Positions 1-64,000 of a stretch of DNA of 64,000 nucleotides are shown piece by piece. Below the pieces are notes generated by a model. That model saw nothing but the letters and a program-made list of their open reading frames with translations. It was not told the origin of the DNA and did no database searches. The stretch spans positions 5,699,272 to 5,763,271 of the forward strand of contig CP070233.1 in assembly GCA_017355425.1 (NCBI GenBank), written 5' to 3'. The stretch comes from Dolichospermum sp. DET69. Its GTDB lineage: Bacteria > Cyanobacteriota > Cyanobacteriia > Cyanobacteriales > Nostocaceae. Numbering within the stretch: the stretch's first letter is position 1; the number at the start of each line of letters is the position of its first letter. The translations under genes and the position numbers were made by a program.

Positions 1-167
1 GTCATGCTGTATTCGCTCTATTATTCTTCTTTGGTCACTTGTGGCATGGTTCACGGACAATCTACCGTGATGTATTTGCCGGTGTGGAAATTGAAGAAGA
101 ACAAGTTGAATGGGGTCTTTTCCAGAAGCTGGGTGACAAGACAACTCGCCGCAGAAAGGAAGCTTAA
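1..167 (+). CDS. psbB: Photosystem II CP47 chlorophyll apoprotein, C-terminal end (partial)
   Basis: Reading frame 3 from the window edge encodes the last 54 residues of CP47, the inner antenna protein that binds chlorophyll beside the PSII reaction centre in the thylakoid membrane. The fragment begins inside the last transmembrane helix (phenylalanine-rich [14 protein letters not shown]), continues with the conserved YRDVFAGVE segment and ends in a basic tail (TTRRRKEA) with stop TAA at 165-167. psbT follows 98 bp downstream on the same strand, the usual cyanobacterial pairing. Only the 5' part is missing because of the window boundary. Confidence 0.95.
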
Positions 168-265
168 AACTGGGATGAGGTGTGAAGTAGAAACATCTAC
201 TTCATGCTTTTTCTCTGGTTTGGTAAACTAAAATTACTGGCTCAATAGGCACAGATCTGAAAAAT

Positions 266-370
266 ATGGAAAGTGTTGCTTACATCTTGATTTTAGCCCT
301 AGCAATAGGTGTACTCTTTTTTTCGATTGCCTTCCGCGAACCCCCTCGGTTTGAGAAAAAAGAGAAGTAG
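266..370 (+). CDS. psbT: Photosystem II protein T (PsbT)
   Basis: A 34-residue membrane protein starting MESVAYILILALAIG, with a single hydrophobic helix (about residues 4-22) and a charged cytoplasmic tail rich in Lys/Glu. Length and sequence fit PsbT, a small PSII subunit at the dimer interface that helps stabilise and repair the QA region. It lies 98 bp after psbB and is probably co-transcribed with it; a strong hairpin follows at 409-448. Small size keeps it below usual gene-finder limits, but sequence and context are decisive. Confidence 0.95.
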   Translation: MESVAYILILALAIGVLFFSIAFREPPRFEKKEK

Positions 371-408
371 GTTATTTATTCCCACTTTACTAGGGAATAT
401 ATGCTAAT

Positions 409-448
409 AATATCCGTTGTTACTGATGATAGTAGCAACGGATATTTT
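409..448 (+). terminator. Hairpin after psbB-psbT
   Basis: Arms AATATCCGTTG.TACT (409-424) and AGTAGCAACGGATATT (431-446), with one mismatch or bulge and a 6-nt loop, then TT. It sits 38 bp after the psbT stop. It lacks a long T-run, so it may end transcription or protect the mRNA 3' end. Confidence 0.6.
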
Positions 449-456
449 AGTTTCAG

Positions 457-766
457 TAGGGCTTGCATAAAAGAAAGCAATAGCGTTGATAGATAAAGGT
501 TTACAGAGTTTTATCAGCAAACAGGTGCCAGATTATTGACAATAGATGTTTAAAACCCTTGCATTTTCACTCTTCAATAACCAGGTAAATTTGAGGACTC
601 ATTAACGGACCCGTGTCTTCCTTCTTCTTCCTTCTTCTTCCTTCTTCTTCCTTCTTCTTCCTTCTTCTTCCTTCTTCTTCCTTTCTTCTTCCTTTCTCCT
701 GACTCGGTGACTCCTGACTCGGTGACTCCTAACCCATGGCTTACGCCACGCTACGCTATCACGAAA
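457..766 (+). repeat. Dispersed repeat unit with polypyrimidine core, copy 1
   Basis: This element fills most of the 583-bp psbT-rpsA gap. It starts TAGGGCTTGCATAAAAGAAA, contains GATAGATAAAGGTTTACAG and GACTCATTA.CG, then about eight 10-bp CTTCTTCTTC units (616-695), two GACTCGGTGACTCCT units, and ends CCATGGCTTACGCCACGC..TATCACGAAA. A second copy at 56293-58717 has the same order of blocks but is split by a group II intron. No open reading frame with recognisable content is present. The remainder of the gap (767-953) holds the untranslated leader of rpsA, where I see nothing specific. Confidence 0.8.
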
Positions 767-953
767 AGACCTATTTCTTATTGACTGCTATATATGATAT
801 AATTTTATGTCTGGAAGTTGATATGTGTTAAGACTAGCTATTTTAAGCTAGGATAAGACAGCAGTGTAAGTGGAAATTGTCCTCCCACTACTTACATATA
901 AACTGAATTTATGACAAAACCTTTACGGAGACTAGACCCAGGAATACATTAGC

Positions 954-2021
954 ATGGTCAATCAGAACTTAACCGCTACAGAAATTGGATTTACCCACGA
1001 AGATTTCGCTGCTCTACTAGATAAATACGACTATCACTTCAGCCCTGGTGATGTCGTACCGGGTACAGTTTTCAGTATAGAGCCGCGCGGCGCTCTGATT
1101 GACATAGGTGCGAAAACCGCAGCATATATACCCATACAAGAAATGTCTATTAACCGGGTCGATGCCCCGGAAGAAGTCTTACAATCAAACGAAACACGGG
1201 AATTTTTCATCCTTACCGATGAAAATGAAGATGGTCAGCTCACCCTTTCAATTCGTCGGATTGAGTATATGCGGGCTTGGGAGCGAGTACGTCAGTTGCA
1301 AGCAGAAGATGCTACTGTTCGTTCTGGTGTTTTCGCAACCAACCGTGGTGGTGCATTAGTGCGAATTGAAGGATTACGCGGCTTTATCCCCGGTTCTCAT
1401 ATTAGCACTCGCAAACCCAAGGAAGATTTGGTAGGTGAAGACCTGCCTTTGAAATTCCTAGAAGTAGATGAAGAGCGTAACCGCTTAGTTCTTTCCCATC
1501 GTCGAGCGCTCGTTGAGCGGAAGATGAACCGTTTGGAAGTTGGCGAAGTGGTCATTGGTACTGTTCGCGGTATCAAACCTTACGGTGCTTTCATTGATAT
1601 CGGCGGCGTAAGCGGACTACTGCATATTTCCGAAATTTCCCACGAGCATATTGACACTCCTCATAGTGTATTCAATGTCAATGATGAAGTGAAAGTCATG
1701 ATCATTGACTTGGATGCAGAAAGAGGACGGATTTCGCTGTCTACTAAACAGTTGGAACCCGAACCTGGTGACATGATCAAGAACCGTGATTTGGTTTATG
1801 ATAAGGCTGAAGAAATGGCAGCTAAGTATCGGGAACAATTGCTTGCTAAACAGCAAGGTATTACTACACCTGTGGAAGCTACAGATGTGGAAGCTACAGA
1901 TGTAGAAGCTACAAATGTGGAAGCCGTTGCTGAAGAAGTTGCACCTGTGGAAGCTGTAGTTGAGGAAGAAATTCCCGCAGCCACAGAGATTGAAGAAGAG
2001 ATTCCCGCAGCTATTGAATAA
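954..2021 (+). CDS. rpsA: 30S ribosomal protein S1
   Basis: 355 residues with three S1 RNA-binding (OB-fold) domains: about 32-105 (FSPGDVVPGTVFSIEPRGAL), 120-185 (VRSGVFATNRGGALVRIEGL) and 197-270 (LEVGEVVIGTVRGIKPYGAF). This three-domain form is typical of cyanobacteria and chloroplasts; proteobacterial S1 has six. S1 helps bind mRNA to the 30S subunit, which matters in cyanobacteria because many genes lack a strong Shine-Dalgarno site. The acidic C-terminal tail contains repeated VEAT[D/N] units encoded by imperfect 15-bp repeats (about 1870-1925), a likely length-variable stretch. A terminator follows at 2073. Confidence 0.95.
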   Translation: MVNQNLTATEIGFTHEDFAALLDKYDYHFSPGDVVPGTVFSIEPRGALIDIGAKTAAYIPIQEMSINRVDAPEEVLQSNETREFFILTDENEDGQLTLSIRRIEYMRAWERVRQLQAEDATVRSGVFATNRGGALVRIEGLRGFIPGSHISTRKPKEDLVGEDLPLKFLEVDEERNRLVLSHRRALVERKMNRLEVGEVVIGTVRGIKPYGAFIDIGGVSGLLHISEISHEHIDTPHSVFNVNDEVKVMIIDLDAERGRISLSTKQLEPEPGDMIKNRDLVYDKAEEMAAKYREQLLAKQQGITTPVEATDVEATDVEATNVEAVAEEVAPVEAVVEEEIPAATEIEEEIPAAIE

Positions 2022-2072
2022 TAGATTGATAATTGTAAGTAATTACAACTCAGATTGTTAAAGTATATTAGG

Positions 2073-2097
2073 AAGAGGGAAAGCCCTCTTTTTTTTT
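2073..2097 (+). terminator. Rho-independent terminator of rpsA
   Basis: AAGAGGG (2073-2079) and CCCTCTT (2084-2090) form a short perfect stem followed by a run of T to 2097, a canonical intrinsic terminator 51 bp after the rpsA stop. Confidence 0.88.
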
Positions 2098-2143
2098 ACT
2101 TACAATCTAATATCTGCAATTAATATGAGGAGGGTGAGATATT

Positions 2144-2878
2144 TTGGTAACTATTAAATGTAAAAACATTGCATTTTCTAATATTGAAGCAATTTTATTT
2201 GATAAAAACGGGACTTTAGAAGATTCTGAGTCATATTTAAGAACATTAGGACAAAAAGGGGCGCGGATGATAGACGCGCAAGTTCCCGGTATTGGTGAAC
2301 CTTTGTTAATGGCTTTTGGTATTAATGGCGATTTTTTAGATCCAGCAGGTTTAATATCTGTAGCGAGTCGCAAAGAAACGGAAGTTGCAGCAGCAGCCTA
2401 TATTGCGGAAACTGGGAGAGGATGGTTTGAATCTTTAAAAATTGCCCGTCACGCTTTAGAAGAAGCAGATCAATATGTTGGTAAAACTCCTTCACCTTTA
2501 TTTGTGGGGAGTTTGGAGGTATTAAAGTCTTTGTCAGTAGCGGGGTTAAAATTGGGGATTCTGTCAGCAGCGACGACTGAAGAGGTCAAGAAATTTGTGA
2601 CTATTCACGAGTTAGGCGCTTATTTGCAACTGGAAAAGGGAGTTGATGAAGGTCCAAGTAAACCAGATCCAGCACTGTTTTTAGAAGCTTGTGAAGCCTT
2701 GGGAGTAGCGCCAGAGAGAACTTTAATGGTGGGCGATTCTGTGGGTGATATGCAAATGGCACGTGATGCTAAAGCCGCTGGATGTATTGGGATTACTTGG
2801 ATTGGTAGGGCAGATCATGTTAAAGGTGCAGATGTGGTGATTAATCAACTTGATGAAATTCAGATAATTGGGGATTGA
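2144..2878 (+). CDS. HAD-superfamily hydrolase
   Basis: 244 residues in the haloacid dehalogenase fold. Motif I is FDKNGTLED (residues about 20-28), motif II the Ser/Thr in ILSAATTEE, motif III the Lys in GPSKPDP, and motif IV MVGDSVGDMQMA. The start is a TTG chosen because a perfect AGGAGG lies at 2128-2133, about 11 nt upstream, and no ATG in frame precedes it. Motif I is DxN rather than DxD, so the usual general acid/base aspartate is asparagine; the neighbouring DKxGT form recalls P-type ATPases. The substrate is unknown; small phosphorylated metabolites are typical for the fold. MscS gene follows 54 bp on, so the two may be co-transcribed. Confidence 0.8.
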   Translation: MVTIKCKNIAFSNIEAILFDKNGTLEDSESYLRTLGQKGARMIDAQVPGIGEPLLMAFGINGDFLDPAGLISVASRKETEVAAAAYIAETGRGWFESLKIARHALEEADQYVGKTPSPLFVGSLEVLKSLSVAGLKLGILSAATTEEVKKFVTIHELGAYLQLEKGVDEGPSKPDPALFLEACEALGVAPERTLMVGDSVGDMQMARDAKAAGCIGITWIGRADHVKGADVVINQLDEIQIIGD

Positions 2879-2932
2879 ATTATTGTCTAATTTCACGTTG
2901 ATGGAAATGAAAATATAAAAGAGGAGTGCTAC

Positions 2933-3949
2933 ATGATTCAATGGATAATACCGTGGATTATACCTGTGGTATTTATTCTAGCTGGCTTACTTGCTGGGAT
3001 AATTGGCGAAAAAGTTATTTTCATAAAATTGAAAATATTTGTTGCTAATCAAAAAATTCCTGGTAGTGAAATTATATTTGAATCACTGCACAGAATGACC
3101 TTTATTTGGTTTGTTTTGGTAGGGTTTTTCTGGGCTATTCTCAGTTCTCCTATCAAGCCAGATATCACTAATGTCCTCCAAAAAATTCTCACTATAGTTT
3201 TACTGTATTCAGTAACTTTAGTCTTGGCTAGATTGACATCCGGTTTTGTACATTTATTTCTTTGCAGAACGGAAGGAGTTTCTACATCATTAATTTCTAA
3301 TTTAGCTAAAGCTGCTGTTTTGGTTTTGGGAACATTAATTCTCTTACAAACTGTGGGTATTGAAATTACACCCATTATTACGACCTTAGGAATTGGAGGT
3401 TTAGCGGTAGGTTTAGCACTACAAGATACTTTAGCCAATTTATTTTCTGGTTTTTATTTAATTGTTTCTCAACAGGTAAGAAGTGGAGATTATATAAAAT
3501 TAGATGATGGTAATCAAGGTTATGTCACAGATATTACCTGGCGTAATACTACGATCAAAGAAATTTCTAACAATGTCATTATTGTCCCTAATTCTAAGTT
3601 GGCTTCGGCAATTTTCACTAATTATCATCTTCCGGCTAAGGAAATTACTTTAACAATGAATGTGGGTGTAAGCTACGATAGTGATTTGGAATTAGTGGAA
3701 AGGGTAACGGTAGAAGTTGCGAAAGAAGTTATGCGGGAAATTGCACCGGAATTAATTGCAAATGAACCGTATATGAGATTTCATACTTTTAATGCTTATA
3801 GTATTGATTTTACTCTTTATATGCGTGTCAGTGAATTTTTTGATCAACGAATTGGTAAACATCTGTTTGTGAAGAAATTACACAAACGTTTTCAGAGAGA
3901 AGGGATTCAAATTCCTTTTCCTGTTAGAGATATTAGACATATTGCATAA
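2933..3949 (+). CDS. MscS-family mechanosensitive ion channel
   Basis: 338 residues. Four hydrophobic segments lie in the first about 170 residues (starting WIIPWIIPVVFILAGLLAGI). The pore helix and MscS signature follow in the stretch GIGGLAVGLALQDTLANLFSG, then the beta domain with VRSGDYIKLDDG and NNVIIVPNSKLA, and an alpha/beta C-terminal domain. Such channels open under membrane tension to release solutes on hypo-osmotic shock. The start ATG has GAGGAG 8-10 nt upstream. The gene converges with the minus-strand operon ending at 4010; a GCGATCGC site lies between them. Confidence 0.92.
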   Translation: MIQWIIPWIIPVVFILAGLLAGIIGEKVIFIKLKIFVANQKIPGSEIIFESLHRMTFIWFVLVGFFWAILSSPIKPDITNVLQKILTIVLLYSVTLVLARLTSGFVHLFLCRTEGVSTSLISNLAKAAVLVLGTLILLQTVGIEITPIITTLGIGGLAVGLALQDTLANLFSGFYLIVSQQVRSGDYIKLDDGNQGYVTDITWRNTTIKEISNNVIIVPNSKLASAIFTNYHLPAKEITLTMNVGVSYDSDLELVERVTVEVAKEVMREIAPELIANEPYMRFHTFNAYSIDFTLYMRVSEFFDQRIGKHLFVKKLHKRFQREGIQIPFPVRDIRHIA

Positions 3950-4009
3950 TTGTTTCTATGGTACGATAGAGGGTTTTATCTATTTTTGGTGCTCTTGGCG
4001 ATCGCTTTT

Positions 4010-4324
4010 TTAGCTATTCTGATCAATTAACAATACTTGAAATCCTGGTTCTAAAGTATCATCTTCACAGACTTCATAACCAAGAGTTTGAAATGCTTGC
4101 CGAAAAGCGTTAATACTCTCCTCTCTAGGAACATCTGGTGGCCAATATTCTTCGTTTTGAGCATCTGGCCACCACCATGCTTGATCATATTCTGCTGCCC
4201 AAGCTATACAGTTATAGTCAATCGTATCTGGACTTGTAAGTTTATATCCGTAGACAATTAGGTTAGGAAAATCGCGCTCAACAAGTGTTCTTACATACCT
4301 AACCCAAGCATTATTACTTACCAC
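4010..4324 (-). CDS. Conserved hypothetical protein (small, Trp-rich)
   Basis: 104 residues, last gene of a five-gene minus-strand run. It overlaps the preceding gene's stop by 7 bp, so the two are probably translationally coupled. The central part is rich in Trp, Tyr and Asp (NCIAWAAEYDQAWWWPD), which resembles small cyanobacterial proteins of the DUF7689 type with a Cys-Ile-Ala-Trp-Ala core; I am not certain of the family. No signal peptide or membrane segment. Function unknown. Confidence 0.75.
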   Translation of the reverse strand: MVSNNAWVRYVRTLVERDFPNLIVYGYKLTSPDTIDYNCIAWAAEYDQAWWWPDAQNEEYWPPDVPREESINAFRQAFQTLGYEVCEDDTLEPGFQVLLIDQNS

Positions 4325-4641
4325 TCATAGCCCCTTTGCTTACCCCATTCTAGCCATGCTTTAGTCATTTCTTTTGTATTTCCCCTATAATTTGGAGGTA
4401 CAGGATCTTCTCGGGAAATAGATTTTAATGCCCAAAACCAACGTCCAGATTTTTTCTCTAATTCTCTGAGTAGTAAAGGTATTACAGCTTCATCCATGCC
4501 TATAATCTGTTGATATGCAGGGTGCATACACATTTGATTAGTTGATGATACACCACGATTTTCTTCACGCCACTGGTTAACAAGTGTAGTGAAAGTTGCT
4601 TCTATTTCCGCTTGTCTGGAAGAGGTTTGTAGTTTTTCCAT
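4318..4641 (-). CDS. Conserved hypothetical protein
   Basis: 107 residues, soluble, with a helical N-terminal half (EATFTTLVNQWREEN) and a conserved-looking block IIGMDEAVIPLLLRELEKKSGRWFWALKS cut here for length to its key residues: G-M-D-E-A, R-E-L, and W-F-W-A-L. The order 'Asp-Pro-Val-Pro' then a Trp-containing helix at the C terminus is seen in many bacterial small proteins of unknown function. It starts 32 bp after the PIN gene stop and overlaps the next gene. Function unknown. Confidence 0.7.
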   Translation of the reverse strand: MEKLQTSSRQAEIEATFTTLVNQWREENRGVSSTNQMCMHPAYQQIIGMDEAVIPLLLRELEKKSGRWFWALKSISREDPVPPNYRGNTKEMTKAWLEWGKQRGYEW

Positions 4642-4673
4642 ATTATTTAGTTTTAAGCTACTCTCTTGGGCGA

Positions 4674-5279
4674 CTACCTAACCAAAAGTTTACCATTTCT
4701 TCTTGCTGCGGAGATCGCATTATGATTAGCGGTAAAAACTTGAATACCAGAAACAGTTAAATAATCACTATCGTCTGTAATTATTTGCTTCACTCCAGCT
4801 TTATCCATAGCTTCTAATATGAGCAAGTCATAACCATCAAGTGGATGTGTTTGGAATCTTCTTCGTGATGTATTTGTAGTAGTTTCATCAACTATGATTT
4901 CCGTACAGGCTGCAATTGATATAACTTGACTCCAAGCAGTTTCAACCTCAGTTACAACTTTAGTCCTTTCTACTGGATAGTTATGGCGGTATTCTTTGGG
5001 TTTTAATGTAGGAGAAAAAATTACCCTTTCAGTTTGTTCAATCTGGTGTGCTAACTCTGCTAAAGAAAGACCACAATATAAAAGTAGTGATTCTGTAGAT
5101 ATGGCTTGTGCCAAATAAGAAGGATAATCCGTAATCTGATATGCTAGAGCTGATCTACTCGCATTAGTATAACTGTACCAATACCAGACGTTACTATCAA
5201 CTAAAAAAAGGTCGTCCTGTTTAGGAGTGTCAGAACAGATATCAACTACTTCAGCTTGAACTATATAATTCACTGACAT
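4674..5279 (-). CDS. PIN-domain protein (putative ribonuclease)
   Basis: 201 residues. The PIN-type acidic pattern is visible: Asp28 in FLVDSNVWYW, Glu75 in LSLAELAH, Asp148/Asp151 in PLDGYDLLILEA and Asp169-172 in IITDDSDYL, followed by a strand ending FTANHN. PIN domains are metal-dependent RNases and form the toxin of VapBC pairs. Here it does not follow a small antitoxin gene; it overlaps by one base (TAATG) the stop of a STAS-like gene, which in turn follows a GHKL ATPase. The context suggests a regulated nuclease rather than a simple toxin, but this is inference. Confidence 0.78.
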   Translation of the reverse strand: MSVNYIVQAEVVDICSDTPKQDDLFLVDSNVWYWYSYTNASRSALAYQITDYPSYLAQAISTESLLLYCGLSLAELAHQIEQTERVIFSPTLKPKEYRHNYPVERTKVVTEVETAWSQVISIAACTEIIVDETTTNTSRRRFQTHPLDGYDLLILEAMDKAGVKQIITDDSDYLTVSGIQVFTANHNAISAARRNGKLLVR

Positions 5280-5626
5280 TAGAGGTTATTAGCCTGTTCA
5301 CTTATTACTTGGTCTAATCTATCACGAAACTTAGGGTCAGAGTAATAGCGTTTTGAATTTTCAATCACCAGCTTGAGTGTTTGCCTACCAACTGGTTTAA
5401 GGTCAGAAAATTTTAATAAGCGGTTAAGATTGTCCGGTGAAATATCTCGCAATAGTTGTCCAATAGCAAAATTGAAAAACGGAGAAGCAAAAATTTCCAC
5501 TCCGTTAAAGTCTAATTCTACAGGTTGATCAGCTTGTAATTCTGGATGAACTAAGTCATACACCTTTTGTCCATCAATAGGTGTAATACAGTTTTTACCT
5601 ACTAGGGTTAGGATTTCGTGTTTCAT
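5279..5626 (-). CDS. STAS-like domain protein (DUF4325 type)
   Basis: 115 residues from ATG at 5626, which has GGGAGAGG 8-13 nt upstream; an earlier in-frame ATG at 5671 would overlap the ATPase gene by 29 bp and lacks such a site. The pattern VELDFNGVEIFASPFFNFAIG is the strand-turn-helix of a STAS-like fold, where anti-sigma-antagonists carry their phosphorylatable Ser; here it is Ala-Ser-Pro. DUF4325 proteins are regularly paired with histidine-kinase-like ATPases. It sits 16 bp after the ATPase gene and overlaps the PIN gene by one base, so the three are one operon. Confidence 0.78.
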   Translation of the reverse strand: MKHEILTLVGKNCITPIDGQKVYDLVHPELQADQPVELDFNGVEIFASPFFNFAIGQLLRDISPDNLNRLLKFSDLKPVGRQTLKLVIENSKRYYSDPKFRDRLDQVISEQANNL

Positions 5627-5642
5627 CGTCTCAACCTCTCCC

Positions 5643-6518
5643 TTAAAAGAAAAGTTCATCGTCTGCTTCAAAGTCTAAAGTATAATATGATTCGTCACAA
5701 AGGAGTGTGATGTTTACCAGGGTTCCTGCAAAAAAAGTTTCTCGATTTTCGTAAACTTCTTGGTTTTCATTAATTATCGCATATCCATCATGACTGAAAA
5801 TTTGAAGTTTTCCTTTATTTATTTGTACGAACTGTTTTAAAAAGTCAAGACCCATTCCACCTGTTACACTTCCAAGTCTTGTACTTGCCCCTGCTTGAAA
5901 AGCCCATTGTAAAGCTTGATCTGCTTGTAAGTTGGGGTTTTGTTGAAATTCACGTACATTGTGAGGTATTCCTAACCCAAAGTCTACTACAGTCAGTTTT
6001 AATTCCCCTAACTTGGGGTAATGTTGTCCACAGCTAAATATACCAATATCTGTTTTGCTATGCTCAAAAGCATTGGCGTAAATTTCCCAAGCTGTTCCTA
6101 CAATACTTTGTTTCAACAAATCACTGATGCGAACCCAGCCTCTACCTAACCATTCTTCGGCTAGATAGTGAACTAAACTATCTCTATTTTGATATTTGTC
6201 TTCTCTGTAAGGAATAGAATTGCCTATCCAAGCTTCTTCCCCACTATTGAAAGCGTGTTTGAAGCCATTTTGACGCAAATTCATGCCAACATGATTTTTT
6301 ACTGTGTCCCAATTAAAAATTACTGTACAGCCTTCAGACTCTATCAGTCTAGCTAAACCACCAATGAAGGCAACAGCGTTTTGTTGTAAAAAATAACACT
6401 TTGAAAAATCAAAAATTACTTCTTTTTCACCTGTTTGAATTTGCTGCCAAAGTCTAAACAAGTTATCAAAGTCTCTTGGACTATCGTTAATAGTGGGAAC
6501 TTTGAGAATGAGACTCAC
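5643..6518 (-). CDS. GHKL (histidine-kinase-like) ATPase with N-terminal STAS-like region
   Basis: 291 residues, first gene of the operon. Residues 1-95 look like a STAS-like fold (VIFDFSKCYFLQQNAVAFIGGL). Residues about 130-285 form an ATP-binding GHKL domain: N box WEIYANAFEHS (144-154), G1 box VDFGLGIP (178-185) and G2 box TGGMGLDFLKQF (219-230). There is no His-phosphotransfer helix, so it is not a classical sensor kinase; it resembles anti-sigma-kinase or Hsp90-type uses of the fold. A partner for the STAS-like protein next door is likely. No transmembrane segment. Confidence 0.8.
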   Translation of the reverse strand: MSLILKVPTINDSPRDFDNLFRLWQQIQTGEKEVIFDFSKCYFLQQNAVAFIGGLARLIESEGCTVIFNWDTVKNHVGMNLRQNGFKHAFNSGEEAWIGNSIPYREDKYQNRDSLVHYLAEEWLGRGWVRISDLLKQSIVGTAWEIYANAFEHSKTDIGIFSCGQHYPKLGELKLTVVDFGLGIPHNVREFQQNPNLQADQALQWAFQAGASTRLGSVTGGMGLDFLKQFVQINKGKLQIFSHDGYAIINENQEVYENRETFFAGTLVNITLLCDESYYTLDFEADDELFF

Positions 6519-6606
6519 AAATTTTTTTGAAAATTTTCAATTAAAATTATACCTCATAAAATCTTTAGGGGCAATTCAAGAATTACCATTACCTTTGAAT
6601 CACGAT

Positions 6607-6640
6607 AAAAAATCCCCCACCTTGCGGCAGGGGATTTTTA
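6607..6640 (-). terminator. Terminator downstream of psaB
   Basis: AAAAATCCCC..CCTTGCGG..GGGGATTTTT gives a GC stem flanked by A- and T-runs, working in both directions; it lies 25 bp beyond the psaB stop and can end psaAB transcription. Confidence 0.82.
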
Positions 6641-6664
6641 ATTACTTACAACCAGTAGTTAGGA

Positions 6665-8896
6665 TCAACCGAACTTACCAGCAGTAGAGGCAATGAGGAA
6701 GGCTGCGTAAGTGAGGATGTAGCCAACAGTGAAGTGAGCTAAACCAACCACACGAGCTTGAACAATGGAGAGAGCAACGGGCTTGTCCTTCCAGCGAACC
6801 AAGTTAGCAAGAGGAGTGCGTTCGTGCGCCCAAACCAAGGTTTCAATTAACTCTTGCCAGTAACCTCTCCAAGAGATGAGGAACATGAAACCGGTTGCCC
6901 AAACTAGGTGTCCAAATAAGAACATCCAAGCCCAAACAGACAGGTTATTCATACCGTAGGGGTTGTAACCGTTAATCAACTGAGCAGAGTTTGCCCAGAG
7001 GTAATCACGGAACCAGCCCATCAGGTAGGTAGAGTTTTCGTTGAACTGAGCAACGTTACCTTGCCAAATCCCTAAATGTTTCCAGTGCCAGTAGAAGGTT
7101 ACCCAACCAATGGTATTCAACATCCAGAACATGGATAGGTAGAATGAGTCCCATGCGGAGATATCGCAAGTACCGCCACGGCCGGGACCGTCGCAGGGGA
7201 ACGCATAACCGAAGTCCTTTTTATCGGGCATCAGTTTAGAACCACGAGCATCCAAAGCACCCTTAACGAGTACCAAGGTGGTGGTGTGGATAGCCAAAGC
7301 GAAAGCGTGGTGAACCAAGAAATCGCCAGGTCCAATTGTCAAGAACAAAGAATTTGTTCCTGAGTTGATAGCTTCTAACCAGCCAGACAACCAAACGTTA
7401 CCAGCATTGGGGTAAGCGGTGTAAGCAATACTGTCGGGGTTAGACAACAGTACATTCAAGCCATACAGAGCTTTACCTTGAGCAGCTTGGATGAATTGAG
7501 CAAATACTGGCTCAATCAAAATTTGTTTTTCAGGAGTACCGAACGCAACAACTACGTCGTTGTGAACATATAAACCTAGGGTGTGGAAACCCAAGAAGAG
7601 AGATACCCAGCTCAGGTGGGAAATGATCGCTTCTTTGTGTTGTAACATCCGGTCAAGGACGTTACCTTTGTTTTGTTCGGGGTCGTAGTCACGAACCCAG
7701 AAAATTGCTGCGTGAGCAAAAGCACCAACCATCAAGAAACCAGCGATGTACTGGTGGTGGGTGTAGAGCGCTGCCTGTGTTGTGTAATCCTTAGCGATGA
7801 ACGCGTAAGGAGGCAGAGCGTACATATGCTGCGCTACCAAGGAACAAACAGTTCCCAAAGATGCCAAAGCTAATGACAACTGGAAGTGCAGGGAGTTGTT
7901 GATGGTGTCGTAAAGACCTTGGTGAGGCAGGTTAAACTGACCTTCGCTTTTGCTACCAGGGATTAAACCGGCTTTGGAGTTGAGCATTTCTTTGATGCTG
8001 TGACCAATTCCGAAGTTAGTCCGGTACATATGACCAGCGATGATGAACAAAACTGCGATCGCCAAGTGGTGGTGAGCCATGTCAGTCAACCACAAGGATT
8101 CTGTTTGGGGGTGGAAACCGCCCAAGAAGGTAAGAATCGCAGTTCCTGCACCGGTGGAAGTTCCAAATAATTGGCCAGCGGTGTCAGGGTTCTGAGCGTA
8201 AACGCCCCAGTTACCTGTGAAGAAGGGGGTTAAACCTTCTGGATGAGGAGCTACAGTCAAGAAGTTATCCCAGCCCACGTGAATACCACGAGATTCAGGA
8301 ATAGCAACGTGAACCAAGTGACCAGCCCAAGCTAGAGAACTAACACCGAATAAAGCCGATAAGTGGTGGTTTAAACGGGGTTCAGCACTCTTGAACCAAG
8401 AGAGGCTAGGACGGAACTTGGGTTGTAAATGTAACCAGCCAGCAAACAGGAACAATGCTGACAACAGGAGCAAACCAACAGAACCAGTATATAGTTCGGT
8501 GTTTGTCCGCATCCCGATTGTGTACCACCAGTGATAAACACCGGAGTAAGCAATGTTTACAGGGTTGCTTGCACCAGCTTGGGTGAAAGCTTCAATTGCA
8601 GGTTGACCGAAGTGAGGGTCCCAAATTGCATGGGCAATAGGACGGACGTGCAGGGGATCTTTAATCCACTGTTCAAAGTTACCTTGCCAGGCCACGTGAA
8701 ACAGGAGGCTGGATGCCCACAGGAAGATGATTGCCAAGTGACCGAAGTGCGTAGCGAAAATCTTTTGGTAAAGATTTTCCTCCGTCATGCCATCGTGGCT
8801 TTCAAAGTCGTTGCCTGTAGCGATCGCATACCAAATCCGACGAGTAGTCGGGTCCTGTGCGAGATCCTGGCTAAATTTGGGAAATTTTGTTGCCAT
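6665..8896 (-). CDS. psaB: Photosystem I P700 apoprotein A2
   Basis: 743 residues, the full length of PsaB. The protein spans the thylakoid membrane 11 times and, with PsaA, binds P700, the electron-transfer chlorophylls, phylloquinones and the FX cluster. The FX loop [15 protein letters not shown] supplies two of four Cys ligands. The start [20 protein letters not shown] is the family N terminus. Second gene of psaA-psaB; the 105-bp spacer carries a perfect 17-bp inverted repeat. The ribosome site is weak, so translation may depend on the upstream gene. No truncation or frameshift. Confidence 0.98.
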
Positions 8897-8948
8897 AGGT
8901 GTGATGTGTCCTCTGACCTTTAGCCATGTAATGTCAGCAAAATCTTAG

Positions 8949-8990
8949 ATTTTGGATTTTGGATTAAATCTCAAATCCAAAATCCAAAAT
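8949..8990. repeat. Perfect 17-bp inverted repeat between psaA and psaB
   Basis: ATTTTGGATTTTGGATT at 8949-8965 and its exact complement at 8974-8990 with an 8-nt loop. Each arm is itself two and a half copies of a TTTTGGA heptamer, so the hairpin looks built from STRR-type units. It lies inside the psaA-psaB transcript, where a stem could set relative psaA and psaB mRNA levels. Confidence 0.85.
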
Positions 8991-9001
8991 TATACTGATT
9001 T

Positions 9002-11260
9002 TTATCCTACTGCGAGGATGTGTGCGTGGAAGAATGCCCAAGTGGTGGCAATTCCTCCTAATAGGTAGTGAGCCACACCTACAGCCCGACCTTGAGTGAT
9101 GCTCAGTGCGCGAGGCTGAATTGTTGGAGCTACTTTCAGTTTATTGTGCGCCCAAACAATGGACTCAATGAGTTCTTGCCAGTAGCCACGACCACTGAAC
9201 AGGAACATTAAGCTGAACGCCCAAATAAAGTGAGCGCCTAAGAACATTAGTCCGTAACCAGACAATTCTGTTCCGTAGGAGTTGATTACTTGTGTAGCTT
9301 GCGCCCACAAGAAGTCACGTAACCAACCATTAATGGTGATTGCGCTTTCTGCAAAGTTGCCACCAGTAATGTGATTTACTGTGCCATCTGCATCTACTGT
9401 TCCCCAGACATCAGATTGCATCTTCCAACTGAAGTGGAAAATTACAATTGATAAGGAGTTATACATCCAGAAGAGTCCGAGGAAGATATGATCCCAACCG
9501 GAAACTTGGCAAGTACCGCCACGACCTGGACCATCGCAAGGGAATCTGAAGCCTAAGTTAGCTTTGTCTGGAATCAGACGTGAGCTACGGGCATACAATA
9601 CACCTTTTAACAGGATGAGAACAGTAACGTGAATGGTAAAAGCGTGAATGTGGTGAACCATGAAGTCCGCTGTACCCAAAGCAATGGGCATCATAGCGAT
9701 CTTACCGCCGATAGCGACAATTCCCCCACCAAAAGCATGACTAACAACTTGAAGAGCGTTAGGTGCTGTGTTGCCAGGAGCTAATGTGTGCAGGTTTTGC
9801 ACCCATTGAGCAAATACTGGTTGCAGTTGAATTGCGCTGTCAGAGAACATATCTTGGGGACGACCCAAGGCCCGCATGGTGTCATTGTGGATGTACAAAC
9901 CAAAGCTATGGAAGCCTAAGAAAATACAAACCCAGTTGAGGTGAGAAATGATAGCGTCGCGGTGACGAATCACGCGATCTAAAACGTTGTTTTGGTTAAC
10001 AACAGGATCGTAATCCCGCACCATAAAGATGGCTGCGTGAGCTGCACCACCAACAATCAAGAAACCACCGATCCAAATATGGTGAGTGAAAATACACAAT
10101 TGTGTTGCGTAGTCAGTTGCCAAGTAAGGATAGGGAGGCATCGCGTACATATGATGGGCGATGATGATTGTCAAGGAACCCAAGAAAGCTAGGTTAGTAG
10201 CCAACTGAGCGTGCCAAGAAGTGGTGAGGTTTTCGTAAAGACCTTTGTGACCTTCGCCAGTAAAAGGACCTTTATGAGCTTCTAGAATATCTTTAATGTT
10301 GTGACCGATACCCCAGTTGGTACGGTACATATGACCAGCAACGATGAACAGTACAGCGATCGCTAGGTGGTGATGAGAAATATCAGTCATCCACAAGCCG
10401 CCTGTAACTGGGTTTAAACCACCCTTAAATGTGAGGATATCAGCGTAAGCGCCCCAATTTAAGGTGAAGAAAGGAGTTAAACCACTAGCAAAACCAGGAT
10501 AGAGTGCTGCCATTTTTGCCGTATCAAACAGCAACTCATGAGGCAGAGGGATGTCCTTAGCTGCTACACCTGCATCTAACAAATTGTTGATTGGTGCAGA
10601 GACGTGAATTAAGTGACCAGCCCATCCTAAAGAACCACAGCCTAGCAACACTGATAAGTGATGATTCAGCATTGACTCCACATTCTGGAACCATTCCAGT
10701 TTAGGAGCGCGTTTGTGGTAGTGGAACCAGCCAGCAAATAAGAACAAGCCTGCTAATACCAAGCCGCCAATTGCAGTTACATATAGCTGGAAGGAGCTTG
10801 TGATACCCCAGCCACGCCATACTTGAAACAAGCCAGAGGTGATTTGAATGCCGCGGAAACCGCCGCCCATATCACCGTTTAAAATGTCTTGCCCAACAAT
10901 AGACCAAACTGTTTGGGCGCTAGGCTTAATGCCTAATGGATCAGCCAGCCAAGACTCGTAGTTAGAGAACTTAGCACCGTGGAATAACATTCCGCTCAGC
11001 CAGATTGTTACTACAGCCAAATGGCCGAAGTGGGCGGCGAATATCTTGCGGGAGATGTCTTCTAAATCACTTGTATGTGTATCAAAATCATGGGCGAGGG
11101 CATGGAGGTCCCAAATCCAGGTTGTGGTTTTTGGACCTTTGGATAAGGATCTGTCGAAATGTCCTGGCTTTGCCCATTTTTCAAATGAGGTAGGAACCGG
11201 GTCAATGTCAACAATCACTCTTGCTTTTTTTTCCTCTCGCTCCGGAGGACTAATCGTCAT
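9002..11260 (-). CDS. psaA: Photosystem I P700 apoprotein A1
   Basis: 752 residues, full length. Begins [20 protein letters not shown], followed by the conserved [18 protein letters not shown] region and 11 membrane helices. The FX-binding loop [15 protein letters not shown] provides two Cys ligands of the [4Fe-4S] cluster shared with PsaB. The start ATG has GAGAGGAGG 5-13 nt upstream. First gene of the psaAB operon; a 490-bp intergenic region upstream separates it from a divergent gene and should hold the light-regulated promoter. It shows no features of a far-red-specific paralogue that I could recognise. Confidence 0.98.
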
Positions 11261-11750
11261 TCGACCTCCTCTCTATAAGGAATTGGGAATCATGAATACC
11301 ACCTAGAATAGCACAGTCGCAGTTTTCAGATTTCTCTGGACTAGCGATGCGGTTGCCGTGTGGAAAAGAAAAGTTGTTTCTGTTGAATTATAGAGGGTGA
11401 ACCTGCACATTGTTATAGACTTGTTAACAATAATTAAAGATAGCCAAGTTTATTGTCCAATCTACCTTGCAAATTCATACTCATTGTCTAAAAGTCAATA
11501 GTCTCTTCATTTAATTTACAAAGAACAACTATTTGGAAAAATTATGATTCATACGTAAAACAGCTTAAACCCTTGCTATTTAGCTATTTTCACCCCAATT
11601 GGGCGAAACAAAACCAAATTTCTGTCCTGAAATTAAGTCAAAAAAATCACTTATTTGGCATTGTAATCGAAGAAAAGTAAGTAAATTTATAACTTTGGTA
11701 GTAGATTTATGGTCTTAATCCATAGTCCATGAGTCATAATTTGCGTCACA
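11261..11750. promoter_or_regulatory. Divergent intergenic region upstream of psaA
   Basis: 490 bp, AT-rich, without a plausible gene. By position it contains the psaA promoter and long leader (minus strand) and the promoter of the 11751 gene (plus strand). I cannot place a specific -10 or -35 element with confidence, and no hairpin terminator or known operator stands out. Confidence 0.5.
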
Positions 11751-13145
11751 ATGATGGCGTTAATTGTTAAAAACTGTTACGGAATAAAAAACATGAACAC
11801 TGGGTGCAGAAAATTTTTTGATCAACTTTTCTCTAAGAGATTCCCAATTATTAAATGGGTTGTCACATTAGTTCTAGTTGTAAATTTGAGCAGTTGCGTT
11901 GAAGCAGCAAACAGCCAGGAAGTATCTATCAATCCCTTCATGAAAGCAGCCCCAGCTTCAGAAATTTCTGGGACATTTTCAGAAGTTGCAGCGCCAGATG
12001 TGATCCAAGCATTACGTCCTAGCTTAGATGCCTATCAACCCCAAGTTAGTATTCTCAGTCCCCAGGTAGATGAAATTCTCCAGGACAATACAGTTAAAGT
12101 TCGGTTGCAAGTTAAGGATTTACCAATATTTAAAGATCCTCAATGGCAACTTGGACCCCATTTGCACGTAATTTTAGACAATCAACCTTATATAGCTGTT
12201 TACGACTTAACTCAGCCCCTGGTATTGTCTGATTTATCCCCAGGTACGCATACTTTACGGGTATTTGCCTCTCGTCCGTGGCATGAAAGTTTCAAAAATG
12301 AAGGTGCTTATGCTCAAACAACATTTCATGTTTTGACGAAAACCGAGGAAAATAACCCCAATTCTAAATTACCCCTACTTACTTATAGTCGTCCTAATGG
12401 TAGTTATGGTGCAGAACCAATTATGTTGGACTTTTATCTAACTAATGCACCTTTACATAGTGTCGCTGAAACTAATCCTGACGATACAATGAGCAATTGG
12501 CGCATTCGTAGTACAGTTAATGGTGAAAGCTTTATTCTTGATCGTTGGCAACCGATTTATCTCAAAGGCTTTAAACCTGGTAAAACCTGGGTAAAATTGG
12601 AATTCCTCGATAATGAAGGACAACCTGTGAAAAATGCCTTCAATACCACTATCAGATTAATTAATTACCAACCCAATGGTAAAGATACTTTATCAAAAAT
12701 TGTCAGAGGGGAATTGACAGCAGATGAAGTGCGTGGCATTGTAGACCCAAGTTATACTACTAAGATTCCAGTTACGGAACCAACTCCCGAAACTAAAGTA
12801 AAGAAACAGCCAATTCCCGAAGTTAAAGTTCCTGAAGTTGCACCAATTCCAGAAACTAAAGTAGAGAAACAACCAATTCCTGAAGTTCAAGTTCCTGAAG
12901 TTGCACCAATTCCTGAAACTAAAGTAGAGAAACAGCCAATTCCTGAAGTTAAAGTTCCTGAAGTTGCACCAATTCCTGAAACTAAGGTAGAGAAACAACC
13001 AATTCCTGAAGTTAAATTTACTGAAGTTATACCAACTCCCGTTGCGTCTCCTCCAGCAGCACCACAACTAGAAGTAACAAAAGTAGAGAACTCAAATTCG
13101 CCTACTGAGACAATAGAAAGTTCCAAATCCCAATTTCAAGAATAA
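11751..13145 (+). CDS. Conserved hypothetical lipoprotein with proline-rich tandem repeats
   Basis: 464 residues from 11751, or 450 if translation starts at the in-frame ATG at 11793 (Met15), which has a purine stretch GGAATAAAAAAC before it. A hydrophobic segment (VVTLVLVVNLSSC) ends in a lipobox-like LSSC, so export and lipidation are likely. The middle (residues about 70-330) is beta-rich and resembles cyanobacterial envelope proteins without a named function. The C-terminal part has about four copies of a 21-residue unit, PETKVEKQPIPEVKVPEVA.. (63-bp DNA repeats, about 12775-13030), a stiff Pro/Val/Lys spacer that may cross the peptidoglycan in TonB fashion. Function unknown. Confidence 0.72.
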   Translation: MMALIVKNCYGIKNMNTGCRKFFDQLFSKRFPIIKWVVTLVLVVNLSSCVEAANSQEVSINPFMKAAPASEISGTFSEVAAPDVIQALRPSLDAYQPQVSILSPQVDEILQDNTVKVRLQVKDLPIFKDPQWQLGPHLHVILDNQPYIAVYDLTQPLVLSDLSPGTHTLRVFASRPWHESFKNEGAYAQTTFHVLTKTEENNPNSKLPLLTYSRPNGSYGAEPIMLDFYLTNAPLHSVAETNPDDTMSNWRIRSTVNGESFILDRWQPIYLKGFKPGKTWVKLEFLDNEGQPVKNAFNTTIRLINYQPNGKDTLSKIVRGELTADEVRGIVDPSYTTKIPVTEPTPETKVKKQPIPEVKVPEVAPIPETKVEKQPIPEVQVPEVAPIPETKVEKQPIPEVKVPEVAPIPETKVEKQPIPEVKFTEVIPTPVASPPAAPQLEVTKVENSNSPTETIESSKSQFQE

Positions 13146-13147
13146 TT

Positions 13148-13292
13148 TAGGACTTACGCATTGACCAAAAATATCAAATATGTAGGGCTGTAAAAACCAC
13201 ATTTATCGGCAAAAATACAATTCCTTGCAGCCGGAAATCAGGTATTTTGGTGAACGCATATCATGATTGATTTGGACAGTGCGTAAGTCCTA
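13148..13292. mobile_element. MITE-like element with TAGGACTTACGCA ends, copy 1
   Basis: TAGGACTTACGCA at 13148-13160 and its exact complement TGCGTAAGTCCTA at 13280-13292 bound a 145-bp segment with no coding capacity. It begins 3 bp after the stop of the lipoprotein gene and ends 3 bp before the glutaminase stop, filling the gap between convergent genes. A second element with nearly the same ends lies at 31111-31218. Likely a non-autonomous transposon moved by an enzyme encoded elsewhere. Confidence 0.8.
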
Positions 13293-13295
13293 CAA

Positions 13296-14225
13296 TTAAC
13301 AAAAAATACTCAGTTGCAAATTTTGAGATAAAGTTTCCATTAATGCCAAACCAGCTACAGGATTACCTGTAACATCTAAAGCAGGACTGTAGCTGGCAAT
13401 CGCTCCCTGAGTTGGTATAATTGTGACAAGTCCACCACCAATACCTGATTTCATTGGTAAACCAATTTTCACAGCATACTCAGCGGAAGCTTCATATAAT
13501 CCGCAAGTTAACATCACTGCATTGACAATCTGACGGTGTTTATTTTTGATAAAATCGCTTTCACAAGCTAATACTTTTCCCAGTTTAGACAAATCTTCTA
13601 CACGTCCAGATATACAGCATATTTGCTCATAAACGTCAAGAGATAATTCAATATTATTTAAGTTTCCTGTTTCATAGAGATAGTTAGTAATATCTACATT
13701 TGTCTGAGAGCGATTATCACGAACTGAAGCTAGAATATCTTTATCTATATATAATTGAGTACCTGCTAATTTATTTAACCATTCACAAAACAATTGTGTA
13801 CATTCATTGGCATTTTTTCCTGGTAACTTATCAGCGAGAGTAATAGCACCACTATTAATCATAGAGTTCCGAGGATATCCATTATCTGCTTTTAATTGCG
13901 TTAAACAATTAAAAGGCGCATTCGACGGTTTAACTCCAACCCACTGTAAAACCTGTTTTGCTCCGTAATGTTCAAGCAGATATAATAAAGAAAATGGCTT
14001 AATTGCACTCATGAAGGGAAAAACACAATCTGTATCTCCTAAACTGTAACTTTCTCCTGATTCACAACTTATGTGAACAGCAAACGAGTTAGGATTAACC
14101 ATAGTTAATGCAGGAATACGTTCAATAACTTTTCCTTGTGCTGCTTGGGTTTTTGCTTGTTCTACCCAAATAGATAAATCATGTATATTGATGTTTTTTA
14201 TTCCTAGCAAAAGCCTAAACCTCAA
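13296..14225 (-). CDS. glsA: Glutaminase
   Basis: 309 residues, the usual length of the serine-dependent beta-lactamase-fold glutaminases, which hydrolyse glutamine to glutamate and ammonia. The catalytic S-x-x-K pair is in FMSAIKPFSLL (SAIK), followed by YPRNSMINSGAI (family: PRNP.INAGAI), Tyr/Glu-containing middle region and the C-terminal GLPMKSGIGGGLVTIIP block, which is highly characteristic. Compared with typical GlsA the sequence is somewhat divergent (SAIK for SISK) but all main motifs are kept. It is isolated between two MITE-like elements. Confidence 0.88.
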   Translation of the reverse strand: MRFRLLLGIKNINIHDLSIWVEQAKTQAAQGKVIERIPALTMVNPNSFAVHISCESGESYSLGDTDCVFPFMSAIKPFSLLYLLEHYGAKQVLQWVGVKPSNAPFNCLTQLKADNGYPRNSMINSGAITLADKLPGKNANECTQLFCEWLNKLAGTQLYIDKDILASVRDNRSQTNVDITNYLYETGNLNNIELSLDVYEQICCISGRVEDLSKLGKVLACESDFIKNKHRQIVNAVMLTCGLYEASAEYAVKIGLPMKSGIGGGLVTIIPTQGAIASYSPALDVTGNPVAGLALMETLSQNLQLSIFC

Positions 14226-14254
14226 ATTAAAGTATAAAAAAAGTCAGGATAAAA

Positions 14255-14385
14255 TAGAGACTTCCAAATAAAAAAATATCCCAAAATTCCTTGTGATGCA
14301 GGCCAAACAGCCTGATAATAATATCAGGACGGGCAGGATGCCCATCCCACAAGAACCGCTGGATCTTTTTTGTGGAGTTATCTAA
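14255..14385. mobile_element. 131-bp MITE-like element (family B), copy 1
   Basis: Starts TAGAGACTTCCAAATAAAAA, ends TTTTTTGTGGAGTTATCTAA; internal inverted pieces include GACGGGCAGGATGCCCATCCC. The same order of blocks is found at 52211-52341 (also 131 bp), 16920-17149 (reverse, with inserts), 20226-20336 (right end lost) and 16318-16372 (left end only). Ends are imperfect inverted repeats TTAGAGACTTCC / TTAGAGAACTCC. The right end supplies the stop codon of the RTX remnant. Confidence 0.8.
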
Positions 14386-15022
14386 CTAAACGAGAAATTA
14401 CCACCAAATAGGTTGACATTAACATCACCAGCAACAAAACCAGTTATCCCTGATAATGTTACCAATAACAGACCAGTGCCAAAACCAGCATTACCACCAA
14501 TACCGTCACCAACTCGTATTTGTGTAGAAGTTCCCGATGTTTTCACATCAAGATTGGTAATACCTGAAAAATTCAGTTTATCACCACCGATACCACGGAT
14601 AAACTGAGTGACTGTATCTACTCCATCACCCAAAACGTAGTTAACGTTATCAATTGCATTATCATTCAATCCTAACGATAGATTATCATTACCCACACCA
14701 CCAATTAAGATATCTGCACCAGCACCACCATTGAGGATATCGTTACCAGCACCACCGATAAGAACGTTAGCTGCCGTATTACCTGTAATAGTATTATTCA
14801 GATCATTACCCGTACCATTAATCGCTGTTGTTCCTTGCAAAGTCAGGTTTTCTAGAGTTGCAGCTAAGGTGTAAGTAATGGTTGTGAAAACTGTGTCTGT
14901 ACCTTCATTGGCATTTTCAATGATGCTATCTCCTACATTATCCACATAATAGGAATCGTTACCAGCACCACCAATGAGGGTATCTGCACATTACTACCCG
15001 ACAGATTAATTCGTTCCGTCAT
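14382..15022 (-). pseudogene. Remnant of a calcium-binding RTX (hemolysin-type) protein gene
   Basis: From ATG at 15022 the frame reads [12 protein letters not shown] and then is lost; a different frame continues [20 protein letters not shown] into a 187-residue stretch to the stop at 14382. It has RTX nonapeptides ([22 protein letters not shown]), which bind Ca2+ in secreted proteins, and a typical C-terminal beta-roll cap. The join suggests a small deletion that removed most repeats and broke the frame. The last stop codon (TAG) lies in the end of a MITE-like element. A short product from an internal start is possible, so this may not be wholly silent. Confidence 0.7.
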
Positions 15023-15530
15023 AATTATTAACCTTCTGAACCTTTATTTGTTATAGATTGACCAGAAATTCAATCGCCCACACGGGAACCATCAAGGATT
15101 TACCTATGGACAACGATAACTTATATACTAAATGTTTTTGATGCCTAATTCAATGTACTGAATAATATAATTTACTTACGCAGGATTTAATAATTGTGTC
15201 ATCTATCCAAAGACGGATATTGAAGTAGGGGCGTATTGCAATACGCCCCTACTTCAAACCAAAATCCTGTAAATCGGTGGTTATCCTGATATGGCTTACA
15301 TCACGCTACGCTATTAGACAAATAAATTCAATATGCGACGTAATGCACCAATATTAATTGTCTGAATCAGGATGTCCAGGATTTAAGGATTTACAGGATG
15401 TTAGTTTGAGTTAAGGATTTTTTTCAATGTAAGAATTTGTGTGATGTAGAGATTTTTGATTTCCTATTTTCCTGTAATTCTATATTAACTCACACACATT
15501 GAGAATTAATCATCAAATCAACATTGAAAA
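15023..15530. other. Repeat-rich intergenic region
   Basis: About 500 bp without a gene. It contains a perfect 38-bp palindrome (15220-15257), a GCGTAGCGTGATG-type dispersed repeat (about 15292-15317) and scattered AGGATTT/CAGGATG words (15365-15425) that resemble parts of the 79-bp tandem repeat following it. Confidence 0.6.
15220..15257. repeat. Perfect 38-bp palindrome
   Basis: TTGAAGTAGGGGCGTATTG is followed directly by its exact complement, with no loop. The GTAGGGGCGTATTGCAATACGCCCCTAC core is a type of palindrome dispersed in filamentous cyanobacterial genomes; it would form a cruciform or, if transcribed, a strong hairpin. Confidence 0.9.
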
Positions 15531-15840
15531 CATCAAACTTCAAACCAAAATCCTGAAAATCCTCAAATCCTGGAAATCCTGATGCAGACAATTTCCATAT
15601 TATTCAAAACATCAAACTTCAAACCAAAATCCTGAAAATCCTCAAATCCTGGAAATCCTGATGCAGACAATTTCCATATTATTCAAAACATCAAACTTCA
15701 AACCAAAATCCTGAAAATCCTCAAATCCTGGAAATCCTGATGCAGACAATTTCCATATTATTCAAAACATCAAACTTCAAACCAAAATCCTGAAAATCCT
15801 CAAATCCTGAAAATCCTGATTCAGACAATTTCCATATAAT
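15531..15840. repeat. 79-bp tandem repeat, about four copies
   Basis: The word CATCAAACTTCAAACC begins at 15531, 15610, 15689 and 15768, a period of exactly 79 bp. Each unit contains several AAATCCTG.. pieces and ends with CAGACAATTTCCATAT. Copies are nearly identical, so the expansion is recent. On the minus strand the array follows, and slightly overlaps, the truncated gene at 15821-16159. Confidence 0.9.
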
Positions 15841-16159
15841 TATTGACATCATTCCCAATAACTCTGAGAATAGACATAAAGGAATTAGTATAACTACCAG
15901 CAGTAACATAACTTTGGAAATTTTGGACAGTCAAAGGTGCGCCAATTCCAGTTTGATTAAATAGGACAACATTGATAGTGCCATTACCAATAGTTCCCCC
16001 TGATGTATTGGCTAAGTTAAAATGAGCAACTTTCCCAGTTGTCAACGGGTCATCAAAGTAATTACTTAAATTAATTGTGGTATCTGGTGCATCAATATTG
16101 ACAATTACGTTATTAATAGGATTAGTAACAATGGGATCAGGAAGGTTGTTAGTAGCCAT
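15821..16159 (-). pseudogene. Truncated cyclophilin-type / calcium-binding protein fragment
   Basis: 112 residues: a Pro/Asn-rich N terminus (PDPIVTNPINNVIVNIDAPD), a beta segment INLSNYFDDPLTTGKV, and then the opening of a cyclophilin-type peptidyl-prolyl isomerase region (VVLFNQTGIGAPLTVQNFQ, SYVTAGSYTNSF). In the family the next residues begin the isomerase core; here the sequence changes to MSILRVIGNDVNNYMEIV and stops within the 79-bp repeat unit. The catalytic domain is therefore missing. Gene remnant; an intact start and 112 codons mean a small secreted-like peptide could still be made. Confidence 0.65.
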
Positions 16160-16317
16160 GGTTAATTTTTTAGAGGTGTGTGTTTTTACAGTAATCTATA
16201 CTCGGATTTTTAGCTACAGCAGTATACACTTAGGCGAGATACAGTCAATTAAATTACAAGCCTTGTAGGGGTAGGGTTTCCTCGCCCTCAATCGTATTTC
16301 ATCTGAGTTAGAACCCC

Positions 16318-16372
16318 TATAAGAGACTTCCAAATAAAAAAATATCCCAAATTCTTTTGTGGAGCAGTAAGA
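16318..16372. mobile_element. MITE-like family B, left-end fragment
   Basis: AAGAGACTTCCAAATAAAAA and the following AATATCCCAAATTC match the left end of the 131-bp family; homology stops after GTGGAGCAG. It lies in the 338-bp gap 16160-16497, in which no gene is seen; the rest is AT-rich with no clear signal. Confidence 0.65.
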
Positions 16373-16497
16373 TCCTCAAACTTGTCCAGTGCTGCAACTG
16401 TTGAGCTTCTTCTTGGATAAGATAGACTGATTTATAACCAAGTTGTCGGAAAAGATAAATTGGTTTATTTTCTGAATTACAAGGTTTTTAAGCGTAC

Positions 16498-16863
16498 ATG
16501 AACAAAAGATTTATTCTAACTTTAATTTCTAGCCCCGTATTGTTTACATCCATGCTATCTATGGTGATGCTGGCTAGACCTGCTCATGCTAGTCAAACAA
16601 TTGACGCTGGTGGGACTCATCTATCTTGTGTCATGTCTCCCCATTCAGCAACGCCGAAACAAGTATGTATTCAGGTGAGTAATACCCCTCCCTCTGTTGC
16701 AAAATTACCCATGCAAGTAGCACAAGTGCAAACAAATAACCCCAAGGAACTAGAATTCAGTGATGCAGAAAGCGATTTAGCCATCAAGTTATTTGGCTGT
16801 GATTGCCCGGTTTGTATCAATGCTGCCCGGCAATTAAATGGTATGGCTCCTTTGCCAGTTTAG
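16498..16863 (+). CDS. Small secreted conserved cyanobacterial protein
   Basis: 121 residues with a signal peptide (MNKRFILTLISSPVLFTSML, cleavage likely after ARPAHA). The mature part has four Cys: two near the middle (LSCVMSP, KQVCIQV) and a C-terminal CDCPVCINAARQLNG pattern with three more. The C-terminal block FSDAESDLAIKLFGCDCPVC is the most conserved-looking part. A CxCxxC cluster could bind metal or form disulfides in the periplasm. Family not recognised; function unknown. A GC-rich hairpin follows 16 bp after the stop. Confidence 0.72.
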   Translation: MNKRFILTLISSPVLFTSMLSMVMLARPAHASQTIDAGGTHLSCVMSPHSATPKQVCIQVSNTPPSVAKLPMQVAQVQTNNPKELEFSDAESDLAIKLFGCDCPVCINAARQLNGMAPLPV

Positions 16864-16879
16864 CATAATGTGGTCTTAA

Positions 16880-16905
16880 AACGGGCGGGGAGACCCCGCC
16901 CCTAC
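16880..16905 (+). terminator. GC-rich hairpin after the 16498 gene
   Basis: CGGGCGGGGAGACCCCGCCC forms a strong short stem. No T-run follows, and similar GGGGCGGGGTCTCCCCGCCC words occur as dispersed repeats in cyanobacteria, so its role as a terminator is probable, not certain. Confidence 0.5.
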
Positions 16906-16919
16906 TTTAATAAGAGCGC

Positions 16920-17149
16920 TTAGAGAACTCCACAAAAAAGATGAACTGCTTGCAGCAGCGCTAGTTCCCTCCGGGACGCTCTCGCGTTTGCTATCCAATT
17001 TTGTGGGATGGGCATCTTGCCCGTCCCTGTATTGTATTATTAGCAGGTAAGACTTGTACTGAGCTTGTCGATAGCGTAGCGTGGCGTTAGCCATAGTATG
17101 CCTGCACCACAAGGAATTTTGGGATATTTTTTTATTTGCAAGTCTCTAA
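16920..17149 (-). mobile_element. MITE-like family B, reverse copy with inserts, overlapping the aroB 3' end
   Basis: TTAGAGAACTCCACAAAAAA at 16920 and GCAAGTCTCTAA ending at 17149 are the two ends, here in reverse orientation. The copy is about 230 bp against 131 bp for complete ones: it has an extra segment near the first end and a GATAGCGTAGCGTGGCGTTAGCC repeat inserted in the middle (about 17068-17095). Its end lies inside aroB and encodes the last residues and stop codon of that gene. Confidence 0.75.
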
Positions 17150-18226
17150 CACTTCTCTAATTATCTCCGTTGGTACTTCGTCGGTAACTGTGACTGCACC
17201 AATTTGGGTTGGGAGTACAAAGCGGACTTTACCAGATTTGACTTTTTTGTCTAATTGCAAAGCATCAATAATTGCTTCAACATCTAAACCTGCGGGTATT
17301 TGGGTGGGTAAACCTGCTTTTTTGATTAAGGCGTTTTGACGTTCTGCATCTGCTTTTTCCCAAAGTCCCAATTTTACAGAAATTTCTCCTGCTGCTACCA
17401 TACCAATACCGACAGCTTCACCATGTTTGAGAAGACGATATTCGGTTAAGCTTTCTACTGCATGACCGATAGTATGACCATAATTTAAAATTGCTCTGAG
17501 TCCAGATTCTTTTTCATCTTTGCTGACAACATCTGCCTTGGCTTGACAGGAATGAGTTAATATGCTGTTTATCAGGTCGGATTTTACATAGCGGAGTTGA
17601 TCAAGGTGTTTACTTGCTGTTAGTTGAGTAAACAGTTCGGTGTCCCAAATGGTCCCGTACTTGATCACTTCTGCCATTCCTGCTCTAAATTCCCTTGCTG
17701 GTAGGGTTTTTAAGAGTTCTGGGTCAATTAAAACTAGACTAGGTTGATGAAATGCACCAATCAAGTTTTTGCCATGAGGATGATTTACACCGGTTTTACC
17801 ACCAATAGCCGAATCTACCATTGCTAAGAGACTGGTAGGAACTTGGACAACATTGATGCCTCTTAGCCATGTAGCGGCAGCAAAGCCTGTCATATCACCA
17901 ATTACACCTCCACCCAAGGCGACCATTGTTGAGGAGCGTTCTAGGCGATTTTCCAGGGCGATATCATAGAGCTTTTGAATAGAATTAAGAGTTTTGTAGC
18001 GTTCACCGGGGGGGAGATTGTAACTGACGACTTCAAAACCGGCATTTTGCAAAGATGCGATCGCTCTTTCGCCATAAAATTTAAATATCATCGGGTTAGA
18101 AACTAGCAATACCTTCTTACCTAGTTGCAAACTCGCCATTTGTTCACCCAGCTTATCTAAACTCCCAGGTGCAATAGTAATATCATAAGACTTTTCTGGA
18201 ATGTCTACTTTAATTACAGAACTCAT
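17132..18226 (-). CDS. aroB: 3-dehydroquinate synthase
   Basis: 364 residues, typical length. The enzyme converts DAHP to 3-dehydroquinate in the shikimate pathway, using NAD+ and a divalent metal. Visible motifs: [12 protein letters not shown] (NAD/phosphate region), [15 protein letters not shown] (glycine-rich NAD loop), [20 protein letters not shown] and the metal-binding [13 protein letters not shown] with a further [11 protein letters not shown]. The last codons (E-T-C-K-stop) are encoded by the end of a MITE-like element, so the native C terminus has been replaced or trimmed by insertion. It is monocistronic; petL is divergent. Confidence 0.95.
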
Positions 18227-18356
18227 TCAACAACCCTAATATAATCACTTGTCCGCGTATTTTACCGCAATTTAGCAACCTCTTTTCTATTCCCTGTTCC
18301 CTTTCATAATTATTGATGATTGAATAGAAATAAGTAACTAATTTGGAGCAACTAAC

Positions 18357-18452
18357 ATGACTGGTGCAATTGAATATGTTGTATTTTTAGGTGTGTTTGT
18401 AGGTGTAGCTGTTGGATTGCTGTTTGGTCTACGTTTCGCTAAAATAATCTAA
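18357..18452 (+). CDS. petL: Cytochrome b6f complex subunit PetL (small)
   Basis: A 31-residue single-span protein, MTGAIEYVVFLGVFVGVAVG.., ending GLLFGLRFAKII. The C-terminal GLLFGLR.AKI pattern matches PetL of filamentous cyanobacteria, a peripheral helix that stabilises the b6f dimer. TTTGGAGCAAC precedes the ATG with suitable spacing, and a good terminator (18471-18497) closes the unit, so this is an independent short gene. It is easily missed by size-limited gene calling. Confidence 0.85.
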   Translation: MTGAIEYVVFLGVFVGVAVGLLFGLRFAKII

Positions 18453-18470
18453 TTCTGAAATTAGACGCTA

Positions 18471-18497
18471 ATAAAACCCACACAATGTGGGTTTTAT
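18471..18497 (+). terminator. Terminator of petL
   Basis: ATAAAACCCACA and TGTGGGTTTTAT form a 12-bp stem with a very short loop, 18 bp after the petL stop; the right arm ends in a T-rich run. Confidence 0.85.
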
Positions 18498-18595
18498 CCG
18501 GTGGGCAATGCCTACCCTACGTGTATTCCAAAAATCAAATATTAGTCCTATATTTTGTATTATTATCTAGCATTCACAGATGATATTTTTGGTCA

Positions 18596-19831
18596 ATGCG
18601 TAACTGTTATCATATTAATAATGGTTCTTCAATACCTAGTATGCAAAATCAAGCCACTATTTTAGTAATTGAGGACAATCTCACTAATTTAAAAATTATT
18701 GCCCATATCTTGATAGCAGCAGGTTACAATGTGCTAACTGAGGTAGAGGGGTTAAATGTCATTGAGAAAGTAAATTCAACTATTCCTGATCTGATTTTAC
18801 TGGATATTATATTGCCTGAAATCAGTGGGTTTGAAATCTGTCAGCAACTACAAGCAGATCCTTTTGCTCAGTCAATTCCGATAATTTTTATGACGGCCTT
18901 GATTGAAAGTGGTGATAAAATTAAAGGTTTGAGTTTAGGCGCTGTAGATTATATAACTAAACCATTTCAAAAGGAAGAATTGCTGGCTCGTGTCCGCACA
19001 CATTTGCATTTGCGACAGTTAAGTAAAACCTTAGAAATCCAGAATCAGGAACTAATAAAAACGACGAAAGAATTAGAAAATAAATCTGCTGAATTAAAAG
19101 AATCCTTAGTAAAAGAAAAGGAATTAAACCTATTAAAATCGCGCTTTATTACTATGGCATCTCATGAGTTTCGGACTCCTTTAACCATTATTTCTTCATC
19201 ATCGGCTATTTTGGAAAAATTTAGCAATCGCTTGACAGAAGATAAAAAAAATAAACACTTACAAACCATTCAAAATAGTATCAAGCATATAACCCAAATC
19301 CTTGATGATGTTTTAATGATTAGCCGGTCTGAATCTGAAAATATAGAATTACGTTTAGAATCATTAGATATTATCGTCTTTTGTAGTCATCTTAAAGAAC
19401 AAATAGAAATTAGTAATCCACAATATAGAATTGATTTTTTATGGTATTTAGACGAAGAAATTATAGATAATTCTTTCATGGTTCAGTTAGATAAAAACCG
19501 ATTACAACAAGTTCTTATAAACATTTTAAATAATGCTATTAAATATTCTCCTAATCACAATGTAGTTAAATTTATTTTGTATAAAGAAAATAATCAACTA
19601 ATCTTTGAAATTAGTGATAGTGGTATTGGTATTCCTGAAGCAGATCAAGCTAATTTATTTGATTCTTTTCATCGTGGATCTAATATTAGTAATATTTCTG
19701 GTACAGGTTTAGGATTATCTATAGTTAAAAAATATCTAGATTTGCTCCAAGGTGAAATTAAGTTTAAAAGTCGAGTAGGAGAGGGAACAACATTTACAGT
19801 GAGTATTCCCTGTAAACAGCTACAGGACTAA
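18596..19831 (+). CDS. Response-regulator / histidine kinase hybrid (REC-HisKA-HATPase)
   Basis: 411 residues. A receiver domain covers about 20-140 (VIEDN, phospho-acceptor in LLDIILP, TKPF Lys switch). A coiled coil (150-185) leads to HisKA with MASHEFRTPLT (catalytic His) and an HATPase_c domain: N box NILNNAIKYS, G1 DSGIGIP, G2 GTGLGLSIV. Soluble, no sensor domain, so it likely receives a signal through phosphotransfer or protein contact at REC. Alternative start at Met16 (18641), just before the receiver; neither start has a strong ribosome site. Monocistronic. Confidence 0.9.
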   Translation: MRNCYHINNGSSIPSMQNQATILVIEDNLTNLKIIAHILIAAGYNVLTEVEGLNVIEKVNSTIPDLILLDIILPEISGFEICQQLQADPFAQSIPIIFMTALIESGDKIKGLSLGAVDYITKPFQKEELLARVRTHLHLRQLSKTLEIQNQELIKTTKELENKSAELKESLVKEKELNLLKSRFITMASHEFRTPLTIISSSSAILEKFSNRLTEDKKNKHLQTIQNSIKHITQILDDVLMISRSESENIELRLESLDIIVFCSHLKEQIEISNPQYRIDFLWYLDEEIIDNSFMVQLDKNRLQQVLINILNNAIKYSPNHNVVKFILYKENNQLIFEISDSGIGIPEADQANLFDSFHRGSNISNISGTGLGLSIVKKYLDLLQGEIKFKSRVGEGTTFTVSIPCKQLQD

Positions 19832-19851
19832 TAGACATCTGGTAAAAATTA

Positions 19852-20222
19852 AGGCTCTTCGGTACTTGTTATGCTAAACTGGAGGTAACAGGGAACAGGG
19901 AACAGGGAAAAAATTTTAATTTTCTAGTTTTTTAATAAGACTAATAATCATTCTGGTTTCTTCTTTTAATAAATTAAGAATCATTTCTACATCTTTTTCT
20001 GAACATAATCCTACTCGGTGAGATAAAATTAGATGAGTTTCTAATTCATTAACTATACATTTTGTAATATTGTTTAGTGAGCGTAGCTAATATAGGAGTC
20101 CTAGGAGATTTTTGAACGGAATTTTCGATAAAACCTTTATGAAACCGGATTGTAAATCTCAATAGGCGTTCAAAATTCAAGTCGGAGTCCTATAGTTTGG
20201 CATAACAACTACCGAAGAGCCG
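19852..20222. mobile_element. 371-bp element with 28-bp inverted ends, carrying a gene fragment
   Basis: GGCTCTTCGGTA.TTGTTATG begins at 19852 and its inverted copy ends at 20222; the 28-bp ends differ at two positions. GGCTCTT-type ends are typical of ISL3-family elements, but no transposase is present. The interior holds the 3' part of a four-helix-bundle protein gene and a GGAGTCCTA inverted pair. I did not find a clear target duplication. Non-autonomous element or internally deleted IS that picked up host sequence. Confidence 0.65.
19916..20073 (-). pseudogene. C-terminal fragment of a four-helix-bundle protein (23S rRNA intervening-sequence protein type)
   Basis: On the minus strand an open stretch of about 52 codons encodes a segment containing NELETHLILSHRVGL and EEETRMIISLIKKLEN-type helices before stop TAA at 19916-19918; the pattern 'ELETHL...' then a final 'LIKKLEN' helix matches the end of S23/IVP-like proteins. 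The 5' half is missing and replaced by repeat sequence. No start codon with ribosome site is present. Confidence 0.6.
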
Positions 20223-20225
20223 GTT

Positions 20226-20336
20226 TTAAAGACTTCCAAATAAAAAAATATCCCCAATTCTCTTATGGTACAGAGATATTGCTTCCTAATAATACAAGGA
20301 AGGTAGGATGCCCATCCCACAAAATTGGATTATATT
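20226..20336. mobile_element. MITE-like family B copy adjacent to the REC-EAL gene stop
   Basis: TTAAAGACTTCCAAATAAAA starts the element; CCTAATAATACAAGGAAGG, ATGCCCATCCCACAAAATTG follow in family order. The right end (GTGGAGTTCTCTAA) is replaced by ATATTTTATTT, which contains the stop region of the next gene. Confidence 0.7.
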
Positions 20337-22067
20337 TTATTTTTGATGTTCAGCTAGTAAAAAAATCTTCAAGTTTTCTATGGGTAACGGACGACTGAAA
20401 AAATAGCCTTGAATAACATCACAATGGTTTTGTTTTAGCCAATTTAGCTCCTCCTGAGTTTCTACTCCTTCAGCAATAATGTTGATCATCAGATCATGTG
20501 CCATCTGAATTATAACTTTTACAATTGATTGCTTATCCCTTAGCTTATCAATATTGGTAATAAAATATCTGTCTACTTTCAGGTTATTAAAAGAAAATTC
20601 TCGCAAATATTTAAAAGATGAATAGCTTGTACCAAAATCATCAATAGATAGCTCAATGCCTTTAGATTTGATTTCTTTCATCTTTAATTTCACTGTTTCA
20701 AGGTCTTGAATAAATACAGTTTCAGTTAGTTCTAATTGTAACTGCTTCATGTCAAAATTTGTTTCTTCAATAATTTCTAGAACTCGTTGGATAAAATTTT
20801 CTTGTTGAAACTGATAAGCAGATATATTTACAGCTAATTTAAAATTCTCAACTTCTTCTAATTCTAAATTTTTTATTTGTAAACAAGCGGTTTTTAAAAT
20901 CCATTCTCCCAAGGGAACTATAAAACCTGATTGTTCAGCAATAGGAATAGATTCTGCTGGAGAAATCAAACCATGTTCAGGATGATGCCAACGGATTAAA
21001 GCCTCAACACCTATAGTTTTACCAGTCTTGGTATTGATTTGAGGTTGATAGTAAAGTTCAAATTCTTTGTTTTCTATAGCTGACAAAAAATCACATTCTA
21101 AAAGAACTTTTCTAAAGATAACATTGAGTATTTCTTGATGATAAAAATGATAACAATTTGTTTTGTCTAATTTATAGTGTTCTAGGGTTATTTCTGCATG
21201 AGTCAGTAGTTCATTTAGTTGTAACCCATCATGTGGGTAACAAGAAATACCAATTCTAGTTTGAACAGAGATTTGCTGATCATTCAAACCTATGGGTTGT
21301 GATAGACTTTCTAGAATTTGTTGAGCAATTTCGGCAACAAGTTTACTATCTTGAGTAGGCTTTAATAATAATGCCAGTTGATTATTTTCTAAATAAGCTA
21401 TCAAATCAATAGCCTGATTATTCTGCTTTAGGTTATTGAGTCGTTCCCCTATATTTTTGCATAAAAAGTGTCTCAAACTTGGTTCAAATAATAATTTTGA
21501 TTGATAGAGAATATTGATATCAAGTAGTAATAATGGTAAAAACTGACCATCCTCATTATAAACTTGAAGACGGGTTTGATGGAAATACTCTTCTAAGAAG
21601 AGTTGATTGGGTAAATTACTTAAGTTATCATGACGGGCTAGATGATTAACTTGAGCTTCCATCTGCTCAATTTTACCTTTGTATTGTTGGGTAACTATTT
21701 GACGTTTTTCTAATTGAGTTGAAATTACTTGGAGGAGTTCATCTAGTTGAAAAGGCTTAGTTAAATAGTCGTCTGCACCAAGTTTCATTGCTTGACGCAA
21801 ATCAGCGTGTTCAGCTTTAGCTGTGAGAAAAATAAAGGGAATACTGGCAGTAGCAACATCTTGACGTAATGTTTTCAGCAGTCCATACCCGTCTAATAAA
21901 GGCATCATGATATCACAAACAATCAAATCAGGCTGATGTTTTTGCGCCATCTGTAAACCTTGCCATCCATTTTCTGCGGTAATAGCAGCAAAATCTTTTA
22001 ATTCAAGAATTTGCTGGATATTTTCTCTGATATCAAGCTCATCTTCAACAATGAGAATCTTATACAT
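20337..22067 (-). CDS. Response regulator with degenerate GGDEF and intact EAL domain (c-di-GMP phosphodiesterase)
   Basis: 576 residues. REC domain 1-125 (VEDELD, CDIMMP phospho-Asp, TKPF). A GGDEF-like region (about 145-305) lacks the GGDEF loop; the equivalent position reads AYLENNQLALLL, so it should not make c-di-GMP. The EAL domain (about 320-570) has EALIRWHHPEHG, LELTET, IDDFGTSYSS and AEGVET, the residues that hold metal and substrate. Predicted role: phosphorylation-controlled c-di-GMP hydrolysis. A second gene for the cognate kinase is not next to it; the REC-kinase at 18596 faces the same intergenic region. Confidence 0.9.
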   Translation of the reverse strand: MYKILIVEDELDIRENIQQILELKDFAAITAENGWQGLQMAQKHQPDLIVCDIMMPLLDGYGLLKTLRQDVATASIPFIFLTAKAEHADLRQAMKLGADDYLTKPFQLDELLQVISTQLEKRQIVTQQYKGKIEQMEAQVNHLARHDNLSNLPNQLFLEEYFHQTRLQVYNEDGQFLPLLLLDINILYQSKLLFEPSLRHFLCKNIGERLNNLKQNNQAIDLIAYLENNQLALLLKPTQDSKLVAEIAQQILESLSQPIGLNDQQISVQTRIGISCYPHDGLQLNELLTHAEITLEHYKLDKTNCYHFYHQEILNVIFRKVLLECDFLSAIENKEFELYYQPQINTKTGKTIGVEALIRWHHPEHGLISPAESIPIAEQSGFIVPLGEWILKTACLQIKNLELEEVENFKLAVNISAYQFQQENFIQRVLEIIEETNFDMKQLQLELTETVFIQDLETVKLKMKEIKSKGIELSIDDFGTSYSSFKYLREFSFNNLKVDRYFITNIDKLRDKQSIVKVIIQMAHDLMINIIAEGVETQEELNWLKQNHCDVIQGYFFSRPLPIENLKIFLLAEHQK

Positions 22068-22257
22068 AGGATTTTGCCTGTAATAAAGGGCGAAAATTTA
22101 GATTGCTTGTTAATCTTATTACGTAATGATACACTGATCCTATTTCTTAACACTATGGTACAACTGAGGAATTTTTTACCCAATTTAATTTAAGTAATTT
22201 AGTCAGTTATACGGACTGATATCCAAAAAAACCTACCGTATTTTTACGTAAATATTT

Positions 22258-22335
22258 GTAGGGTGTGTTAGGCATAGCCGTAACGCACCCTAGGTTAGAT
22301 AAGTGGTGCGTTACGAGACGAGCTAACGCACCCGA
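22258..22335. repeat. Dispersed inverted repeat GGGTGYGTTA..TAACGCACCC
   Basis: GGGTGTGTTAGGCATAGCCG pairs with TAACGCACCC, followed by a second GTGCGTTACG..AGCTAACGCACCC pair. This is a common cyanobacterial dispersed hairpin repeat. It lies directly after the bioB stop and may act as a transcript end. Confidence 0.7.
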
Positions 22336-22343
22336 CGTACTTT

Positions 22344-23348
22344 TTATTTCACCATTACTGGAGTCGGGATTTTTTCCTGCTTTTGGAATGGGGGACGCAT
22401 TTCCAAACCTAACAGATTCAACATTTCTTTATCAGCATCATAATCAGGACAGGGTGTGGTTACTGTCAACATTTTGTTATCATCGCTGGAGAAGATGGAA
22501 TTTGCACCAGCCATAAAGCATAAAGCCTGTTCTACCTGAGAAAGTCTCGCTCTCCCCGCACTTAACCGCACGTCAGATTTAGGCATAATAATTCTAGCAG
22601 TCGCAATCATCCGCACTACATCCCAAATAGGGACATCGGGTTGATTTTCCAAAGGTGTACCGGGAACTTGGGAAAGAATATTGATGGGTACAGATTCAGG
22701 ATGAGGTTGTAAATTGGCAAGAGTATGTAACATTCCCACTCTGTCTGCGACATTTTCCCCTAAACCGAGAATACCGCCCGAACATACGGTAACATTAGTT
22801 TGGCGAACATTAGCAATTGTATTCAGGCGATCGTCATAGGTTCGAGTGGTAATTACGGTGCTGTAGTGTTCCCTTGAGGTGTCGAGATTATGGTTATAAG
22901 CATATAATCCTGCATCTTCTAAACGCTTGGCTTGGTTCTCTGTCAGCATTCCCAAAGTACAGCATACTTCTAAACCCATCCCAGTTACGTCCTTAACCAT
23001 ATCCAGGACTTCATCAAATTGGGAATTATCCCGAACTTCGCGCCAAGCTGCACCCATACAAACGCGACTCACACCGCTTTCCTTGGCTGTTTTCGCAATA
23101 TTCATCACTGTTTCTTTTTCTAACAGTGCTTCGGGTTTGACCTCGGTTTTGTAGCGAGAAGATTGAGCGCAATAACCGCAATCTTCTGGACAAGCACCGG
23201 TTTTAATAGAGATAAGCTTACAAACTTGTATTTGTTGCGGATGATGATATTGACGATGTGCAGTAGCAGCTTGATAAATTAGCTCTAGAAATGGTGTATT
23301 ATATATCGTTAATATCTCTGTTGGTTGCCAATCGTAGCGTATTCCCAC
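22344..23348 (-). CDS. bioB: Biotin synthase
   Basis: 334 residues, full length. Radical-SAM enzyme that inserts sulfur into dethiobiotin. The CxxxCxxC [4Fe-4S] motif is in [32 protein letters not shown] and the Arg/Asn-containing [14 protein letters not shown] and LSAGRARLS blocks bind SAM, dethiobiotin and the second cluster. The start is placed at [14 protein letters not shown] damaged piece of this gene is present at 42969-43046. The intact gene is divergent from a GNAT gene 83 bp away. Confidence 0.96.
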
Positions 23349-23431
23349 TGTTATTATCCTTTTTGTAGTCTTTTTGCTTAATTTTCCATTAGTATAGCTG
23401 ATACAAAATATTTAAATTTGAATATGAGTAT

Positions 23432-24004
23432 ATGAGTTCAGAACCACCAATTCTTACCAGCGATCGCCTATTATTAAGAATGGCAGTAATGGAGGATATT
23501 CCCTATATACTCGAATATTTTACTGAAAATAAAGAATACCTTACCCCATTTTATCCTAGATGGGATGAAAATTTTTTTACTGACGATTATTGGCAGTATC
23601 AAGTAGAAACGAGTTTCTGGGAATTTTTTAACAACTATTCATTAAAACTATTTATTTATCGGCAACATCAGCCTAGAAAAGTTATGGGAACAGCTAATTT
23701 TAGCAGTTTTGTCTATAGTGCTGCTCAATTTTGTCAATTAGGATACAGTTTAGCAGAATCAGCACAAGGTTATGGTTACATGACAGAAGCCTTGTCTATT
23801 TCCACTAAGTATGTTTTTCAAGAATTAAATCTGCACCGCATTATGGCCAATTATATGCCCCATAATCGCCCCAGTGGTAATGTTCTCAAAAGACTTGGTT
23901 TTGTAGTTGAAGGATATGCTAGAGATTATTTAATGATTAATGGTAAATGGGAAGATCATATTTTTACAAGTTTGACAAATCCCCACTGGCGATCGCATTT
24001 ATAA
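23432..24004 (+). CDS. GNAT family N-acetyltransferase (RimJ/RimL type)
   Basis: 190 residues. Begins LTSDRLLLRMAVMEDIPYIL, the usual strand-loop-helix opening of RimJ/RimL-like enzymes. The acetyl-CoA region is YSLAESAQGYGYMTEAL (Q/R-x-x-G-x-G/A pattern: QGYGYM), with the family C-terminal NRPSGNVLKRLGFVVEGYAR block. It should acetylate a protein N terminus or small amine; substrate unknown. Homologous broken pieces are at 43047-43243. A palindromic repeat and a vestige of a DUF6671 gene start follow. Confidence 0.88.
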   Translation: MSSEPPILTSDRLLLRMAVMEDIPYILEYFTENKEYLTPFYPRWDENFFTDDYWQYQVETSFWEFFNNYSLKLFIYRQHQPRKVMGTANFSSFVYSAAQFCQLGYSLAESAQGYGYMTEALSISTKYVFQELNLHRIMANYMPHNRPSGNVLKRLGFVVEGYARDYLMINGKWEDHIFTSLTNPHWRSHL

Positions 24005-24009
24005 TACAC

Positions 24010-24044
24010 CAGATCCCCAACTTCTCCAAAAAGTCGGGGATCTG
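24010..24044. repeat. 33-bp palindrome family (AGATCCCCgACTTCTT), copy 1
   Basis: CAGATCCCCAACTT and AAGTCGGGGATCTG with a short loop; one mismatch in the arms. Homologous palindromes occur at 43251, 44161, 46066, 50049, 51057 (split) and 52113 (split). It lies 5 bp after the GNAT stop. Confidence 0.85.
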
Positions 24045-24057
24045 AAGATAATTATGG

Positions 24058-24110
24058 AGAAATAAATTATGTCAAATAAATAATCGCGGGGCTATTTTAA
24101 CCATACATAT
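24058..24110 (+). pseudogene. Vestige of the 5' end of a DUF6671 gene
   Basis: AATAAATTATGTCAA.ATAATA.. and TAATCGCG.GGCTATTTT match the region around the start of the intact gene at 43311. After ATG (24069) the frame reads M-S-N-K-stop, so it cannot be translated further, and similarity ends at about 24097. It marks the former neighbour of the GNAT gene. Confidence 0.7.
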
Positions 24111-24399
24111 TTTATCAAATATTTTAAGTTTTAATTAACCTTTATTAAGGGTATTCTTAAAAAGGCTTATACTACATTATGAAGTGCGGAATATCGGATA
24201 TACAGAACCTCCCGGTGTTATGAGGTACATATCTAGCGGGCAAGACTTGTACTGAGCTTGTCGATAGCGCAGCGTGGCGTTAGCCATAGTATGCCCGCAC
24301 CACAAGATTTTCATGATTCAAATTTGTACCTCATCAGAGCGGAAAATGCTGTCAGTTACCCCTGACTTCATAACCTTGCAAGAGAACGAAAAAACTTTT
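24111..24399. other. Intergenic region with GATAGCG-type dispersed repeat
   Basis: AT-rich, no gene. GCGGGCAAGACTTGTACTGA at 24237 through GCCATAGTATGCCCGCACC (24298) forms an inverted unit identical in plan to the segment inside the MITE at 16920-17149 (GCAGGTAAGACTTGTACTGA..); the GATAGCGCAGCGTGGCGTTA core is in the loop. Confidence 0.65.
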
Positions 24400-27300
24400 T
24401 CAGGACTTAGTTAAAAAAGCTTGAATCTTGTTTATAAAATCAACTAATTCTAGTACCAATTCATAAGCACCAACAAAACTCTGTTTGCGACTGAGTTGTT
24501 TTAGTTCTTCTGCAATTTTCTGCATGGCTGTAGCGCCAAAATTACCACTAGAACCTTTAAGATGATGAGCTTCTCTGGCCAGTTGAGGAAAGTCATTAAC
24601 GGCAATTGCGGCTTTAATTGCCTCTACATGAAACAGGCTATCTTCCACAAAAACTTTTAATATTTCTAACTCAAATTCTGGATCATTTTCTGAGATTTGA
24701 TGTAGATGTTCCCAATCAATTGGTAAATCTGTTAACGGATTATTTGTAATTAAAACTACTGACTCAGGTTCAGGAATAGTCACTACTCGTCCCGCTATAA
24801 TTCTCGAACTCCAAAGCTCTAATAATGTTGCTAATTTATCCTTAGTAATTGGTTTGCTAAAATAGTCATCCATACCAGCATCTAAACAATTCTGTTGATC
24901 CTCCTTCATGGCATTAGCAGTAATAGCAATAACTATAGGTTGTCGGTGATTAACAAATGAACTTATTTGCCGAGAACGAATTACTTTTGTAGTTTTTAAA
25001 CCATCGAGAATTGGCATTTGACAGTCCATCAAAATCAAATCATAGGCAATGTTATCCAACATTTCCAAAACTTCTTGGCCATTGGCGACGATATCAGCTT
25101 TATAGCCTAAACTGTGGAGTTGCTTGAGGATAACTTTTTGATTAACTGGATTATCTTCGGCTACGAGCAATTTTAACTTTGATTTTGTAGAATCAGGTAT
25201 TTTTTGATCCAACACAATTATAGAAGGTTGCTCAATTTTAGAAGATTGGAAATTATCTAATTTTGGTTGGCTTCCTAAAATATCCATGATAGTATCTAGC
25301 AAACGAGAAGGCTTTATTGGTTTAACTAAATAACTAATAAATCCTATGTTGATTGCTTTTTTCCATTCATCCTTTTGATTACTAGAAGTCAATAGAACTA
25401 AAGGAATATTGCTAATAGCAGAATTAGCCTTAATTTGTGATCCCAGCGTTAGACCATCTATCGCAGGCATTTGCATATCAATTAGAACAATATCATAGGG
25501 GTGATTTTCGGCAGCCTTTTGTAAAGCTGCAAGACCAGTATTTGCACAAGCAGCTTCATCCACCCACATTCCCCAATGAGTAGCTTGATGATAAATAATT
25601 CTCCGGTTAGTCCCATTGTCATCTATTACTAACAACCGCTTATTAGTCAATATATCAAGCTCCAAAATCTGAGAAGAAGGCTGGATTTGCTTCATAAAAG
25701 GTAGCTCAAACCAAAATTGAGATCCTTTACCCATTTGACTTTTTACGCCAATTTTTCCTCCCATTAAACTTACTAATTGTTGACAAATTGCTAATCCCAA
25801 ACCTGTGCCACCATATTGACGGGTAATAGAAGCATCAACTTGGCTAAATGCTTGAAAAAGTTTGTTTTGATCTTGAAGACTAATACCAATTCCTGTATCT
25901 ATAACAGTAAAATTGAGAATGACTAGATCCTGAGTTTCTGACTTCAATTCTACTTCTAATAATACCTCTCCTTCTTTGGTAAATTTCATAGCATTACCAA
26001 TCAGATTCATGATAATTTGTCGTAAGCGTCCCACATCTCCCCTCAGATATTTATAGACATTCTGTTCTACCAGTGTGGCAATTTCTAGTCCTTTTTGATG
26101 TGCTTGAGGAGCTAATAAATCTAGCACTTCTTCCAGACAATTGCAAAGATCGAAATCTATGCTTTCGATGATCATTTCTCCAGCTTCAAGTTTCGATAAA
26201 TCTAAAATCTCATTAATCAGAGATAAAAGAGCATCACCACTCACACGAACTATTTCTAAAAAATCTCTTTGTTCTGGGTTGAGAGGAGTTTCTAATAATA
26301 AACCAGTCATGCCCAAAATGCCATTCATGGGAGTACGAATTTCATGACTCATATTCGCTAAAAAACTACTTTTGGACAGAGATGCTAACTCAGCTTGATG
26401 ACGAGCAATTTCCAGTTCTCGTCTTTGTAGAATTTCCGCTTGCAGTAATTTAGCTTGAGCTAAAGCAATACCTATTTGATCAGATAAAGACTTGAGTAAT
26501 TCTGTTTCCCAGTTAGTCCATTGACGGGGTTGGGTACAATGATGAGCAATTAGTAAACCCCAAAATTTATCTTTGAGAAAAATAGGAACAACCAGGTTAG
26601 CTTTGACATTAAACTTTTGTAATAGTTCGATATGACAAGGCTGAATGTTAGCTTTTTCAATATCATTAATTACACTAATCCATCCTTGAGTATATTTCTC
26701 GATGTAATTTTTTGTCAAACAGGGTTCAACAATATTTGCCCCCATAACAACTGGAATACCGGGAATTAATGCTTCTTTCCGCGCTGTTAAAGAGCCATCG
26801 GCCAACAACTCTAGAATCACTACACGGTCAGTTTTCAACAGTTTCTGTACTTCTGTAACACTAGTTTGTAGAATATCATCTATCTGCAAAGAGTCGCGGA
26901 TTTTTAAAGTAATATCAGCTAATAATTGCGATCGCAAGTTGAAGTATTTTAGTTCTTCCTCGGCTTCTTTGCGTTTACTGATATCACGGCCTACACAAAT
27001 GAATCCGCCATCTTTCAACTTTGTCAGAGACATTTCTGCGGCAAAGTTACTGCTATCTTTTCTCTGAGCAATTGTTTCTCCATGCCAGTAACCTTGTTTC
27101 ATTAGTTCAGGGAATATCTTTTTTTCAAACAAGTTAACCTGCTCTTGTTCATAAACTTCTTGCCATTTTTTTCCTAGCAATTCCGTGGCATCACTATAGC
27201 TAAATATATTCACATAAGAGCTATTTAGATAAAGATAATTACCCTGTTTATCAACAATACTAATGCCATCACTCGCCGCTTCTACTGCTGCTAATTGCTG

Positions 27301-28167
27301 TTTTAGAGACTCTTCAGCTTGTTTGCGTTCAGTGATATCTATGCCGGTACAAACAATAAATTCAATTTCACCATTTTCATTTAAAACCGTTCTATTTGAC
27401 CAATTAATTAGCCGCAGATTTCCGTCTTTTATTCGCCAATAGTTTTCATATTCTTTTAACCCTTTACTTGATTTAATTTTTTTAAAAATAGATCGCACCG
27501 TTCGACGGCGTTTCGGTTCTGTAAATACGTTCCAAAAGCATTGATTTCTAACTTCATTGTAAGAATAACCCGTGGTTTCTTCACAAGCTCGATTAAATCC
27601 AATAATTTCCCCTTCTGGGTTAAGAACTATCACTAAAGCATTAACTGTATCTAATACCGTTGAGAGGAGCAAACTATCTAAATTACGCCGCCATTCTAAT
27701 TGTTTCATGACTTGGCGACCTAAAACATTTAATGCCTCTATCTGTTGTGATGCGAGTTGTCTTGGTATGTCATCAAGAACACAAAGCGCTCCCAAGCCAT
27801 AACCTTCATCATTAATTAGGGGTATGCCCGCATAAAAACGGATATTGGGATCTGATGTCACCAAGGGGTTATCCACAAATCTTGGATCTAAAGTAGCATC
27901 GGGAATGATCATGGGATCTGCTTGCTGGATAGCATGATTGCAAAAACCAATACTACGGGGTGTTTCTGATGCTTCTAGTCCAACTTTAGATTTAAACCAT
28001 TGGCGGTCCGTATCAACTAAGGTCATTACCGCCATGGGAGTTCCACAAATAAAAGAAGCTAAACGGGTAATATCATCAAACTCCTGTTCGGACTGAGTAT
28101 CAAGAATTCTGTATTGTAAAAGTGCTTCAATTCTTCCGGCTTCGTCATTGCGTAATAATGCTTTCAT
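24400..28167 (-). CDS. Hybrid histidine kinase with cyanobacteriochrome-type GAF, two PAS, two receivers and HPt
   Basis: 1255 residues. Order: GAF (about 20-165), PAS (170-285), PAS (290-405), second GAF (415-575), HisKA with MSHEIRTPM (His608), HATPase_c (N box NLIGNAMKF, G1 DTGIGI, G2 GTGLGLAI), receiver 1 (about 850-965, DMQMP), receiver 2 (about 1005-1125, DCQMP), HPt (about 1155-1250, EAHHLKGSSGNFG). The second GAF has Cys511-His512 (IQPCHIELL) and the WGLLIAHH strand, the signature of bilin-binding phytochrome/CBCR GAF domains, and EPCL at 481-484 where DXCF-type CBCRs have D-x-C-F. This suggests a light-sensing phosphorelay kinase. No membrane segments. Partner regulator unknown. Confidence 0.88.
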   Translation of the reverse strand: MKALLRNDEAGRIEALLQYRILDTQSEQEFDDITRLASFICGTPMAVMTLVDTDRQWFKSKVGLEASETPRSIGFCNHAIQQADPMIIPDATLDPRFVDNPLVTSDPNIRFYAGIPLINDEGYGLGALCVLDDIPRQLASQQIEALNVLGRQVMKQLEWRRNLDSLLLSTVLDTVNALVIVLNPEGEIIGFNRACEETTGYSYNEVRNQCFWNVFTEPKRRRTVRSIFKKIKSSKGLKEYENYWRIKDGNLRLINWSNRTVLNENGEIEFIVCTGIDITERKQAEESLKQQLAAVEAASDGISIVDKQGNYLYLNSSYVNIFSYSDATELLGKKWQEVYEQEQVNLFEKKIFPELMKQGYWHGETIAQRKDSSNFAAEMSLTKLKDGGFICVGRDISKRKEAEEELKYFNLRSQLLADITLKIRDSLQIDDILQTSVTEVQKLLKTDRVVILELLADGSLTARKEALIPGIPVVMGANIVEPCLTKNYIEKYTQGWISVINDIEKANIQPCHIELLQKFNVKANLVVPIFLKDKFWGLLIAHHCTQPRQWTNWETELLKSLSDQIGIALAQAKLLQAEILQRRELEIARHQAELASLSKSSFLANMSHEIRTPMNGILGMTGLLLETPLNPEQRDFLEIVRVSGDALLSLINEILDLSKLEAGEMIIESIDFDLCNCLEEVLDLLAPQAHQKGLEIATLVEQNVYKYLRGDVGRLRQIIMNLIGNAMKFTKEGEVLLEVELKSETQDLVILNFTVIDTGIGISLQDQNKLFQAFSQVDASITRQYGGTGLGLAICQQLVSLMGGKIGVKSQMGKGSQFWFELPFMKQIQPSSQILELDILTNKRLLVIDDNGTNRRIIYHQATHWGMWVDEAACANTGLAALQKAAENHPYDIVLIDMQMPAIDGLTLGSQIKANSAISNIPLVLLTSSNQKDEWKKAINIGFISYLVKPIKPSRLLDTIMDILGSQPKLDNFQSSKIEQPSIIVLDQKIPDSTKSKLKLLVAEDNPVNQKVILKQLHSLGYKADIVANGQEVLEMLDNIAYDLILMDCQMPILDGLKTTKVIRSRQISSFVNHRQPIVIAITANAMKEDQQNCLDAGMDDYFSKPITKDKLATLLELWSSRIIAGRVVTIPEPESVVLITNNPLTDLPIDWEHLHQISENDPEFELEILKVFVEDSLFHVEAIKAAIAVNDFPQLAREAHHLKGSSGNFGATAMQKIAEELKQLSRKQSFVGAYELVLELVDFINKIQAFLTKS

Positions 28168-28635
28168 ATTTAAATTTACCCTTAGTTAAAAGTGTTGTGA
28201 TTTTGGCTATCTTGAGTATGTAGACGTAAAAACACCAAAATTTATAATCATACGTAAGTAAATTCAATTATACGGTATTTTACTTATCCATCACTCACCT
28301 ACTGGTAGCGAAGCGCTACTGCAAGCAGATCAAGAAAATTCAGGATTTTTAGACTTTATTTCTGGCTTTAGGGTATTATCTTATCAGTAATTCTCATTCG
28401 ATGCGTAAGTAGGTGAACACAATAAAACCAATCTGTGTAAAGAAAAGTAAAATCGCCCAAACCCTCTTCACTCTTGCATGAGTGCCTCTTGCCTCAAGCC
28501 TAGTGCCATAACGACAATTTTTAATGCTAACCTACTTACTCCATTACAAAGAAGAGGTGAAAACCTACGAAAAAATATTTAGTTAGTTCCCGTTCTAAAA
28601 CCAAGTAGTTAAATAACCGAAAGTAACCATATCCT
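28168..28635. other. Divergent intergenic region between hybrid kinase and OpgC gene
   Basis: 468 bp without a gene; by position it contains both promoters. A short palindrome GTAGCGAAGCGCTAC (about 28306-28320) and a GCGTAAGTAGGTGAAC word are the only notable structures. I see no clear terminator or riboswitch. Confidence 0.5.
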
Positions 28636-29784
28636 GTGTATAACAATACAATTACAACAAATAATCCTCTTGTATCCTGGCGCTATGATTCCACGCTTTA
28701 CGGAAACCGAGATCTAAGGATTGATTTTCTCCGGGGCATTGCCATTGTTTCCATGGTATTCAATCATTTAGAAAGTTCTTCTTATTTCAGTGCTATCAAC
28801 AGGGGACATATTTACGCTAGTGCAGCCGAAGGCTTCGTATTTCTCTCTGGACTAGTATTAGGAATGGTGACATTAGGACGTATCAATAAAGTTGGCTTTT
28901 CCGAAGCCATGAAAAAACTGTTAGAGCGTTCTGGAAAACTTTATCTCACCAGTTTCATTTTAATGTCTGTCCTGGGTTTATTAAGTATAATTGCCCCCGG
29001 TTTGACCCGTCCGGCCTTTGATTTTGCGCCTGGGACTTGGTGGCAAATATTACTAGCGGCAGCTACATTCCATTTAGCACCACCTGTCATTGACATTTTG
29101 CAACTGTATGTATTGCTGTTGCTGTTTTCCCCCGCCATTTTCTGGATGTTAAGGAAAGGCTTTTGGTTGCCTGTTTTGGCTATTTCCTGGACATTTTGGA
29201 GTATCCAACAATTACATCCTTATGCCTTGAGTTTCCATCCTTTAGACAGAGAACATCCTTACTTTGCCTTAGCTGGTTGGCAAATTTTATATGTGCATGG
29301 CGTATTAGCAGGTTATTATCGTCAAAAACTACAAGAATTATGGGGAAAAATCCCGAAAATCCCCCTAGTTATAGGCTTGGTATTAATCGTCATTGGCTCA
29401 ATTACAACCGCACATTATGATATTCAGCTTGGTGTTTGGCCAGCCAAATTCTCAGATAGAGTTGCTTGGTTAGCATGGACAGACCGCAGTCGGGTGGGTT
29501 TTTTGCGTTTAATTAATCACATCGGTTTTTTCCCTTTGCTGTACATCATTGTGGATACATTTTGGCAACCGTTAAATAAAATTCTGGGGAAACTGTTGAT
29601 TAGTTTGGGTCAAAACTCCTTGTACGTCTATATTGTTCACGTTCCAGTCACAGTAATTTGGTTTTTAATTCCGGCTTTAGTTGATGGTAATCCCATAGTC
29701 ACTACTATTGCTCAGGCTGTAGCTGTGGGCTGCTTCTGGTGGCTGGTGAAAAAAGAAGTGTTGTTTAATATTATCCCCCGCTAA
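28636..29784 (+). CDS. OpgC-domain membrane protein (acyltransferase-like)
   Basis: 382 residues from a GTG start, with about ten membrane segments. Residues about 24-45 read RDLRIDFLRGIAIVSMVFNH, the OpgC/acyltransferase-3 opening with Arg-Gly and a His at the membrane face, followed by EGFVFLSGLVLG, also characteristic. In proteobacteria OpgC adds succinyl groups to periplasmic glucans. The next gene (DUF3131) begins 2 bp after the stop, so the two are translationally coupled. Cyanobacteria are not known for classical osmoregulated glucans, so the acceptor here is likely another envelope polysaccharide (inference). Confidence 0.85.
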   Translation: MYNNTITTNNPLVSWRYDSTLYGNRDLRIDFLRGIAIVSMVFNHLESSSYFSAINRGHIYASAAEGFVFLSGLVLGMVTLGRINKVGFSEAMKKLLERSGKLYLTSFILMSVLGLLSIIAPGLTRPAFDFAPGTWWQILLAAATFHLAPPVIDILQLYVLLLLFSPAIFWMLRKGFWLPVLAISWTFWSIQQLHPYALSFHPLDREHPYFALAGWQILYVHGVLAGYYRQKLQELWGKIPKIPLVIGLVLIVIGSITTAHYDIQLGVWPAKFSDRVAWLAWTDRSRVGFLRLINHIGFFPLLYIIVDTFWQPLNKILGKLLISLGQNSLYVYIVHVPVTVIWFLIPALVDGNPIVTTIAQAVAVGCFWWLVKKEVLFNIIPR

Positions 29785-29786
29785 CC

Positions 29787-31088
29787 ATGACACAAGATAC
29801 AACTATCAATCCTACTCCGATCCAACCTAGTTTATTAAAACAAACTATTATTGCTGCGGCGATCGCTTTAGTTGGTTTTGGATTGCATAAAGGAATACAA
29901 TGGCGTGAGACTGCCATTCTCCCAATTCCAGTTACTTCCCTTGGTCAAAATCGGCTGAATGCAGAAGATATACAATTAGCCCGTACAGCTTGGCGCTATT
30001 TCCAGAAAAATCGTTTATCCACGGGTTTAGTTTCTTCTGCTGCGGACTTTCCCAGTACAACAATGTGGGACGTGGGTAGTCAGTTAGCTGGTATGGTGGC
30101 AGCACGGGAATTAGGCTTACTCAAGCCGGCAGAATTTGATAAATGGATAGAGGAAGTGTTGGCTACTCTAGCTAAGATACCTTTGTACCGGAATGAGTTA
30201 CCAAACAAAGCCTATAACGCGAAAACTTTAATCCCGGTTAACTACGGAAAGTTGGCAAAACCCGAAGAAATTGGGTTTTCGGCCATTGATTTAGCACGAC
30301 TGGTGCAATGGCTAGATATAATCGCAACTCGATACCCCAAGCACGCTGCGGCCAGTCAAGCAGTCACGGCTCGTTGGCAGTTAAAGCGGTTAGTAGAGAA
30401 TGGACAGCTAATGGGGACAGGGATTAAAAATGGTCAGGAAACCTGGAACCAAGAAGGACGGCTAGGTTATGAACAATATGCAGCCTATAGATTACAAAAA
30501 ATTGGGATTTTAGCCGCCAAAGCACTCGATACCAAAGCCGAAACTCAGTTTCTCAATGTTATGGGTGTGGAAGTACCAGCGGATAAACGCAGCACCTATC
30601 ATAATTATGTCACTAGTGAACCCTATATTTTGGATGGGTTGGAAAGTGGTTTTCAGGCTTTACCTGCGGAATATGCAGCCAAGTTACTCCAAGTCCAACA
30701 ACGTCGCTATCAAGCCACCAATCAACTCACAGCCTGGTCTGAGGATAATTTAGATCGGGAGCCTTGGTTTGTCTACAATTGTATTTTTGTCAATGGTCAA
30801 CCCTGGAAAAGTATAGACTCATCTGGTAAAGATGCCTTTGTTTATCGAGGTAGTAGTGTTAAAGCCGCAATAGGCTGGAATATGCTTTTTCAAACTCCCT
30901 ATACAGAAAGACTTCATAAGGGTATGCGCTGGCTGGCTGATCCAAGTCGTGGCGTTTTTGCAGGTTTTTATGAGGAAACTCAAGAACCAAATCGAGCCTT
31001 AACTGTGAATACTAACGGTATAGTGTTGGAAGCAATACTATATCGTCGCGTGGGCAAACCGTTGACGGTTTGGGCTAAAGAACCCTAA
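29787..31088 (+). CDS. DUF3131 protein, membrane-anchored
   Basis: 433 residues with one N-terminal hydrophobic segment (LLKQTIIAAAIALVGFGLHK), then one DUF3131 domain from about residue 60. Repeated family blocks are visible: AWRYFQKN, SAADFPSTTMWDVGSQLAG, LPNKAYNAKTLIPVNYG, EGRLGYEQYAAYRLQ, TSEPYILDGLESGFQ, WSEDNLDREPWFVYN and the final NTNGIVLEAILY. The all-helical pattern with many Trp/Asp/Glu is like alpha/alpha-toroid glycoside hydrolases, which suggests, but does not prove, activity on glycans. Coupled to the OpgC gene. Confidence 0.85.
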   Translation: MTQDTTINPTPIQPSLLKQTIIAAAIALVGFGLHKGIQWRETAILPIPVTSLGQNRLNAEDIQLARTAWRYFQKNRLSTGLVSSAADFPSTTMWDVGSQLAGMVAARELGLLKPAEFDKWIEEVLATLAKIPLYRNELPNKAYNAKTLIPVNYGKLAKPEEIGFSAIDLARLVQWLDIIATRYPKHAAASQAVTARWQLKRLVENGQLMGTGIKNGQETWNQEGRLGYEQYAAYRLQKIGILAAKALDTKAETQFLNVMGVEVPADKRSTYHNYVTSEPYILDGLESGFQALPAEYAAKLLQVQQRRYQATNQLTAWSEDNLDREPWFVYNCIFVNGQPWKSIDSSGKDAFVYRGSSVKAAIGWNMLFQTPYTERLHKGMRWLADPSRGVFAGFYEETQEPNRALTVNTNGIVLEAILYRRVGKPLTVWAKEP

Positions 31089-31110
31089 TCATCTCCTATC
31101 TATCCTGTAT

Positions 31111-31218
31111 GGAACTTACGCATGAGTCACGGAATATACAAACAACTCCAGGCACAGAGAAAGGGACTTAGTGCGAACGACCGTTCGCCCCTACTGAGAG
31201 ATATTTTGCGTAAGTCCT
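31111..31218. mobile_element. MITE-like element with GGACTTACGCA ends, copy 2
   Basis: GGAACTTACGCA (31111) and TGCGTAAGTCCT (31207-31218) are inverted ends sharing the sequence of the element at 13148. About 108 bp; the interior differs and contains the GCGAACGACCGTTCGCCCCT palindrome common in cyanobacteria. Confidence 0.72.
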
Positions 31219-31253
31219 GACTTAAAAAACTAGACAAGAAAAAACCCTCAATT

Positions 31254-31459
31254 ATATTACCAATTACCAATTACCAATTACCAATTACCAATTACCAATT
31301 ACCAATTACCAATTACCAATTACCAATTACCAATTACCAATTACCAATTACCAATTACCAATTCAATTACCAATTACCAATTACCAATTACCAATTACCA
31401 ATTACCAATTACCAATTACCAATTACCAATTACCAATTACCAATTACCAATTGCCAATT
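31254..31459. repeat. Heptamer STRR array (TTACCAA)n
   Basis: About 29 head-to-tail heptamers TTACCAA, interrupted once near 31362 (ATTCAATTACC). STRR heptamers are a hallmark of heterocystous cyanobacteria. The array ends only 2-3 bp before the ATG of the next gene, so it replaces the usual ribosome binding region. Confidence 0.95.
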
Positions 31460-31461
31460 CC

Positions 31462-32853
31462 ATGATGAATTCTGATTTTGAGCCACCATCAAAAAAACTA
31501 TCTTTTATCGCTACCTTTGGCGGAGTTATAACCGCTGTAATCGCAATTATAGGTTTCAATTCTTTGTCAAAGTATTTAACTATAAATACTGATAATATTA
31601 GCAAGCTGAATACTAAATTAACAGTTGTAGCAGGTAAACCTATTGCTGCTGCCGAATTGACAACCACCAAAGGACCCTATATTGCCCCAGGAAGTGGGAA
31701 ATTAACCACAGAGGAAACTGCAATGGCGCGTCAAGCTTGGTTATACTTCCAACGTAATTGGAACGATCAAACTGGCTTGGTTAATTCTGTAGATAATTTT
31801 GCCTCTGTTACTATGTGGGATCAAGCCGCTGCTATGGCTGCTTTGGTCAGTGCTAAAGAACTTAATATCATTACGGTAGAAGAGTTTGAGAGCAAAATGA
31901 GTCAGATGTTAAAAACTCTAGCGTCTATGCCTTTGTATAAGGGAGAATTACCGAATAAAGTCTATAATTCAAAAACATTAATACCTGTAAATTATGGTCA
32001 ATTAGATAAACGAGAAGAAATTGGTTGGTCTGCTTTGGATTTAGGACGTTTAGCTATATGGCTGAATATTGTTGGTACAAAATATCCCAAAATGCGATCG
32101 CAAACAGAAGCCGTCTGGAAACATTGGCAAATCAAGCGCTTGGTCAAAAACGGGCAAATGTACGGTACTTCTGTTATTGCTGGTGAAGAACAGTATACCC
32201 AAGAAGGGCGTTTAGGTTATGAAAATTACGGAGCTTATGGGTTAAAACTCTGGGGTTTAGATGTCAAAAAAGCCTTAGATTATACATCTAATACAGACTT
32301 TGTAGACCTCTATGGACAGGGTGTTCCTTATGATAGACGGGATTATCAGAATTCAGGTGCAAATAATTATGTTCTCAGCGAGCCTTATATTTTAGATGGG
32401 ATTGAAACCGGATTTCAAGCTTTACCTAAAGCATTCTCAGACCGAATTTTAGCTGCTCAAGAAGCTCGTTATCAAAGAACTAAATTTTTAACTGCTGTCA
32501 CGGAAGATAATTTAGATCGCGCTCCTTACTTTGTTTATAGTAGTTTATTTGTGAATGGACAACCTTGGGCAACCATCACAGGAACAGGAAAAAAATATGA
32601 TGATCTACGTTTTCTCAGCGCTAAGGCCGCAGTAGGTTGGCACGTCCTGTATAATACTGCTTACACGGGCAAATTATTTAATTTTGTGCAAACTCAACTC
32701 AAATCTGATCAAGGTTGGTATAACGGGTTTTATGAAACTTTAAATCAGCCAAATAAAGCTCTTACTGCCAATAATAATGGTGTAATTTTAGAAAGCTTAC
32801 TTTATAAAAAAGTTGGTAAACCTCTCACGGTTTGGGCTGGAATAAAAGAGTAA
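31462..32853 (+). CDS. DUF3131 protein, membrane-anchored (second copy)
   Basis: 463 residues, closely related to the protein at 29787: one membrane anchor (SFIATFGGVITAVIAIIGF), then a single DUF3131 domain with SVDNFASVTMWDQAAAMAA, LPNKVYNSKTLIPVNYG, EGRLGYENYGAYGLK, LSEPYILDGIETGFQ, TEDNLDRAPYFVYSS and ANNNGVILESLLY. Tandem ATG ATG at 31462/31465; no Shine-Dalgarno site because the heptamer array runs up to the start. It probably arose by duplication of the neighbouring gene. Enzymatic function unproven. Confidence 0.85.
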   Translation: MMNSDFEPPSKKLSFIATFGGVITAVIAIIGFNSLSKYLTINTDNISKLNTKLTVVAGKPIAAAELTTTKGPYIAPGSGKLTTEETAMARQAWLYFQRNWNDQTGLVNSVDNFASVTMWDQAAAMAALVSAKELNIITVEEFESKMSQMLKTLASMPLYKGELPNKVYNSKTLIPVNYGQLDKREEIGWSALDLGRLAIWLNIVGTKYPKMRSQTEAVWKHWQIKRLVKNGQMYGTSVIAGEEQYTQEGRLGYENYGAYGLKLWGLDVKKALDYTSNTDFVDLYGQGVPYDRRDYQNSGANNYVLSEPYILDGIETGFQALPKAFSDRILAAQEARYQRTKFLTAVTEDNLDRAPYFVYSSLFVNGQPWATITGTGKKYDDLRFLSAKAAVGWHVLYNTAYTGKLFNFVQTQLKSDQGWYNGFYETLNQPNKALTANNNGVILESLLYKKVGKPLTVWAGIKE

Positions 32854-33115
32854 AGGAAAAGGTTATTTTGATGCTGTGAAATTCGATAATTTATGATTTC
32901 AATTTCCCTGCTTTTACAAAAAAAGGGAACAGGGAACAGGGAACAGATAAGAAACACTCATTTGCACCAGTTTAAAGCTCAGTCAAAAAAAAGATGTTTT
33001 TAAAAGATGCGTAGCACGAAAAAAACAGTGTCATTATTTCAATCTCATGTTTAAAAACATGAGTTTTACTGTTTACTCTACTTTTGAAATATTGAATTAT
33101 CAGTCAAAAAACAGG

Positions 33116-34519
33116 TCAAAATTTTATCTGTAATTGGCCTGTTAATATCTGATTATTGTACAGACTTTCCCCAGTCATGAGATTGTGAGACTTACCTAAA
33201 CTATAACCTAAGTCTAAGCCTATATTTGGTGATATTTTGACGGTACAGCGAGTTTGATAGCCAGTACCTCCACTTTTACTACCATTAACTATTTGTCTTC
33301 CCAAGGTGGTATTTAAACGACAATTTAAAAAAGGAAAAATGTTTTTTCCCCATCCGATTTCACCGTTATAAACTAGAGAAGATACTGGAGAAAAATAGCC
33401 ACTACTCTCTTGATTATCGCTTGCATACTTCCAAGCGAAAACATTACCAGCAAACCAAAATTCATCCCACTTATGTTCCAAGCGATTAAAAATCTGTTGT
33501 TCAAAATTACCATCATTATATAAACCCACACGATAGGAGCCAAAAAAGCTCGTATTAGGGTCAATTTGCCAAAAAGTATTGAAACCAGAGCGCGTAGCTG
33601 TAATTTGATTTTCCAGTGTTTTCACACTAGTTTTATAAGGACCTTGTTCTACGACTGCTGATAAAAATAAACTTGACTTGATGCTATTATCTGGATTGAG
33701 TTTAACGAAAATTGGTATATCTATCTGAGCATTGAAATTGAGAGCCATTGGTAAGCGATTAAATAGATCAATTCCTGCTCCTAATTTTATATTATATTGA
33801 CCTGTTTTTCCTTCCCATCCCAACTGAATGGGAATATTAGTAAGAGATGCAAATTTCGTTTGACTCAAGGTATTAAAGGCAGTTTTCAATTTAATTTTCT
33901 CGTCAAATAACCGAAATTGAAAGACTGGTTCAATAATTTGATTCTCCTGTTGGGAACTATTCAGGTCCTTACGAAACCCTGTTTGGATACTTTCCAAAAC
34001 AAATGCTGACCGAGGTGTAGTAGAATTTGGTTTTGAAGTTGGTTGTACTGTAGGAGTTGGTTGTGAAGTTGATTGTACCGTAGGAGTTGGTTGTCTTTGC
34101 GGAAGAGATACTTGTTGGGAAGTTAACCTTAGCTGAGGATTAAAGTTTTCAGGTGCAGCAATTAATATTGGTATTGACTGCAAATTCTGAGGAGGAAAGC
34201 TGCTGTCAAAAACTATGTTTAAGTTTTCTAAAATACCAAAATGTGTAATTTGTGCGGTCAATTCTGGAAATGAGTTCGAGTTTTCATCTAGTGGGAAAAA
34301 AATAGAGGAATCTGTTTCTGTAATATCTCCGTTATTTTGGCGTGAATTTGGTAAATTATCAACCACAGGAACCGGTTCTATCACAAGTGAGACTGAACCC
34401 CAATTTTCATCTGGTTGGATAGGAGCAGCAGATACAGACTTAATCCCGAAACTAGTGATGATACTTATTGGAAAAAATAAATATAGTATTCGTTGTCGCA
34501 AGTCCAGTGAGAGTAACAT
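33116..34519 (-). CDS. Predicted outer-membrane beta-barrel protein
   Basis: 467 residues with a signal peptide (cleavage likely after FGIKSVSAA). A Pro/Gln/Ser/Thr-rich linker (QPTPTVQ units, about 140-170) separates a variable N-terminal region from a C-terminal half of alternating polar/aromatic strands (FNTFWQIDPNTSFFGSYRVG, FWFAGNVFAWKY) ending QLQIKF, with the terminal Phe typical of Bam-inserted barrels. It lies between DUF3131 genes and the GT2 synthase. By analogy with the barrel domain of BcsC it may form the export pore; this is inference. Confidence 0.65.
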   Translation of the reverse strand: MLLSLDLRQRILYLFFPISIITSFGIKSVSAAPIQPDENWGSVSLVIEPVPVVDNLPNSRQNNGDITETDSSIFFPLDENSNSFPELTAQITHFGILENLNIVFDSSFPPQNLQSIPILIAAPENFNPQLRLTSQQVSLPQRQPTPTVQSTSQPTPTVQPTSKPNSTTPRSAFVLESIQTGFRKDLNSSQQENQIIEPVFQFRLFDEKIKLKTAFNTLSQTKFASLTNIPIQLGWEGKTGQYNIKLGAGIDLFNRLPMALNFNAQIDIPIFVKLNPDNSIKSSLFLSAVVEQGPYKTSVKTLENQITATRSGFNTFWQIDPNTSFFGSYRVGLYNDGNFEQQIFNRLEHKWDEFWFAGNVFAWKYASDNQESSGYFSPVSSLVYNGEIGWGKNIFPFLNCRLNTTLGRQIVNGSKSGGTGYQTRCTVKISPNIGLDLGYSLGKSHNLMTGESLYNNQILTGQLQIKF

Positions 34520-35064
34520 TTTACAAAACAGCTACGTAAGGGAATAGAATTAATATTCTCATATTAATACCTTTACCAATTTACTAGGGTGAGTTAATGT
34601 ATCCAAGATTAACGGCAGATATGGCTGATAGCTTGCGTGGACTCATAAACCTTATTTTTAGGTGGCAGTAATTAATATAGCAAGATATCGGAAGAGATTA
34701 CCGCCACTTTCTCGCTGTTTTGCGGAAATCCTAGAGGGCTAGAAGTTCAGGAGTATCGCTAACGCCATGCTTCGCTATCAGGAGGATTTAGAAGTAATAT
34801 CAAGTCTGGAAAATTGAACAATTTTTGATACTATGATCATATTTTTCTTGCACCTCATTTACCTTTTATACAGATAAAAATCTTGATGCGTCTGGGTTTT
34901 AGGTTTATTCAGCAAACCCTATATAATATATTTTATATCAGTATTGATGAATCTAAGCTGGTATATCAGGTTCATCTGGTGAACTTATGATCATTTATCT
35001 CCTCTTTCATAGCGACAAGAATCAAGTAATTCTACTAACCTCAAGTATCTAAATCATCCAAAAG
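34520..35064. other. Intergenic region
   Basis: 545 bp, no gene recognised. A TATCGCTAACGCCATGCTTC copy of the short dispersed repeat lies near 34753-34778. The rest is AT-rich with the promoter of the 34519 gene by position. Confidence 0.5.
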
Positions 35065-37944
35065 TTAATTCGTGTCATCTTTGACATTAATCCAGTAATG
35101 TTCAGTGCCATTAGTCACAAATTGGGTTTTTTGAGTAGAAGTATTCGGTAGACCCCGACCAGAATTACCATCAGCTACTGCTCGCCACCAGGGTGATTTC
35201 ATATCCGTATTAGGACGGAGGAGGGGTTGTTGCTTTGTTGCTGTATACAGTAAAGATTGTAGAATCATACTGTTAGTGCTACTAGTAGAACCAAGAGCGG
35301 TTTTACCTGTTTTTTCATAAAAACCTTCATAAAAGCCCAGCAAAGGATTGTATAAGTCCGTTGTTGCCTTGATTAATTCCTGAGTATAGGTATCTTTAGG
35401 CAATAAAGCATAATAGGCAAATGCTACAGCCGAACTGACTAATCTTCCCTCTGGTAGTAGTTTACCATCATCATCTAAGGCTGCCCAAGGCTGATTTTGA
35501 CCAATAATCGAACTGTGGACGGTGTAAGGTTGACGCTCAATGAGAGTAGTAGCTGAGGCAGTAAGAGTCTCAGTCTTAAGGTAGCGTTGGGCTTGAGCTT
35601 GATATACTGCTGTAAAGAGCGATCGCATTTTTGGATCTAAACCAAACTCTAGAGCATACAGCAGAAAAGGATTACTAACGGTATATTGATTAACCTTTGA
35701 TTTTGTATCTTTACGAAGCCGTTCAATGGGGACTTCTACCCCCTCCACTGATGTTGTTTTATATTCACCACCCACAGCAGATTTATCAACATTAAATCCC
35801 CACAATTGAAAACCTCTAGCAGCATATTCTTCATAACCCAAACGGGTTTCAGGATTAATTCTGGGGACTAACCGCCCACTTTTATCTTTGGTGACATTGG
35901 CGCTAGAAAGAATACCTTCCCGCACAACCCGCAAGTATGACCAATCGAGAGCAATTTGATCAACAACTTCCGTATATTCGGGGTGATCTGTTTTTAAATT
36001 ATAAAGGGCTGCTAATAGTCTTCCCACATCTAAAGACGACCAGCCAGTACCTTCTGGAACTGGATTACCACCATAATCTACTGGTTGCAATGTTCGCGGA
36101 TCATAACCCCGACTCGGTAATTCCCCTGCATACAGCGGTATCTGCGCTAAAGCACTCAACAACTGTCGAATGCGTTGATCAAATTCCTTGGGAGAAATTA
36201 TATCCATTGCCCATGCTGCATTGAGCGCTGTTAAATAGTCTCCTAATCCCCACAATGTTGAACCCTTAACATCAGAGCGATCGCTCACCAATCCTGTGCT
36301 AGGCTGAGAATTAGCGGAGAAATAGTTCCAGGCCGCTTGAGCGTAGCGTCTTTGCACAACTGTTAACGGTTTAGGTAATGGTTTAGCTGGCTGCGGGACA
36401 CCCAAGGATGGAATAGGTTTAACTATCAGCGGAGGTGGGTTAGTCGCTGTATTAGTCTTAGCAGGTGTAACATTTATGGGAATAGGACTTTGGGCTGGAG
36501 TCGGGGAATTTGCAGCAGGTGATTTAGAATCTGAGGGTTTAGAATCTGAGGGTTTAGAATCTGAGGGTTTAGAATTTGAGGGTTTAGAATCTGAGGGTTT
36601 AGAATCTGAGGGTTTAGAATCACCAGACGGTATTTTTGCAAAACTCACCCCACTACCACCAATTAAGGGGCGATTTCCTCTAGCTTTATAATATAAAATC
36701 TCCATGATTAGGCCATTAGTATTACCTGTCAAGGATTTATTAGGTTTTTTTGTTTCTTCATACAGTCCAGCGTAGAAGCCACCACCTTTAGGATCACGTA
36801 AATCCTTAACAGCATCAAAAACCTTTTGAGCATAAGCATTACCTGGATAAAGATAGCGCCAGCCAAAGGCAGCTTTAGTGCTAATACTCCGCAACTCTGT
36901 ATAGGGCTTATTTTTCTCCGTAATTGTTGCCCAAGCAACTCCATTAGAGTAAATAGTATTGTAGAGAAAATAAGGAGGTTGATCAATATTGTCTTCAGAA
37001 ACAGCAGTTAGTTGTCCCGTAGATTCAAAGCGTCGCTTTTGTACTTCTAAAATGTCAGCAGCATATTTTTTTAAATAACCTTCTAAGCCAAATTCAATAC
37101 CATCAAGAATATAGGATTCACCGACTACATAATTATTAGCATTAGTGCTTTGAAAATCACGGGTATCAACAGGAATTTTCACCCCGTTAATATCTACAAG
37201 TTTGAAAGGCTCTAAAGCCACCGCTTTGGGTGCTTTAAATCCCCATAGTTCATAACCCCTAACAGCATATTCCTCATAACCAAGTCGTCCTTCTTGTACC
37301 AACAATGTTTTACCATTAGGTAAAACAACTGCTCCGTAAAGTTGGTCATCTTTCAGTGATCTTGCTAACTGCCACTTACTGAGAACTCCCTTCAGCCAAT
37401 TTTTATATTGAGGATGACAAGTACCAATAATATGAAAAGCAGCCAATATGCGACCAATATCCAAAGCTGACCAACCCAGACCCTTTTCTAGAGGTTTATT
37501 CCCATAATCAGTCATTTTTCCATTAGCAGCATTATATACCTTATTTGGTAAAGCGTTTTCAAATAAACTAAGATTAGCAAAATTGGTAAGAAATTTATTA
37601 AAGCGCGAATCAAATTCCGACTGGTTAATCAAATTCATCCACCGCGCTGCATTCAAAGCCATTAGGTAATTACCAATGTCCCAGAGAGTACCAGAAGGAT
37701 AACCACCAGTAGAATTAGTAAACCCTGTATTTGCTTGATAGTTATTGACAAAATACTGCCAAGCTGCACGAGCGTAAGTCTGTTCCTCCGGTGTTAGAGG
37801 CGCTGAAATTTGACTACAGCCATTAGGAGTAGAATTTTGTGCTAAAGATACTGTAGGCACACAGAACAGAAATTGCAGAAATGCTCCACTTAGGAACAAT
37901 GCAATCCATCTTAATAGTTTGTAGTGACGGTGTTGCTGTATCAT
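35065..37944 (-). CDS. Secreted protein with two DUF3131 domains
   Basis: 959 residues. Signal peptide (WIALFLSGAFLQFLFCVPTV, then SLAQ). Domain 1, about 45-425, has NKVYNAANGKMTDYG, EGRLGYEEYAVRGYE, GESYILDGIEFGLE and SEDNIDQPPYFLYN. A low-complexity linker of seven or so SKPSD units (15-bp DNA repeats, about 36527-36617) and a Pro-rich stretch follow. Domain 2, about 535-930, has TGLVSDRSDVKGSTLWGLGD and ETRLGYEEYAARGFQ. The two domains are diverged, so the fusion is not recent. Exported helical-toroid domains suggest glycan processing in the periplasm or outside. Confidence 0.85.
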   Translation of the reverse strand: MIQQHRHYKLLRWIALFLSGAFLQFLFCVPTVSLAQNSTPNGCSQISAPLTPEEQTYARAAWQYFVNNYQANTGFTNSTGGYPSGTLWDIGNYLMALNAARWMNLINQSEFDSRFNKFLTNFANLSLFENALPNKVYNAANGKMTDYGNKPLEKGLGWSALDIGRILAAFHIIGTCHPQYKNWLKGVLSKWQLARSLKDDQLYGAVVLPNGKTLLVQEGRLGYEEYAVRGYELWGFKAPKAVALEPFKLVDINGVKIPVDTRDFQSTNANNYVVGESYILDGIEFGLEGYLKKYAADILEVQKRRFESTGQLTAVSEDNIDQPPYFLYNTIYSNGVAWATITEKNKPYTELRSISTKAAFGWRYLYPGNAYAQKVFDAVKDLRDPKGGGFYAGLYEETKKPNKSLTGNTNGLIMEILYYKARGNRPLIGGSGVSFAKIPSGDSKPSDSKPSDSKPSNSKPSDSKPSDSKPSDSKSPAANSPTPAQSPIPINVTPAKTNTATNPPPLIVKPIPSLGVPQPAKPLPKPLTVVQRRYAQAAWNYFSANSQPSTGLVSDRSDVKGSTLWGLGDYLTALNAAWAMDIISPKEFDQRIRQLLSALAQIPLYAGELPSRGYDPRTLQPVDYGGNPVPEGTGWSSLDVGRLLAALYNLKTDHPEYTEVVDQIALDWSYLRVVREGILSSANVTKDKSGRLVPRINPETRLGYEEYAARGFQLWGFNVDKSAVGGEYKTTSVEGVEVPIERLRKDTKSKVNQYTVSNPFLLYALEFGLDPKMRSLFTAVYQAQAQRYLKTETLTASATTLIERQPYTVHSSIIGQNQPWAALDDDGKLLPEGRLVSSAVAFAYYALLPKDTYTQELIKATTDLYNPLLGFYEGFYEKTGKTALGSTSSTNSMILQSLLYTATKQQPLLRPNTDMKSPWWRAVADGNSGRGLPNTSTQKTQFVTNGTEHYWINVKDDTN
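36527..36617. repeat. 15-bp coding repeat (SKPSD linker)
   Basis: About six or seven TTTAGAATCTGAGGG units in direct tandem, coding for the Ser-Lys-Pro-Ser-Asp linker on the minus strand; one unit carries a single change (Asn for Asp). Likely length-variable between strains. Confidence 0.85.
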
Positions 37945-38202
37945 TTATAAATAAAATTTGAGAACCATTCAGGGAGGACTAGAGTGCTAGAGAAGAGAGA
38001 ATCACTTCGCTATAGTTAGAAATGACACCAAAAATCTGATACATTAAATAACAACTCTACTTTAGCAAGCTACAGGAATCCTCAATGATGTCTAAAAAAT
38101 ATCAAGGACTATAGGGAGTTCAAATCAAAAATCAAATACGTGACTCTTATAAAAACAAACAACCGCTAATTGACTAATTTAAATTTTATTTTTGGTAGCA
38201 AA

Positions 38203-40233
38203 ATGAATTCAGCGTCCTCTAGTTATGATTCAGCCAATTTTTCCGGTAATAGCCGTTCAACACTGAAAAAAAGAACCCTACTTTTTCGGTACTTAGCGGA
38301 AATAAACTTAATTTTTGGTGCTTGGTATTTACAATGGCGGATAACTCATTCTATCAACTTTGATGCTCTATGGCTGTCTATTCCTTTATTGCTGGCGGAA
38401 ATTTACAGCTATTTCGGGGGAGTTATGTTTGTCATTGGATTATGGCGGCCTATAGTCCGACAGGTTAAGTCTCTCAATCAGTTAAGCCCACCCCTTCCTA
38501 ACTGTGATTGGGCAAATGTAGATGTGTTTATAACCTGCTATAATGAACCCTCAGAAATGGTGGAAGAAACTGCTAGAGCAGCTTTAGCGATAGATTATCC
38601 AACCACAAAGCTGCGTGTATATGTATTAGATGATGGTAATTCTGAACAAATGCGAGCCATGTCAGAAAGATTAGCTCTAGAGGATTTACAATCACCATTA
38701 TTACAACAGGAAGCTAATCGAATTGACGGGGAATTATCTACTTTAAATCAACGAATTGAGCAACTGGAAAATCTAGCACCTGAAGTAAAAGCCGCTGAAG
38801 AATGGCTGCAAAAATCATCTTTAAATACTTTAAATACTTTCGAGGATATTCCCGCTAGATTTGTCCACAGTTTACAACAGTTTATTCTCTGGTTAAATCC
38901 TCAAAATCAAAATAGTCATCATGCCAGTAAATCAACTATATATGAACATCTTAATCATGAACGTAGCGCATTAGAATTAGCAATTCGTCAAAAAGAATTA
39001 GAACTTGTGCAACTGGTTAGGTTGCGGTATATTGCTCGTCCTAAACAACCAGGAGTACCTCATCATGCTAAAGCAGGTAATCTCAATTACGCCATTTTTT
39101 CTGGAGAGACCGCAGGAGATTTTATTCTTACTTTAGATGCAGATCATGTTCCTAAACCAGCATTTTTAAAGCGAGTTTTGACATATTTCTATACCTATAA
39201 TTTGTATTCAGGAAAATATCAACCAAACCGTATTGCATTTGTGCAAACTCCTCAAGATTTTTATAATATTCCCCCTGGAGACCCCTTTGGACATCGAGCC
39301 AATTTATTTTATGGACCCATTCAACAAGGTAAAGATGGCATGAATTCAGCTTTCTACACAGGTACAAATGCAGTCCTAAGAAGAGAAGCATTAGTTAGTG
39401 TGGGTTTACAATATTTTGCAGATGAATTTGTCAAAGATGGTAAAAAATTAGATGAATTTGAATTAATTGGTGGTGTTTCTAGTAATAGTATTACCGAAGA
39501 TATGAATACAGCCATGCGGTTGCATAGTTCTGGTTGGAAATCAATTTATCATCATGAATTATTAGCAGAAGGACTTGCTCCTGATGATTTAAGTTCTACC
39601 CTCAAACAGCGAATGCGCTGGTCTCAAGGTACAATTCAAGTGTTAATGAGAGAAAATCCTCTCACCAAACCAGGACTGACATTTTGGCAACGATTACACT
39701 ATTTTAAGACAACATATAGTTATTTTTCTGGATTTGCAACTTTGGTTTTTATTGCTTGTCCCATTATCTATTTTTTTACGGGAACTATCCCCGTGAAAAC
39801 TTATGGCTTTGATTTTACTATCCATTTTCTTCCAACTTTTATAATTAATAGGTTGACTTTTTTAGCTGCTGGTTGGGGAATTAATGCTGCGGAATTATGG
39901 CGTTCAGAACAATATTCTATCTCTTTATTTCCCCTATTCATTCAATCTGTATGGAGTGTATTAACCGGACAACCTATTAAATTTCAGGTTACACCTAAGC
40001 AGCGACAATCAGGAATCTATCTCCAGCTAATCTGGCCACAAATAACTGTGTTTATTTTGATGATTTTAGGTATAATATGGAGTATATATCGTCTCGCTAT
40101 TGGTCAGTTAGAAACTCCTTGGGTTTATTTGATCAACACATTATGGGGTATATATATTTTATCTCTACTTTGGGCAATTATCAGTGCTGCTGTTTGGCAA
40201 CCGCAGGACTTACATAAAACAGAAGGAAAGTAG
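38203..40233 (+). CDS. Cellulose-synthase-like GT2 glycosyltransferase
   Basis: 676 residues from ATG 38203; a TTG at 38170 would add 11. Two N-terminal helices, then the GT2 core: VFITCYNEP, first Asp in YVLDDGNS, DADH in LTLDADHVPK, TED in SNSITEDMNTA and the QxxRW motif in KQRMRWSQGT, followed by five to six more membrane helices. These are the processive beta-glycan synthase motifs of BcsA/CesA; there is no PilZ domain, so no direct c-di-GMP control is expected. A coiled-coil-like insert of about 110 residues (about 165-275) lies between the DDG and substrate regions. Likely product: a linear beta-linked exopolysaccharide. Confidence 0.88.
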   Translation: MNSASSSYDSANFSGNSRSTLKKRTLLFRYLAEINLIFGAWYLQWRITHSINFDALWLSIPLLLAEIYSYFGGVMFVIGLWRPIVRQVKSLNQLSPPLPNCDWANVDVFITCYNEPSEMVEETARAALAIDYPTTKLRVYVLDDGNSEQMRAMSERLALEDLQSPLLQQEANRIDGELSTLNQRIEQLENLAPEVKAAEEWLQKSSLNTLNTFEDIPARFVHSLQQFILWLNPQNQNSHHASKSTIYEHLNHERSALELAIRQKELELVQLVRLRYIARPKQPGVPHHAKAGNLNYAIFSGETAGDFILTLDADHVPKPAFLKRVLTYFYTYNLYSGKYQPNRIAFVQTPQDFYNIPPGDPFGHRANLFYGPIQQGKDGMNSAFYTGTNAVLRREALVSVGLQYFADEFVKDGKKLDEFELIGGVSSNSITEDMNTAMRLHSSGWKSIYHHELLAEGLAPDDLSSTLKQRMRWSQGTIQVLMRENPLTKPGLTFWQRLHYFKTTYSYFSGFATLVFIACPIIYFFTGTIPVKTYGFDFTIHFLPTFIINRLTFLAAGWGINAAELWRSEQYSISLFPLFIQSVWSVLTGQPIKFQVTPKQRQSGIYLQLIWPQITVFILMILGIIWSIYRLAIGQLETPWVYLINTLWGIYILSLLWAIISAAVWQPQDLHKTEGK

Positions 40234-40448
40234 AGGTAATTCATGAATTACCTCTAAGAGGGTGTTTCAACAGAATTGTATACAACCACAAAACCTAACC
40301 CCGTGGGGAAAGTTAATGAAAGTCCTTATTGCTTGTAAATCTATTTTTTAAAGTTCTACAAAATGCCTTAAATAGTAGTAGAATTTTAAATAGATAGGAC
40401 AATTTTCAATGGCAAATTTACAAACTAACACAGAAAGGAAGATAATTT

Positions 40449-40781
40449 ATGACTTCTAAAATTCACGTCTTTGAACCATCAGGAATTTTAAACGCCACCT
40501 CCGGTAATGAATTACGTCGTCAAATTACTGATATCATTAATAATGGAGTTAATATGCTATTGATTGATATGTCAAAGGTGACGTTTATTGATAGTTCTGG
40601 TTTAGGTGCTTTAGTGGGAGCAATGCAAAGTGTTAGAAATGCTAAAGGAGAACTATTTGTATGTTCCATTAATGATCAAGTCAAAATGTTATTTGAATTA
40701 ACGAAAATCAATCGAGTTTTGAACATATTAAGTAATAGAGAAGTGTTTGATAACAAAGTATTAGAACTAGAAAATGCTTAA
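40449..40781 (+). CDS. STAS-domain anti-sigma-factor antagonist
   Basis: 110 residues, a single STAS domain. The phosphorylation motif is VTFIDSSGLGALVGAMQ (Ser in DSSG), the site that an anti-sigma kinase phosphorylates and a PP2C phosphatase dephosphorylates. AGGAAG precedes the start. Together with the PP2C at 40994 and the kinase at 42322 it makes a complete partner-switching set, like the Slr1859-1861 set in Synechocystis or HmpUVW in Nostoc punctiforme. Position after the GT2 synthase hints at polysaccharide control. Confidence 0.9.
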   Translation: MTSKIHVFEPSGILNATSGNELRRQITDIINNGVNMLLIDMSKVTFIDSSGLGALVGAMQSVRNAKGELFVCSINDQVKMLFELTKINRVLNILSNREVFDNKVLELENA

Positions 40782-40993
40782 TGGTTTGATTCTATAGGTG
40801 AAGTTTTAGCAATTCTAAACTTGTACATATCCGGTTTTTCCCAATCTTATGAGGATGAATAGACAAGTCTAGTTGCACACATATGTTTCAAACCCTTAAT
40901 TTTTTCTTAGTCTACCCAGGTGGTCTGTGTTTGTGTAGTAGGGATTTATAATCGCCGAAAACTTTTCAAACACCCTTGATAAAAGTTCACATC

Positions 40994-42199
40994 TTAGGGA
41001 TTTTGACAGCCACTAAAATTAACTCGTAGTAAAGACAAATCATCATCAAAATTTTCGTTGCCGCTGATATTTATAATCTCAGGTAAGAGTTGATTAATAT
41101 GATTGTTATTTGACTGATTATGGGTGAGCAATAAATTAACGAAGGAGTCGAAACCCCAAATTTGTCCCTCTGGTTGCAGCAGTTCGTAAGCACCATCACT
41201 AAAAATATATAAAGTGCTGTTTTCTGCAACTTCCAAAATAGCAGTTTCAAAACTGATATCTCGTAAAAAGCCAATGGGTAAATCTAGAGATTCTAGTTTT
41301 ATAACCTCAATGCTGGAGGGGGCATTTCCAGATATTAATACAGCCGGTGGATGTCCAGCGTTACCATAAACTAGCTGATGATTAACACGATTAAAAACAC
41401 AGTACAAAATGGTAAAGTATTTATCGCCATGTTTACTCATTTGAAAACTTTCATTGAGTGCCTTGAGAACTTCTGCTGGTTGACAAAAATTAGTATTTGG
41501 TAGAGACTGCGATCGCAAGATATTCAATACAGATACAGATAACAAAGCCGAACCTACACCATGACCAGAGACATCTAATAGATAAATTGCCAAATGTTCA
41601 TCGTCAATCCAATAGTAATCAAAACAATCCCCTCCCAACTGTGCTGAAGGTACAAATAAAGATTCTATGGTTACTGATCCTATAATCGGTAATGGTAAAA
41701 GCGATCGCACATAATCAGCAGCTTCAGCTAGTTCGGTTTCTAAAACCTGCTTTTGATGCTGCAAATCTCGATTTAACTGCTCTAAAATTTGCTTTTGATG
41801 CTGCAAATCTCGACTTAATTGATGTAGCCTTAATCCTGCTCTTACCCGTGCTTTTAATTCATTCATCTCAATGGGTTTAGAAATAAATTCATCTGCTCCT
41901 GCATCCAATCCTCTAACACGATCATCTTCCTCTCCTAAAGAAGCTCCTTTTGCAGTCAGAAGAATAAAAAAAGTTGTAGCTAATTCCGGATCTGACTTAA
42001 TCAGACGACACACTTGTAAACCATCTATCCCAGACATTACCCAATCACAGATAATGAGAGCGGGACATAATTTTTTTGCTTCTATTATTCCCTCTTCGCC
42101 ATTAGCCGCTATGGTAACATCATAGCCCTGGGTTTTCAGAGTTTTTTTCAAAACCATTCGTAAGATAGGATCATCATCAATGACGAGGATTTTAAACAT
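40994..42199 (-). CDS. Response regulator with PP2C (SpoIIE/RsbU) phosphatase domain
   Basis: 401 residues. REC domain 1-125 (VIDDDP, CDWVMS phospho-Asp, SKPI), a short coiled coil containing two near-identical LNRDLQHQKQ units (135-155), and a PP2C-type phosphatase domain from about 175: PSAQLGGDCFDYYWID, YLLDVSGHGVGSALLSV and YIFSDGAYE supply the metal-binding Asp residues. It should dephosphorylate the STAS protein when the receiver is active. Gene is in opposite orientation to its presumed partners, which flank it. Confidence 0.9.
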   Translation of the reverse strand: MFKILVIDDDPILRMVLKKTLKTQGYDVTIAANGEEGIIEAKKLCPALIICDWVMSGIDGLQVCRLIKSDPELATTFFILLTAKGASLGEEDDRVRGLDAGADEFISKPIEMNELKARVRAGLRLHQLSRDLQHQKQILEQLNRDLQHQKQVLETELAEAADYVRSLLPLPIIGSVTIESLFVPSAQLGGDCFDYYWIDDEHLAIYLLDVSGHGVGSALLSVSVLNILRSQSLPNTNFCQPAEVLKALNESFQMSKHGDKYFTILYCVFNRVNHQLVYGNAGHPPAVLISGNAPSSIEVIKLESLDLPIGFLRDISFETAILEVAENSTLYIFSDGAYELLQPEGQIWGFDSFVNLLLTHNQSNNNHINQLLPEIINISGNENFDDDLSLLRVNFSGCQNP

Positions 42200-42321
42200 T
42201 TTGACTATTAAACAGTTTGAATAATTACTTATTAATTACTCTACATTAAATCTTGTCAAAGGATTTACATTTTTCACATTTTGAATATACACTCATAGTC
42301 AAATATTCTATGGATTGACCA

Positions 42322-42741
42322 ATGAATCATAAAATCTACCTAAAAACCAATACAGATATTAATGCTACAAGTGAAGTTTTATCCTGGCTGGAGCAAATCA
42401 ACCAGCCCCCATTTAATAATCAAACAATTTGGTGGGAATTACAAACACTACTAGTAGAAGGATTTATTAATATTGTAGAACACGCCCACAAAAAATTACC
42501 CAGAGAAACTCCGATTGAATTAGAAGTTATTAGACTCGAAGAAGATATAGAAATTCGGATATGGTCTTGGGGAGAACCTTTTGAGTTAGAAAAGCAATTG
42601 CAAATAACTTCAGCATTAGAGGATAATGATCAAGAAAGAGGACGGGGATTGCAAATAATGTCCTCCATTGCTGACAAACTGTCTTATAAACTAACAGATG
42701 ACAATCGTTATTGTTTATTTATCAGTAAACATTATTGTTAG
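42322..42741 (+). CDS. Anti-sigma-factor-type serine kinase / HATPase (RsbW-like)
   Basis: 139 residues, one HATPase_c domain: N box LLVEGFINIVEHAHKKL, G1-like IWSWGEPFE and G2-like DQERGRGLQIMSSIADKL. RsbW/SpoIIAB-type kinases phosphorylate a STAS partner on Ser; the G1 box is weak (SWGEP), which is common in this family. Divergent from the PP2C gene with a 122-bp gap. It completes the local switch. Confidence 0.82.
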   Translation: MNHKIYLKTNTDINATSEVLSWLEQINQPPFNNQTIWWELQTLLVEGFINIVEHAHKKLPRETPIELEVIRLEEDIEIRIWSWGEPFELEKQLQITSALEDNDQERGRGLQIMSSIADKLSYKLTDDNRYCLFISKHYC

Positions 42742-42968
42742 AATATGAAATTTATTTTGCACTACTACTAGACTAGACATGGCGTGAGAAAAAATCTAGG
42801 GACAATTGATAAATTATCCCTATAATAGTTTCAGGTTAGCCACATTTAATTCTCACCAGATGTCTATTGGTAATAGATTCATTCAATTCATTCATCTGTG
42901 GTATAAATACATGAAAACCGCTGTAGATTTAGGTCAATTTAGCATGAGCAGCCAAAATAATTCTTTCT

Positions 42969-43243
42969 GGTTATAAGCATACAATCCCGCATCCTCTAAC
43001 CGCTTTGCCTGGTTCTCTGTCAACATTCCCAAGGTACAGCATACCTTAAAGAATATCTTACGCCATTTTATCCTAAATGGGATGAAAATTTTTTTACTGA
43101 CGATTATTGGGAGTATCAAGTAGAAACGAGTTTCTGGGAATTTGTGAACAACTATTCATTAAAACTATTTATTTATCGGAAACACCAGCCTAGAAAATCA
43201 TATTTTTACAAGTTTGACAAATCCCCACTGGCGATCGCATTTA
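42969..43243. pseudogene. Fused remnants of bioB (minus) and GNAT acetyltransferase (plus)
   Basis: 42969-43046 is the bioB interior (minus strand [20 protein letters not shown]), joined at 43047 to the plus-strand GNAT interior ([19 protein letters not shown] through IYR.HQPRK), which jumps at about 43196 to the last codons of the GNAT gene (FTSLTNPHWRSH equivalent). Against the intact copies the bioB 5' part, the GNAT 5' part and about 280 bp of GNAT are deleted. Both are non-functional. Confidence 0.85.
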
Positions 43244-43250
43244 TAATACC

Positions 43251-43287
43251 TCAGATCCCCGACTTCTCCAAAAAGTCGGGGATCTGA
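43251..43287. repeat. 33-bp palindrome family, copy 2
   Basis: TCAGATCCCCGACTTCT..AAAGTCGGGGATCTGA; corresponds to the palindrome at 24010 as part of the same duplicated segment. Confidence 0.88.
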
Positions 43288-43310
43288 AGATAATTATGGA
43301 GAAATAAATT

Positions 43311-44162
43311 ATGTCAATATATAATAATCGCGTGGCTATTTTGGCGACAATGCACAATAAAGAAAAAGTAATTTCTCCTTTATTGAAAGAACATTTAGGA
43401 ATTAATTTGATAGTTCCTCAAGGCTTAAATACTGATGTTTTTGGAACTTTTACTAGAGAAATTAAACGTCCAGATACACAAATCATTACTGCTAGGTTAA
43501 AAGCTAAAAAAGCCTTGGAAATGGATGATGAAAAAATAGCCATTGCTAGTGAAGGAAGTTTTGCCCCTCATCCCCTAATTCCCTATATTTATGCTAACCA
43601 AGAAATAATTATTTTTTTGGATCAAGAAAATGATTTAGAAATTATTGGTGAATTATTTTCCATAGAAACTAATTTCAATCACCAAACTATATCTAGTTTA
43701 GAAGAATCTGAAGAATTTGCTCAAAAAGTTGGTTTTCCTGAACATGGTTTAGTAATTTCATTTGATAATATATCCACAGGAAAAACAGAATTTATTAAAG
43801 GTATTACCAGCAAAGAAAACCTAATCAATTCCGTAGAAATTGCCATAAAAAACACAAATGGTAAATTTCATATAGAAACAGATATGAGAGCAATGTATAA
43901 TCCTACCAGGATGAAAAATATTGCCTTTGCTACTCAAGACTTAATTAATAAAATTAATAGTTTATGTCCCCAATGTAATACTCCTGGTTTTATGATTAAT
44001 CAAAAAATCCCTGGACTACCTTGTGAACTTTGTCATCAGCCAACTTCATTAATTAAAGCAGTAATTTTTCAATGTCAAAAATGCGGTTTTACCCAACAAC
44101 AATTATTTCCTAACAATCAAGAATTTGCTGATCCTAGTTTATGTGAATATTGTAATCCTTAG
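43311..44162 (+). CDS. DUF6671 family protein
   Basis: 283 residues, soluble. N-terminal domain begins RVAILATMHNKEKVISPLL and contains IASEGSFAPHPLIPY and METDMRAMYNPTRM-like blocks; the C terminus has three CxxC pairs (CPQC, CELCH, CQKCG, CEYC), which should form zinc ribbons. The family is conserved in bacteria without an assigned role. The ribosome site GGAG lies 11 nt upstream. Stop TAG overlaps the first bases of a palindrome (TAGATCC). A vestige of the gene's 5' end remains beside the intact GNAT gene at 24058. Confidence 0.85.
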   Translation: MSIYNNRVAILATMHNKEKVISPLLKEHLGINLIVPQGLNTDVFGTFTREIKRPDTQIITARLKAKKALEMDDEKIAIASEGSFAPHPLIPYIYANQEIIIFLDQENDLEIIGELFSIETNFNHQTISSLEESEEFAQKVGFPEHGLVISFDNISTGKTEFIKGITSKENLINSVEIAIKNTNGKFHIETDMRAMYNPTRMKNIAFATQDLINKINSLCPQCNTPGFMINQKIPGLPCELCHQPTSLIKAVIFQCQKCGFTQQQLFPNNQEFADPSLCEYCNP

Positions 44163-44193
44163 ATCCCCGACTTCTTCAAGAAGTCCGGTATCT
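44161..44193. repeat. 33-bp palindrome family, copy 3
   Basis: AGATCCCCGACTTCTTCAAG with complement AAGAAGTCCGGTATCT; two mismatches. It starts within the DUF6671 stop codon and may act as a transcript-end stem. Confidence 0.85.
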
Positions 44194-44348
44194 ATTTTTT
44201 TATGAAGATATATTATTTTTATAAGCTCGTGATAGCGCAGCGTGGTGTTAGCCATTTTTGACAATTTAACTAGCAACTTACGTTAAATTAGCAAGATGGT
44301 GAGCTTTTTTGTCTATCATTAAATAAATATCAATTAAGCGTAATTATA

Positions 44349-45806
44349 ATGACTCTGGATGAAACTCTCAATCATACTCATGCTACTAATCCTTTGCTTA
44401 CCCTCAACTATGAATCAGCCCTAGAGTCTTTAGGTAACGACTACTATGATCAAGTTGTAGCCGAGGAATTTCCCCAACTTATGTTACGCTGGCGCAATGA
44501 CGCACTACTGCCACGCTTAGGAGTTGCGCCCCAAGTAGTTAAAGACGAAGATTTTATTAACGCTTTTGGTAAATTTGAGGGAAGAGAACCGCTGTTAGCA
44601 CTACGTTATCACGGTTATCAATTTGGACAATATAACTCCCAATTAGGTGACGGTAGAGGCTTTCTCTATGGACAAGTGCGGGGTATTGATGGGGAATTAT
44701 ACGATTTTGGCACAAAAGGTTCGGGAAGAACCCCCTACTCTCGCGGTGGTGACGGAATGCTAACACTTAAAGGAGGAGTGCGGGAAGTTCTCGCCGCTGA
44801 AGCACTTCATCGTTTAGGCGTTCGCACTTCTCGCTGTTTAAGTATGATTGAAACGGGTTTGGGTTTGTGGCGCGGTGATGAACCTTCTCCAACTCGTTCT
44901 TCTGTCATGATTCGCATGAGTAAATCTCATATCCGTTTTGGTACTTTTGAACGATTAAACTATTTCAAACGACATGATTTAACTCAAAAGTTGTTAGATC
45001 ATGTAATCGAACAATATTACCCGCATTTGCAAGCTGAAAATGATAAATATGCTTTATTTTATGCCGAATTAGTGCAGCGTGTCGCCGAATTAGTAGCACA
45101 ATGGATGGCAGCGGGTTTTTGTCATGCAGTTCTGAATACTGATAATATGTCAATTACCGGGGAAAGTTTTGACTATGGACCCTATGCCTTTATTCCTACT
45201 TACGATCTCCAATTTACGGCGGCATATTTCGATTATTATAAACGTTATTGTTACAGTCAGCAACCAGGGATTTGCAAATTAAATTTAGAGCTTTTGCAAG
45301 AACCTTTAAAGGCGATAATTCACCAAGGTGATTTAGATGTTGCTTTATCCAAGTTTGCTGAATATTACCAAGCTGAATATCGAGCTTTGATGTTGAAAAA
45401 GTTGGGTTTTGAAGATTTACAATTAGCGGAAGCTGATGAATTTTTGCGGTTAACCATTACCTTTTTACATGATAGTCAAGTTGGTTATCATCAATTCTTT
45501 TCAGATTTGGCTGCTACTTTTTCTAGTAAATGGCGAGATGATCCAGCTTTTGTGATGAATGGTTCAGAACTTAGCCCCGCATTAGGAAAATCAGCCACTT
45601 TTGATAATTGGTGTTTCCTCTATCATAAAATTCTCAATCATTTTGATCCTGACCAAATGGATAAAATTCACCAAACTTTGATTGAAGCTAATCCCAAAAC
45701 AGCTTTATTAAGACCTGTGATTGAGTCTGTTTGGGAATCAATTACTGAAAATGATAATTGGCAACCTTTTTATGATTTAGTGGAAACACTAAAAACCGGA
45801 AAGTAG
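44349..45806 (+). CDS. selO: SelO protein adenylyltransferase (YdiU/UPF0061)
   Basis: 485 residues, full length. The pseudokinase-fold enzyme AMPylates proteins on Ser/Thr/Tyr. Conserved blocks seen: [74 protein letters not shown] (catalytic/metal region, N-T-D-N-M and D-Y-G) and [16 protein letters not shown]. Like other cyanobacterial members it ends without the C-terminal selenocysteine. Dispersed GATAGCGCAGCGTGGTGTTA repeat lies upstream (44231). Monocistronic. Confidence 0.93.
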
Positions 45807-46096
45807 TTTATTAGTTTACAAGTAGGTAGGTACAATTAAATATAGTATGGGCGCTCATGTTGCCCACCCCACAAGAATATTACACTTATTGTGGGGTGGG
45901 ATTCTAGCCCGCCCAGAGTCAATAATATTATTTTGATATTATTCGCGTCCACCTACTTAGCGGTTCTTGGTTGAGTGAAATACAAGAACCCCACCCCCAA
46001 CCCCCTCCCCGCTCTTCGAGAGGGGGCTTATGATGTATCTCATTCAAGTGCATACCGCTATATTCAGATCCCCGATTTCTTTAAGAAGTCGGAGAT
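45807..46096. other. Intergenic region with nested inverted repeats
   Basis: ATGGGCGCTCATGTTGCCCA..TGGGATTCTAGCCCGCCCA (about 45847-45916) encloses an inner CCACCCCACAA/TTGTGGGGTGG stem; a C-rich/G-rich block CCCCCTCCCCGCTCTTCGAG follows at 46000. The AGATCCCCGATTTC palindrome at 46066-46098 closes the region. No gene. Confidence 0.65.
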
Positions 46097-46098
46097 CT
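46066..46098. repeat. 33-bp palindrome family, copy 4
   Basis: AGATCCCCGATTTCTTTAAG with complement AAGAAGTCGGAGATCT. Its right end overlaps the glycerate kinase stop codon (TAG ATC on the minus strand), the same geometry as at the DUF6671 gene. Confidence 0.85.
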
Positions 46099-47128
46099 AA
46101 TTTCTGATTTTGCTAAAATTATGATCAGCATCAATTTCAATGACTAAATCAACTGCTGATGATTGAATTAAAGGATTAATGAATAATTCTGGATGTAAAG
46201 AACGCCAAAAATAATTGACAAATTCTTCTATTTCTGCGTCACTCATTCCTGATTTACCAGTAGCAATCATTTGTCTTTCTGCTTGCTTGCGCCATGCTAA
46301 AGAATAACGGTAATCTGTAGGATACAGAACTATTAAACTATCTAACCTTTCCCAAAGTGGTAAATAACTTTTAAGTTGACTATTCATATCAGAGGCAAAT
46401 TGTCTATCTGCATCTGTCAGAATGGGTGGTGGTGCAGTTAGGAAGGCTATGGGATCAATTGGTTTTACACCCACAAACCAACCTTCAAACAGAACAATGT
46501 CTATATTGTCCATGATAACTTCTGGAGTAGTGCGATCGCCCATACCTCCATAGGCAGATTTATCAAATCTAGGAACTATCACAGGACTCTTGCTTTGATG
46601 AATTTGATCGAGTAAACTTGTAGCTAGGTGAATATCGTGGGTTCCAGGCGGACCGCGCCAAAGCAACCGGGAATCTTGCTGCATTAAGACCAAGCGATCG
46701 CTATAAGTTTTGTACAAGTCATCCAAAGACAAACTTAAAGTCCGGTATCCCAAATGCTGGAGAATCAAAACCAGTATTCTGGACATTGTGGTTTTACCAG
46801 TACCTTGTGCGCCTAAAATCCCCTGAATAAAGGGTTTCCCTAACAGTTGATGCTGCGCGGCAATTTTCATTGCCAAGGGTAGCCATACATCCCACAATAT
46901 CTGTAACATTCCTTGGGGTTGAGTTTTTAGGGTAGTTTGACAAAATTGACTAAAATCAGGGAAAACTAACTTCAGTAAATCCCCTCTCCTTTGTATAACT
47001 TCAGCTACATTATCAGAGGTGATATTAAAAACTCTGGTTTGCAAAGGATATACTAATGCTGCATCCTCTGCTAACACTTGCCAAGATGTGTCTGTTGTCA
47101 AAATTTTACTCAGCCATTCGCTACGCAT
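46097..47128 (-). CDS. D-glycerate 3-kinase (plant/cyanobacterial type)
   Basis: 343 residues. P-loop GAQGTGKTTM (106-115), then LSLSLDDLYKTYSDR, LLWRGPPGTHDIHLA and IVPRFDKSAYGG, the pattern of GLYK, which phosphorylates glycerate to 3-phosphoglycerate and closes the photorespiratory cycle. The LFEGWFVGVKPI segment is also characteristic. It starts 4 bp after the stop of the ycf20-like gene, so the two are co-transcribed. Confidence 0.9.
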   Translation of the reverse strand: MRSEWLSKILTTDTSWQVLAEDAALVYPLQTRVFNITSDNVAEVIQRRGDLLKLVFPDFSQFCQTTLKTQPQGMLQILWDVWLPLAMKIAAQHQLLGKPFIQGILGAQGTGKTTMSRILVLILQHLGYRTLSLSLDDLYKTYSDRLVLMQQDSRLLWRGPPGTHDIHLATSLLDQIHQSKSPVIVPRFDKSAYGGMGDRTTPEVIMDNIDIVLFEGWFVGVKPIDPIAFLTAPPPILTDADRQFASDMNSQLKSYLPLWERLDSLIVLYPTDYRYSLAWRKQAERQMIATGKSGMSDAEIEEFVNYFWRSLHPELFINPLIQSSAVDLVIEIDADHNFSKIRN

Positions 47129-47132
47129 AAAA

Positions 47133-47465
47133 TTACGAACCCAGCTTTAGAGCTTCTAGAAAGAGACTGTAGATAAAACCAATCTTGAGATAATTGAGTA
47201 TTTCTACCCAAAATACTTGCCTAACAAAAAGATTACGGCTGTAAAATATTCTACTGGTAATTTCAGTAAAAAGAACTAAAAATGCAGCTACCACAATATC
47301 TAATTCTGCCTTTTGTCCAGCGGTTGTTGATACTGCCGATCCCAAAAAGAACCCAAACAAAAAGCTAATTAGTATTAGCGATAATCGCCGCCAAGGATTA
47401 AGAAACCATTGACTCAAGCTTCTAAAAATTGTGTCTAACAGGTTGTTCAGACGAGTATTTTGCAT
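47133..47465 (-). CDS. Ycf20-like (DUF565) membrane protein
   Basis: 110 residues with NTRLNNLLDTIF, NPWRRLSLILISFLFGFFLG and AELDIVVAAFLVLFTEI, the conserved DUF565/Ycf20 blocks, and three hydrophobic stretches. Ycf20 relatives in algae affect thermal dissipation of excess light; the bacterial role is unclear. First gene of a two-gene unit with glycerate kinase. Confidence 0.88.
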   Translation of the reverse strand: MQNTRLNNLLDTIFRSLSQWFLNPWRRLSLILISFLFGFFLGSAVSTTAGQKAELDIVVAAFLVLFTEITSRIFYSRNLFVRQVFWVEILNYLKIGFIYSLFLEALKLGS

Positions 47466-47576
47466 GAAAGGGTTTTACTCCAGCAATTCTGACTTCTTCT
47501 GACTCATGCTATTGGGGATCATTAGCAACTATGAGATTGAGCCTACAAAAATTCTTATTTCTAAATCCATATCATT

Positions 47577-48197
47577 ATGAAATATTCCATGTATCAGTAT
47601 CGTAACTTCATTGTCGCTTTTTCTGCATTGGGATTCATCGGGATCATGGCAGGATGCTTAGATATGAGCATATCCCTTGAGTCTACAAATCCAAAAACAG
47701 TATCAACAGTTTCAGAACAAACCCCATCTGTAGTTACAAACACTAGAATTGATGGGAATGAAATTAACTCAGATAGTACACCAACGAACTCAGTAGAATC
47801 AAATAGCCAAAAAAATCAGTCTACTGTCGTAGCCTATCGGTTTGACTCGGATAAAAAAACCAAGGCTTCTGGATTACTCCGCATGAGCAACAAAACTACT
47901 CAACCTGTCCGTCTAGCATTATTAGCCAGACAATTATCTCAAAAAAGTGCCACTGCCAATAAAGCTACATCTAATATTCCTGCTCATTGGGATTTTGCAC
48001 CTGAAGAAGGTAGTGACAAAGGGTTAGTTTTATCCTTACCTCAAGGTAATTTAAGACTAGAGAAGGGTGATGTACTGGTAGCCTTTGCTCAAGATGGCTC
48101 ACGGCGCTATTGGGGTCCTTATATCGTCGGGGAAACTTCCTCTCCCCAATGGAATCCTCAAACTCAAGAATGGCAGTTGGTGTTACAAAATAGGTGA
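47577..48197 (+). CDS. Conserved hypothetical lipoprotein
   Basis: 206 residues. The N terminus has a hydrophobic stretch ending IMAGC, a lipobox, so Cys27 is probably lipidated. A Ser/Thr/Asn-rich linker (30-85) leads to a compact C-terminal domain (about 86-200) with VAYRFDSDKKTKASGLLRMS and RRYWGPYIVGETSSPQWNPQ. Function unknown. The GT39 gene begins 23 bp downstream, so the two may form an operon. Confidence 0.75.
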   Translation: MKYSMYQYRNFIVAFSALGFIGIMAGCLDMSISLESTNPKTVSTVSEQTPSVVTNTRIDGNEINSDSTPTNSVESNSQKNQSTVVAYRFDSDKKTKASGLLRMSNKTTQPVRLALLARQLSQKSATANKATSNIPAHWDFAPEEGSDKGLVLSLPQGNLRLEKGDVLVAFAQDGSRRYWGPYIVGETSSPQWNPQTQEWQLVLQNR

Positions 48198-48220
48198 CAG
48201 GTGACAGGGAATTGTAAAAT

Positions 48221-50041
48221 ATGAAATTGGGTGTTTTTGATCAAGTGGTTGATAAGTGGTTGCATAATTTAGAACAGCGTCCAGTGCTGGCTGTGGCTGT
48301 TTCTTCTCTATGGTTATTGGTGATTGGCTGGATAGCTTTTGGCTGGAATTTGGGTAATGTGGGCTTAATTGATGAAACTGAGCCGCTGTTTGCTGAAGCT
48401 TCCCGGCAAATGTTCATCACTGGTGATTGGATTACGCCGTTTTTTAATGGGGAAACTCGCTTTGATAAACCTGCGTTAATTTATTGGTGTCAAGCGATCG
48501 CCTACGCTATTGTAGGGGTAAATGAATGGGCAGTCCGTATTCCTTCAGCATTGGCAGCAATGGGTGTAATTGCTTTGGCATTTTATACTGTGCAGTGGTC
48601 TTTTGCCAAAAAGGATGAATTAGAACAAGTTAGCAACTTACCCAGACGTTACTTTACAGCCGTCATAGCCGCAGCTTTAATGGCACTTAACCCGGAAATG
48701 ATTGTTTGGGGAAGAGCCGGCGTTTCTGATATGTTGCTTAATGGCTGCATAGGTTCAACTTTGTTATGTTTCTTTCTGGGATATGCTCAGAATAATTCCC
48801 CCATTGTCATTACTAAGTGGCAACTGCCCAATAAATGGTATTTAGCTTGTTATGTCTTAATTGCTGGAGCAATTTTAACTAAAGGTCCTGTAGGCATTGT
48901 CTTACCAGGATTGATTATGATTGCCTTTGCCTTATATGTGGGGAAATTTTGGCAACTATGGCGCGAAATGCGGCCTATTTTGGGAATGGGGATCGTTTTA
49001 GCGTTATCACTTCCCTGGTATGTTTTAGTAACTTGGCGTAATGGCTGGAATTTTATTAACGCCTTTTTTATCTATCACAATTTAGAACGGTTTACGGAAG
49101 TTGTTAATGGTCACTCAGCCCCCTGGTTTTTTTACTTTTTGGTCGTATTGCTAGGCTTTGCCCCTTATTCAGTGTACATCCCTGCGTCTATCGCTAGAGT
49201 AAAATTTTGGCAGCGATCGCACTGGTTAAAGCAAGAACGCTCTCAACAATTAGGTTTATTTGCCTGTTTATGGTTTTTGAGTGTATTTTGCTTTTTTACA
49301 ATTTCTGTAACTAAATTGCCCAGTTATGTCTTACCGTTAATGCCAGCAGCAGCGATTCTTGTGGCATTATTCTGGAGTGATATTTTCCCCAGTTCCCAAA
49401 CTCCTACACCTCTCAAATCTTTTCGGATTAGTGCTTGGGTAAACATAGCCTTTTTGACAATAATTTCTGTGGCACTATTTCACCTTACCCAAATTGTGGG
49501 CATTGATCCTGCTGCTCCTGAATTATATGCAAACATGGAGAAATCAGGAATACTCAAATTCGCGGGAATAATTTGGTTATTGTCTGCATTTATCTCAGCT
49601 ATCTTCATATTAACTCACCGTTACCGACAGATAATCACAATTAATTTAGTAGGATTTATAGCTTTTGTTGCTGTTGCTTTAATACCTGCTGCTTCGATTA
49701 TGGATCAACAGCGTCAACTGCCGTTAAGAGAATTATCAGCCTTAATTGTCGAATCAAAACAACCTCATGAAGAATTAATTATGGTTGGGTTTAAAAAACC
49801 TACGGTGACTTTTTACACCCAACAAAAGATTAACTACATTAAATTTTCTCAACAAGCTTTAGAATATATTCAAAAGCAAGCATCCCAACCAACTAAACCA
49901 CCATCATTGTTAATGATAGTTGAAAATGGGAAATTTCAAGAAATGGATTTACCACCGGATAATTACAAAAACATTGCTATTAAAGGTGCTTATCATCTGA
50001 TTCGCATTCCTTTAAAAACAGTTAAACCAAACATTTCTTAA
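48221..50041 (+). CDS. ArnT-like glycosyltransferase family 39 membrane protein
   Basis: 606 residues with about 11-12 membrane helices. The early extracytoplasmic loop has DETEPLFAEASRQM (acidic catalytic Asp-Glu pair of GT39/ArnT) and GDWITPFFNGETRFDKPALIYW, which is characteristic. Such enzymes move sugars from polyprenyl phosphate to lipid or protein acceptors at the periplasmic face. The C-terminal 100 residues form a soluble domain. Acceptor unknown; the lipoprotein encoded upstream is a possible partner (inference). Confidence 0.9.
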   Translation: MKLGVFDQVVDKWLHNLEQRPVLAVAVSSLWLLVIGWIAFGWNLGNVGLIDETEPLFAEASRQMFITGDWITPFFNGETRFDKPALIYWCQAIAYAIVGVNEWAVRIPSALAAMGVIALAFYTVQWSFAKKDELEQVSNLPRRYFTAVIAAALMALNPEMIVWGRAGVSDMLLNGCIGSTLLCFFLGYAQNNSPIVITKWQLPNKWYLACYVLIAGAILTKGPVGIVLPGLIMIAFALYVGKFWQLWREMRPILGMGIVLALSLPWYVLVTWRNGWNFINAFFIYHNLERFTEVVNGHSAPWFFYFLVVLLGFAPYSVYIPASIARVKFWQRSHWLKQERSQQLGLFACLWFLSVFCFFTISVTKLPSYVLPLMPAAAILVALFWSDIFPSSQTPTPLKSFRISAWVNIAFLTIISVALFHLTQIVGIDPAAPELYANMEKSGILKFAGIIWLLSAFISAIFILTHRYRQIITINLVGFIAFVAVALIPAASIMDQQRQLPLRELSALIVESKQPHEELIMVGFKKPTVTFYTQQKINYIKFSQQALEYIQKQASQPTKPPSLLMIVENGKFQEMDLPPDNYKNIAIKGAYHLIRIPLKTVKPNIS

Positions 50042-50048
50042 GAGGTTC

Positions 50049-50081
50049 AGATCCGCGACTTCTTCAAGAAGTTAGGGATCT
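50049..50081. repeat. 33-bp palindrome family, copy 5
   Basis: AGATCCGCGACTTCTTCAAG with AAGAAGTTAGGGATCT; arms have mismatches. Located 7 bp after the GT39 stop and before the first Rpn-like gene. Confidence 0.8.
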
Positions 50082-50110
50082 AATTAGGATAAAATTAGGT
50101 AAATAATCAA

Positions 50111-51043
50111 ATGACTCGTCAATCTCACGATCAATTTGCCAAAGAATATCTAGAGGAATTATTAACACCTCTAGGAACAATTAAAAAAAGCGAAAAAGTT
50201 AAAAGTGAAGTTCAAGAAATAGATGTATGGTTTGAACCCTTTACTTCTGAAACTCAAGAAGAATTACCTTTAGGTTTATTAGGGAAAATGGCAAAAACCT
50301 CCTGCCTATTTGAGCCTTTTCGCAACCCACCCTCTGAAATAGAAATTCGTAGTTGCTTACTCAAGCTATATGCTGTACATGGAGGTATTGTCAGGAAATC
50401 AAAACGGGAAAATAAGACTATCTCTGAATCTGAATTACCAGTATTATGGATTTTAACACCAACATTTTCATCTCGGATGCTTCAAGGATTAGGAACAAAT
50501 GAACCTGAAGAAAACTGGTGTAAGGGAATTTATTTTCTGCCAAATATTCTCAAAACAGTAATAGTAGTTATTCATCAATTACCAATCAATGAAGAAACCC
50601 TATGGTTGAGAGTATTAGGGAAAGGAGGAACACAAAAAAGAGCAGTAGAAGAATTAACTGAACTACCAGAACAGAACCCTTTTCGAGAGAATTTGCTAGT
50701 AATTTTAGCTAACTGGCGCAAAAATCTAGAATTGAGAGATAATTTAAGTACAGATGAAGAGGAAGTGATTATGAACTTATCACCAGCTTATTTACAACAA
50801 ATAGAAGAGTGGAAGCAAGAAGGTAAGCAACTAGGAAGACAGGAAGGAAGACAGGAAGGAAGACAGGAAGGAGAACTCTCATTGATAACTTGTCTTTTAG
50901 AAACGAGATTTGGGGTTTTAGATGCTGAATTATCTAGTTTAATCGCCAAAATTGCTCAAATTCCCCTATCTGAACGGACTCAATTACTTCTTTCTTTAGT
51001 CAATTTATCTCGTGAAGAATTGATAAAAAGATTGAGAAAATAA
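50111..51043 (+). CDS. Rpn/PD-(D/E)XK nuclease-like protein with DUF4351 C terminus, copy 1
   Basis: 310 residues. N-terminal part (SHDQFAKEYLEELLTPLGTI, then EIDVWFEP) resembles the recombination-promoting nuclease/putative transposase family; the Asp in EIDVW fits the PD-(D/E)XK first acidic site. A repeat QEGR stretch (LGRQEGRQEGRQEGE) links to a DUF4351 tail (LETRFGVLDAELSSLIAKIA .. LSLVNLSREELIKRLRK). Nearly identical to the next gene; the unit including upstream sequence is repeated with a 1034-bp offset. Role unknown; such genes multiply in cyanobacterial genomes. Confidence 0.82.
   Translation: MTRQSHDQFAKEYLEELLTPLGTIKKSEKVKSEVQEIDVWFEPFTSETQEELPLGLLGKMAKTSCLFEPFRNPPSEIEIRSCLLKLYAVHGGIVRKSKRENKTISESELPVLWILTPTFSSRMLQGLGTNEPEENWCKGIYFLPNILKTVIVVIHQLPINEETLWLRVLGKGGTQKRAVEELTELPEQNPFRENLLVILANWRKNLELRDNLSTDEEEVIMNLSPAYLQQIEEWKQEGKQLGRQEGRQEGRQEGELSLITCLLETRFGVLDAELSSLIAKIAQIPLSERTQLLLSLVNLSREELIKRLRK
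50833..50875 (+). repeat. 12-bp coding repeat (GRQE units) in Rpn copy 1
   Basis: Three consecutive GGAAGACAGGAA units encode Gly-Arg-Gln-Glu repeats; the corresponding array in the second gene (about 51868-51930) has five. Replication slippage hot spot. Confidence 0.85.
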
Positions 51044-51056
51044 CGTTTATTTCTAT

Positions 51057-51114
51057 ATCCCTGACTTCTTTAATCAATTCATAAATTATTTACCATATTA
51101 ATAAGTCGGGGATT
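51057..51114. repeat. Split palindrome, copy 6
   Basis: ATCCCTGACTTCTTTAATCA .. AATAAGTCGGGGAT, with a 25-30-bp AT-rich loop instead of 3 bp. Lies between the two Rpn-like genes. The loop is related in inverted orientation to that of the copy at 52113. Confidence 0.7.
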
Positions 51115-51144
51115 TAATTAGGAGATAATTAGGTAAATAATCAA

Positions 51145-52101
51145 ATGACTCGTCAATCTCACGATCAATTTGCTAAAGAATATTTAGAGGAATTATTAAC
51201 ACCTCTAGGAACAATTAAAAAAAGCGAAAAAGTTAAAAGTGAAGTTCAAGAAATAGATGTATGGTTTGAACCCTTTACTTCTGAAACTCAAGAAGAATTA
51301 CCTTTAGGTTTATTAGGGAAAATGGCAAAAACCTCCTGTTTATTCGAGCCTTTTCGCAATCCACCCTCGGAAATAGAAATTCGTAGTTGCTTACTGAAAC
51401 TATATGCTGTACATGGAGGTATTGTCAGGAAATCAAAACGAGAAAATAGGATTATCTCTGAATCTGAATTACCAGTATTATGGATTTTAACACCAACATT
51501 TTCATCTCGGATGCTTCAAGGATTAGGAGCAAATGAACCTGAAGAAAACTGGTGTAAGGGAATTTATTTTCTGCCAAATATTCTCAAAACAGTAATAGTA
51601 GTTATTCATCAATTACCAATCAATGAAGAAACCCTATGGTTGAGAGTATTAGGGAAAGGAGGAACACAAAAAAGAGCAGTAGAAGAATTAACTGAACTAC
51701 CAGAACAAAACCCTTTTCGAGAGAATTTGCTAGTAATTTTAGCTAACTGGCGCAAAAATCTAGAATTGAGAGATAATTTAAGTACAGATGAAGAGGAAGT
51801 GATTATGAACTTATCACCAGCTTATTTACAACAAATAGAAGAGTGGAAGCAAGAAGGTAAGCAACTAGGAAGACAGGAAGGAAGACAGGAAGGAAGACAG
51901 GAAGGAAGACAAGAAGGAAGACAAGAAGGAGAACTATCATTGATAACTTGTCTTTTGGAAGCTAGATTTGGTACTTTAGATGCTGAATTATCTAGTTTAG
52001 TGGAGAAAATTGCTGAAATTTCCATTTCTGAACGTACCCAATTACTTCTTTCTTTAGCCAATTTATCTCGTCAAGAATTGATAGAAAGATTGAGAAAATA
52101 A
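51145..52101 (+). CDS. Rpn/PD-(D/E)XK nuclease-like protein with DUF4351 C terminus, copy 2
   Basis: 318 residues, the same protein with a handful of substitutions (for example N-R-I for N-K-T near residue 100, G-A for G-T near 135) and divergence growing toward the C terminus (VEKIAEISISERTQ). The linker has two more QEGR units (24 bp) than copy 1, so slippage of the 12-bp GGAAGACAGGAA-type repeat differentiates them. Complete and in frame. Confidence 0.82.
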   Translation: MTRQSHDQFAKEYLEELLTPLGTIKKSEKVKSEVQEIDVWFEPFTSETQEELPLGLLGKMAKTSCLFEPFRNPPSEIEIRSCLLKLYAVHGGIVRKSKRENRIISESELPVLWILTPTFSSRMLQGLGANEPEENWCKGIYFLPNILKTVIVVIHQLPINEETLWLRVLGKGGTQKRAVEELTELPEQNPFRENLLVILANWRKNLELRDNLSTDEEEVIMNLSPAYLQQIEEWKQEGKQLGRQEGRQEGRQEGRQEGRQEGELSLITCLLEARFGTLDAELSSLVEKIAEISISERTQLLLSLANLSRQELIERLRK

Positions 52102-52112
52102 CGTTTATTTCC

Positions 52113-52175
52113 AGATCCCCGACTTCTTTTATATTTTGTAAACAAATTATGAATTGATCGAAGAAGTCGGGGATC
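52113..52175. repeat. Split palindrome, copy 7
   Basis: AGATCCCCGACTTCTT at the left and AAGAAGTCGGGGATCT at the right are perfect arms; the loop (about 30 bp) includes AATTATGAATTGATCG, the complement of CGATCAATTCATAATT, related to the loop at 51057. Confidence 0.8.
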
Positions 52176-52210
52176 TTATTTTCTAACAACTTTATTACAA
52201 CCAGTTTATG

Positions 52211-52341
52211 TTAGAGACTTCCAATTAAAAAAATATCCTAAAATTTTTTGTGGTGCGGGCATCTTGCCCGCTAATAATACAAGGACGGGCAAGATGCCCA
52301 TCCCACAAAATTGGATAATCTTTTTTGTGGAGTTCTCTTAA
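52211..52341. mobile_element. 131-bp MITE-like element (family B), complete copy
   Basis: TTAGAGACTTCCAATTAAAA to TTTTTTGTGGAGTTCTCTTA. Internal GCGGGCATCTTGCCCGC and GACGGGCAAGATGCCCATCC inverted words form the body of the hairpin. Same length as the copy at 14255. It abuts the 5' side of a truncated permease gene. Confidence 0.85.
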
Positions 52342-52507
52342 TGATTTAGTTCCTAAAGGAAATAAACTACCTGGTGCTTTTGAAACTACATCCGTCTATG
52401 ATCCAACTTGGGGAAATCTAAGTTTAAATTGGGGAATATTATTCTTACACGGGGTAGTTTATTTGTTGATAACTCTGAATTTACAAAAACGAAAAGATAT
52501 TTTCTAA
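52325..52507 (+). pseudogene. C-terminal fragment, probably of an ABC-2-type permease
   Basis: 60 codons open from 52325, but the first five or so are MITE sequence. The rest (SLNDLVPKGNKLPGAFETTS, GNLSLNWGILFLHGVVYLLI, then LNLQKRKDIF) has one membrane helix and a short basic tail, as in the C terminus of multi-span permeases whose product ends ..K-R-K-D-I-F. The rest of the gene is absent; the MITE marks the break. The family call is tentative. Confidence 0.55.
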
Positions 52508-52548
52508 ATGAGATTCTCAGAACATCAGAAATAATTAGTAGACATTGT

Positions 52549-55500
52549 TTAATTACCTAAAGCTTGATTTATCTGAGTCAATAGTTCTTCCATAGAAATA
52601 GAACGGGGTAATATCTGGGTAGCAATTCCCCGGACAGCCGTTTCTACAGAAGATGTATATTGTTGTTTATCAGATTTTGCGACATTTCCATAATTCGGCT
52701 CATTTAATTTTTGGTCAAGTACCAAAATTGGTGGCAAATCAAAAGGTACATTACTTAATGATTTAATAGCTTCTTGTACTTCTTTATTAATTGCTGTTTC
52801 GTGCAAGCAAATCAAAAGTAAATCAACGCTTTTATGACTGACTTGTTGTACAACTTCCGACCAACAACTGGCAATAGAAGCTCTAAAACCAGCAGTTTGT
52901 AAATATTGAATTAAAGCTTGAAACCACTCATATCCACGATTAATTTGCTCATCTTCAAAATTGAGAAAAGAATTTTTAGCTAACTGAACATCTTTAAGTG
53001 GCTTACATTTTTCTTTGGGTAAATCACTCAGCATATTTATATCCACTACTAGAATATTTATTGGACAACAAATACCAGCAGCAATTTGCAATACAGATGA
53101 TAAAGCATCTTGTTGATAATTATGACTATTATTTTCCCCAGTTAAAGGACTTAAACAAGGAAATACAGATAGTCCTGGTATTTGGGAAGCAGCCAAAGTA
53201 GTGCCAATATCACAAGTTACCAATGGTAAATTTGCCAATCTTTGGTGTTTAGTTAATTGTTCTAAGTAAGTGCGAGCAGTGGAAATTTCCATATCTAGTA
53301 AGATCACATCAAACTGCCAAACTCGTGCTAATAAATCTGCTTGATCTAAATCATCTACTTCAATAACCCGATGTTCTCTCAAAGAAGGATAGAGATTAAT
53401 CATCTCTAATTCTAGATTGACTAATCTGAGAATTCGCAAAGGAACATTTTTAGAATTGAGAGAATTATTTTCCCTCACTGAATGGGGAAATTTAGTTGTT
53501 GTTGATATCTTACCTAACAATGATGCCAATGCCTGATGCTTAATTGGTAAGCTTAAAAACCCATCAGCTTGTTTAGTAAATGCTTGCTCCTTTTCTGCTG
53601 CTGTGGCTGTGACAATAACATTAATATGACGAGTTAAAACATCAGATTTCAGTAAAGTCATGACATCCCAACCAGAAAGTAAAGGCAGTAAAGGATTTAA
53701 AAATATTGCCTTTGGTTGCAAGCGTCGAGCTTTTTCTAGTGCCTCTGTTCCTGATCTAGCAATAACTACACGATAACCTAAACCTTTGAGTTGTTCAGTT
53801 AATTCCTCAATATATTGAGCTACTGCTTCCACCACCAACACCAATCTTGGGGAGGAACTATTCAGACTTTGATGGGAAGCATTGATAATATTGCCTATTT
53901 CCCTTTTTGGAGCTATATCATCAGAGTCACTAAAACTGGCTTTTGGGGGACTGGGAGGTAAAAGCAGGGTAAACTGACTACCTTTACCCTCACGAGATAA
54001 GAAACTAACATCTCCACCATGCAAGCGAGCCAAAGCCCTGGTTAATACTAATCCTAAACCTGTTCCTTCAAACTGACGCGTCAGAGGATTTTCTAATTGC
54101 TGGAATTTTTGAAAGATTAAATGTTGTTGCTGTTCAGGAATTCCAATCCCTGTATCCCAGACTGTAAAAGCAATCCAGCCTTCCCAACGGCTAACCCGTA
54201 ATCCAATTTCCCCAGATACTTCCGTGAATTTAAAGGCATTGGAAAGTAAATGGACTAGCATTTGTCGTAAGCGTAATTCATCTGCCACCATCTGTTCTAA
54301 ACCTGGTTCAATAGCCAAGCTAAATTGGTGATTAGATAAATTTGGATTTTCTAACTGGGATAATTGTTTAGTTTTATGAGTTTGATGATGAATGTTTTTA
54401 ACGTCTGAGAAAGCCCGTTCACACACTACCTGAATTTGTACCGGGTTGAGGGTGAGTTCCATCTGTCCCGTTTCCATCCGAGTCAAATCTAAAATATCAT
54501 TAACTACACTCATCAAATGCCTGCCACTTTGATGAATTAATCCGGCATAACGGGCTTGACGCTCATTCAGTTGTCCCAACTGTTGATCTACAAGGAGACG
54601 AGATAGTCCTAAAACTGCTGTTAGCGGTGTTTTTAATTCATGACTAATGCAAGCTAAAAATTCATCTTTTAAGCGATTGAGTTGAATCAAATCGGCATTT
54701 TTCGCTGCCAATTCTTGACAAAGTTGTTGTTGTTCAGTTACGTCTGTGGCTAATATTAGCCACAGTTCTTCTGTATCTGGTGGTACTTCTGACTCGGAAA
54801 TCCCAATTTTTAACTCGCTACTATCTAAGGGAATTTTTGCAAACTGCCAAATCCGTTCTTGACCAGTTTTGATTTCGACTACACAAGTACAAATACTCAA
54901 TTGCGGATCTAAAACACAACGGTTATAACCACTATTTACACTTAGGGGTGGTTCTTGCAGAAATGGTAAGGCTGAGGGTGAGTGAGGTGAAAAAACTGTT
55001 GGTGAGATATTTTGTCTTGGCTTTGTGAAAGTATCTAGTTTTTCATTTTCTTGGGCATTGGCATAAATAGATTTTGGGGTAAGTATAGTCTCTACCTGTT
55101 TCCTAATACCTTCAGGATCTTTCAATGCTCCTAATTGTTGCCACCAAGCGAGATTTTGCGTTACTACTTCGCCTTGACTAGTTTGTAACATCATTGGCCA
55201 GGGTAATCTAGCCAATAAATGGACTATGGATTTGTGTATTTGAGACTTATGTTTATTGGCTGTATGTTCGATGCTTTTTTGAAGTGCAGAAGTTTTGGTG
55301 TCTCCCACATACTTGCGACTTACTTCGTCATTGGTTAAGCTAAGGGAAATTTTCCTCTGAGTTAATAATTTTAATAGGTGTAAAGTATTTAAAATTCCCA
55401 AATATTTACCATCTGAGTCAACTAATGCCCAATCTAAGTTTCTTTGTTGTTGAGTTTCTTGGTATTTCAGAAATAAACTAAATTTTTCCAGATTTTCCGC

Positions 55501-55773
55501 GGCTGGTATGGTCTGTATTGTTTCTATTAGGGATTTATCCACTTGTGAGAGTGGTTGTTGTAAATTTAAAAGGTAGTCATCAGCGGACGCTGCCAATAAT
55601 TGTGGCAGTAACCGAGCAGAGTACAACAAACCAATTGGGTGCTGTTGTGAATTGACTATGATCAAGCGATCGCACTGTTGTTCGACAAAAATATCCAGCA
55701 CCGCTGCTAGAGTATTTGTTTCCAAGCACATTGGTACAATAGCTAGAAGTTCATAAAGTGGGTACTGTAGCAT
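52549..55773 (-). CDS. CBS-domain hybrid histidine kinase with degenerate receivers
   Basis: 1074 residues. Two CBS motifs (about 1-150: CDRLIIVNSQQHPIGLLY and LDWALVDSDGKYLGILN), a PAS-like region (about 180-350), HisKA with CISHELKTPLT, and HATPase_c (LLSNAFKF, DTGIGIP, GTGLGLVLT). Three receiver-like segments follow: the first (about 640-760) has LVVEAVA and IFLNPLLP, so the phospho-acceptor Asp is Asn; the second keeps VILLDMEIS; the third has LVVDINM and LLLICLHE without a clear acceptor. CBS domains usually bind adenosine nucleotides, so it may sense energy state. Partner unknown. Confidence 0.88.
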   Translation of the reverse strand: MLQYPLYELLAIVPMCLETNTLAAVLDIFVEQQCDRLIIVNSQQHPIGLLYSARLLPQLLAASADDYLLNLQQPLSQVDKSLIETIQTIPAAENLEKFSLFLKYQETQQQRNLDWALVDSDGKYLGILNTLHLLKLLTQRKISLSLTNDEVSRKYVGDTKTSALQKSIEHTANKHKSQIHKSIVHLLARLPWPMMLQTSQGEVVTQNLAWWQQLGALKDPEGIRKQVETILTPKSIYANAQENEKLDTFTKPRQNISPTVFSPHSPSALPFLQEPPLSVNSGYNRCVLDPQLSICTCVVEIKTGQERIWQFAKIPLDSSELKIGISESEVPPDTEELWLILATDVTEQQQLCQELAAKNADLIQLNRLKDEFLACISHELKTPLTAVLGLSRLLVDQQLGQLNERQARYAGLIHQSGRHLMSVVNDILDLTRMETGQMELTLNPVQIQVVCERAFSDVKNIHHQTHKTKQLSQLENPNLSNHQFSLAIEPGLEQMVADELRLRQMLVHLLSNAFKFTEVSGEIGLRVSRWEGWIAFTVWDTGIGIPEQQQHLIFQKFQQLENPLTRQFEGTGLGLVLTRALARLHGGDVSFLSREGKGSQFTLLLPPSPPKASFSDSDDIAPKREIGNIINASHQSLNSSSPRLVLVVEAVAQYIEELTEQLKGLGYRVVIARSGTEALEKARRLQPKAIFLNPLLPLLSGWDVMTLLKSDVLTRHINVIVTATAAEKEQAFTKQADGFLSLPIKHQALASLLGKISTTTKFPHSVRENNSLNSKNVPLRILRLVNLELEMINLYPSLREHRVIEVDDLDQADLLARVWQFDVILLDMEISTARTYLEQLTKHQRLANLPLVTCDIGTTLAASQIPGLSVFPCLSPLTGENNSHNYQQDALSSVLQIAAGICCPINILVVDINMLSDLPKEKCKPLKDVQLAKNSFLNFEDEQINRGYEWFQALIQYLQTAGFRASIASCWSEVVQQVSHKSVDLLLICLHETAINKEVQEAIKSLSNVPFDLPPILVLDQKLNEPNYGNVAKSDKQQYTSSVETAVRGIATQILPRSISMEELLTQINQALGN

Positions 55774-56292
55774 TAAAATAAGTCCTTAGTGGTCTTTCTT
55801 CTTGTGATCAACTCCGGCATCACCATCAGCACTTGGTTTAGATGGTCTTCAAGCCTGAAGCAATATCCTCCAAGAATATTTAGAATGGCTACGCCACGCT
55901 ATCTGCGATTCTGGTTACAATTGACAGGTTTTTTCAAACTAGGCGTTTATCTATGGCTGAATGGCCTTGCTACTGGTATTGAAAGTCATCATTTTTGATA
56001 GTGACAACTACAACAATAATTATGGCTCTAAAGATTCGCTTTAGAACCTTGAGGAATTATAATGATTTTAAATGCCACAATTCTTTCAGTTCGCTTAAGT
56101 ATCTTATCAATAAGTGAAATAATGTAATCTATCTTCGGCTAGATATATTAATACACATTATCCTTGAATAAGGAGTCACCAAGTCAGGAGTTAATGAACC
56201 ACGTATCCCTAACGGGACCGGAGGGATATAGGCACGAAGGACACGAAGGAAGAAGGAAGAAGGAAGAAGGAAGAAGAAGAGTAAAAGTTATG
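55774..56292. other. Intergenic region with purine-rich repeat
   Basis: No reliable gene. A GGCTACGCCACGCTATCTGC repeat copy (55887) and GAAGGAAGAAGGAAGAAGG tandem units (56238-56280) occur. The segment 56166-56280 reads as a reverse partial copy of the polypyrimidine repeat element (CACCAAGTCAGGAGTTAATG is the complement of its CATTAACTCCTGACTTGGTG). Confidence 0.6.
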
Positions 56293-56393
56293 TAGGGCTT
56301 GCATAAAAGAAAGCAAAAGCTTTGATAGATAAAGGTTTACAGAGTTTTATCAGCAAACAAACTCTTCTGTAACTGGGTGAATTTGAAGACTCA

Positions 56394-58106
56394 TTAGCGA
56401 ACTTTTCTCTTCCTTCTGGTAGAGTCGAAGGCGGGTATTATCCCGCGCTCCTCTCTGTTAAATCTGGGCGTGCGACTTTCACCGCACCCAGCTTCCGATG
56501 TTCTTAACTTTCGCTTTTGCTCATGTGAATATAATCGTGGCAGATGAAAGTGAATGGCTAGAAGGTTTTTAGTTTTCCGGTTTTGGTGGTTTCCATCTAT
56601 ATGATGTAAATGTACCTTCTCGTTACTAAGCAATTTCAGTCCACAATGACCACATTTATGGTTTTGCCGTTTGAGGGCTTTAGAGGTATCGTTGTTATAG
56701 AGCTTGCTGTTACGTTCGCTCCAATAACTTAAATCTCCGTCGTAGGGTGATTTCTCACCTTTGACCATGATATGTTTGTTTTCGGAGTAAGGAACTGAGG
56801 GGAACGCTTTATCTAGTAATTTCTTGCTAGAGTAGCGGTTTTGCTTAGTTTCCTTGTTGAATACCCTAAATGCTCTGTTTTCGATGTGGAATAACGAGTT
56901 TCTTGACCCGTCCATCTTGCAGAAGCGGTGGTAATTCCTCCAACCTCTAACTACAGGGGCTAATTTCTCAGCCTTTGTGGTAGAACCATAATTCGAGTTG
57001 TTGACGATGTGTTTTACTTTCTTGCGAAAAGTTTTAAAGTTGTCCGCTGATGGAACGCCTCTAAACTTCCCGTTTTTCTGGACTTTGAAGTGCCAGCCGA
57101 GGAAATCAAACCCATCTGTCGCGGCGGTTAGCTTTGTCTTTTTTTCACTGACTTTCATTCCCCGCTCTGCTAGGAACTGACTGATTTTGTCAAGTATTTC
57201 TGTAGCATCGTCTTCAGGTCTAAGTATTATTACCATGTCATCCGCATATCGGATTGATGGCTCGATAATCTTGTAACTTGGGGTTTTGTTGGTAATTTTA
57301 GAACCTTGAATGTGGTATCTATGAATACTTTCAATCCCATTTAAGGCGATGTTGGCTAAAAGTGGACTTACTACCCCGCCTTGAGGTGTTCCCTGTTCGG
57401 GAAACTCTGGATTAACTCCGGCTTTGAGACATCGGAATATTCCCTGTCTTATGCTATAAGGAGCGATGAGTCTATCCATAATTGCGGAATGATTTATCCT
57501 ATCGAAGCATTTTTCGATATCGAGTTCTATAACTCGTTTATCTTTTCCATTGGCTTTTGAACTTAAGTTGAGGAACAGGATTTTTTGGGCATCATGAGCC
57601 GAGCGTCCCGTCCTAAAACCGTAGCTCCTGGCGTGGAAGGTTGCCTCGTGCGCTGGTTCTAATGCGTATTTGATAAGGCATTGGTAAGCCCTATCAGCAA
57701 TAGTAGGGATTTTCAGAATCCTGGTAGTACCGTCCTTTTTGGGGATGGGTATTTCTCTTAACCCCTGGTGTTTCCAGTTGTTAACGGATGCCTTTAACAG
57801 TTCATTTAGCTCAAAGCGTTCCTTAAAGTTAAGGGACTTTTTGCCGTCAATTCCTGCTGTCTTTTTCCCGGCGTTTAGCTGTGATACTTGACGGATAGCC
57901 AGTAATCTTGCTGCGGTTGATTTCAGAATCAGCTTTTGTAGGGACTTTGCTTTACGCTTGTCGCCAACTTGAACCGCTTTATACACTCGTTTTTGTAGGC
58001 GGAATAAGCTACGGCGGAATTTCTTCCAGGGCAACGTCTTCCAAGATTCACTAGAGTTTTCTCTGTGTCCAATCATGCTCTGCTCCGATTTGTGTATTCT
58101 GAACAC
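56394..58106 (-). pseudogene. ltrA: Group II intron reverse transcriptase/maturase with frameshifted HNH domain
   Basis: 570 codons. RT domain: AGKKTAGIDGKKSLNF, ELDIEKCFDRINHS, GTPQGGVVSPLLANIAL (239-255), YADD (287-290); maturase X domain to about 420; HNH with CGHCGLKLLSNEKVHLHHID. After NLLAIH the family continues with CHD..H residues; here it reads FHLPRLYSHEQ, but one frame over the DNA encodes CHDYIHMSKSES and stop at 56504. One extra T in TTT at 56547-56549 explains this. The shifted frame runs through domains V and VI and past the splice site. RT may still work; the endonuclease should be damaged. A sequencing error is possible. Confidence 0.85.
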
Positions 58107-58629
58107 CTCAGACCAATTACGGTCTGTCCTACCCGAATTGAAGGAGTTCCGCTGCTCGTCCAGCCTACTTATGGGATTCGACCGCCCCTAGACCCTCAAT
58201 CCGTTTTTATTCGTTCCCTCGGTTGATTAGTAGTTCCGTTAGGTGTAGCCAATTCAACCATTGGAATCCCTAGACTCTTACCGCTATCAAAAGAAAAATG
58301 CGGTGGGAATTAACTCCAGTGAAGTCAGGATTTTGATGTTGTGTCCTGCTTGAAAATATGTCGCTTTTCTAGGCTCTGTTTCACCGTGGGAACTCCCCGT
58401 TAACGCCAGTGTCATCCCACAACGGATGTCTGATTGCGTCCTGTTCCTAGCTTCGACCTCCCGAAACCGAGTCGGGTCATCGTAGGCAGATAGGGAGTCA
58501 TACCTGAGTCTGGTAGATGGGACTTGCACCCATATCAGACCGAGAGTTCAACCTTCCTCTATTGCTAGATTGGGTTGGTTAGCTTATGTACGGACTGGAT
58601 ACCGTGATTCAGCTAACAACGAATCGCAC
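56419..58629 (-). mobile_element. Group II intron (2211 bp)
   Basis: Minus strand. The 5' end GTGCGATTCG at 58629 fits the GUGYG start. The IEP lies in domain IV. Domain V is at about 56496-56460: AAGCTGGGTGCGGTGAAAGT and CGCACGCCCAGATTT fold into the short catalytic stem; domain VI follows (GAGAGG..CGCGGG..CCCGCC..CTCTAC) with a bulged A. The 3' boundary is near 56419 (CTCTAC); exact to within a few bases by eye. 58107-58629 is the domain I-III ribozyme part. It resembles bacterial class B / chloroplast-like introns with HNH-type IEP. Confidence 0.85.
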
Positions 58630-58717
58630 TCTTTCTTTTTCCTGACTCCTATAGGGGCAATGTCCATTTCTCCTGACTCCTAGCCCATGGCTTACGCCAC
58701 GCTGCGCTATCACGAAA

Positions 58718-58838
58718 TAGACTTATATGCCTAACGGCACGCTACGCGAACAGCAAACCCTACTTAGTTAGATCAAGTATCATTACTTGATATGCTGATA
58801 TATCTCACTCTTAAAAATTTATGATTTATAAACAGTAG
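58718..58838. promoter_or_regulatory. Upstream region of kaiA with ATCAAGTA palindrome
   Basis: ATCAAGTA-TCAT-TACTTGAT at 58772-58791, a perfect 8-bp inverted repeat with 4-nt spacer, 47 bp before the kaiA start. It could be an operator. A CTAACGGCACGCTACGC repeat lies at 58731. No terminator is visible. Confidence 0.5.
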
Positions 58839-59423
58839 ATGTTATTAACTATATTGCTTTTACAAACAAATATAAAACAAATTCTCGATAGACCATTTAT
58901 AGAAGAGGATTACAAAGTTTTAGTTGTTAAAATATGGAATTTTATTGAAGGAATAATAACTCAATGGTACTGGCAGCCAGTGGCTAATATACCTTCTCAG
59001 ATATACTATTTGCCCCATTCTCAGCCACAAAATCCCCATCAAAAATTAGATAATAAAGATAATTATGTGTTTGCTCTTGGACAGCAGAGAAAGTCACAAA
59101 TTTTCCAAGATATGACAGCTACCGAAAAACAGGAACTTTTAGCAAAACTTAAATCAGATTACCGTCAAATTATTATAAATTATTTTCTCACTGACAACGC
59201 ATTACCAGAAAGACTTGATAAATTTATTAATAATTTATTTTATACTAGTATTCCTACACCACAAATTATAGAAATGCACATGGAAATCATGGATGAATTT
59301 GCGAAGCAATTAAAGATAGAAGGCAGAAGCAATGAAACATTACTCGATTACCGTTTAACCTTAATAGATATTTTGGCACATCTTTGCGAAGTTTATCGCT
59401 GTTCTGTTGCTAAACTCAGTTGA
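58839..59423 (+). CDS. kaiA: Circadian clock protein KaiA (short form)
   Basis: 194 residues. The C-terminal domain (about 95-190) contains TEKQELLAKLKSDYRQIIIN, NALPERLDKFINNLFYTSIP, EIMDEFAKQLKIEGRSNETL and LDYRLTLIDILAHLCEVYR, the four-helix dimer that binds the KaiC tail and promotes its autophosphorylation. The N-terminal pseudo-receiver of full-length KaiA (about 284 residues) is absent; residues 1-90 are AT-rich and not recognised. Short KaiA is known from Nostocales. kaiB lies 113 bp downstream. Confidence 0.92.
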   Translation: MLLTILLLQTNIKQILDRPFIEEDYKVLVVKIWNFIEGIITQWYWQPVANIPSQIYYLPHSQPQNPHQKLDNKDNYVFALGQQRKSQIFQDMTATEKQELLAKLKSDYRQIIINYFLTDNALPERLDKFINNLFYTSIPTPQIIEMHMEIMDEFAKQLKIEGRSNETLLDYRLTLIDILAHLCEVYRCSVAKLS

Positions 59424-59536
59424 ATGTTCCACAGTAGAATTTGCATTTGCATTTATGGTAAATCAATACCTGAGTGTGTATGCAAAGAATGCGCTTTTTG
59501 ATCTTTTATCTTGATGTTTTTAGGAGTTTATATTGT

Positions 59537-59851
59537 ATGAATGAAGCTAAAAAAACCTATGTTCTCAAGCTATATGTAGCGGGCAATACCCCTAATTCAA
59601 TGCGGGCTTTAAAAACCCTCAAAAATATCTTAGAGGAAGAATTTAAAGGAGTTTATGCCTTAAAAGTAATTGATGTCCTGAAAAACCCCCAGTTGGCCGA
59701 AGAAGATAAAATACTTGCCACACCAACACTATCAAAAATTTTGCCCCCTCCTGTGCGGAAAATTATTGGTGATTTAACAGATAGAGAAAGAGTATTGATT
59801 GGGTTGGATCTCCTTTATGAAGAATTGAGTGAAGAATATAGCAAAGAGTAA
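59537..59851 (+). CDS. kaiB: Circadian clock protein KaiB
   Basis: 104 residues from ATG at 59537, preceded by AGGAG with about 10-nt spacing; an upstream ATG at 59474 would add 21 unlikely residues. Sequence [40 protein letters not shown] and [17 protein letters not shown] is typical KaiB, a fold-switching protein that binds phosphorylated KaiC and sequesters KaiA. Followed by kaiC after 194 bp that hold a GCTACCGTAGCGTTAGCCAT repeat copy. Confidence 0.97.
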
Positions 59852-60045
59852 CACAAAATGCAGGAATGAGGAGGGAAGAGACAAGAGGTAAAAGTAAAGC
59901 CCGCTACCGTAGCGTTAGCCATTTTTTGAGAGAATTTTGGGAATTTATTTACCTCCAATTTGCTATATTTGTTTAGTTAATAAAAAATAATTAAAAACTT
60001 TCTTGATTTCAAAAACTAGGGTTGAATATCCATATTAGATAAACC

Positions 60046-61602
60046 ATGACAAAAAAAGAGCAACCTGAACCAAAAAAAATACCTATTGGTGTCGAAAAAA
60101 TTCGCACGATGATTGAGGGCTTTGACGATATTAGTCATGGCGGTTTGCCTGTCGGTAGAACTACTTTAGTTAGTGGCACTTCGGGGACAGGTAAAACTTT
60201 ATTATCACTACAATTTCTTTATAATGGCATTACTTATTTTGACGAACCAGGAGTATTTGTCACCTTTGAAGAATCACCCAGCGACATTATTAAAAATTCC
60301 CATATTTTTGATTGGAATTTGCAACGGTTAATTGATGAAGGTAAATTATTTATTCTCGACGCATCTCCTGATCCTGAAGGTCAAGATATCGTCGGTAATT
60401 TTGATTTATCTGCTCTGATTGAACGTTTACAATATGCCATTCGTAAATATAAGGCTAAAAGGGTTTCTATTGATTCAATGACAGCCATATTTCAACAATA
60501 TGAAGCTATAGGCGTAGTGCGGCGAGAAATTTTCCGGTTGGTAGCCCGGCTAAAGCAATTAAATGTCACCACCATCATTACAACTGAACGGGGTGAAGAA
60601 TATGGACCAGTGGCATCTTTTGGAGTTGAAGAATTTGTTTCCGATAATGTAGTCATTGTTCGCAATGTTTTAGAGGGAGAACGCCGTCGCCGAACTATGG
60701 AAATTCTCAAATTACGCGGAACAACCCACATGAAAGGTGAATATCCTTTCACCATTACTAATGAAGGAGTGAATATATTCCCCTTGGGAGCAATGCGGTT
60801 AACACAAAGATCTTCTAACGTGCGGGTATCTTCTGGAGTGAAAACTCTGGATGAAATGTGTGGTGGAGGTTTCTTTAAAGATTCGATTATTTTAGCCACA
60901 GGAGCTACAGGTACTGGTAAAACTTTATTAGTTAGTAAGTTTATTGAAGATGGCTGCGTCAATGGTGAACGAGCAATATTATTTGCCTATGAAGAATCTC
61001 GCGCCCAGCTTTCCCGGAATGCTCATTCCTGGGGGATTGATTTTGAGGAACTAGAACATCAAGGCTTGTTGAAAATAATTTGTACTTATCCTGAATCAAA
61101 TGGTTTAGAAGATCACTTACAAAGTATTAAATCAGAAATATCCCATTTTAAACCTGCCCGGATTGCCATTGATTCTCTGTCAGCCATGGCTAGAGGCGTT
61201 AGCAATAATGCTTTTCGTCAATTTGTGATTGGTGTGACAGGTTATGCTAAACAAGAAGAAATTACTGGCTTCTTTACCAATACTACAGACCAGTTTCTGG
61301 GTTCTAATTCCATTACTGAATCCCATATTTCCACGATTACAGATACAATTTTAATGTTACAATACGTGGAAATTCGAGGAGAAATGTCGCGGGCAATTAA
61401 CGTGTTTAAAATGCGCGGGTCGTGGCACGATAAGGGGATTCGTGAATATAATATTACGGCAGATGGTCCCGATATTAAAGACTCATTCCGTAATTATGAG
61501 CGAATTATTAGTGGTGCGCCTACCCGCGTTAGTATAGATGAAAAAGCAGAACTTTCTCGCATTGTCAAACGTTTTGAAGACAAACCGAGTTCTGATGTTT
61601 AA
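60046..61602 (+). CDS. kaiC: Circadian clock ATPase/kinase KaiC
   Basis: 518 residues, two RecA-like halves. CI: Walker A GTSGTGKT (44-51), catalytic Glu pair in VTFEESPSD (75-76). CII: Walker A GATGTGKT, catalytic Glu pair in FAYEESRAQ. The Ser/Thr phosphorylation pair is in SHISTITDTI (about residue 430). The C-terminal tail (ELSRIVKRFEDK) is the KaiA-binding segment. Full length and intact, so the oscillator is probably functional. Confidence 0.98.
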   Translation: MTKKEQPEPKKIPIGVEKIRTMIEGFDDISHGGLPVGRTTLVSGTSGTGKTLLSLQFLYNGITYFDEPGVFVTFEESPSDIIKNSHIFDWNLQRLIDEGKLFILDASPDPEGQDIVGNFDLSALIERLQYAIRKYKAKRVSIDSMTAIFQQYEAIGVVRREIFRLVARLKQLNVTTIITTERGEEYGPVASFGVEEFVSDNVVIVRNVLEGERRRRTMEILKLRGTTHMKGEYPFTITNEGVNIFPLGAMRLTQRSSNVRVSSGVKTLDEMCGGGFFKDSIILATGATGTGKTLLVSKFIEDGCVNGERAILFAYEESRAQLSRNAHSWGIDFEELEHQGLLKIICTYPESNGLEDHLQSIKSEISHFKPARIAIDSLSAMARGVSNNAFRQFVIGVTGYAKQEEITGFFTNTTDQFLGSNSITESHISTITDTILMLQYVEIRGEMSRAINVFKMRGSWHDKGIREYNITADGPDIKDSFRNYERIISGAPTRVSIDEKAELSRIVKRFEDKPSSDV

Positions 61603-61713
61603 AATAGGGTATAGCACCATATTCCTGCCTAAATCTTAATATTGTGCTATATTTTTGTGGTGAAGACAGGTATTCTACCGCTAAATTAATATTTTTTTGT
61701 GTGAGGGGATGCG

Positions 61714-63744
61714 GTGAAAAGACAGCAATTATTCCATTGTTTCTTACCTGGTGTTACAGCAGCAGTATTAACAACTCAGCCCGCTTGGGCTAATGTTATT
61801 AAAGTAAGTGAGTTACAGCTAACGTCTTCTCCTAATGTGTTGATTTCTACCGATAGTAGAAGTTTGTTCACAGACAATAGCCTACTGCCTAAGAGTACAG
61901 TTAAACGTGACTCAGGATTATTACCTACTAATTATTTTAGTCAAGCTAGTATCAAGCCTGTTGGCGATCGCAGTCTACCTTTAATCATGGCTGACAATTA
62001 TCTCAGCATTGAGGGAGAAAAAAATCCTCCAAAATATGAAAGTAGATTTGTAAGTTTTTCTGATTTATCAAATTCAAGTAATAATTCACTGTTCGCTAGT
62101 AATCCTAAATCAAGTAACTTAAGTAACTCTGATCAGCAATTTACCAATGGTGATGTTGCGGTGACAAATTTACTAGAATCTAGTAATTGTCCACAGTCAC
62201 AGACCAAAAGTCAAGCCGCTTTGTTAGTTACTTCTAACACTTGCTTACATCAAAATACCCATAGTTGGATAGCGCAAACAACTGTTCCTACTACTTCTGA
62301 ACCGAGTCCACCTCCTCCAGCGGAGAATATAAAGGTTGTACCACAGGAGAATGTCCAACCTACACCTAGTCAGCCCGTAGATTTCCCTAATGTTCCTAAT
62401 GATTTAAATCCTAGTCCTAATCCGTTGTTGTATCCAACAAAGGCAGAGGAAGTAAAAGTTCAAGGAACTCAGCCAATTAGTTTGTCTCAGGCTTTAGAAC
62501 TGGCTAAACGGAATAATAATGATTTACAGGTGTCTGTATTACAACTGGAACGGAGTAAATCAGTTTTGCGCGAAGCACAAGCGGCTTTAATGCCTAGTGC
62601 AGAGTTGAGTGGTGATATTACAAATAGTCGCAGTGTTGGTAGTACACTACAATTTGACCAAGCGAGAAAGACAAATCCTTTGGTAGGTGATCCTCCCTCC
62701 AATACGACATTTAGTGGTACTGCACAAATAAGATATGATCTCTATACCTCCGGTAGACGGACTGGGGCTATTAAAGAGGCAGAAGAACGGATACGTGTGC
62801 AAGAGTTGGATGTAGAAAGGCAATCTGAGGAAATTCGTCTGAATGTGGCTAAGGCATATTATGACTTGCAACAAGCTGATGAAAATGTAAGAATTTCCCA
62901 GTCAGCGGTACAAAATGCTCAAGCTAGTTTGAAAGATGCAGTAGCTTTAGAACGGGCTGGTGTAGGTACTCGTTTCGATGTGTTGCGATCGCAGGTGAAT
63001 TTAGCTAACTCCCAACAGGACTTAACTAGCTCCTTTTCTCAACAACAAATTGCTCGTCGCAGGTTAGCACCGCTGTTAAATTTGTCCCAGTCGGTAAGTA
63101 TTAGCGCAGGTGATCCTGTCAAACTAGCGGGTTTATGGCAGCATCCACTCGAACAAAGTATCGTTTTAGCTTATCAAAATCGTCCCGAATTACAACGGAA
63201 CTTAGCAGAACGCAATATTAGTGAAGCTCAAAGAAAACAGGCATTGGCATCTTTAGGTCCCCAAGTAAGCTTAGTGGGCAGGTATAACTTATTAGATCAG
63301 TTCGATGATGGAACCAGCGTGAGCGATGGTTATTCTGTGGGAGTGCAAGCCACCCTAAGTTTATATGATGGGGGAGCAGCAAAAGCCAAAGCAGCCCAAG
63401 CTAAAACCAATATAGCGATCGCGGAAACTCAATTTTCTGAACAGCGCAACCAAATCCGCTTTCAGGTAGAACAAGCATACTCCACCCAGGCATCAAACTT
63501 AGAGAATGTACAAACTTCTAATGTAGCTTTAGAACAAGCTAAAGAGTCTCTGCGGTTAGCGCGGTTAAGATTTCAAGCTGGTGTGGGAACTCAAACTGAT
63601 GTAATTAACGCATTAAATGATCTCACCCGTTCTGAAGGTAATCGCGTCAAAGCTATATTAGATTATAATCGCGCTTTAACAGAATTACAAAGATATGTTA
63701 CTACTAGAGGCTTAAATCAGTTAAAGGAGTCAGGAGTAAAGTAA
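61714..63744 (+). CDS. TolC-family outer-membrane efflux protein
   Basis: 676 residues from a GTG start with signal peptide (CFLPGVTAAVLTTQPAWA). Residues 25-250 form a low-complexity Ser/Asn/Pro region unlike E. coli TolC. The C-terminal 420 residues hold the TolC duplication: LSQALELAKRNNNDLQVSVL, ALMPSAELSGDITNSR, VAKAYYDLQQADENVRISQS and the second repeat RPELQRNLAERNISEAQRKQ, GRYNLLDQ, VQATLSLYDGGAAKAKAAQA. Likely the outer-membrane channel for type I secretion or RND efflux; in Anabaena such a protein (HgdD) is needed for heterocyst glycolipid export. Confidence 0.9.
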   Translation: MKRQQLFHCFLPGVTAAVLTTQPAWANVIKVSELQLTSSPNVLISTDSRSLFTDNSLLPKSTVKRDSGLLPTNYFSQASIKPVGDRSLPLIMADNYLSIEGEKNPPKYESRFVSFSDLSNSSNNSLFASNPKSSNLSNSDQQFTNGDVAVTNLLESSNCPQSQTKSQAALLVTSNTCLHQNTHSWIAQTTVPTTSEPSPPPPAENIKVVPQENVQPTPSQPVDFPNVPNDLNPSPNPLLYPTKAEEVKVQGTQPISLSQALELAKRNNNDLQVSVLQLERSKSVLREAQAALMPSAELSGDITNSRSVGSTLQFDQARKTNPLVGDPPSNTTFSGTAQIRYDLYTSGRRTGAIKEAEERIRVQELDVERQSEEIRLNVAKAYYDLQQADENVRISQSAVQNAQASLKDAVALERAGVGTRFDVLRSQVNLANSQQDLTSSFSQQQIARRRLAPLLNLSQSVSISAGDPVKLAGLWQHPLEQSIVLAYQNRPELQRNLAERNISEAQRKQALASLGPQVSLVGRYNLLDQFDDGTSVSDGYSVGVQATLSLYDGGAAKAKAAQAKTNIAIAETQFSEQRNQIRFQVEQAYSTQASNLENVQTSNVALEQAKESLRLARLRFQAGVGTQTDVINALNDLTRSEGNRVKAILDYNRALTELQRYVTTRGLNQLKESGVK

Positions 63745-63745
63745 T

Positions 63746-63815
63746 AGGTAATGACCAATGACTAATGACCAATGACCAATGACTAATGACCAATGACTAA
63801 TGACCAATGACTAAA
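63746..63815. repeat. Heptamer STRR array (TGACCAA/TGACTAA)
   Basis: About nine TGACYAA heptamers fill the entire gap between the tolC-like stop and the next gene. The start codon ATG at 63807 is itself inside a repeat unit (CAATGACTAA). Confidence 0.92.
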
Positions 63816-64000
63816 GTTACATCACAAGAGATTGCAAAATTTCGTTCTCATTTGGTAGATGATCCTCAAGCAATGGAAGCATTAGACTTGATAGAGGATT
63901 GCGATGGAGATTTAGAAGATGCGGTAATGACCCTGGCCATTCGGGCTGGACAAGAACCAGAACAAACTAATTCCGAATGGTTGGATGCTTTAGCCAAAAA
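63807..64000 (+). CDS. Conserved cyanobacterial hypothetical protein (partial)
   Basis: The frame from ATG at 63807 reads MTKVTSQEIAKFRSHLVDDP, then a hydrophilic segment (AMEALDLIEDCDGDLEDAVM, TLAIRAGQEPEQTNSEWLDA) and continues past the window edge. The pattern resembles a conserved cyanobacterial protein of unknown function. The start is embedded in the heptamer array and has no Shine-Dalgarno sequence. Confidence 0.75.
   Translation, partial: MTKVTSQEIAKFRSHLVDDPQAMEALDLIEDCDGDLEDAVMTLAIRAGQEPEQTNSEWLDALAK

Follow-up and report, generated by a model that had tools for sequence, protein, structure and literature searches.

Genes and predicted proteins of the locus

Between positions 28636 and 40233 of the window, a 64,000-nucleotide stretch of the Dolichospermum sp. 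DET69 genome, lie genes for an OpgC-like acyltransferase, two DUF3131 proteins of one domain each and a third with two, a predicted barrel, and a GT2 that is CesA-like and lacks PilZ. A sequence-only reading had named these six genes, and all lie where it placed them, five with Pfam matches and the barrel by prediction. The extent it gave was too narrow, because the unit also takes in control genes at 24400-28167 and 40449-42741. The ten genes together probably serve to make a sugar polymer, to trim and acylate it, and to export it, all under the control of a stress-type switch.

The OpgC-like membrane acyltransferase (28636..29784, + strand; PF10129, 171 bits), which displays seven TM-like segments in a simple hydropathy scan, is separated by a 2-bp gap from the first DUF3131 gene (29787..31088, + strand; PF11329, 461 bits). 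This gene and the following one (31462..32853, + strand; PF11329, 524 bits) encode membrane-anchored proteins with one DUF3131 domain each, the former with a single N-terminal TM-like segment by the same scan. The third (35065..37944, − strand) encodes an exported protein with a signal-like N terminus, in which the scan finds one hydrophobic segment, and two PF11329 domains (1024 bits in total). At E ≤ 0.001, the 6.04-Mb genome holds four DUF3131 domains, all of them at this locus.

The GT2 synthase (38170..40233, + strand) matches the Cellulose_synt and GT2 models of Pfam, by which no PilZ was found. Its TTG start is probably false, the likely start being an in-frame ATG at 38203. The protein encoded at 33116..34519 (− strand) has no Pfam match, and its one NCBIfam match, to PgaA, is weak (E = 0.0034, far below the family cut-off). 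As modeled by AlphaFold2, it consists of a disordered, low-confidence leader of ∼145 residues followed by 16 strands, with a mean pLDDT of 71.5 and strand-region blocks mostly at 85-96. The model, the PgaA match, and a C-terminal Phe that is invariant in 32 aligned relatives all support the outer-membrane β-barrel originally suspected here. A profile of this family had no match in the PDB at E ≤ 1.

Divergent from opgC is a gene encoding a hybrid sensor kinase (24400..28167, − strand) with GAF, PAS, HisKA, HATPase, two REC, and Hpt domains in Pfam. On the other side of the locus are three more genes identified by Pfam, encoding a STAS anti-sigma-antagonist-like protein (40449..40781, + strand), a response regulator fused to a SpoIIE-type PP2C phosphatase (40994..42199, − strand), and an RsbW-like HATPase_c_2 kinase (42322..42741, + strand). 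The STAS protein carries a DSSG motif, and the phosphatase carries PP2C motifs. By gene content, these three constitute a partner-switching module, in which a STAS protein with a candidate phosphorylatable Ser, an HATPase_c_2 kinase, and a PP2C phosphatase are found together.

Conservation in Cyanobacteria and Proteobacteria

In a phylum survey of 386 cyanobacterial genomes, DUF3131 was found in 22. Relatives of the GT2 (E ≤ 1e-60) occur in 17 genomes, 16 of which have DUF3131, and relatives of the barrel (E < 1e-60) in 16, all with DUF3131. Full-length OpgC is restricted to three genomes, again all with DUF3131. At the genus level, p values for co-occurrence with DUF3131, in statistics that ignore phylogeny, are 5e-11 for GT2, 2e-13 for the barrel, and 0.01 for OpgC. 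Exceptions are genome G332, which has a full DUF3131 but, at the cut-offs applied, no GT2 and no barrel, and G129, with GT2 and no DUF3131. A GT2 gene lies within reach in 41 of 80 DUF3131 loci (31/50 for loci of ≥20 kb), and DUF3131 stands alone in 25 of the 80, some on short contigs.

OpgC, present in 6/80 loci, is an optional part of the set in Cyanobacteria. Relatives of the hybrid kinase (E ≤ 1e-90) occur in 19/80, and in genome G243 (locus L126) a 1255-aa ORF of kinase length lies divergently beside an opgC-sized ORF, a likeness of length and orientation only. Where there is room, a STAS gene follows the GT2 gene on the same strand within 1.5 kb in 29/37 loci (the window genome holds nine STAS genes in total), a REC-PP2C gene is found in 12/15, and an RsbW-like HATPase_c_2 kinase gene in 3/8.

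The set extends beyond the phylum. All ten close plasmid loci examined from α- and γ-proteobacteria have, mostly by annotation, GT2, two to three DUF3131, STAS, PP2C, and RsbW-like genes; the small ATP-binding gene beside STAS was recognized by annotation in nine of them and by Pfam in Vibrio. Nine of the ten encode an acyltransferase, which is OpgC in six and of another type in three, and hybrid kinase or response-regulator genes are annotated in proteobacterial loci too. Two distant proteobacterial loci lack the combined GT2, DUF3131, STAS, PP2C, and RsbW-like set. Against five proteobacterial GT2s linked to DUF3131, the window GT2 reaches 246-283 bits, versus at most 170 bits against solved BcsA, its nearest solved structure. 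A search with the barrel profile of 18 neighboring proteins of non-cyanobacterial or G035 loci gave a best E of 0.55, and for the loci of Vibrio and Pseudooceanicola it revealed no outer-membrane candidate. Near some loci are carbohydrate genes (GH16, GH2, esterase, NTP-transferase, PgaA-type TPR-barrel), and in one Paracoccus locus a TPR protein matches the PgaA barrel. In some lineages, heme-sensor genes (globin or H-NOX) are annotated. GT2 and DUF3131 DNA from Chimaeribacter had no match in E. coli genomes.

These families co-occur in other genomes, contrary to one of the two conditions named for refuting the first reading, and the conserved gene set supports the view of one linked machine. 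Amendments to that reading concern OpgC, which is optional in Cyanobacteria, the last DUF3131 domain, which has lost candidate acids, and the regulators, which had been overlooked. The unit is a candidate exopolysaccharide system common to bloom-forming cyanobacteria and enterobacteria.

Relationship of DUF3131 to GH189

Pfam assigns no activity to DUF3131, and the name turns up in just three papers of the literature searched. When the PDB was searched with DUF3131 profiles using hmmsearch, the best match was 8WY1 (E = 3.4e-4 with profile A3 and 1.1e-4 with A6). Profile A6 had three matches up to E ≤ 10, all cyclic β-1,2-glucan synthases (E = 1.1e-4, 0.5, and 0.5); the two weaker matches of A3 were unrelated proteins, and phmmer with one DUF3131 gave a single chance-level match. 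Profile-profile comparison of DUF3131 with GH189 by hhalign yielded a probability of 91.7 (E = 7.8e-7), and the C-terminal half alone was non-significant (E = 0.2). As judged from these profiles, DUF3131 is distantly homologous, in its N-terminal half only, to the GH189 cyclization domain of cyclic β-1,2-glucan synthases. The fold of the SGL clan and GH189 is an (α/α)6 barrel; the AlphaFold2 model of the 31462..32853 protein (pLDDT 96, pTM 0.95) is mostly helical, with 11 long helices. There are differences, since GH189 is a domain of a ∼2900-aa synthase, whereas DUF3131 proteins are separate, exported, and without GH94, with a C-terminal half too diverged for significance.

Because the homology is significant in the N-terminal half only, any catalytic mapping is merely suggestive. 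The residues given are the pair E1356 and E1442 for GH189 (PMC10834661), and E239, F286, and Y367 (XcSGL numbering) for the SGL clan (PMC12102758). A conserved Glu of DUF3131, Glu348, is placed opposite the nucleophile E1442 by one local and two global alignments, without significance, and the mapping covers E1442 only. The candidate acids (Asp120, Glu254, and Glu348 in 31462..32853) are intact in that protein, in the 29787..31088 protein (D-E-E), and, by residue alignment, in domain 1 of the double protein (36670..37779, − strand). Domain 2 (35227..36348, − strand), the last of the four, is degenerate, with G, E, and T at these positions, and as read from its residues has lost candidate acids.

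The same pattern is seen across Cyanobacteria. Among 106 domains that are the sole full domain of their protein, the Glu254 equivalent is kept in 105 and that of Glu348 in 102; in two-domain proteins, both are retained by the first domain (37/37), and the second is without the candidate acids (37/37). In Proteobacteria, 15 of 29 domains keep the Glu254 equivalent and 19 that of Glu348; in both distant ones, the former is Ala. By the Glu254/Glu348 rule, a degenerate copy is present in 7/10 close proteobacterial loci and in none of the Vibrio, SC52, and Paracoccus seriniphilus loci, so we dropped the idea that an intact and a degenerate DUF3131 go together at every locus. A single ancient lineage of degenerate domains was also rejected, as the tree needs five label changes, at least four of them forced by well-supported branches.

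These losses, which occurred several times separately and affect every cyanobacterial second domain, would be expected if DUF3131 were a non-catalytic, glycan-binding scaffold guiding the chain from GT2 to barrel, like the periplasmic parts of alginate/PNAG exporters. The several copies per locus and the 14/29 proteobacterial domains missing Glu254 fit such a scaffold as well. We consider it unlikely, as a scaffold would not need the acids that cyanobacterial sole and first domains keep almost without exception, and the detectable homology points to an enzyme family. The proposal that DUF3131 processes glycans is supported by the GH189 relationship and the conserved acids, with the enzymatic role itself still a candidate one. 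The link to the β-1,2-glucan cyclase lineage provides a testable activity and a substrate list.

A candidate polysaccharide secretion system

An inner-membrane GT2, a periplasmic processing protein, and an outer-membrane barrel are, by gene content and prediction, encoded together. Our preferred reading, which we hold to be rather likely, is that the locus secretes a polysaccharide in a regulated, synthase-dependent way, with DUF3131 acting as a hydrolase or transglycosylase in the periplasm. The CesA-like GT2 would polymerize and extrude a β-glycan, which periplasmic DUF3131 proteins, as distant GH189/SGL-clan relatives, may cut, trim, or transglycosylate. Degenerate copies, where present, would probably bind or position the chain. 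OpgC, where present, might add an acyl group to the product (succinyl by analogy), the 16-stranded barrel would be its exit, and the hybrid kinase and PP2C-STAS-RsbW partner switch would time the activity of the system.

Two known pathways share parts with the locus. OpgC and a GT2 are found in the osmoregulated OPG pathway (opgGH/opgC) too, and OPGs are succinylated by OpgC in Dickeya (PMC4726272). The PF10129 match could thus be the tell-tale of an OPG-like periplasmic glucan pathway with no exported polymer. MdoG/OpgG/OpgD (PF04349) has no match in the window genome (the E. coli control was positive), which led us to reject membership of the OPG pathway in spite of OpgC. The locus also differs from it in the CesA-like GT2 and the partner-switch genes. 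DUF3131 co-occurs with an outer-membrane-type barrel and mostly not with OpgC, which likewise makes an OPG-like pathway very improbable. The combination of GT2, periplasmic hydrolase-like protein, and barrel resembles Bcs/Pga secretion, and with BcsA as nearest structure and 320 bits to the CelA equivalog model, the locus could be a variant cellulose (bcs) operon. We regard this as quite doubtful, and rejected Bcs membership: the 699-bit CelA cut-off is not reached, PilZ is absent from the GT2, and BcsB (PF03170) and BcsC (PF05420) have no match in the window genome, with positive E. coli controls. Among nine proteobacterial partner GT2s, DDG alone matched, with TED and QxxRW patterns in 0/9; in two of them, inspection of the sequence showed altered motifs, which would explain the result. 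Unlike Bcs/Pga systems, the locus has DUF3131 in the place of the hydrolase, and STAS/PP2C/RsbW in place of PilZ, and is a candidate case of partner-switching control over a polysaccharide synthase without PilZ. Two weak matches to the PgaB-type hydrolase (PF14883) in the window genome both lie away from the locus.

Beyond the preferred secretion reading, we tentatively raise a broader possibility, as one joint claim. DUF3131 would be a new GH189-lineage hydrolase/transglycosylase family acting in trans on the chain as GT2 makes it, in many cases next to a degenerate copy that holds the substrate and has arisen several times independently. The product would be an undescribed exported, acylated β-glucan, which may be cyclic or transglycosylated; the system would operate in Cyanobacteria, Rhodobacterales, Vibrio, and Enterobacterales, under a partner switch with heme-sensor input in some lineages.

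In the literature searched, the set is known only as unexplained islands in Klebsiella and Salmonella. Accessory block 3b of Klebsiella pneumoniae comprises a cellulose synthase, three DUF3131, OpgC, a hybrid kinase, and an anti-sigma factor with its antagonist (PMC12974863), and SGI3 of Salmonella comprises OpgC, a cellulose synthesis protein, a beta-galactosidase, a hybrid kinase, an antagonist, and a serine phosphatase (PMC3401170). Compared by gene inventories alone, these are the same kind of gene set; in the available text of both papers, the inventories come with no mechanism for the set and no cyanobacterial link. The term DUF3131 is absent from the SGI3 paper (PMC3401170). In Klebsiella, the gene set is listed as one of the accessory blocks with the strongest association with the main axis of population structure (PMC12974863).

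Extent and conservation of the locus

The six genes that the sequence-only reading placed at 28636-40233 are present at the coordinates claimed, five of them with Pfam matches: an OpgC acyltransferase gene (28636-29784), two DUF3131 (PF11329) genes (29787-31088 and 31462-32853), a double-DUF3131 gene (35065-37944), and a GT2 gene (38170-40233). The remaining gene (33116-34519), read as a barrel, matches no Pfam family, and structure prediction bore out that reading, with 16 strands behind a low-confidence leader (pLDDT 71.5 overall, pTM 0.62). The four DUF3131 domains found in this 6.04-Mb genome are all within the locus. Among named relatives, the 31462-32853 protein is closest to those of Dolichospermum, with 97% identity in D. 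planctonicum NIES-80.

The proposed limits were too narrow. As assessed by a Pfam scan of the flanks, the upstream neighbor is a hybrid kinase (24400-28167), and GT2 is followed by a STAS protein (40449-40781), a REC-SpoIIE/PP2C phosphatase (40994-42199), and an RsbW-like HATPase_c_2 kinase (42322-42741). Because control genes lie in both flanks, the unit therefore spans about 24400-42741. A DSSG motif is present in the STAS protein, and the phosphatase contains GGD, DVSGHG, and DDD motifs; the entire genome has nine STAS domains. Upstream of the hybrid kinase lies a gene for a REC-GGDEF-EAL protein (20337-22067). Beyond the other end of the unit are genes encoding a DUF6671 protein directly downstream of the partner-switch genes (43311-44162) and then SelO (44349-45806), a second protein of hybrid-kinase type ∼10 kb past the unit (52549-55773), and a group II intron reverse transcriptase/maturase (56394-58106).

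Of 579 relatives, the best 80, all of them cyanobacterial, had their neighborhoods surveyed as DUF3131 loci. In this set, the recurring order is barrel, DUF3131, double DUF3131, GT2, STAS, PP2C, and RsbW. GT2 is present in 41/80 loci and OpgC in 6/80. Other neighbors are PP2C (34), barrel (33), STAS (33), kinase (19), and RsbW (19), and DUF3131 stands alone in 25 of the 80. Among 40 full GT2 genes, 37 have at least 1.2 kb of room downstream, and 29 of these are followed by STAS on the same strand; where space suffices, PP2C (12/15) and RsbW (3/8) also lie downstream.

In a sample of 386 genomes from the phylum, 22 have DUF3131. GT2 (E ≤ 1e-60) is found in 17, 16 of which are DUF3131-positive. 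The barrel (E ≤ 0.001) is found in 18, 16 of them at E < 1e-60 and all DUF3131-positive, the other two being weak and DUF3131-negative. Hypergeometric p values, which carry no correction for descent, are 1.5e-22 per genome and 4.8e-11 per genus for GT2-DUF3131 co-occurrence, and 8.8e-24 and 1.7e-13 for barrel-DUF3131. All three components are absent in six of nine sampled genomes of the window's own genus, and the set therefore seems to be gained or lost as one. OpgC_C is detected in 20/386 genomes at E ≤ 0.001, with seven exceeding the Pfam cut-off; it is full-length only in the window genome (G000), G243, and G035, all DUF3131-positive.

Five DUF3131-positive genomes (G035, G066, G089, G236, and G332) have neither a GT2 nor a barrel match, G326 has no GT2 match, and G249 no barrel match. 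In G326 (C223), DUF3131 and barrel are fragmented, with stops, and in G249 (C1:2097306-2099315) there is an in-frame stop within GT2; these are seemingly decaying copies. The divergent G035 (87% complete) has OpgC, STAS, RsbW-like, PP2C, hybrid kinase, and DUF3131 genes on one contig. The sole GT2-positive, DUF3131-negative genome, G129 (C33:44588-46930; C134:20257-20895), encodes a 2926-aa ORF matching PF10091, as in cyclic glucan synthases, which is possibly a functional replacement or a coincidence.

Distant kinship of DUF3131 to GH189, and its degenerate copies

When a 32-domain DUF3131 profile was searched against the PDB, the sole match below 0.001 was 8WY1 (E = 3.4e-4), described as the GH189 cyclization domain TiCGSCy (PMC10834661); the next two (0.19 and 2) were unrelated proteins. 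A profile with 17 more diverse DUF3131 domains gave three matches to E ≤ 10, all cyclic β-1,2-glucan synthases (1.1e-4, 0.5, and 0.5). Brucella has a cyclic glucan synthase, which we take to be BMEI1837. BMEI1837 is labelled DUF3131 in one paper (PMC6382750). Compared profile to profile with GH189, represented by seven sequences of the phylum, DUF3131 aligned over 116 columns in the N-terminal half (probability 91.7, E = 7.8e-7); the C-terminal halves compared alone gave no significant match (E = 0.2). In that non-significant C-terminal alignment and in two forced global ones, Glu348 of the SED/TED motif (numbering of the 31462-32853 protein) falls on the GH189 nucleophile Glu1442 of the ISES motif. 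Glu1442 was located in an alignment by its residue distance from W1394 and E1356. The GH189 acid/base Glu1356 has no clean counterpart in the DUF3131 alignments. The predicted structure of the 31462-32853 domain (pLDDT 96, pTM 0.95), with eleven helices of at least 10 residues, would fit an (α/α)6 toroid.

The candidate catalytic acids Asp120, Glu254, and Glu348 are kept in domain 1 of 37/37 two-domain proteins, that of the window included. Domain 2 has Gly120, Tyr312, and Thr348 in 37/37, His359 in 36/37, and retains Glu254 in 36/37. In seven of eight three-domain proteins, the middle domain has lost Glu348. Where the domain is the only full one in its ORF (n = 106), Glu254 is kept in 105 and Glu348 in 102, and in proteobacterial domains (n = 29) these counts are 15 and 19. 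Of 237 domains, 46 representatives (22 cyanobacterial, 24 proteobacterial) were placed on a tree, where the distinction between intact and degenerate requires five changes, at least four forced by supported branches. Altered partner copies therefore arose more than once.

Related loci outside Cyanobacteria and a proposed mechanism

A plasmid search returned 27 records, 13 of which were inspected: one Nostoc, ten close proteobacterial (Vibrio, Chimaeribacter, three Pantoea, Salmonella, two Paracoccus, Pseudooceanicola, and Rhodobacteraceae SC52), and two distant (Mesorhizobium and Sulfitobacter). In the Nostoc record (L034, plasmid pn1 of Nostoc sp. UHCC 0926), GT2 and DUF3131 genes lie on a 1.04-Mb plasmid, a location consistent with horizontal spread. 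In all ten close records, GT2 occurs with two or three DUF3131 genes, STAS, PP2C, and a small RsbW-like gene of ATP-binding type, assigned by annotation except in Vibrio, where sequence comparison was used. Nine have an acyltransferase (OpgC in six, another kind in three), none being found in the Vibrio locus. By the Glu254/Glu348 rule, seven of the ten have a degenerate copy, the exceptions being Vibrio, SC52, and P. seriniphilus. Each of the five enterobacterial loci has both residues in its middle copy and no Glu254 in the outer two. In the distant records, DUF3131 (with Ala at position 254 in both) is inside a larger protein with a GT2 gene adjacent, and polysaccharide-deacetylase-type domains belong to the DUF3131 protein in Mesorhizobium and to the GT2 protein in Sulfitobacter; neither STAS nor OpgC was found within the stretch inspected.

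The window GT2 has DDG, DAD, TED, and QRMRW motifs. Its 41 cyanobacterial relatives have TED and QxxRW in 41/41, DDG in 40/41, and the DxD pattern in 36/41. It is closer to five DUF3131-linked proteobacterial GT2s (246-283 bits) than to BcsA, the closest solved structure (≤170 bits). TED and QxxRW were absent from nine of nine DUF3131-linked proteobacterial GT2s tested by pattern, and are replaced by SED and QRFKY in the two whose sequences were read.

Outer-membrane candidates are a TPR plus PgaA-barrel protein in Paracoccus liaowanqingii and seven others (five enterobacterial, SC52, and P. seriniphilus), none being identified in the Vibrio and Pseudooceanicola loci. The seven share homology among themselves and with the G035 protein that follows OpgC, but not with the cyanobacterial barrel. 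The terminal Phe is missing in two of the five enterobacterial candidates and in that of G035. Further neighbors are GH16 (Vibrio and P. liaowanqingii) and GH2 with an esterase (Chimaeribacter). Published listings of Klebsiella block 3b (PMC12974863) and Salmonella island SGI3 (PMC3401170) include this gene set and give no mechanism for it; in the open-licence literature searched, DUF3131 is named in three papers and PF11329 in none, and no description of the system was found.

We propose that GT2 would extrude a β-glycan, which intact DUF3131 domains may cut or transglycosylate and degenerate ones may hold. OpgC, where present, would acylate the glycan and the barrel would export it. GH189 enzymes are associated with β-1,2 linkages and GH16 enzymes with β-1,3 or mixed linkages. 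Kinship to GH189 hints at a β-1,2-linked product, and GH16 neighbors hint at a β-1,3 or mixed linkage.

The partner switch and kinase would gate expression or activity. Three proteobacterial loci have an annotated globin, that of Chimaeribacter (L036) having no Pfam match at E ≤ 0.01, and one has an annotated heme-NO-binding protein. These genes, which adjoin kinases (L036 14885-15334, L145 14858-15292, L144 14816-15250, and L039 8699-9241), suggest a gas or redox input.
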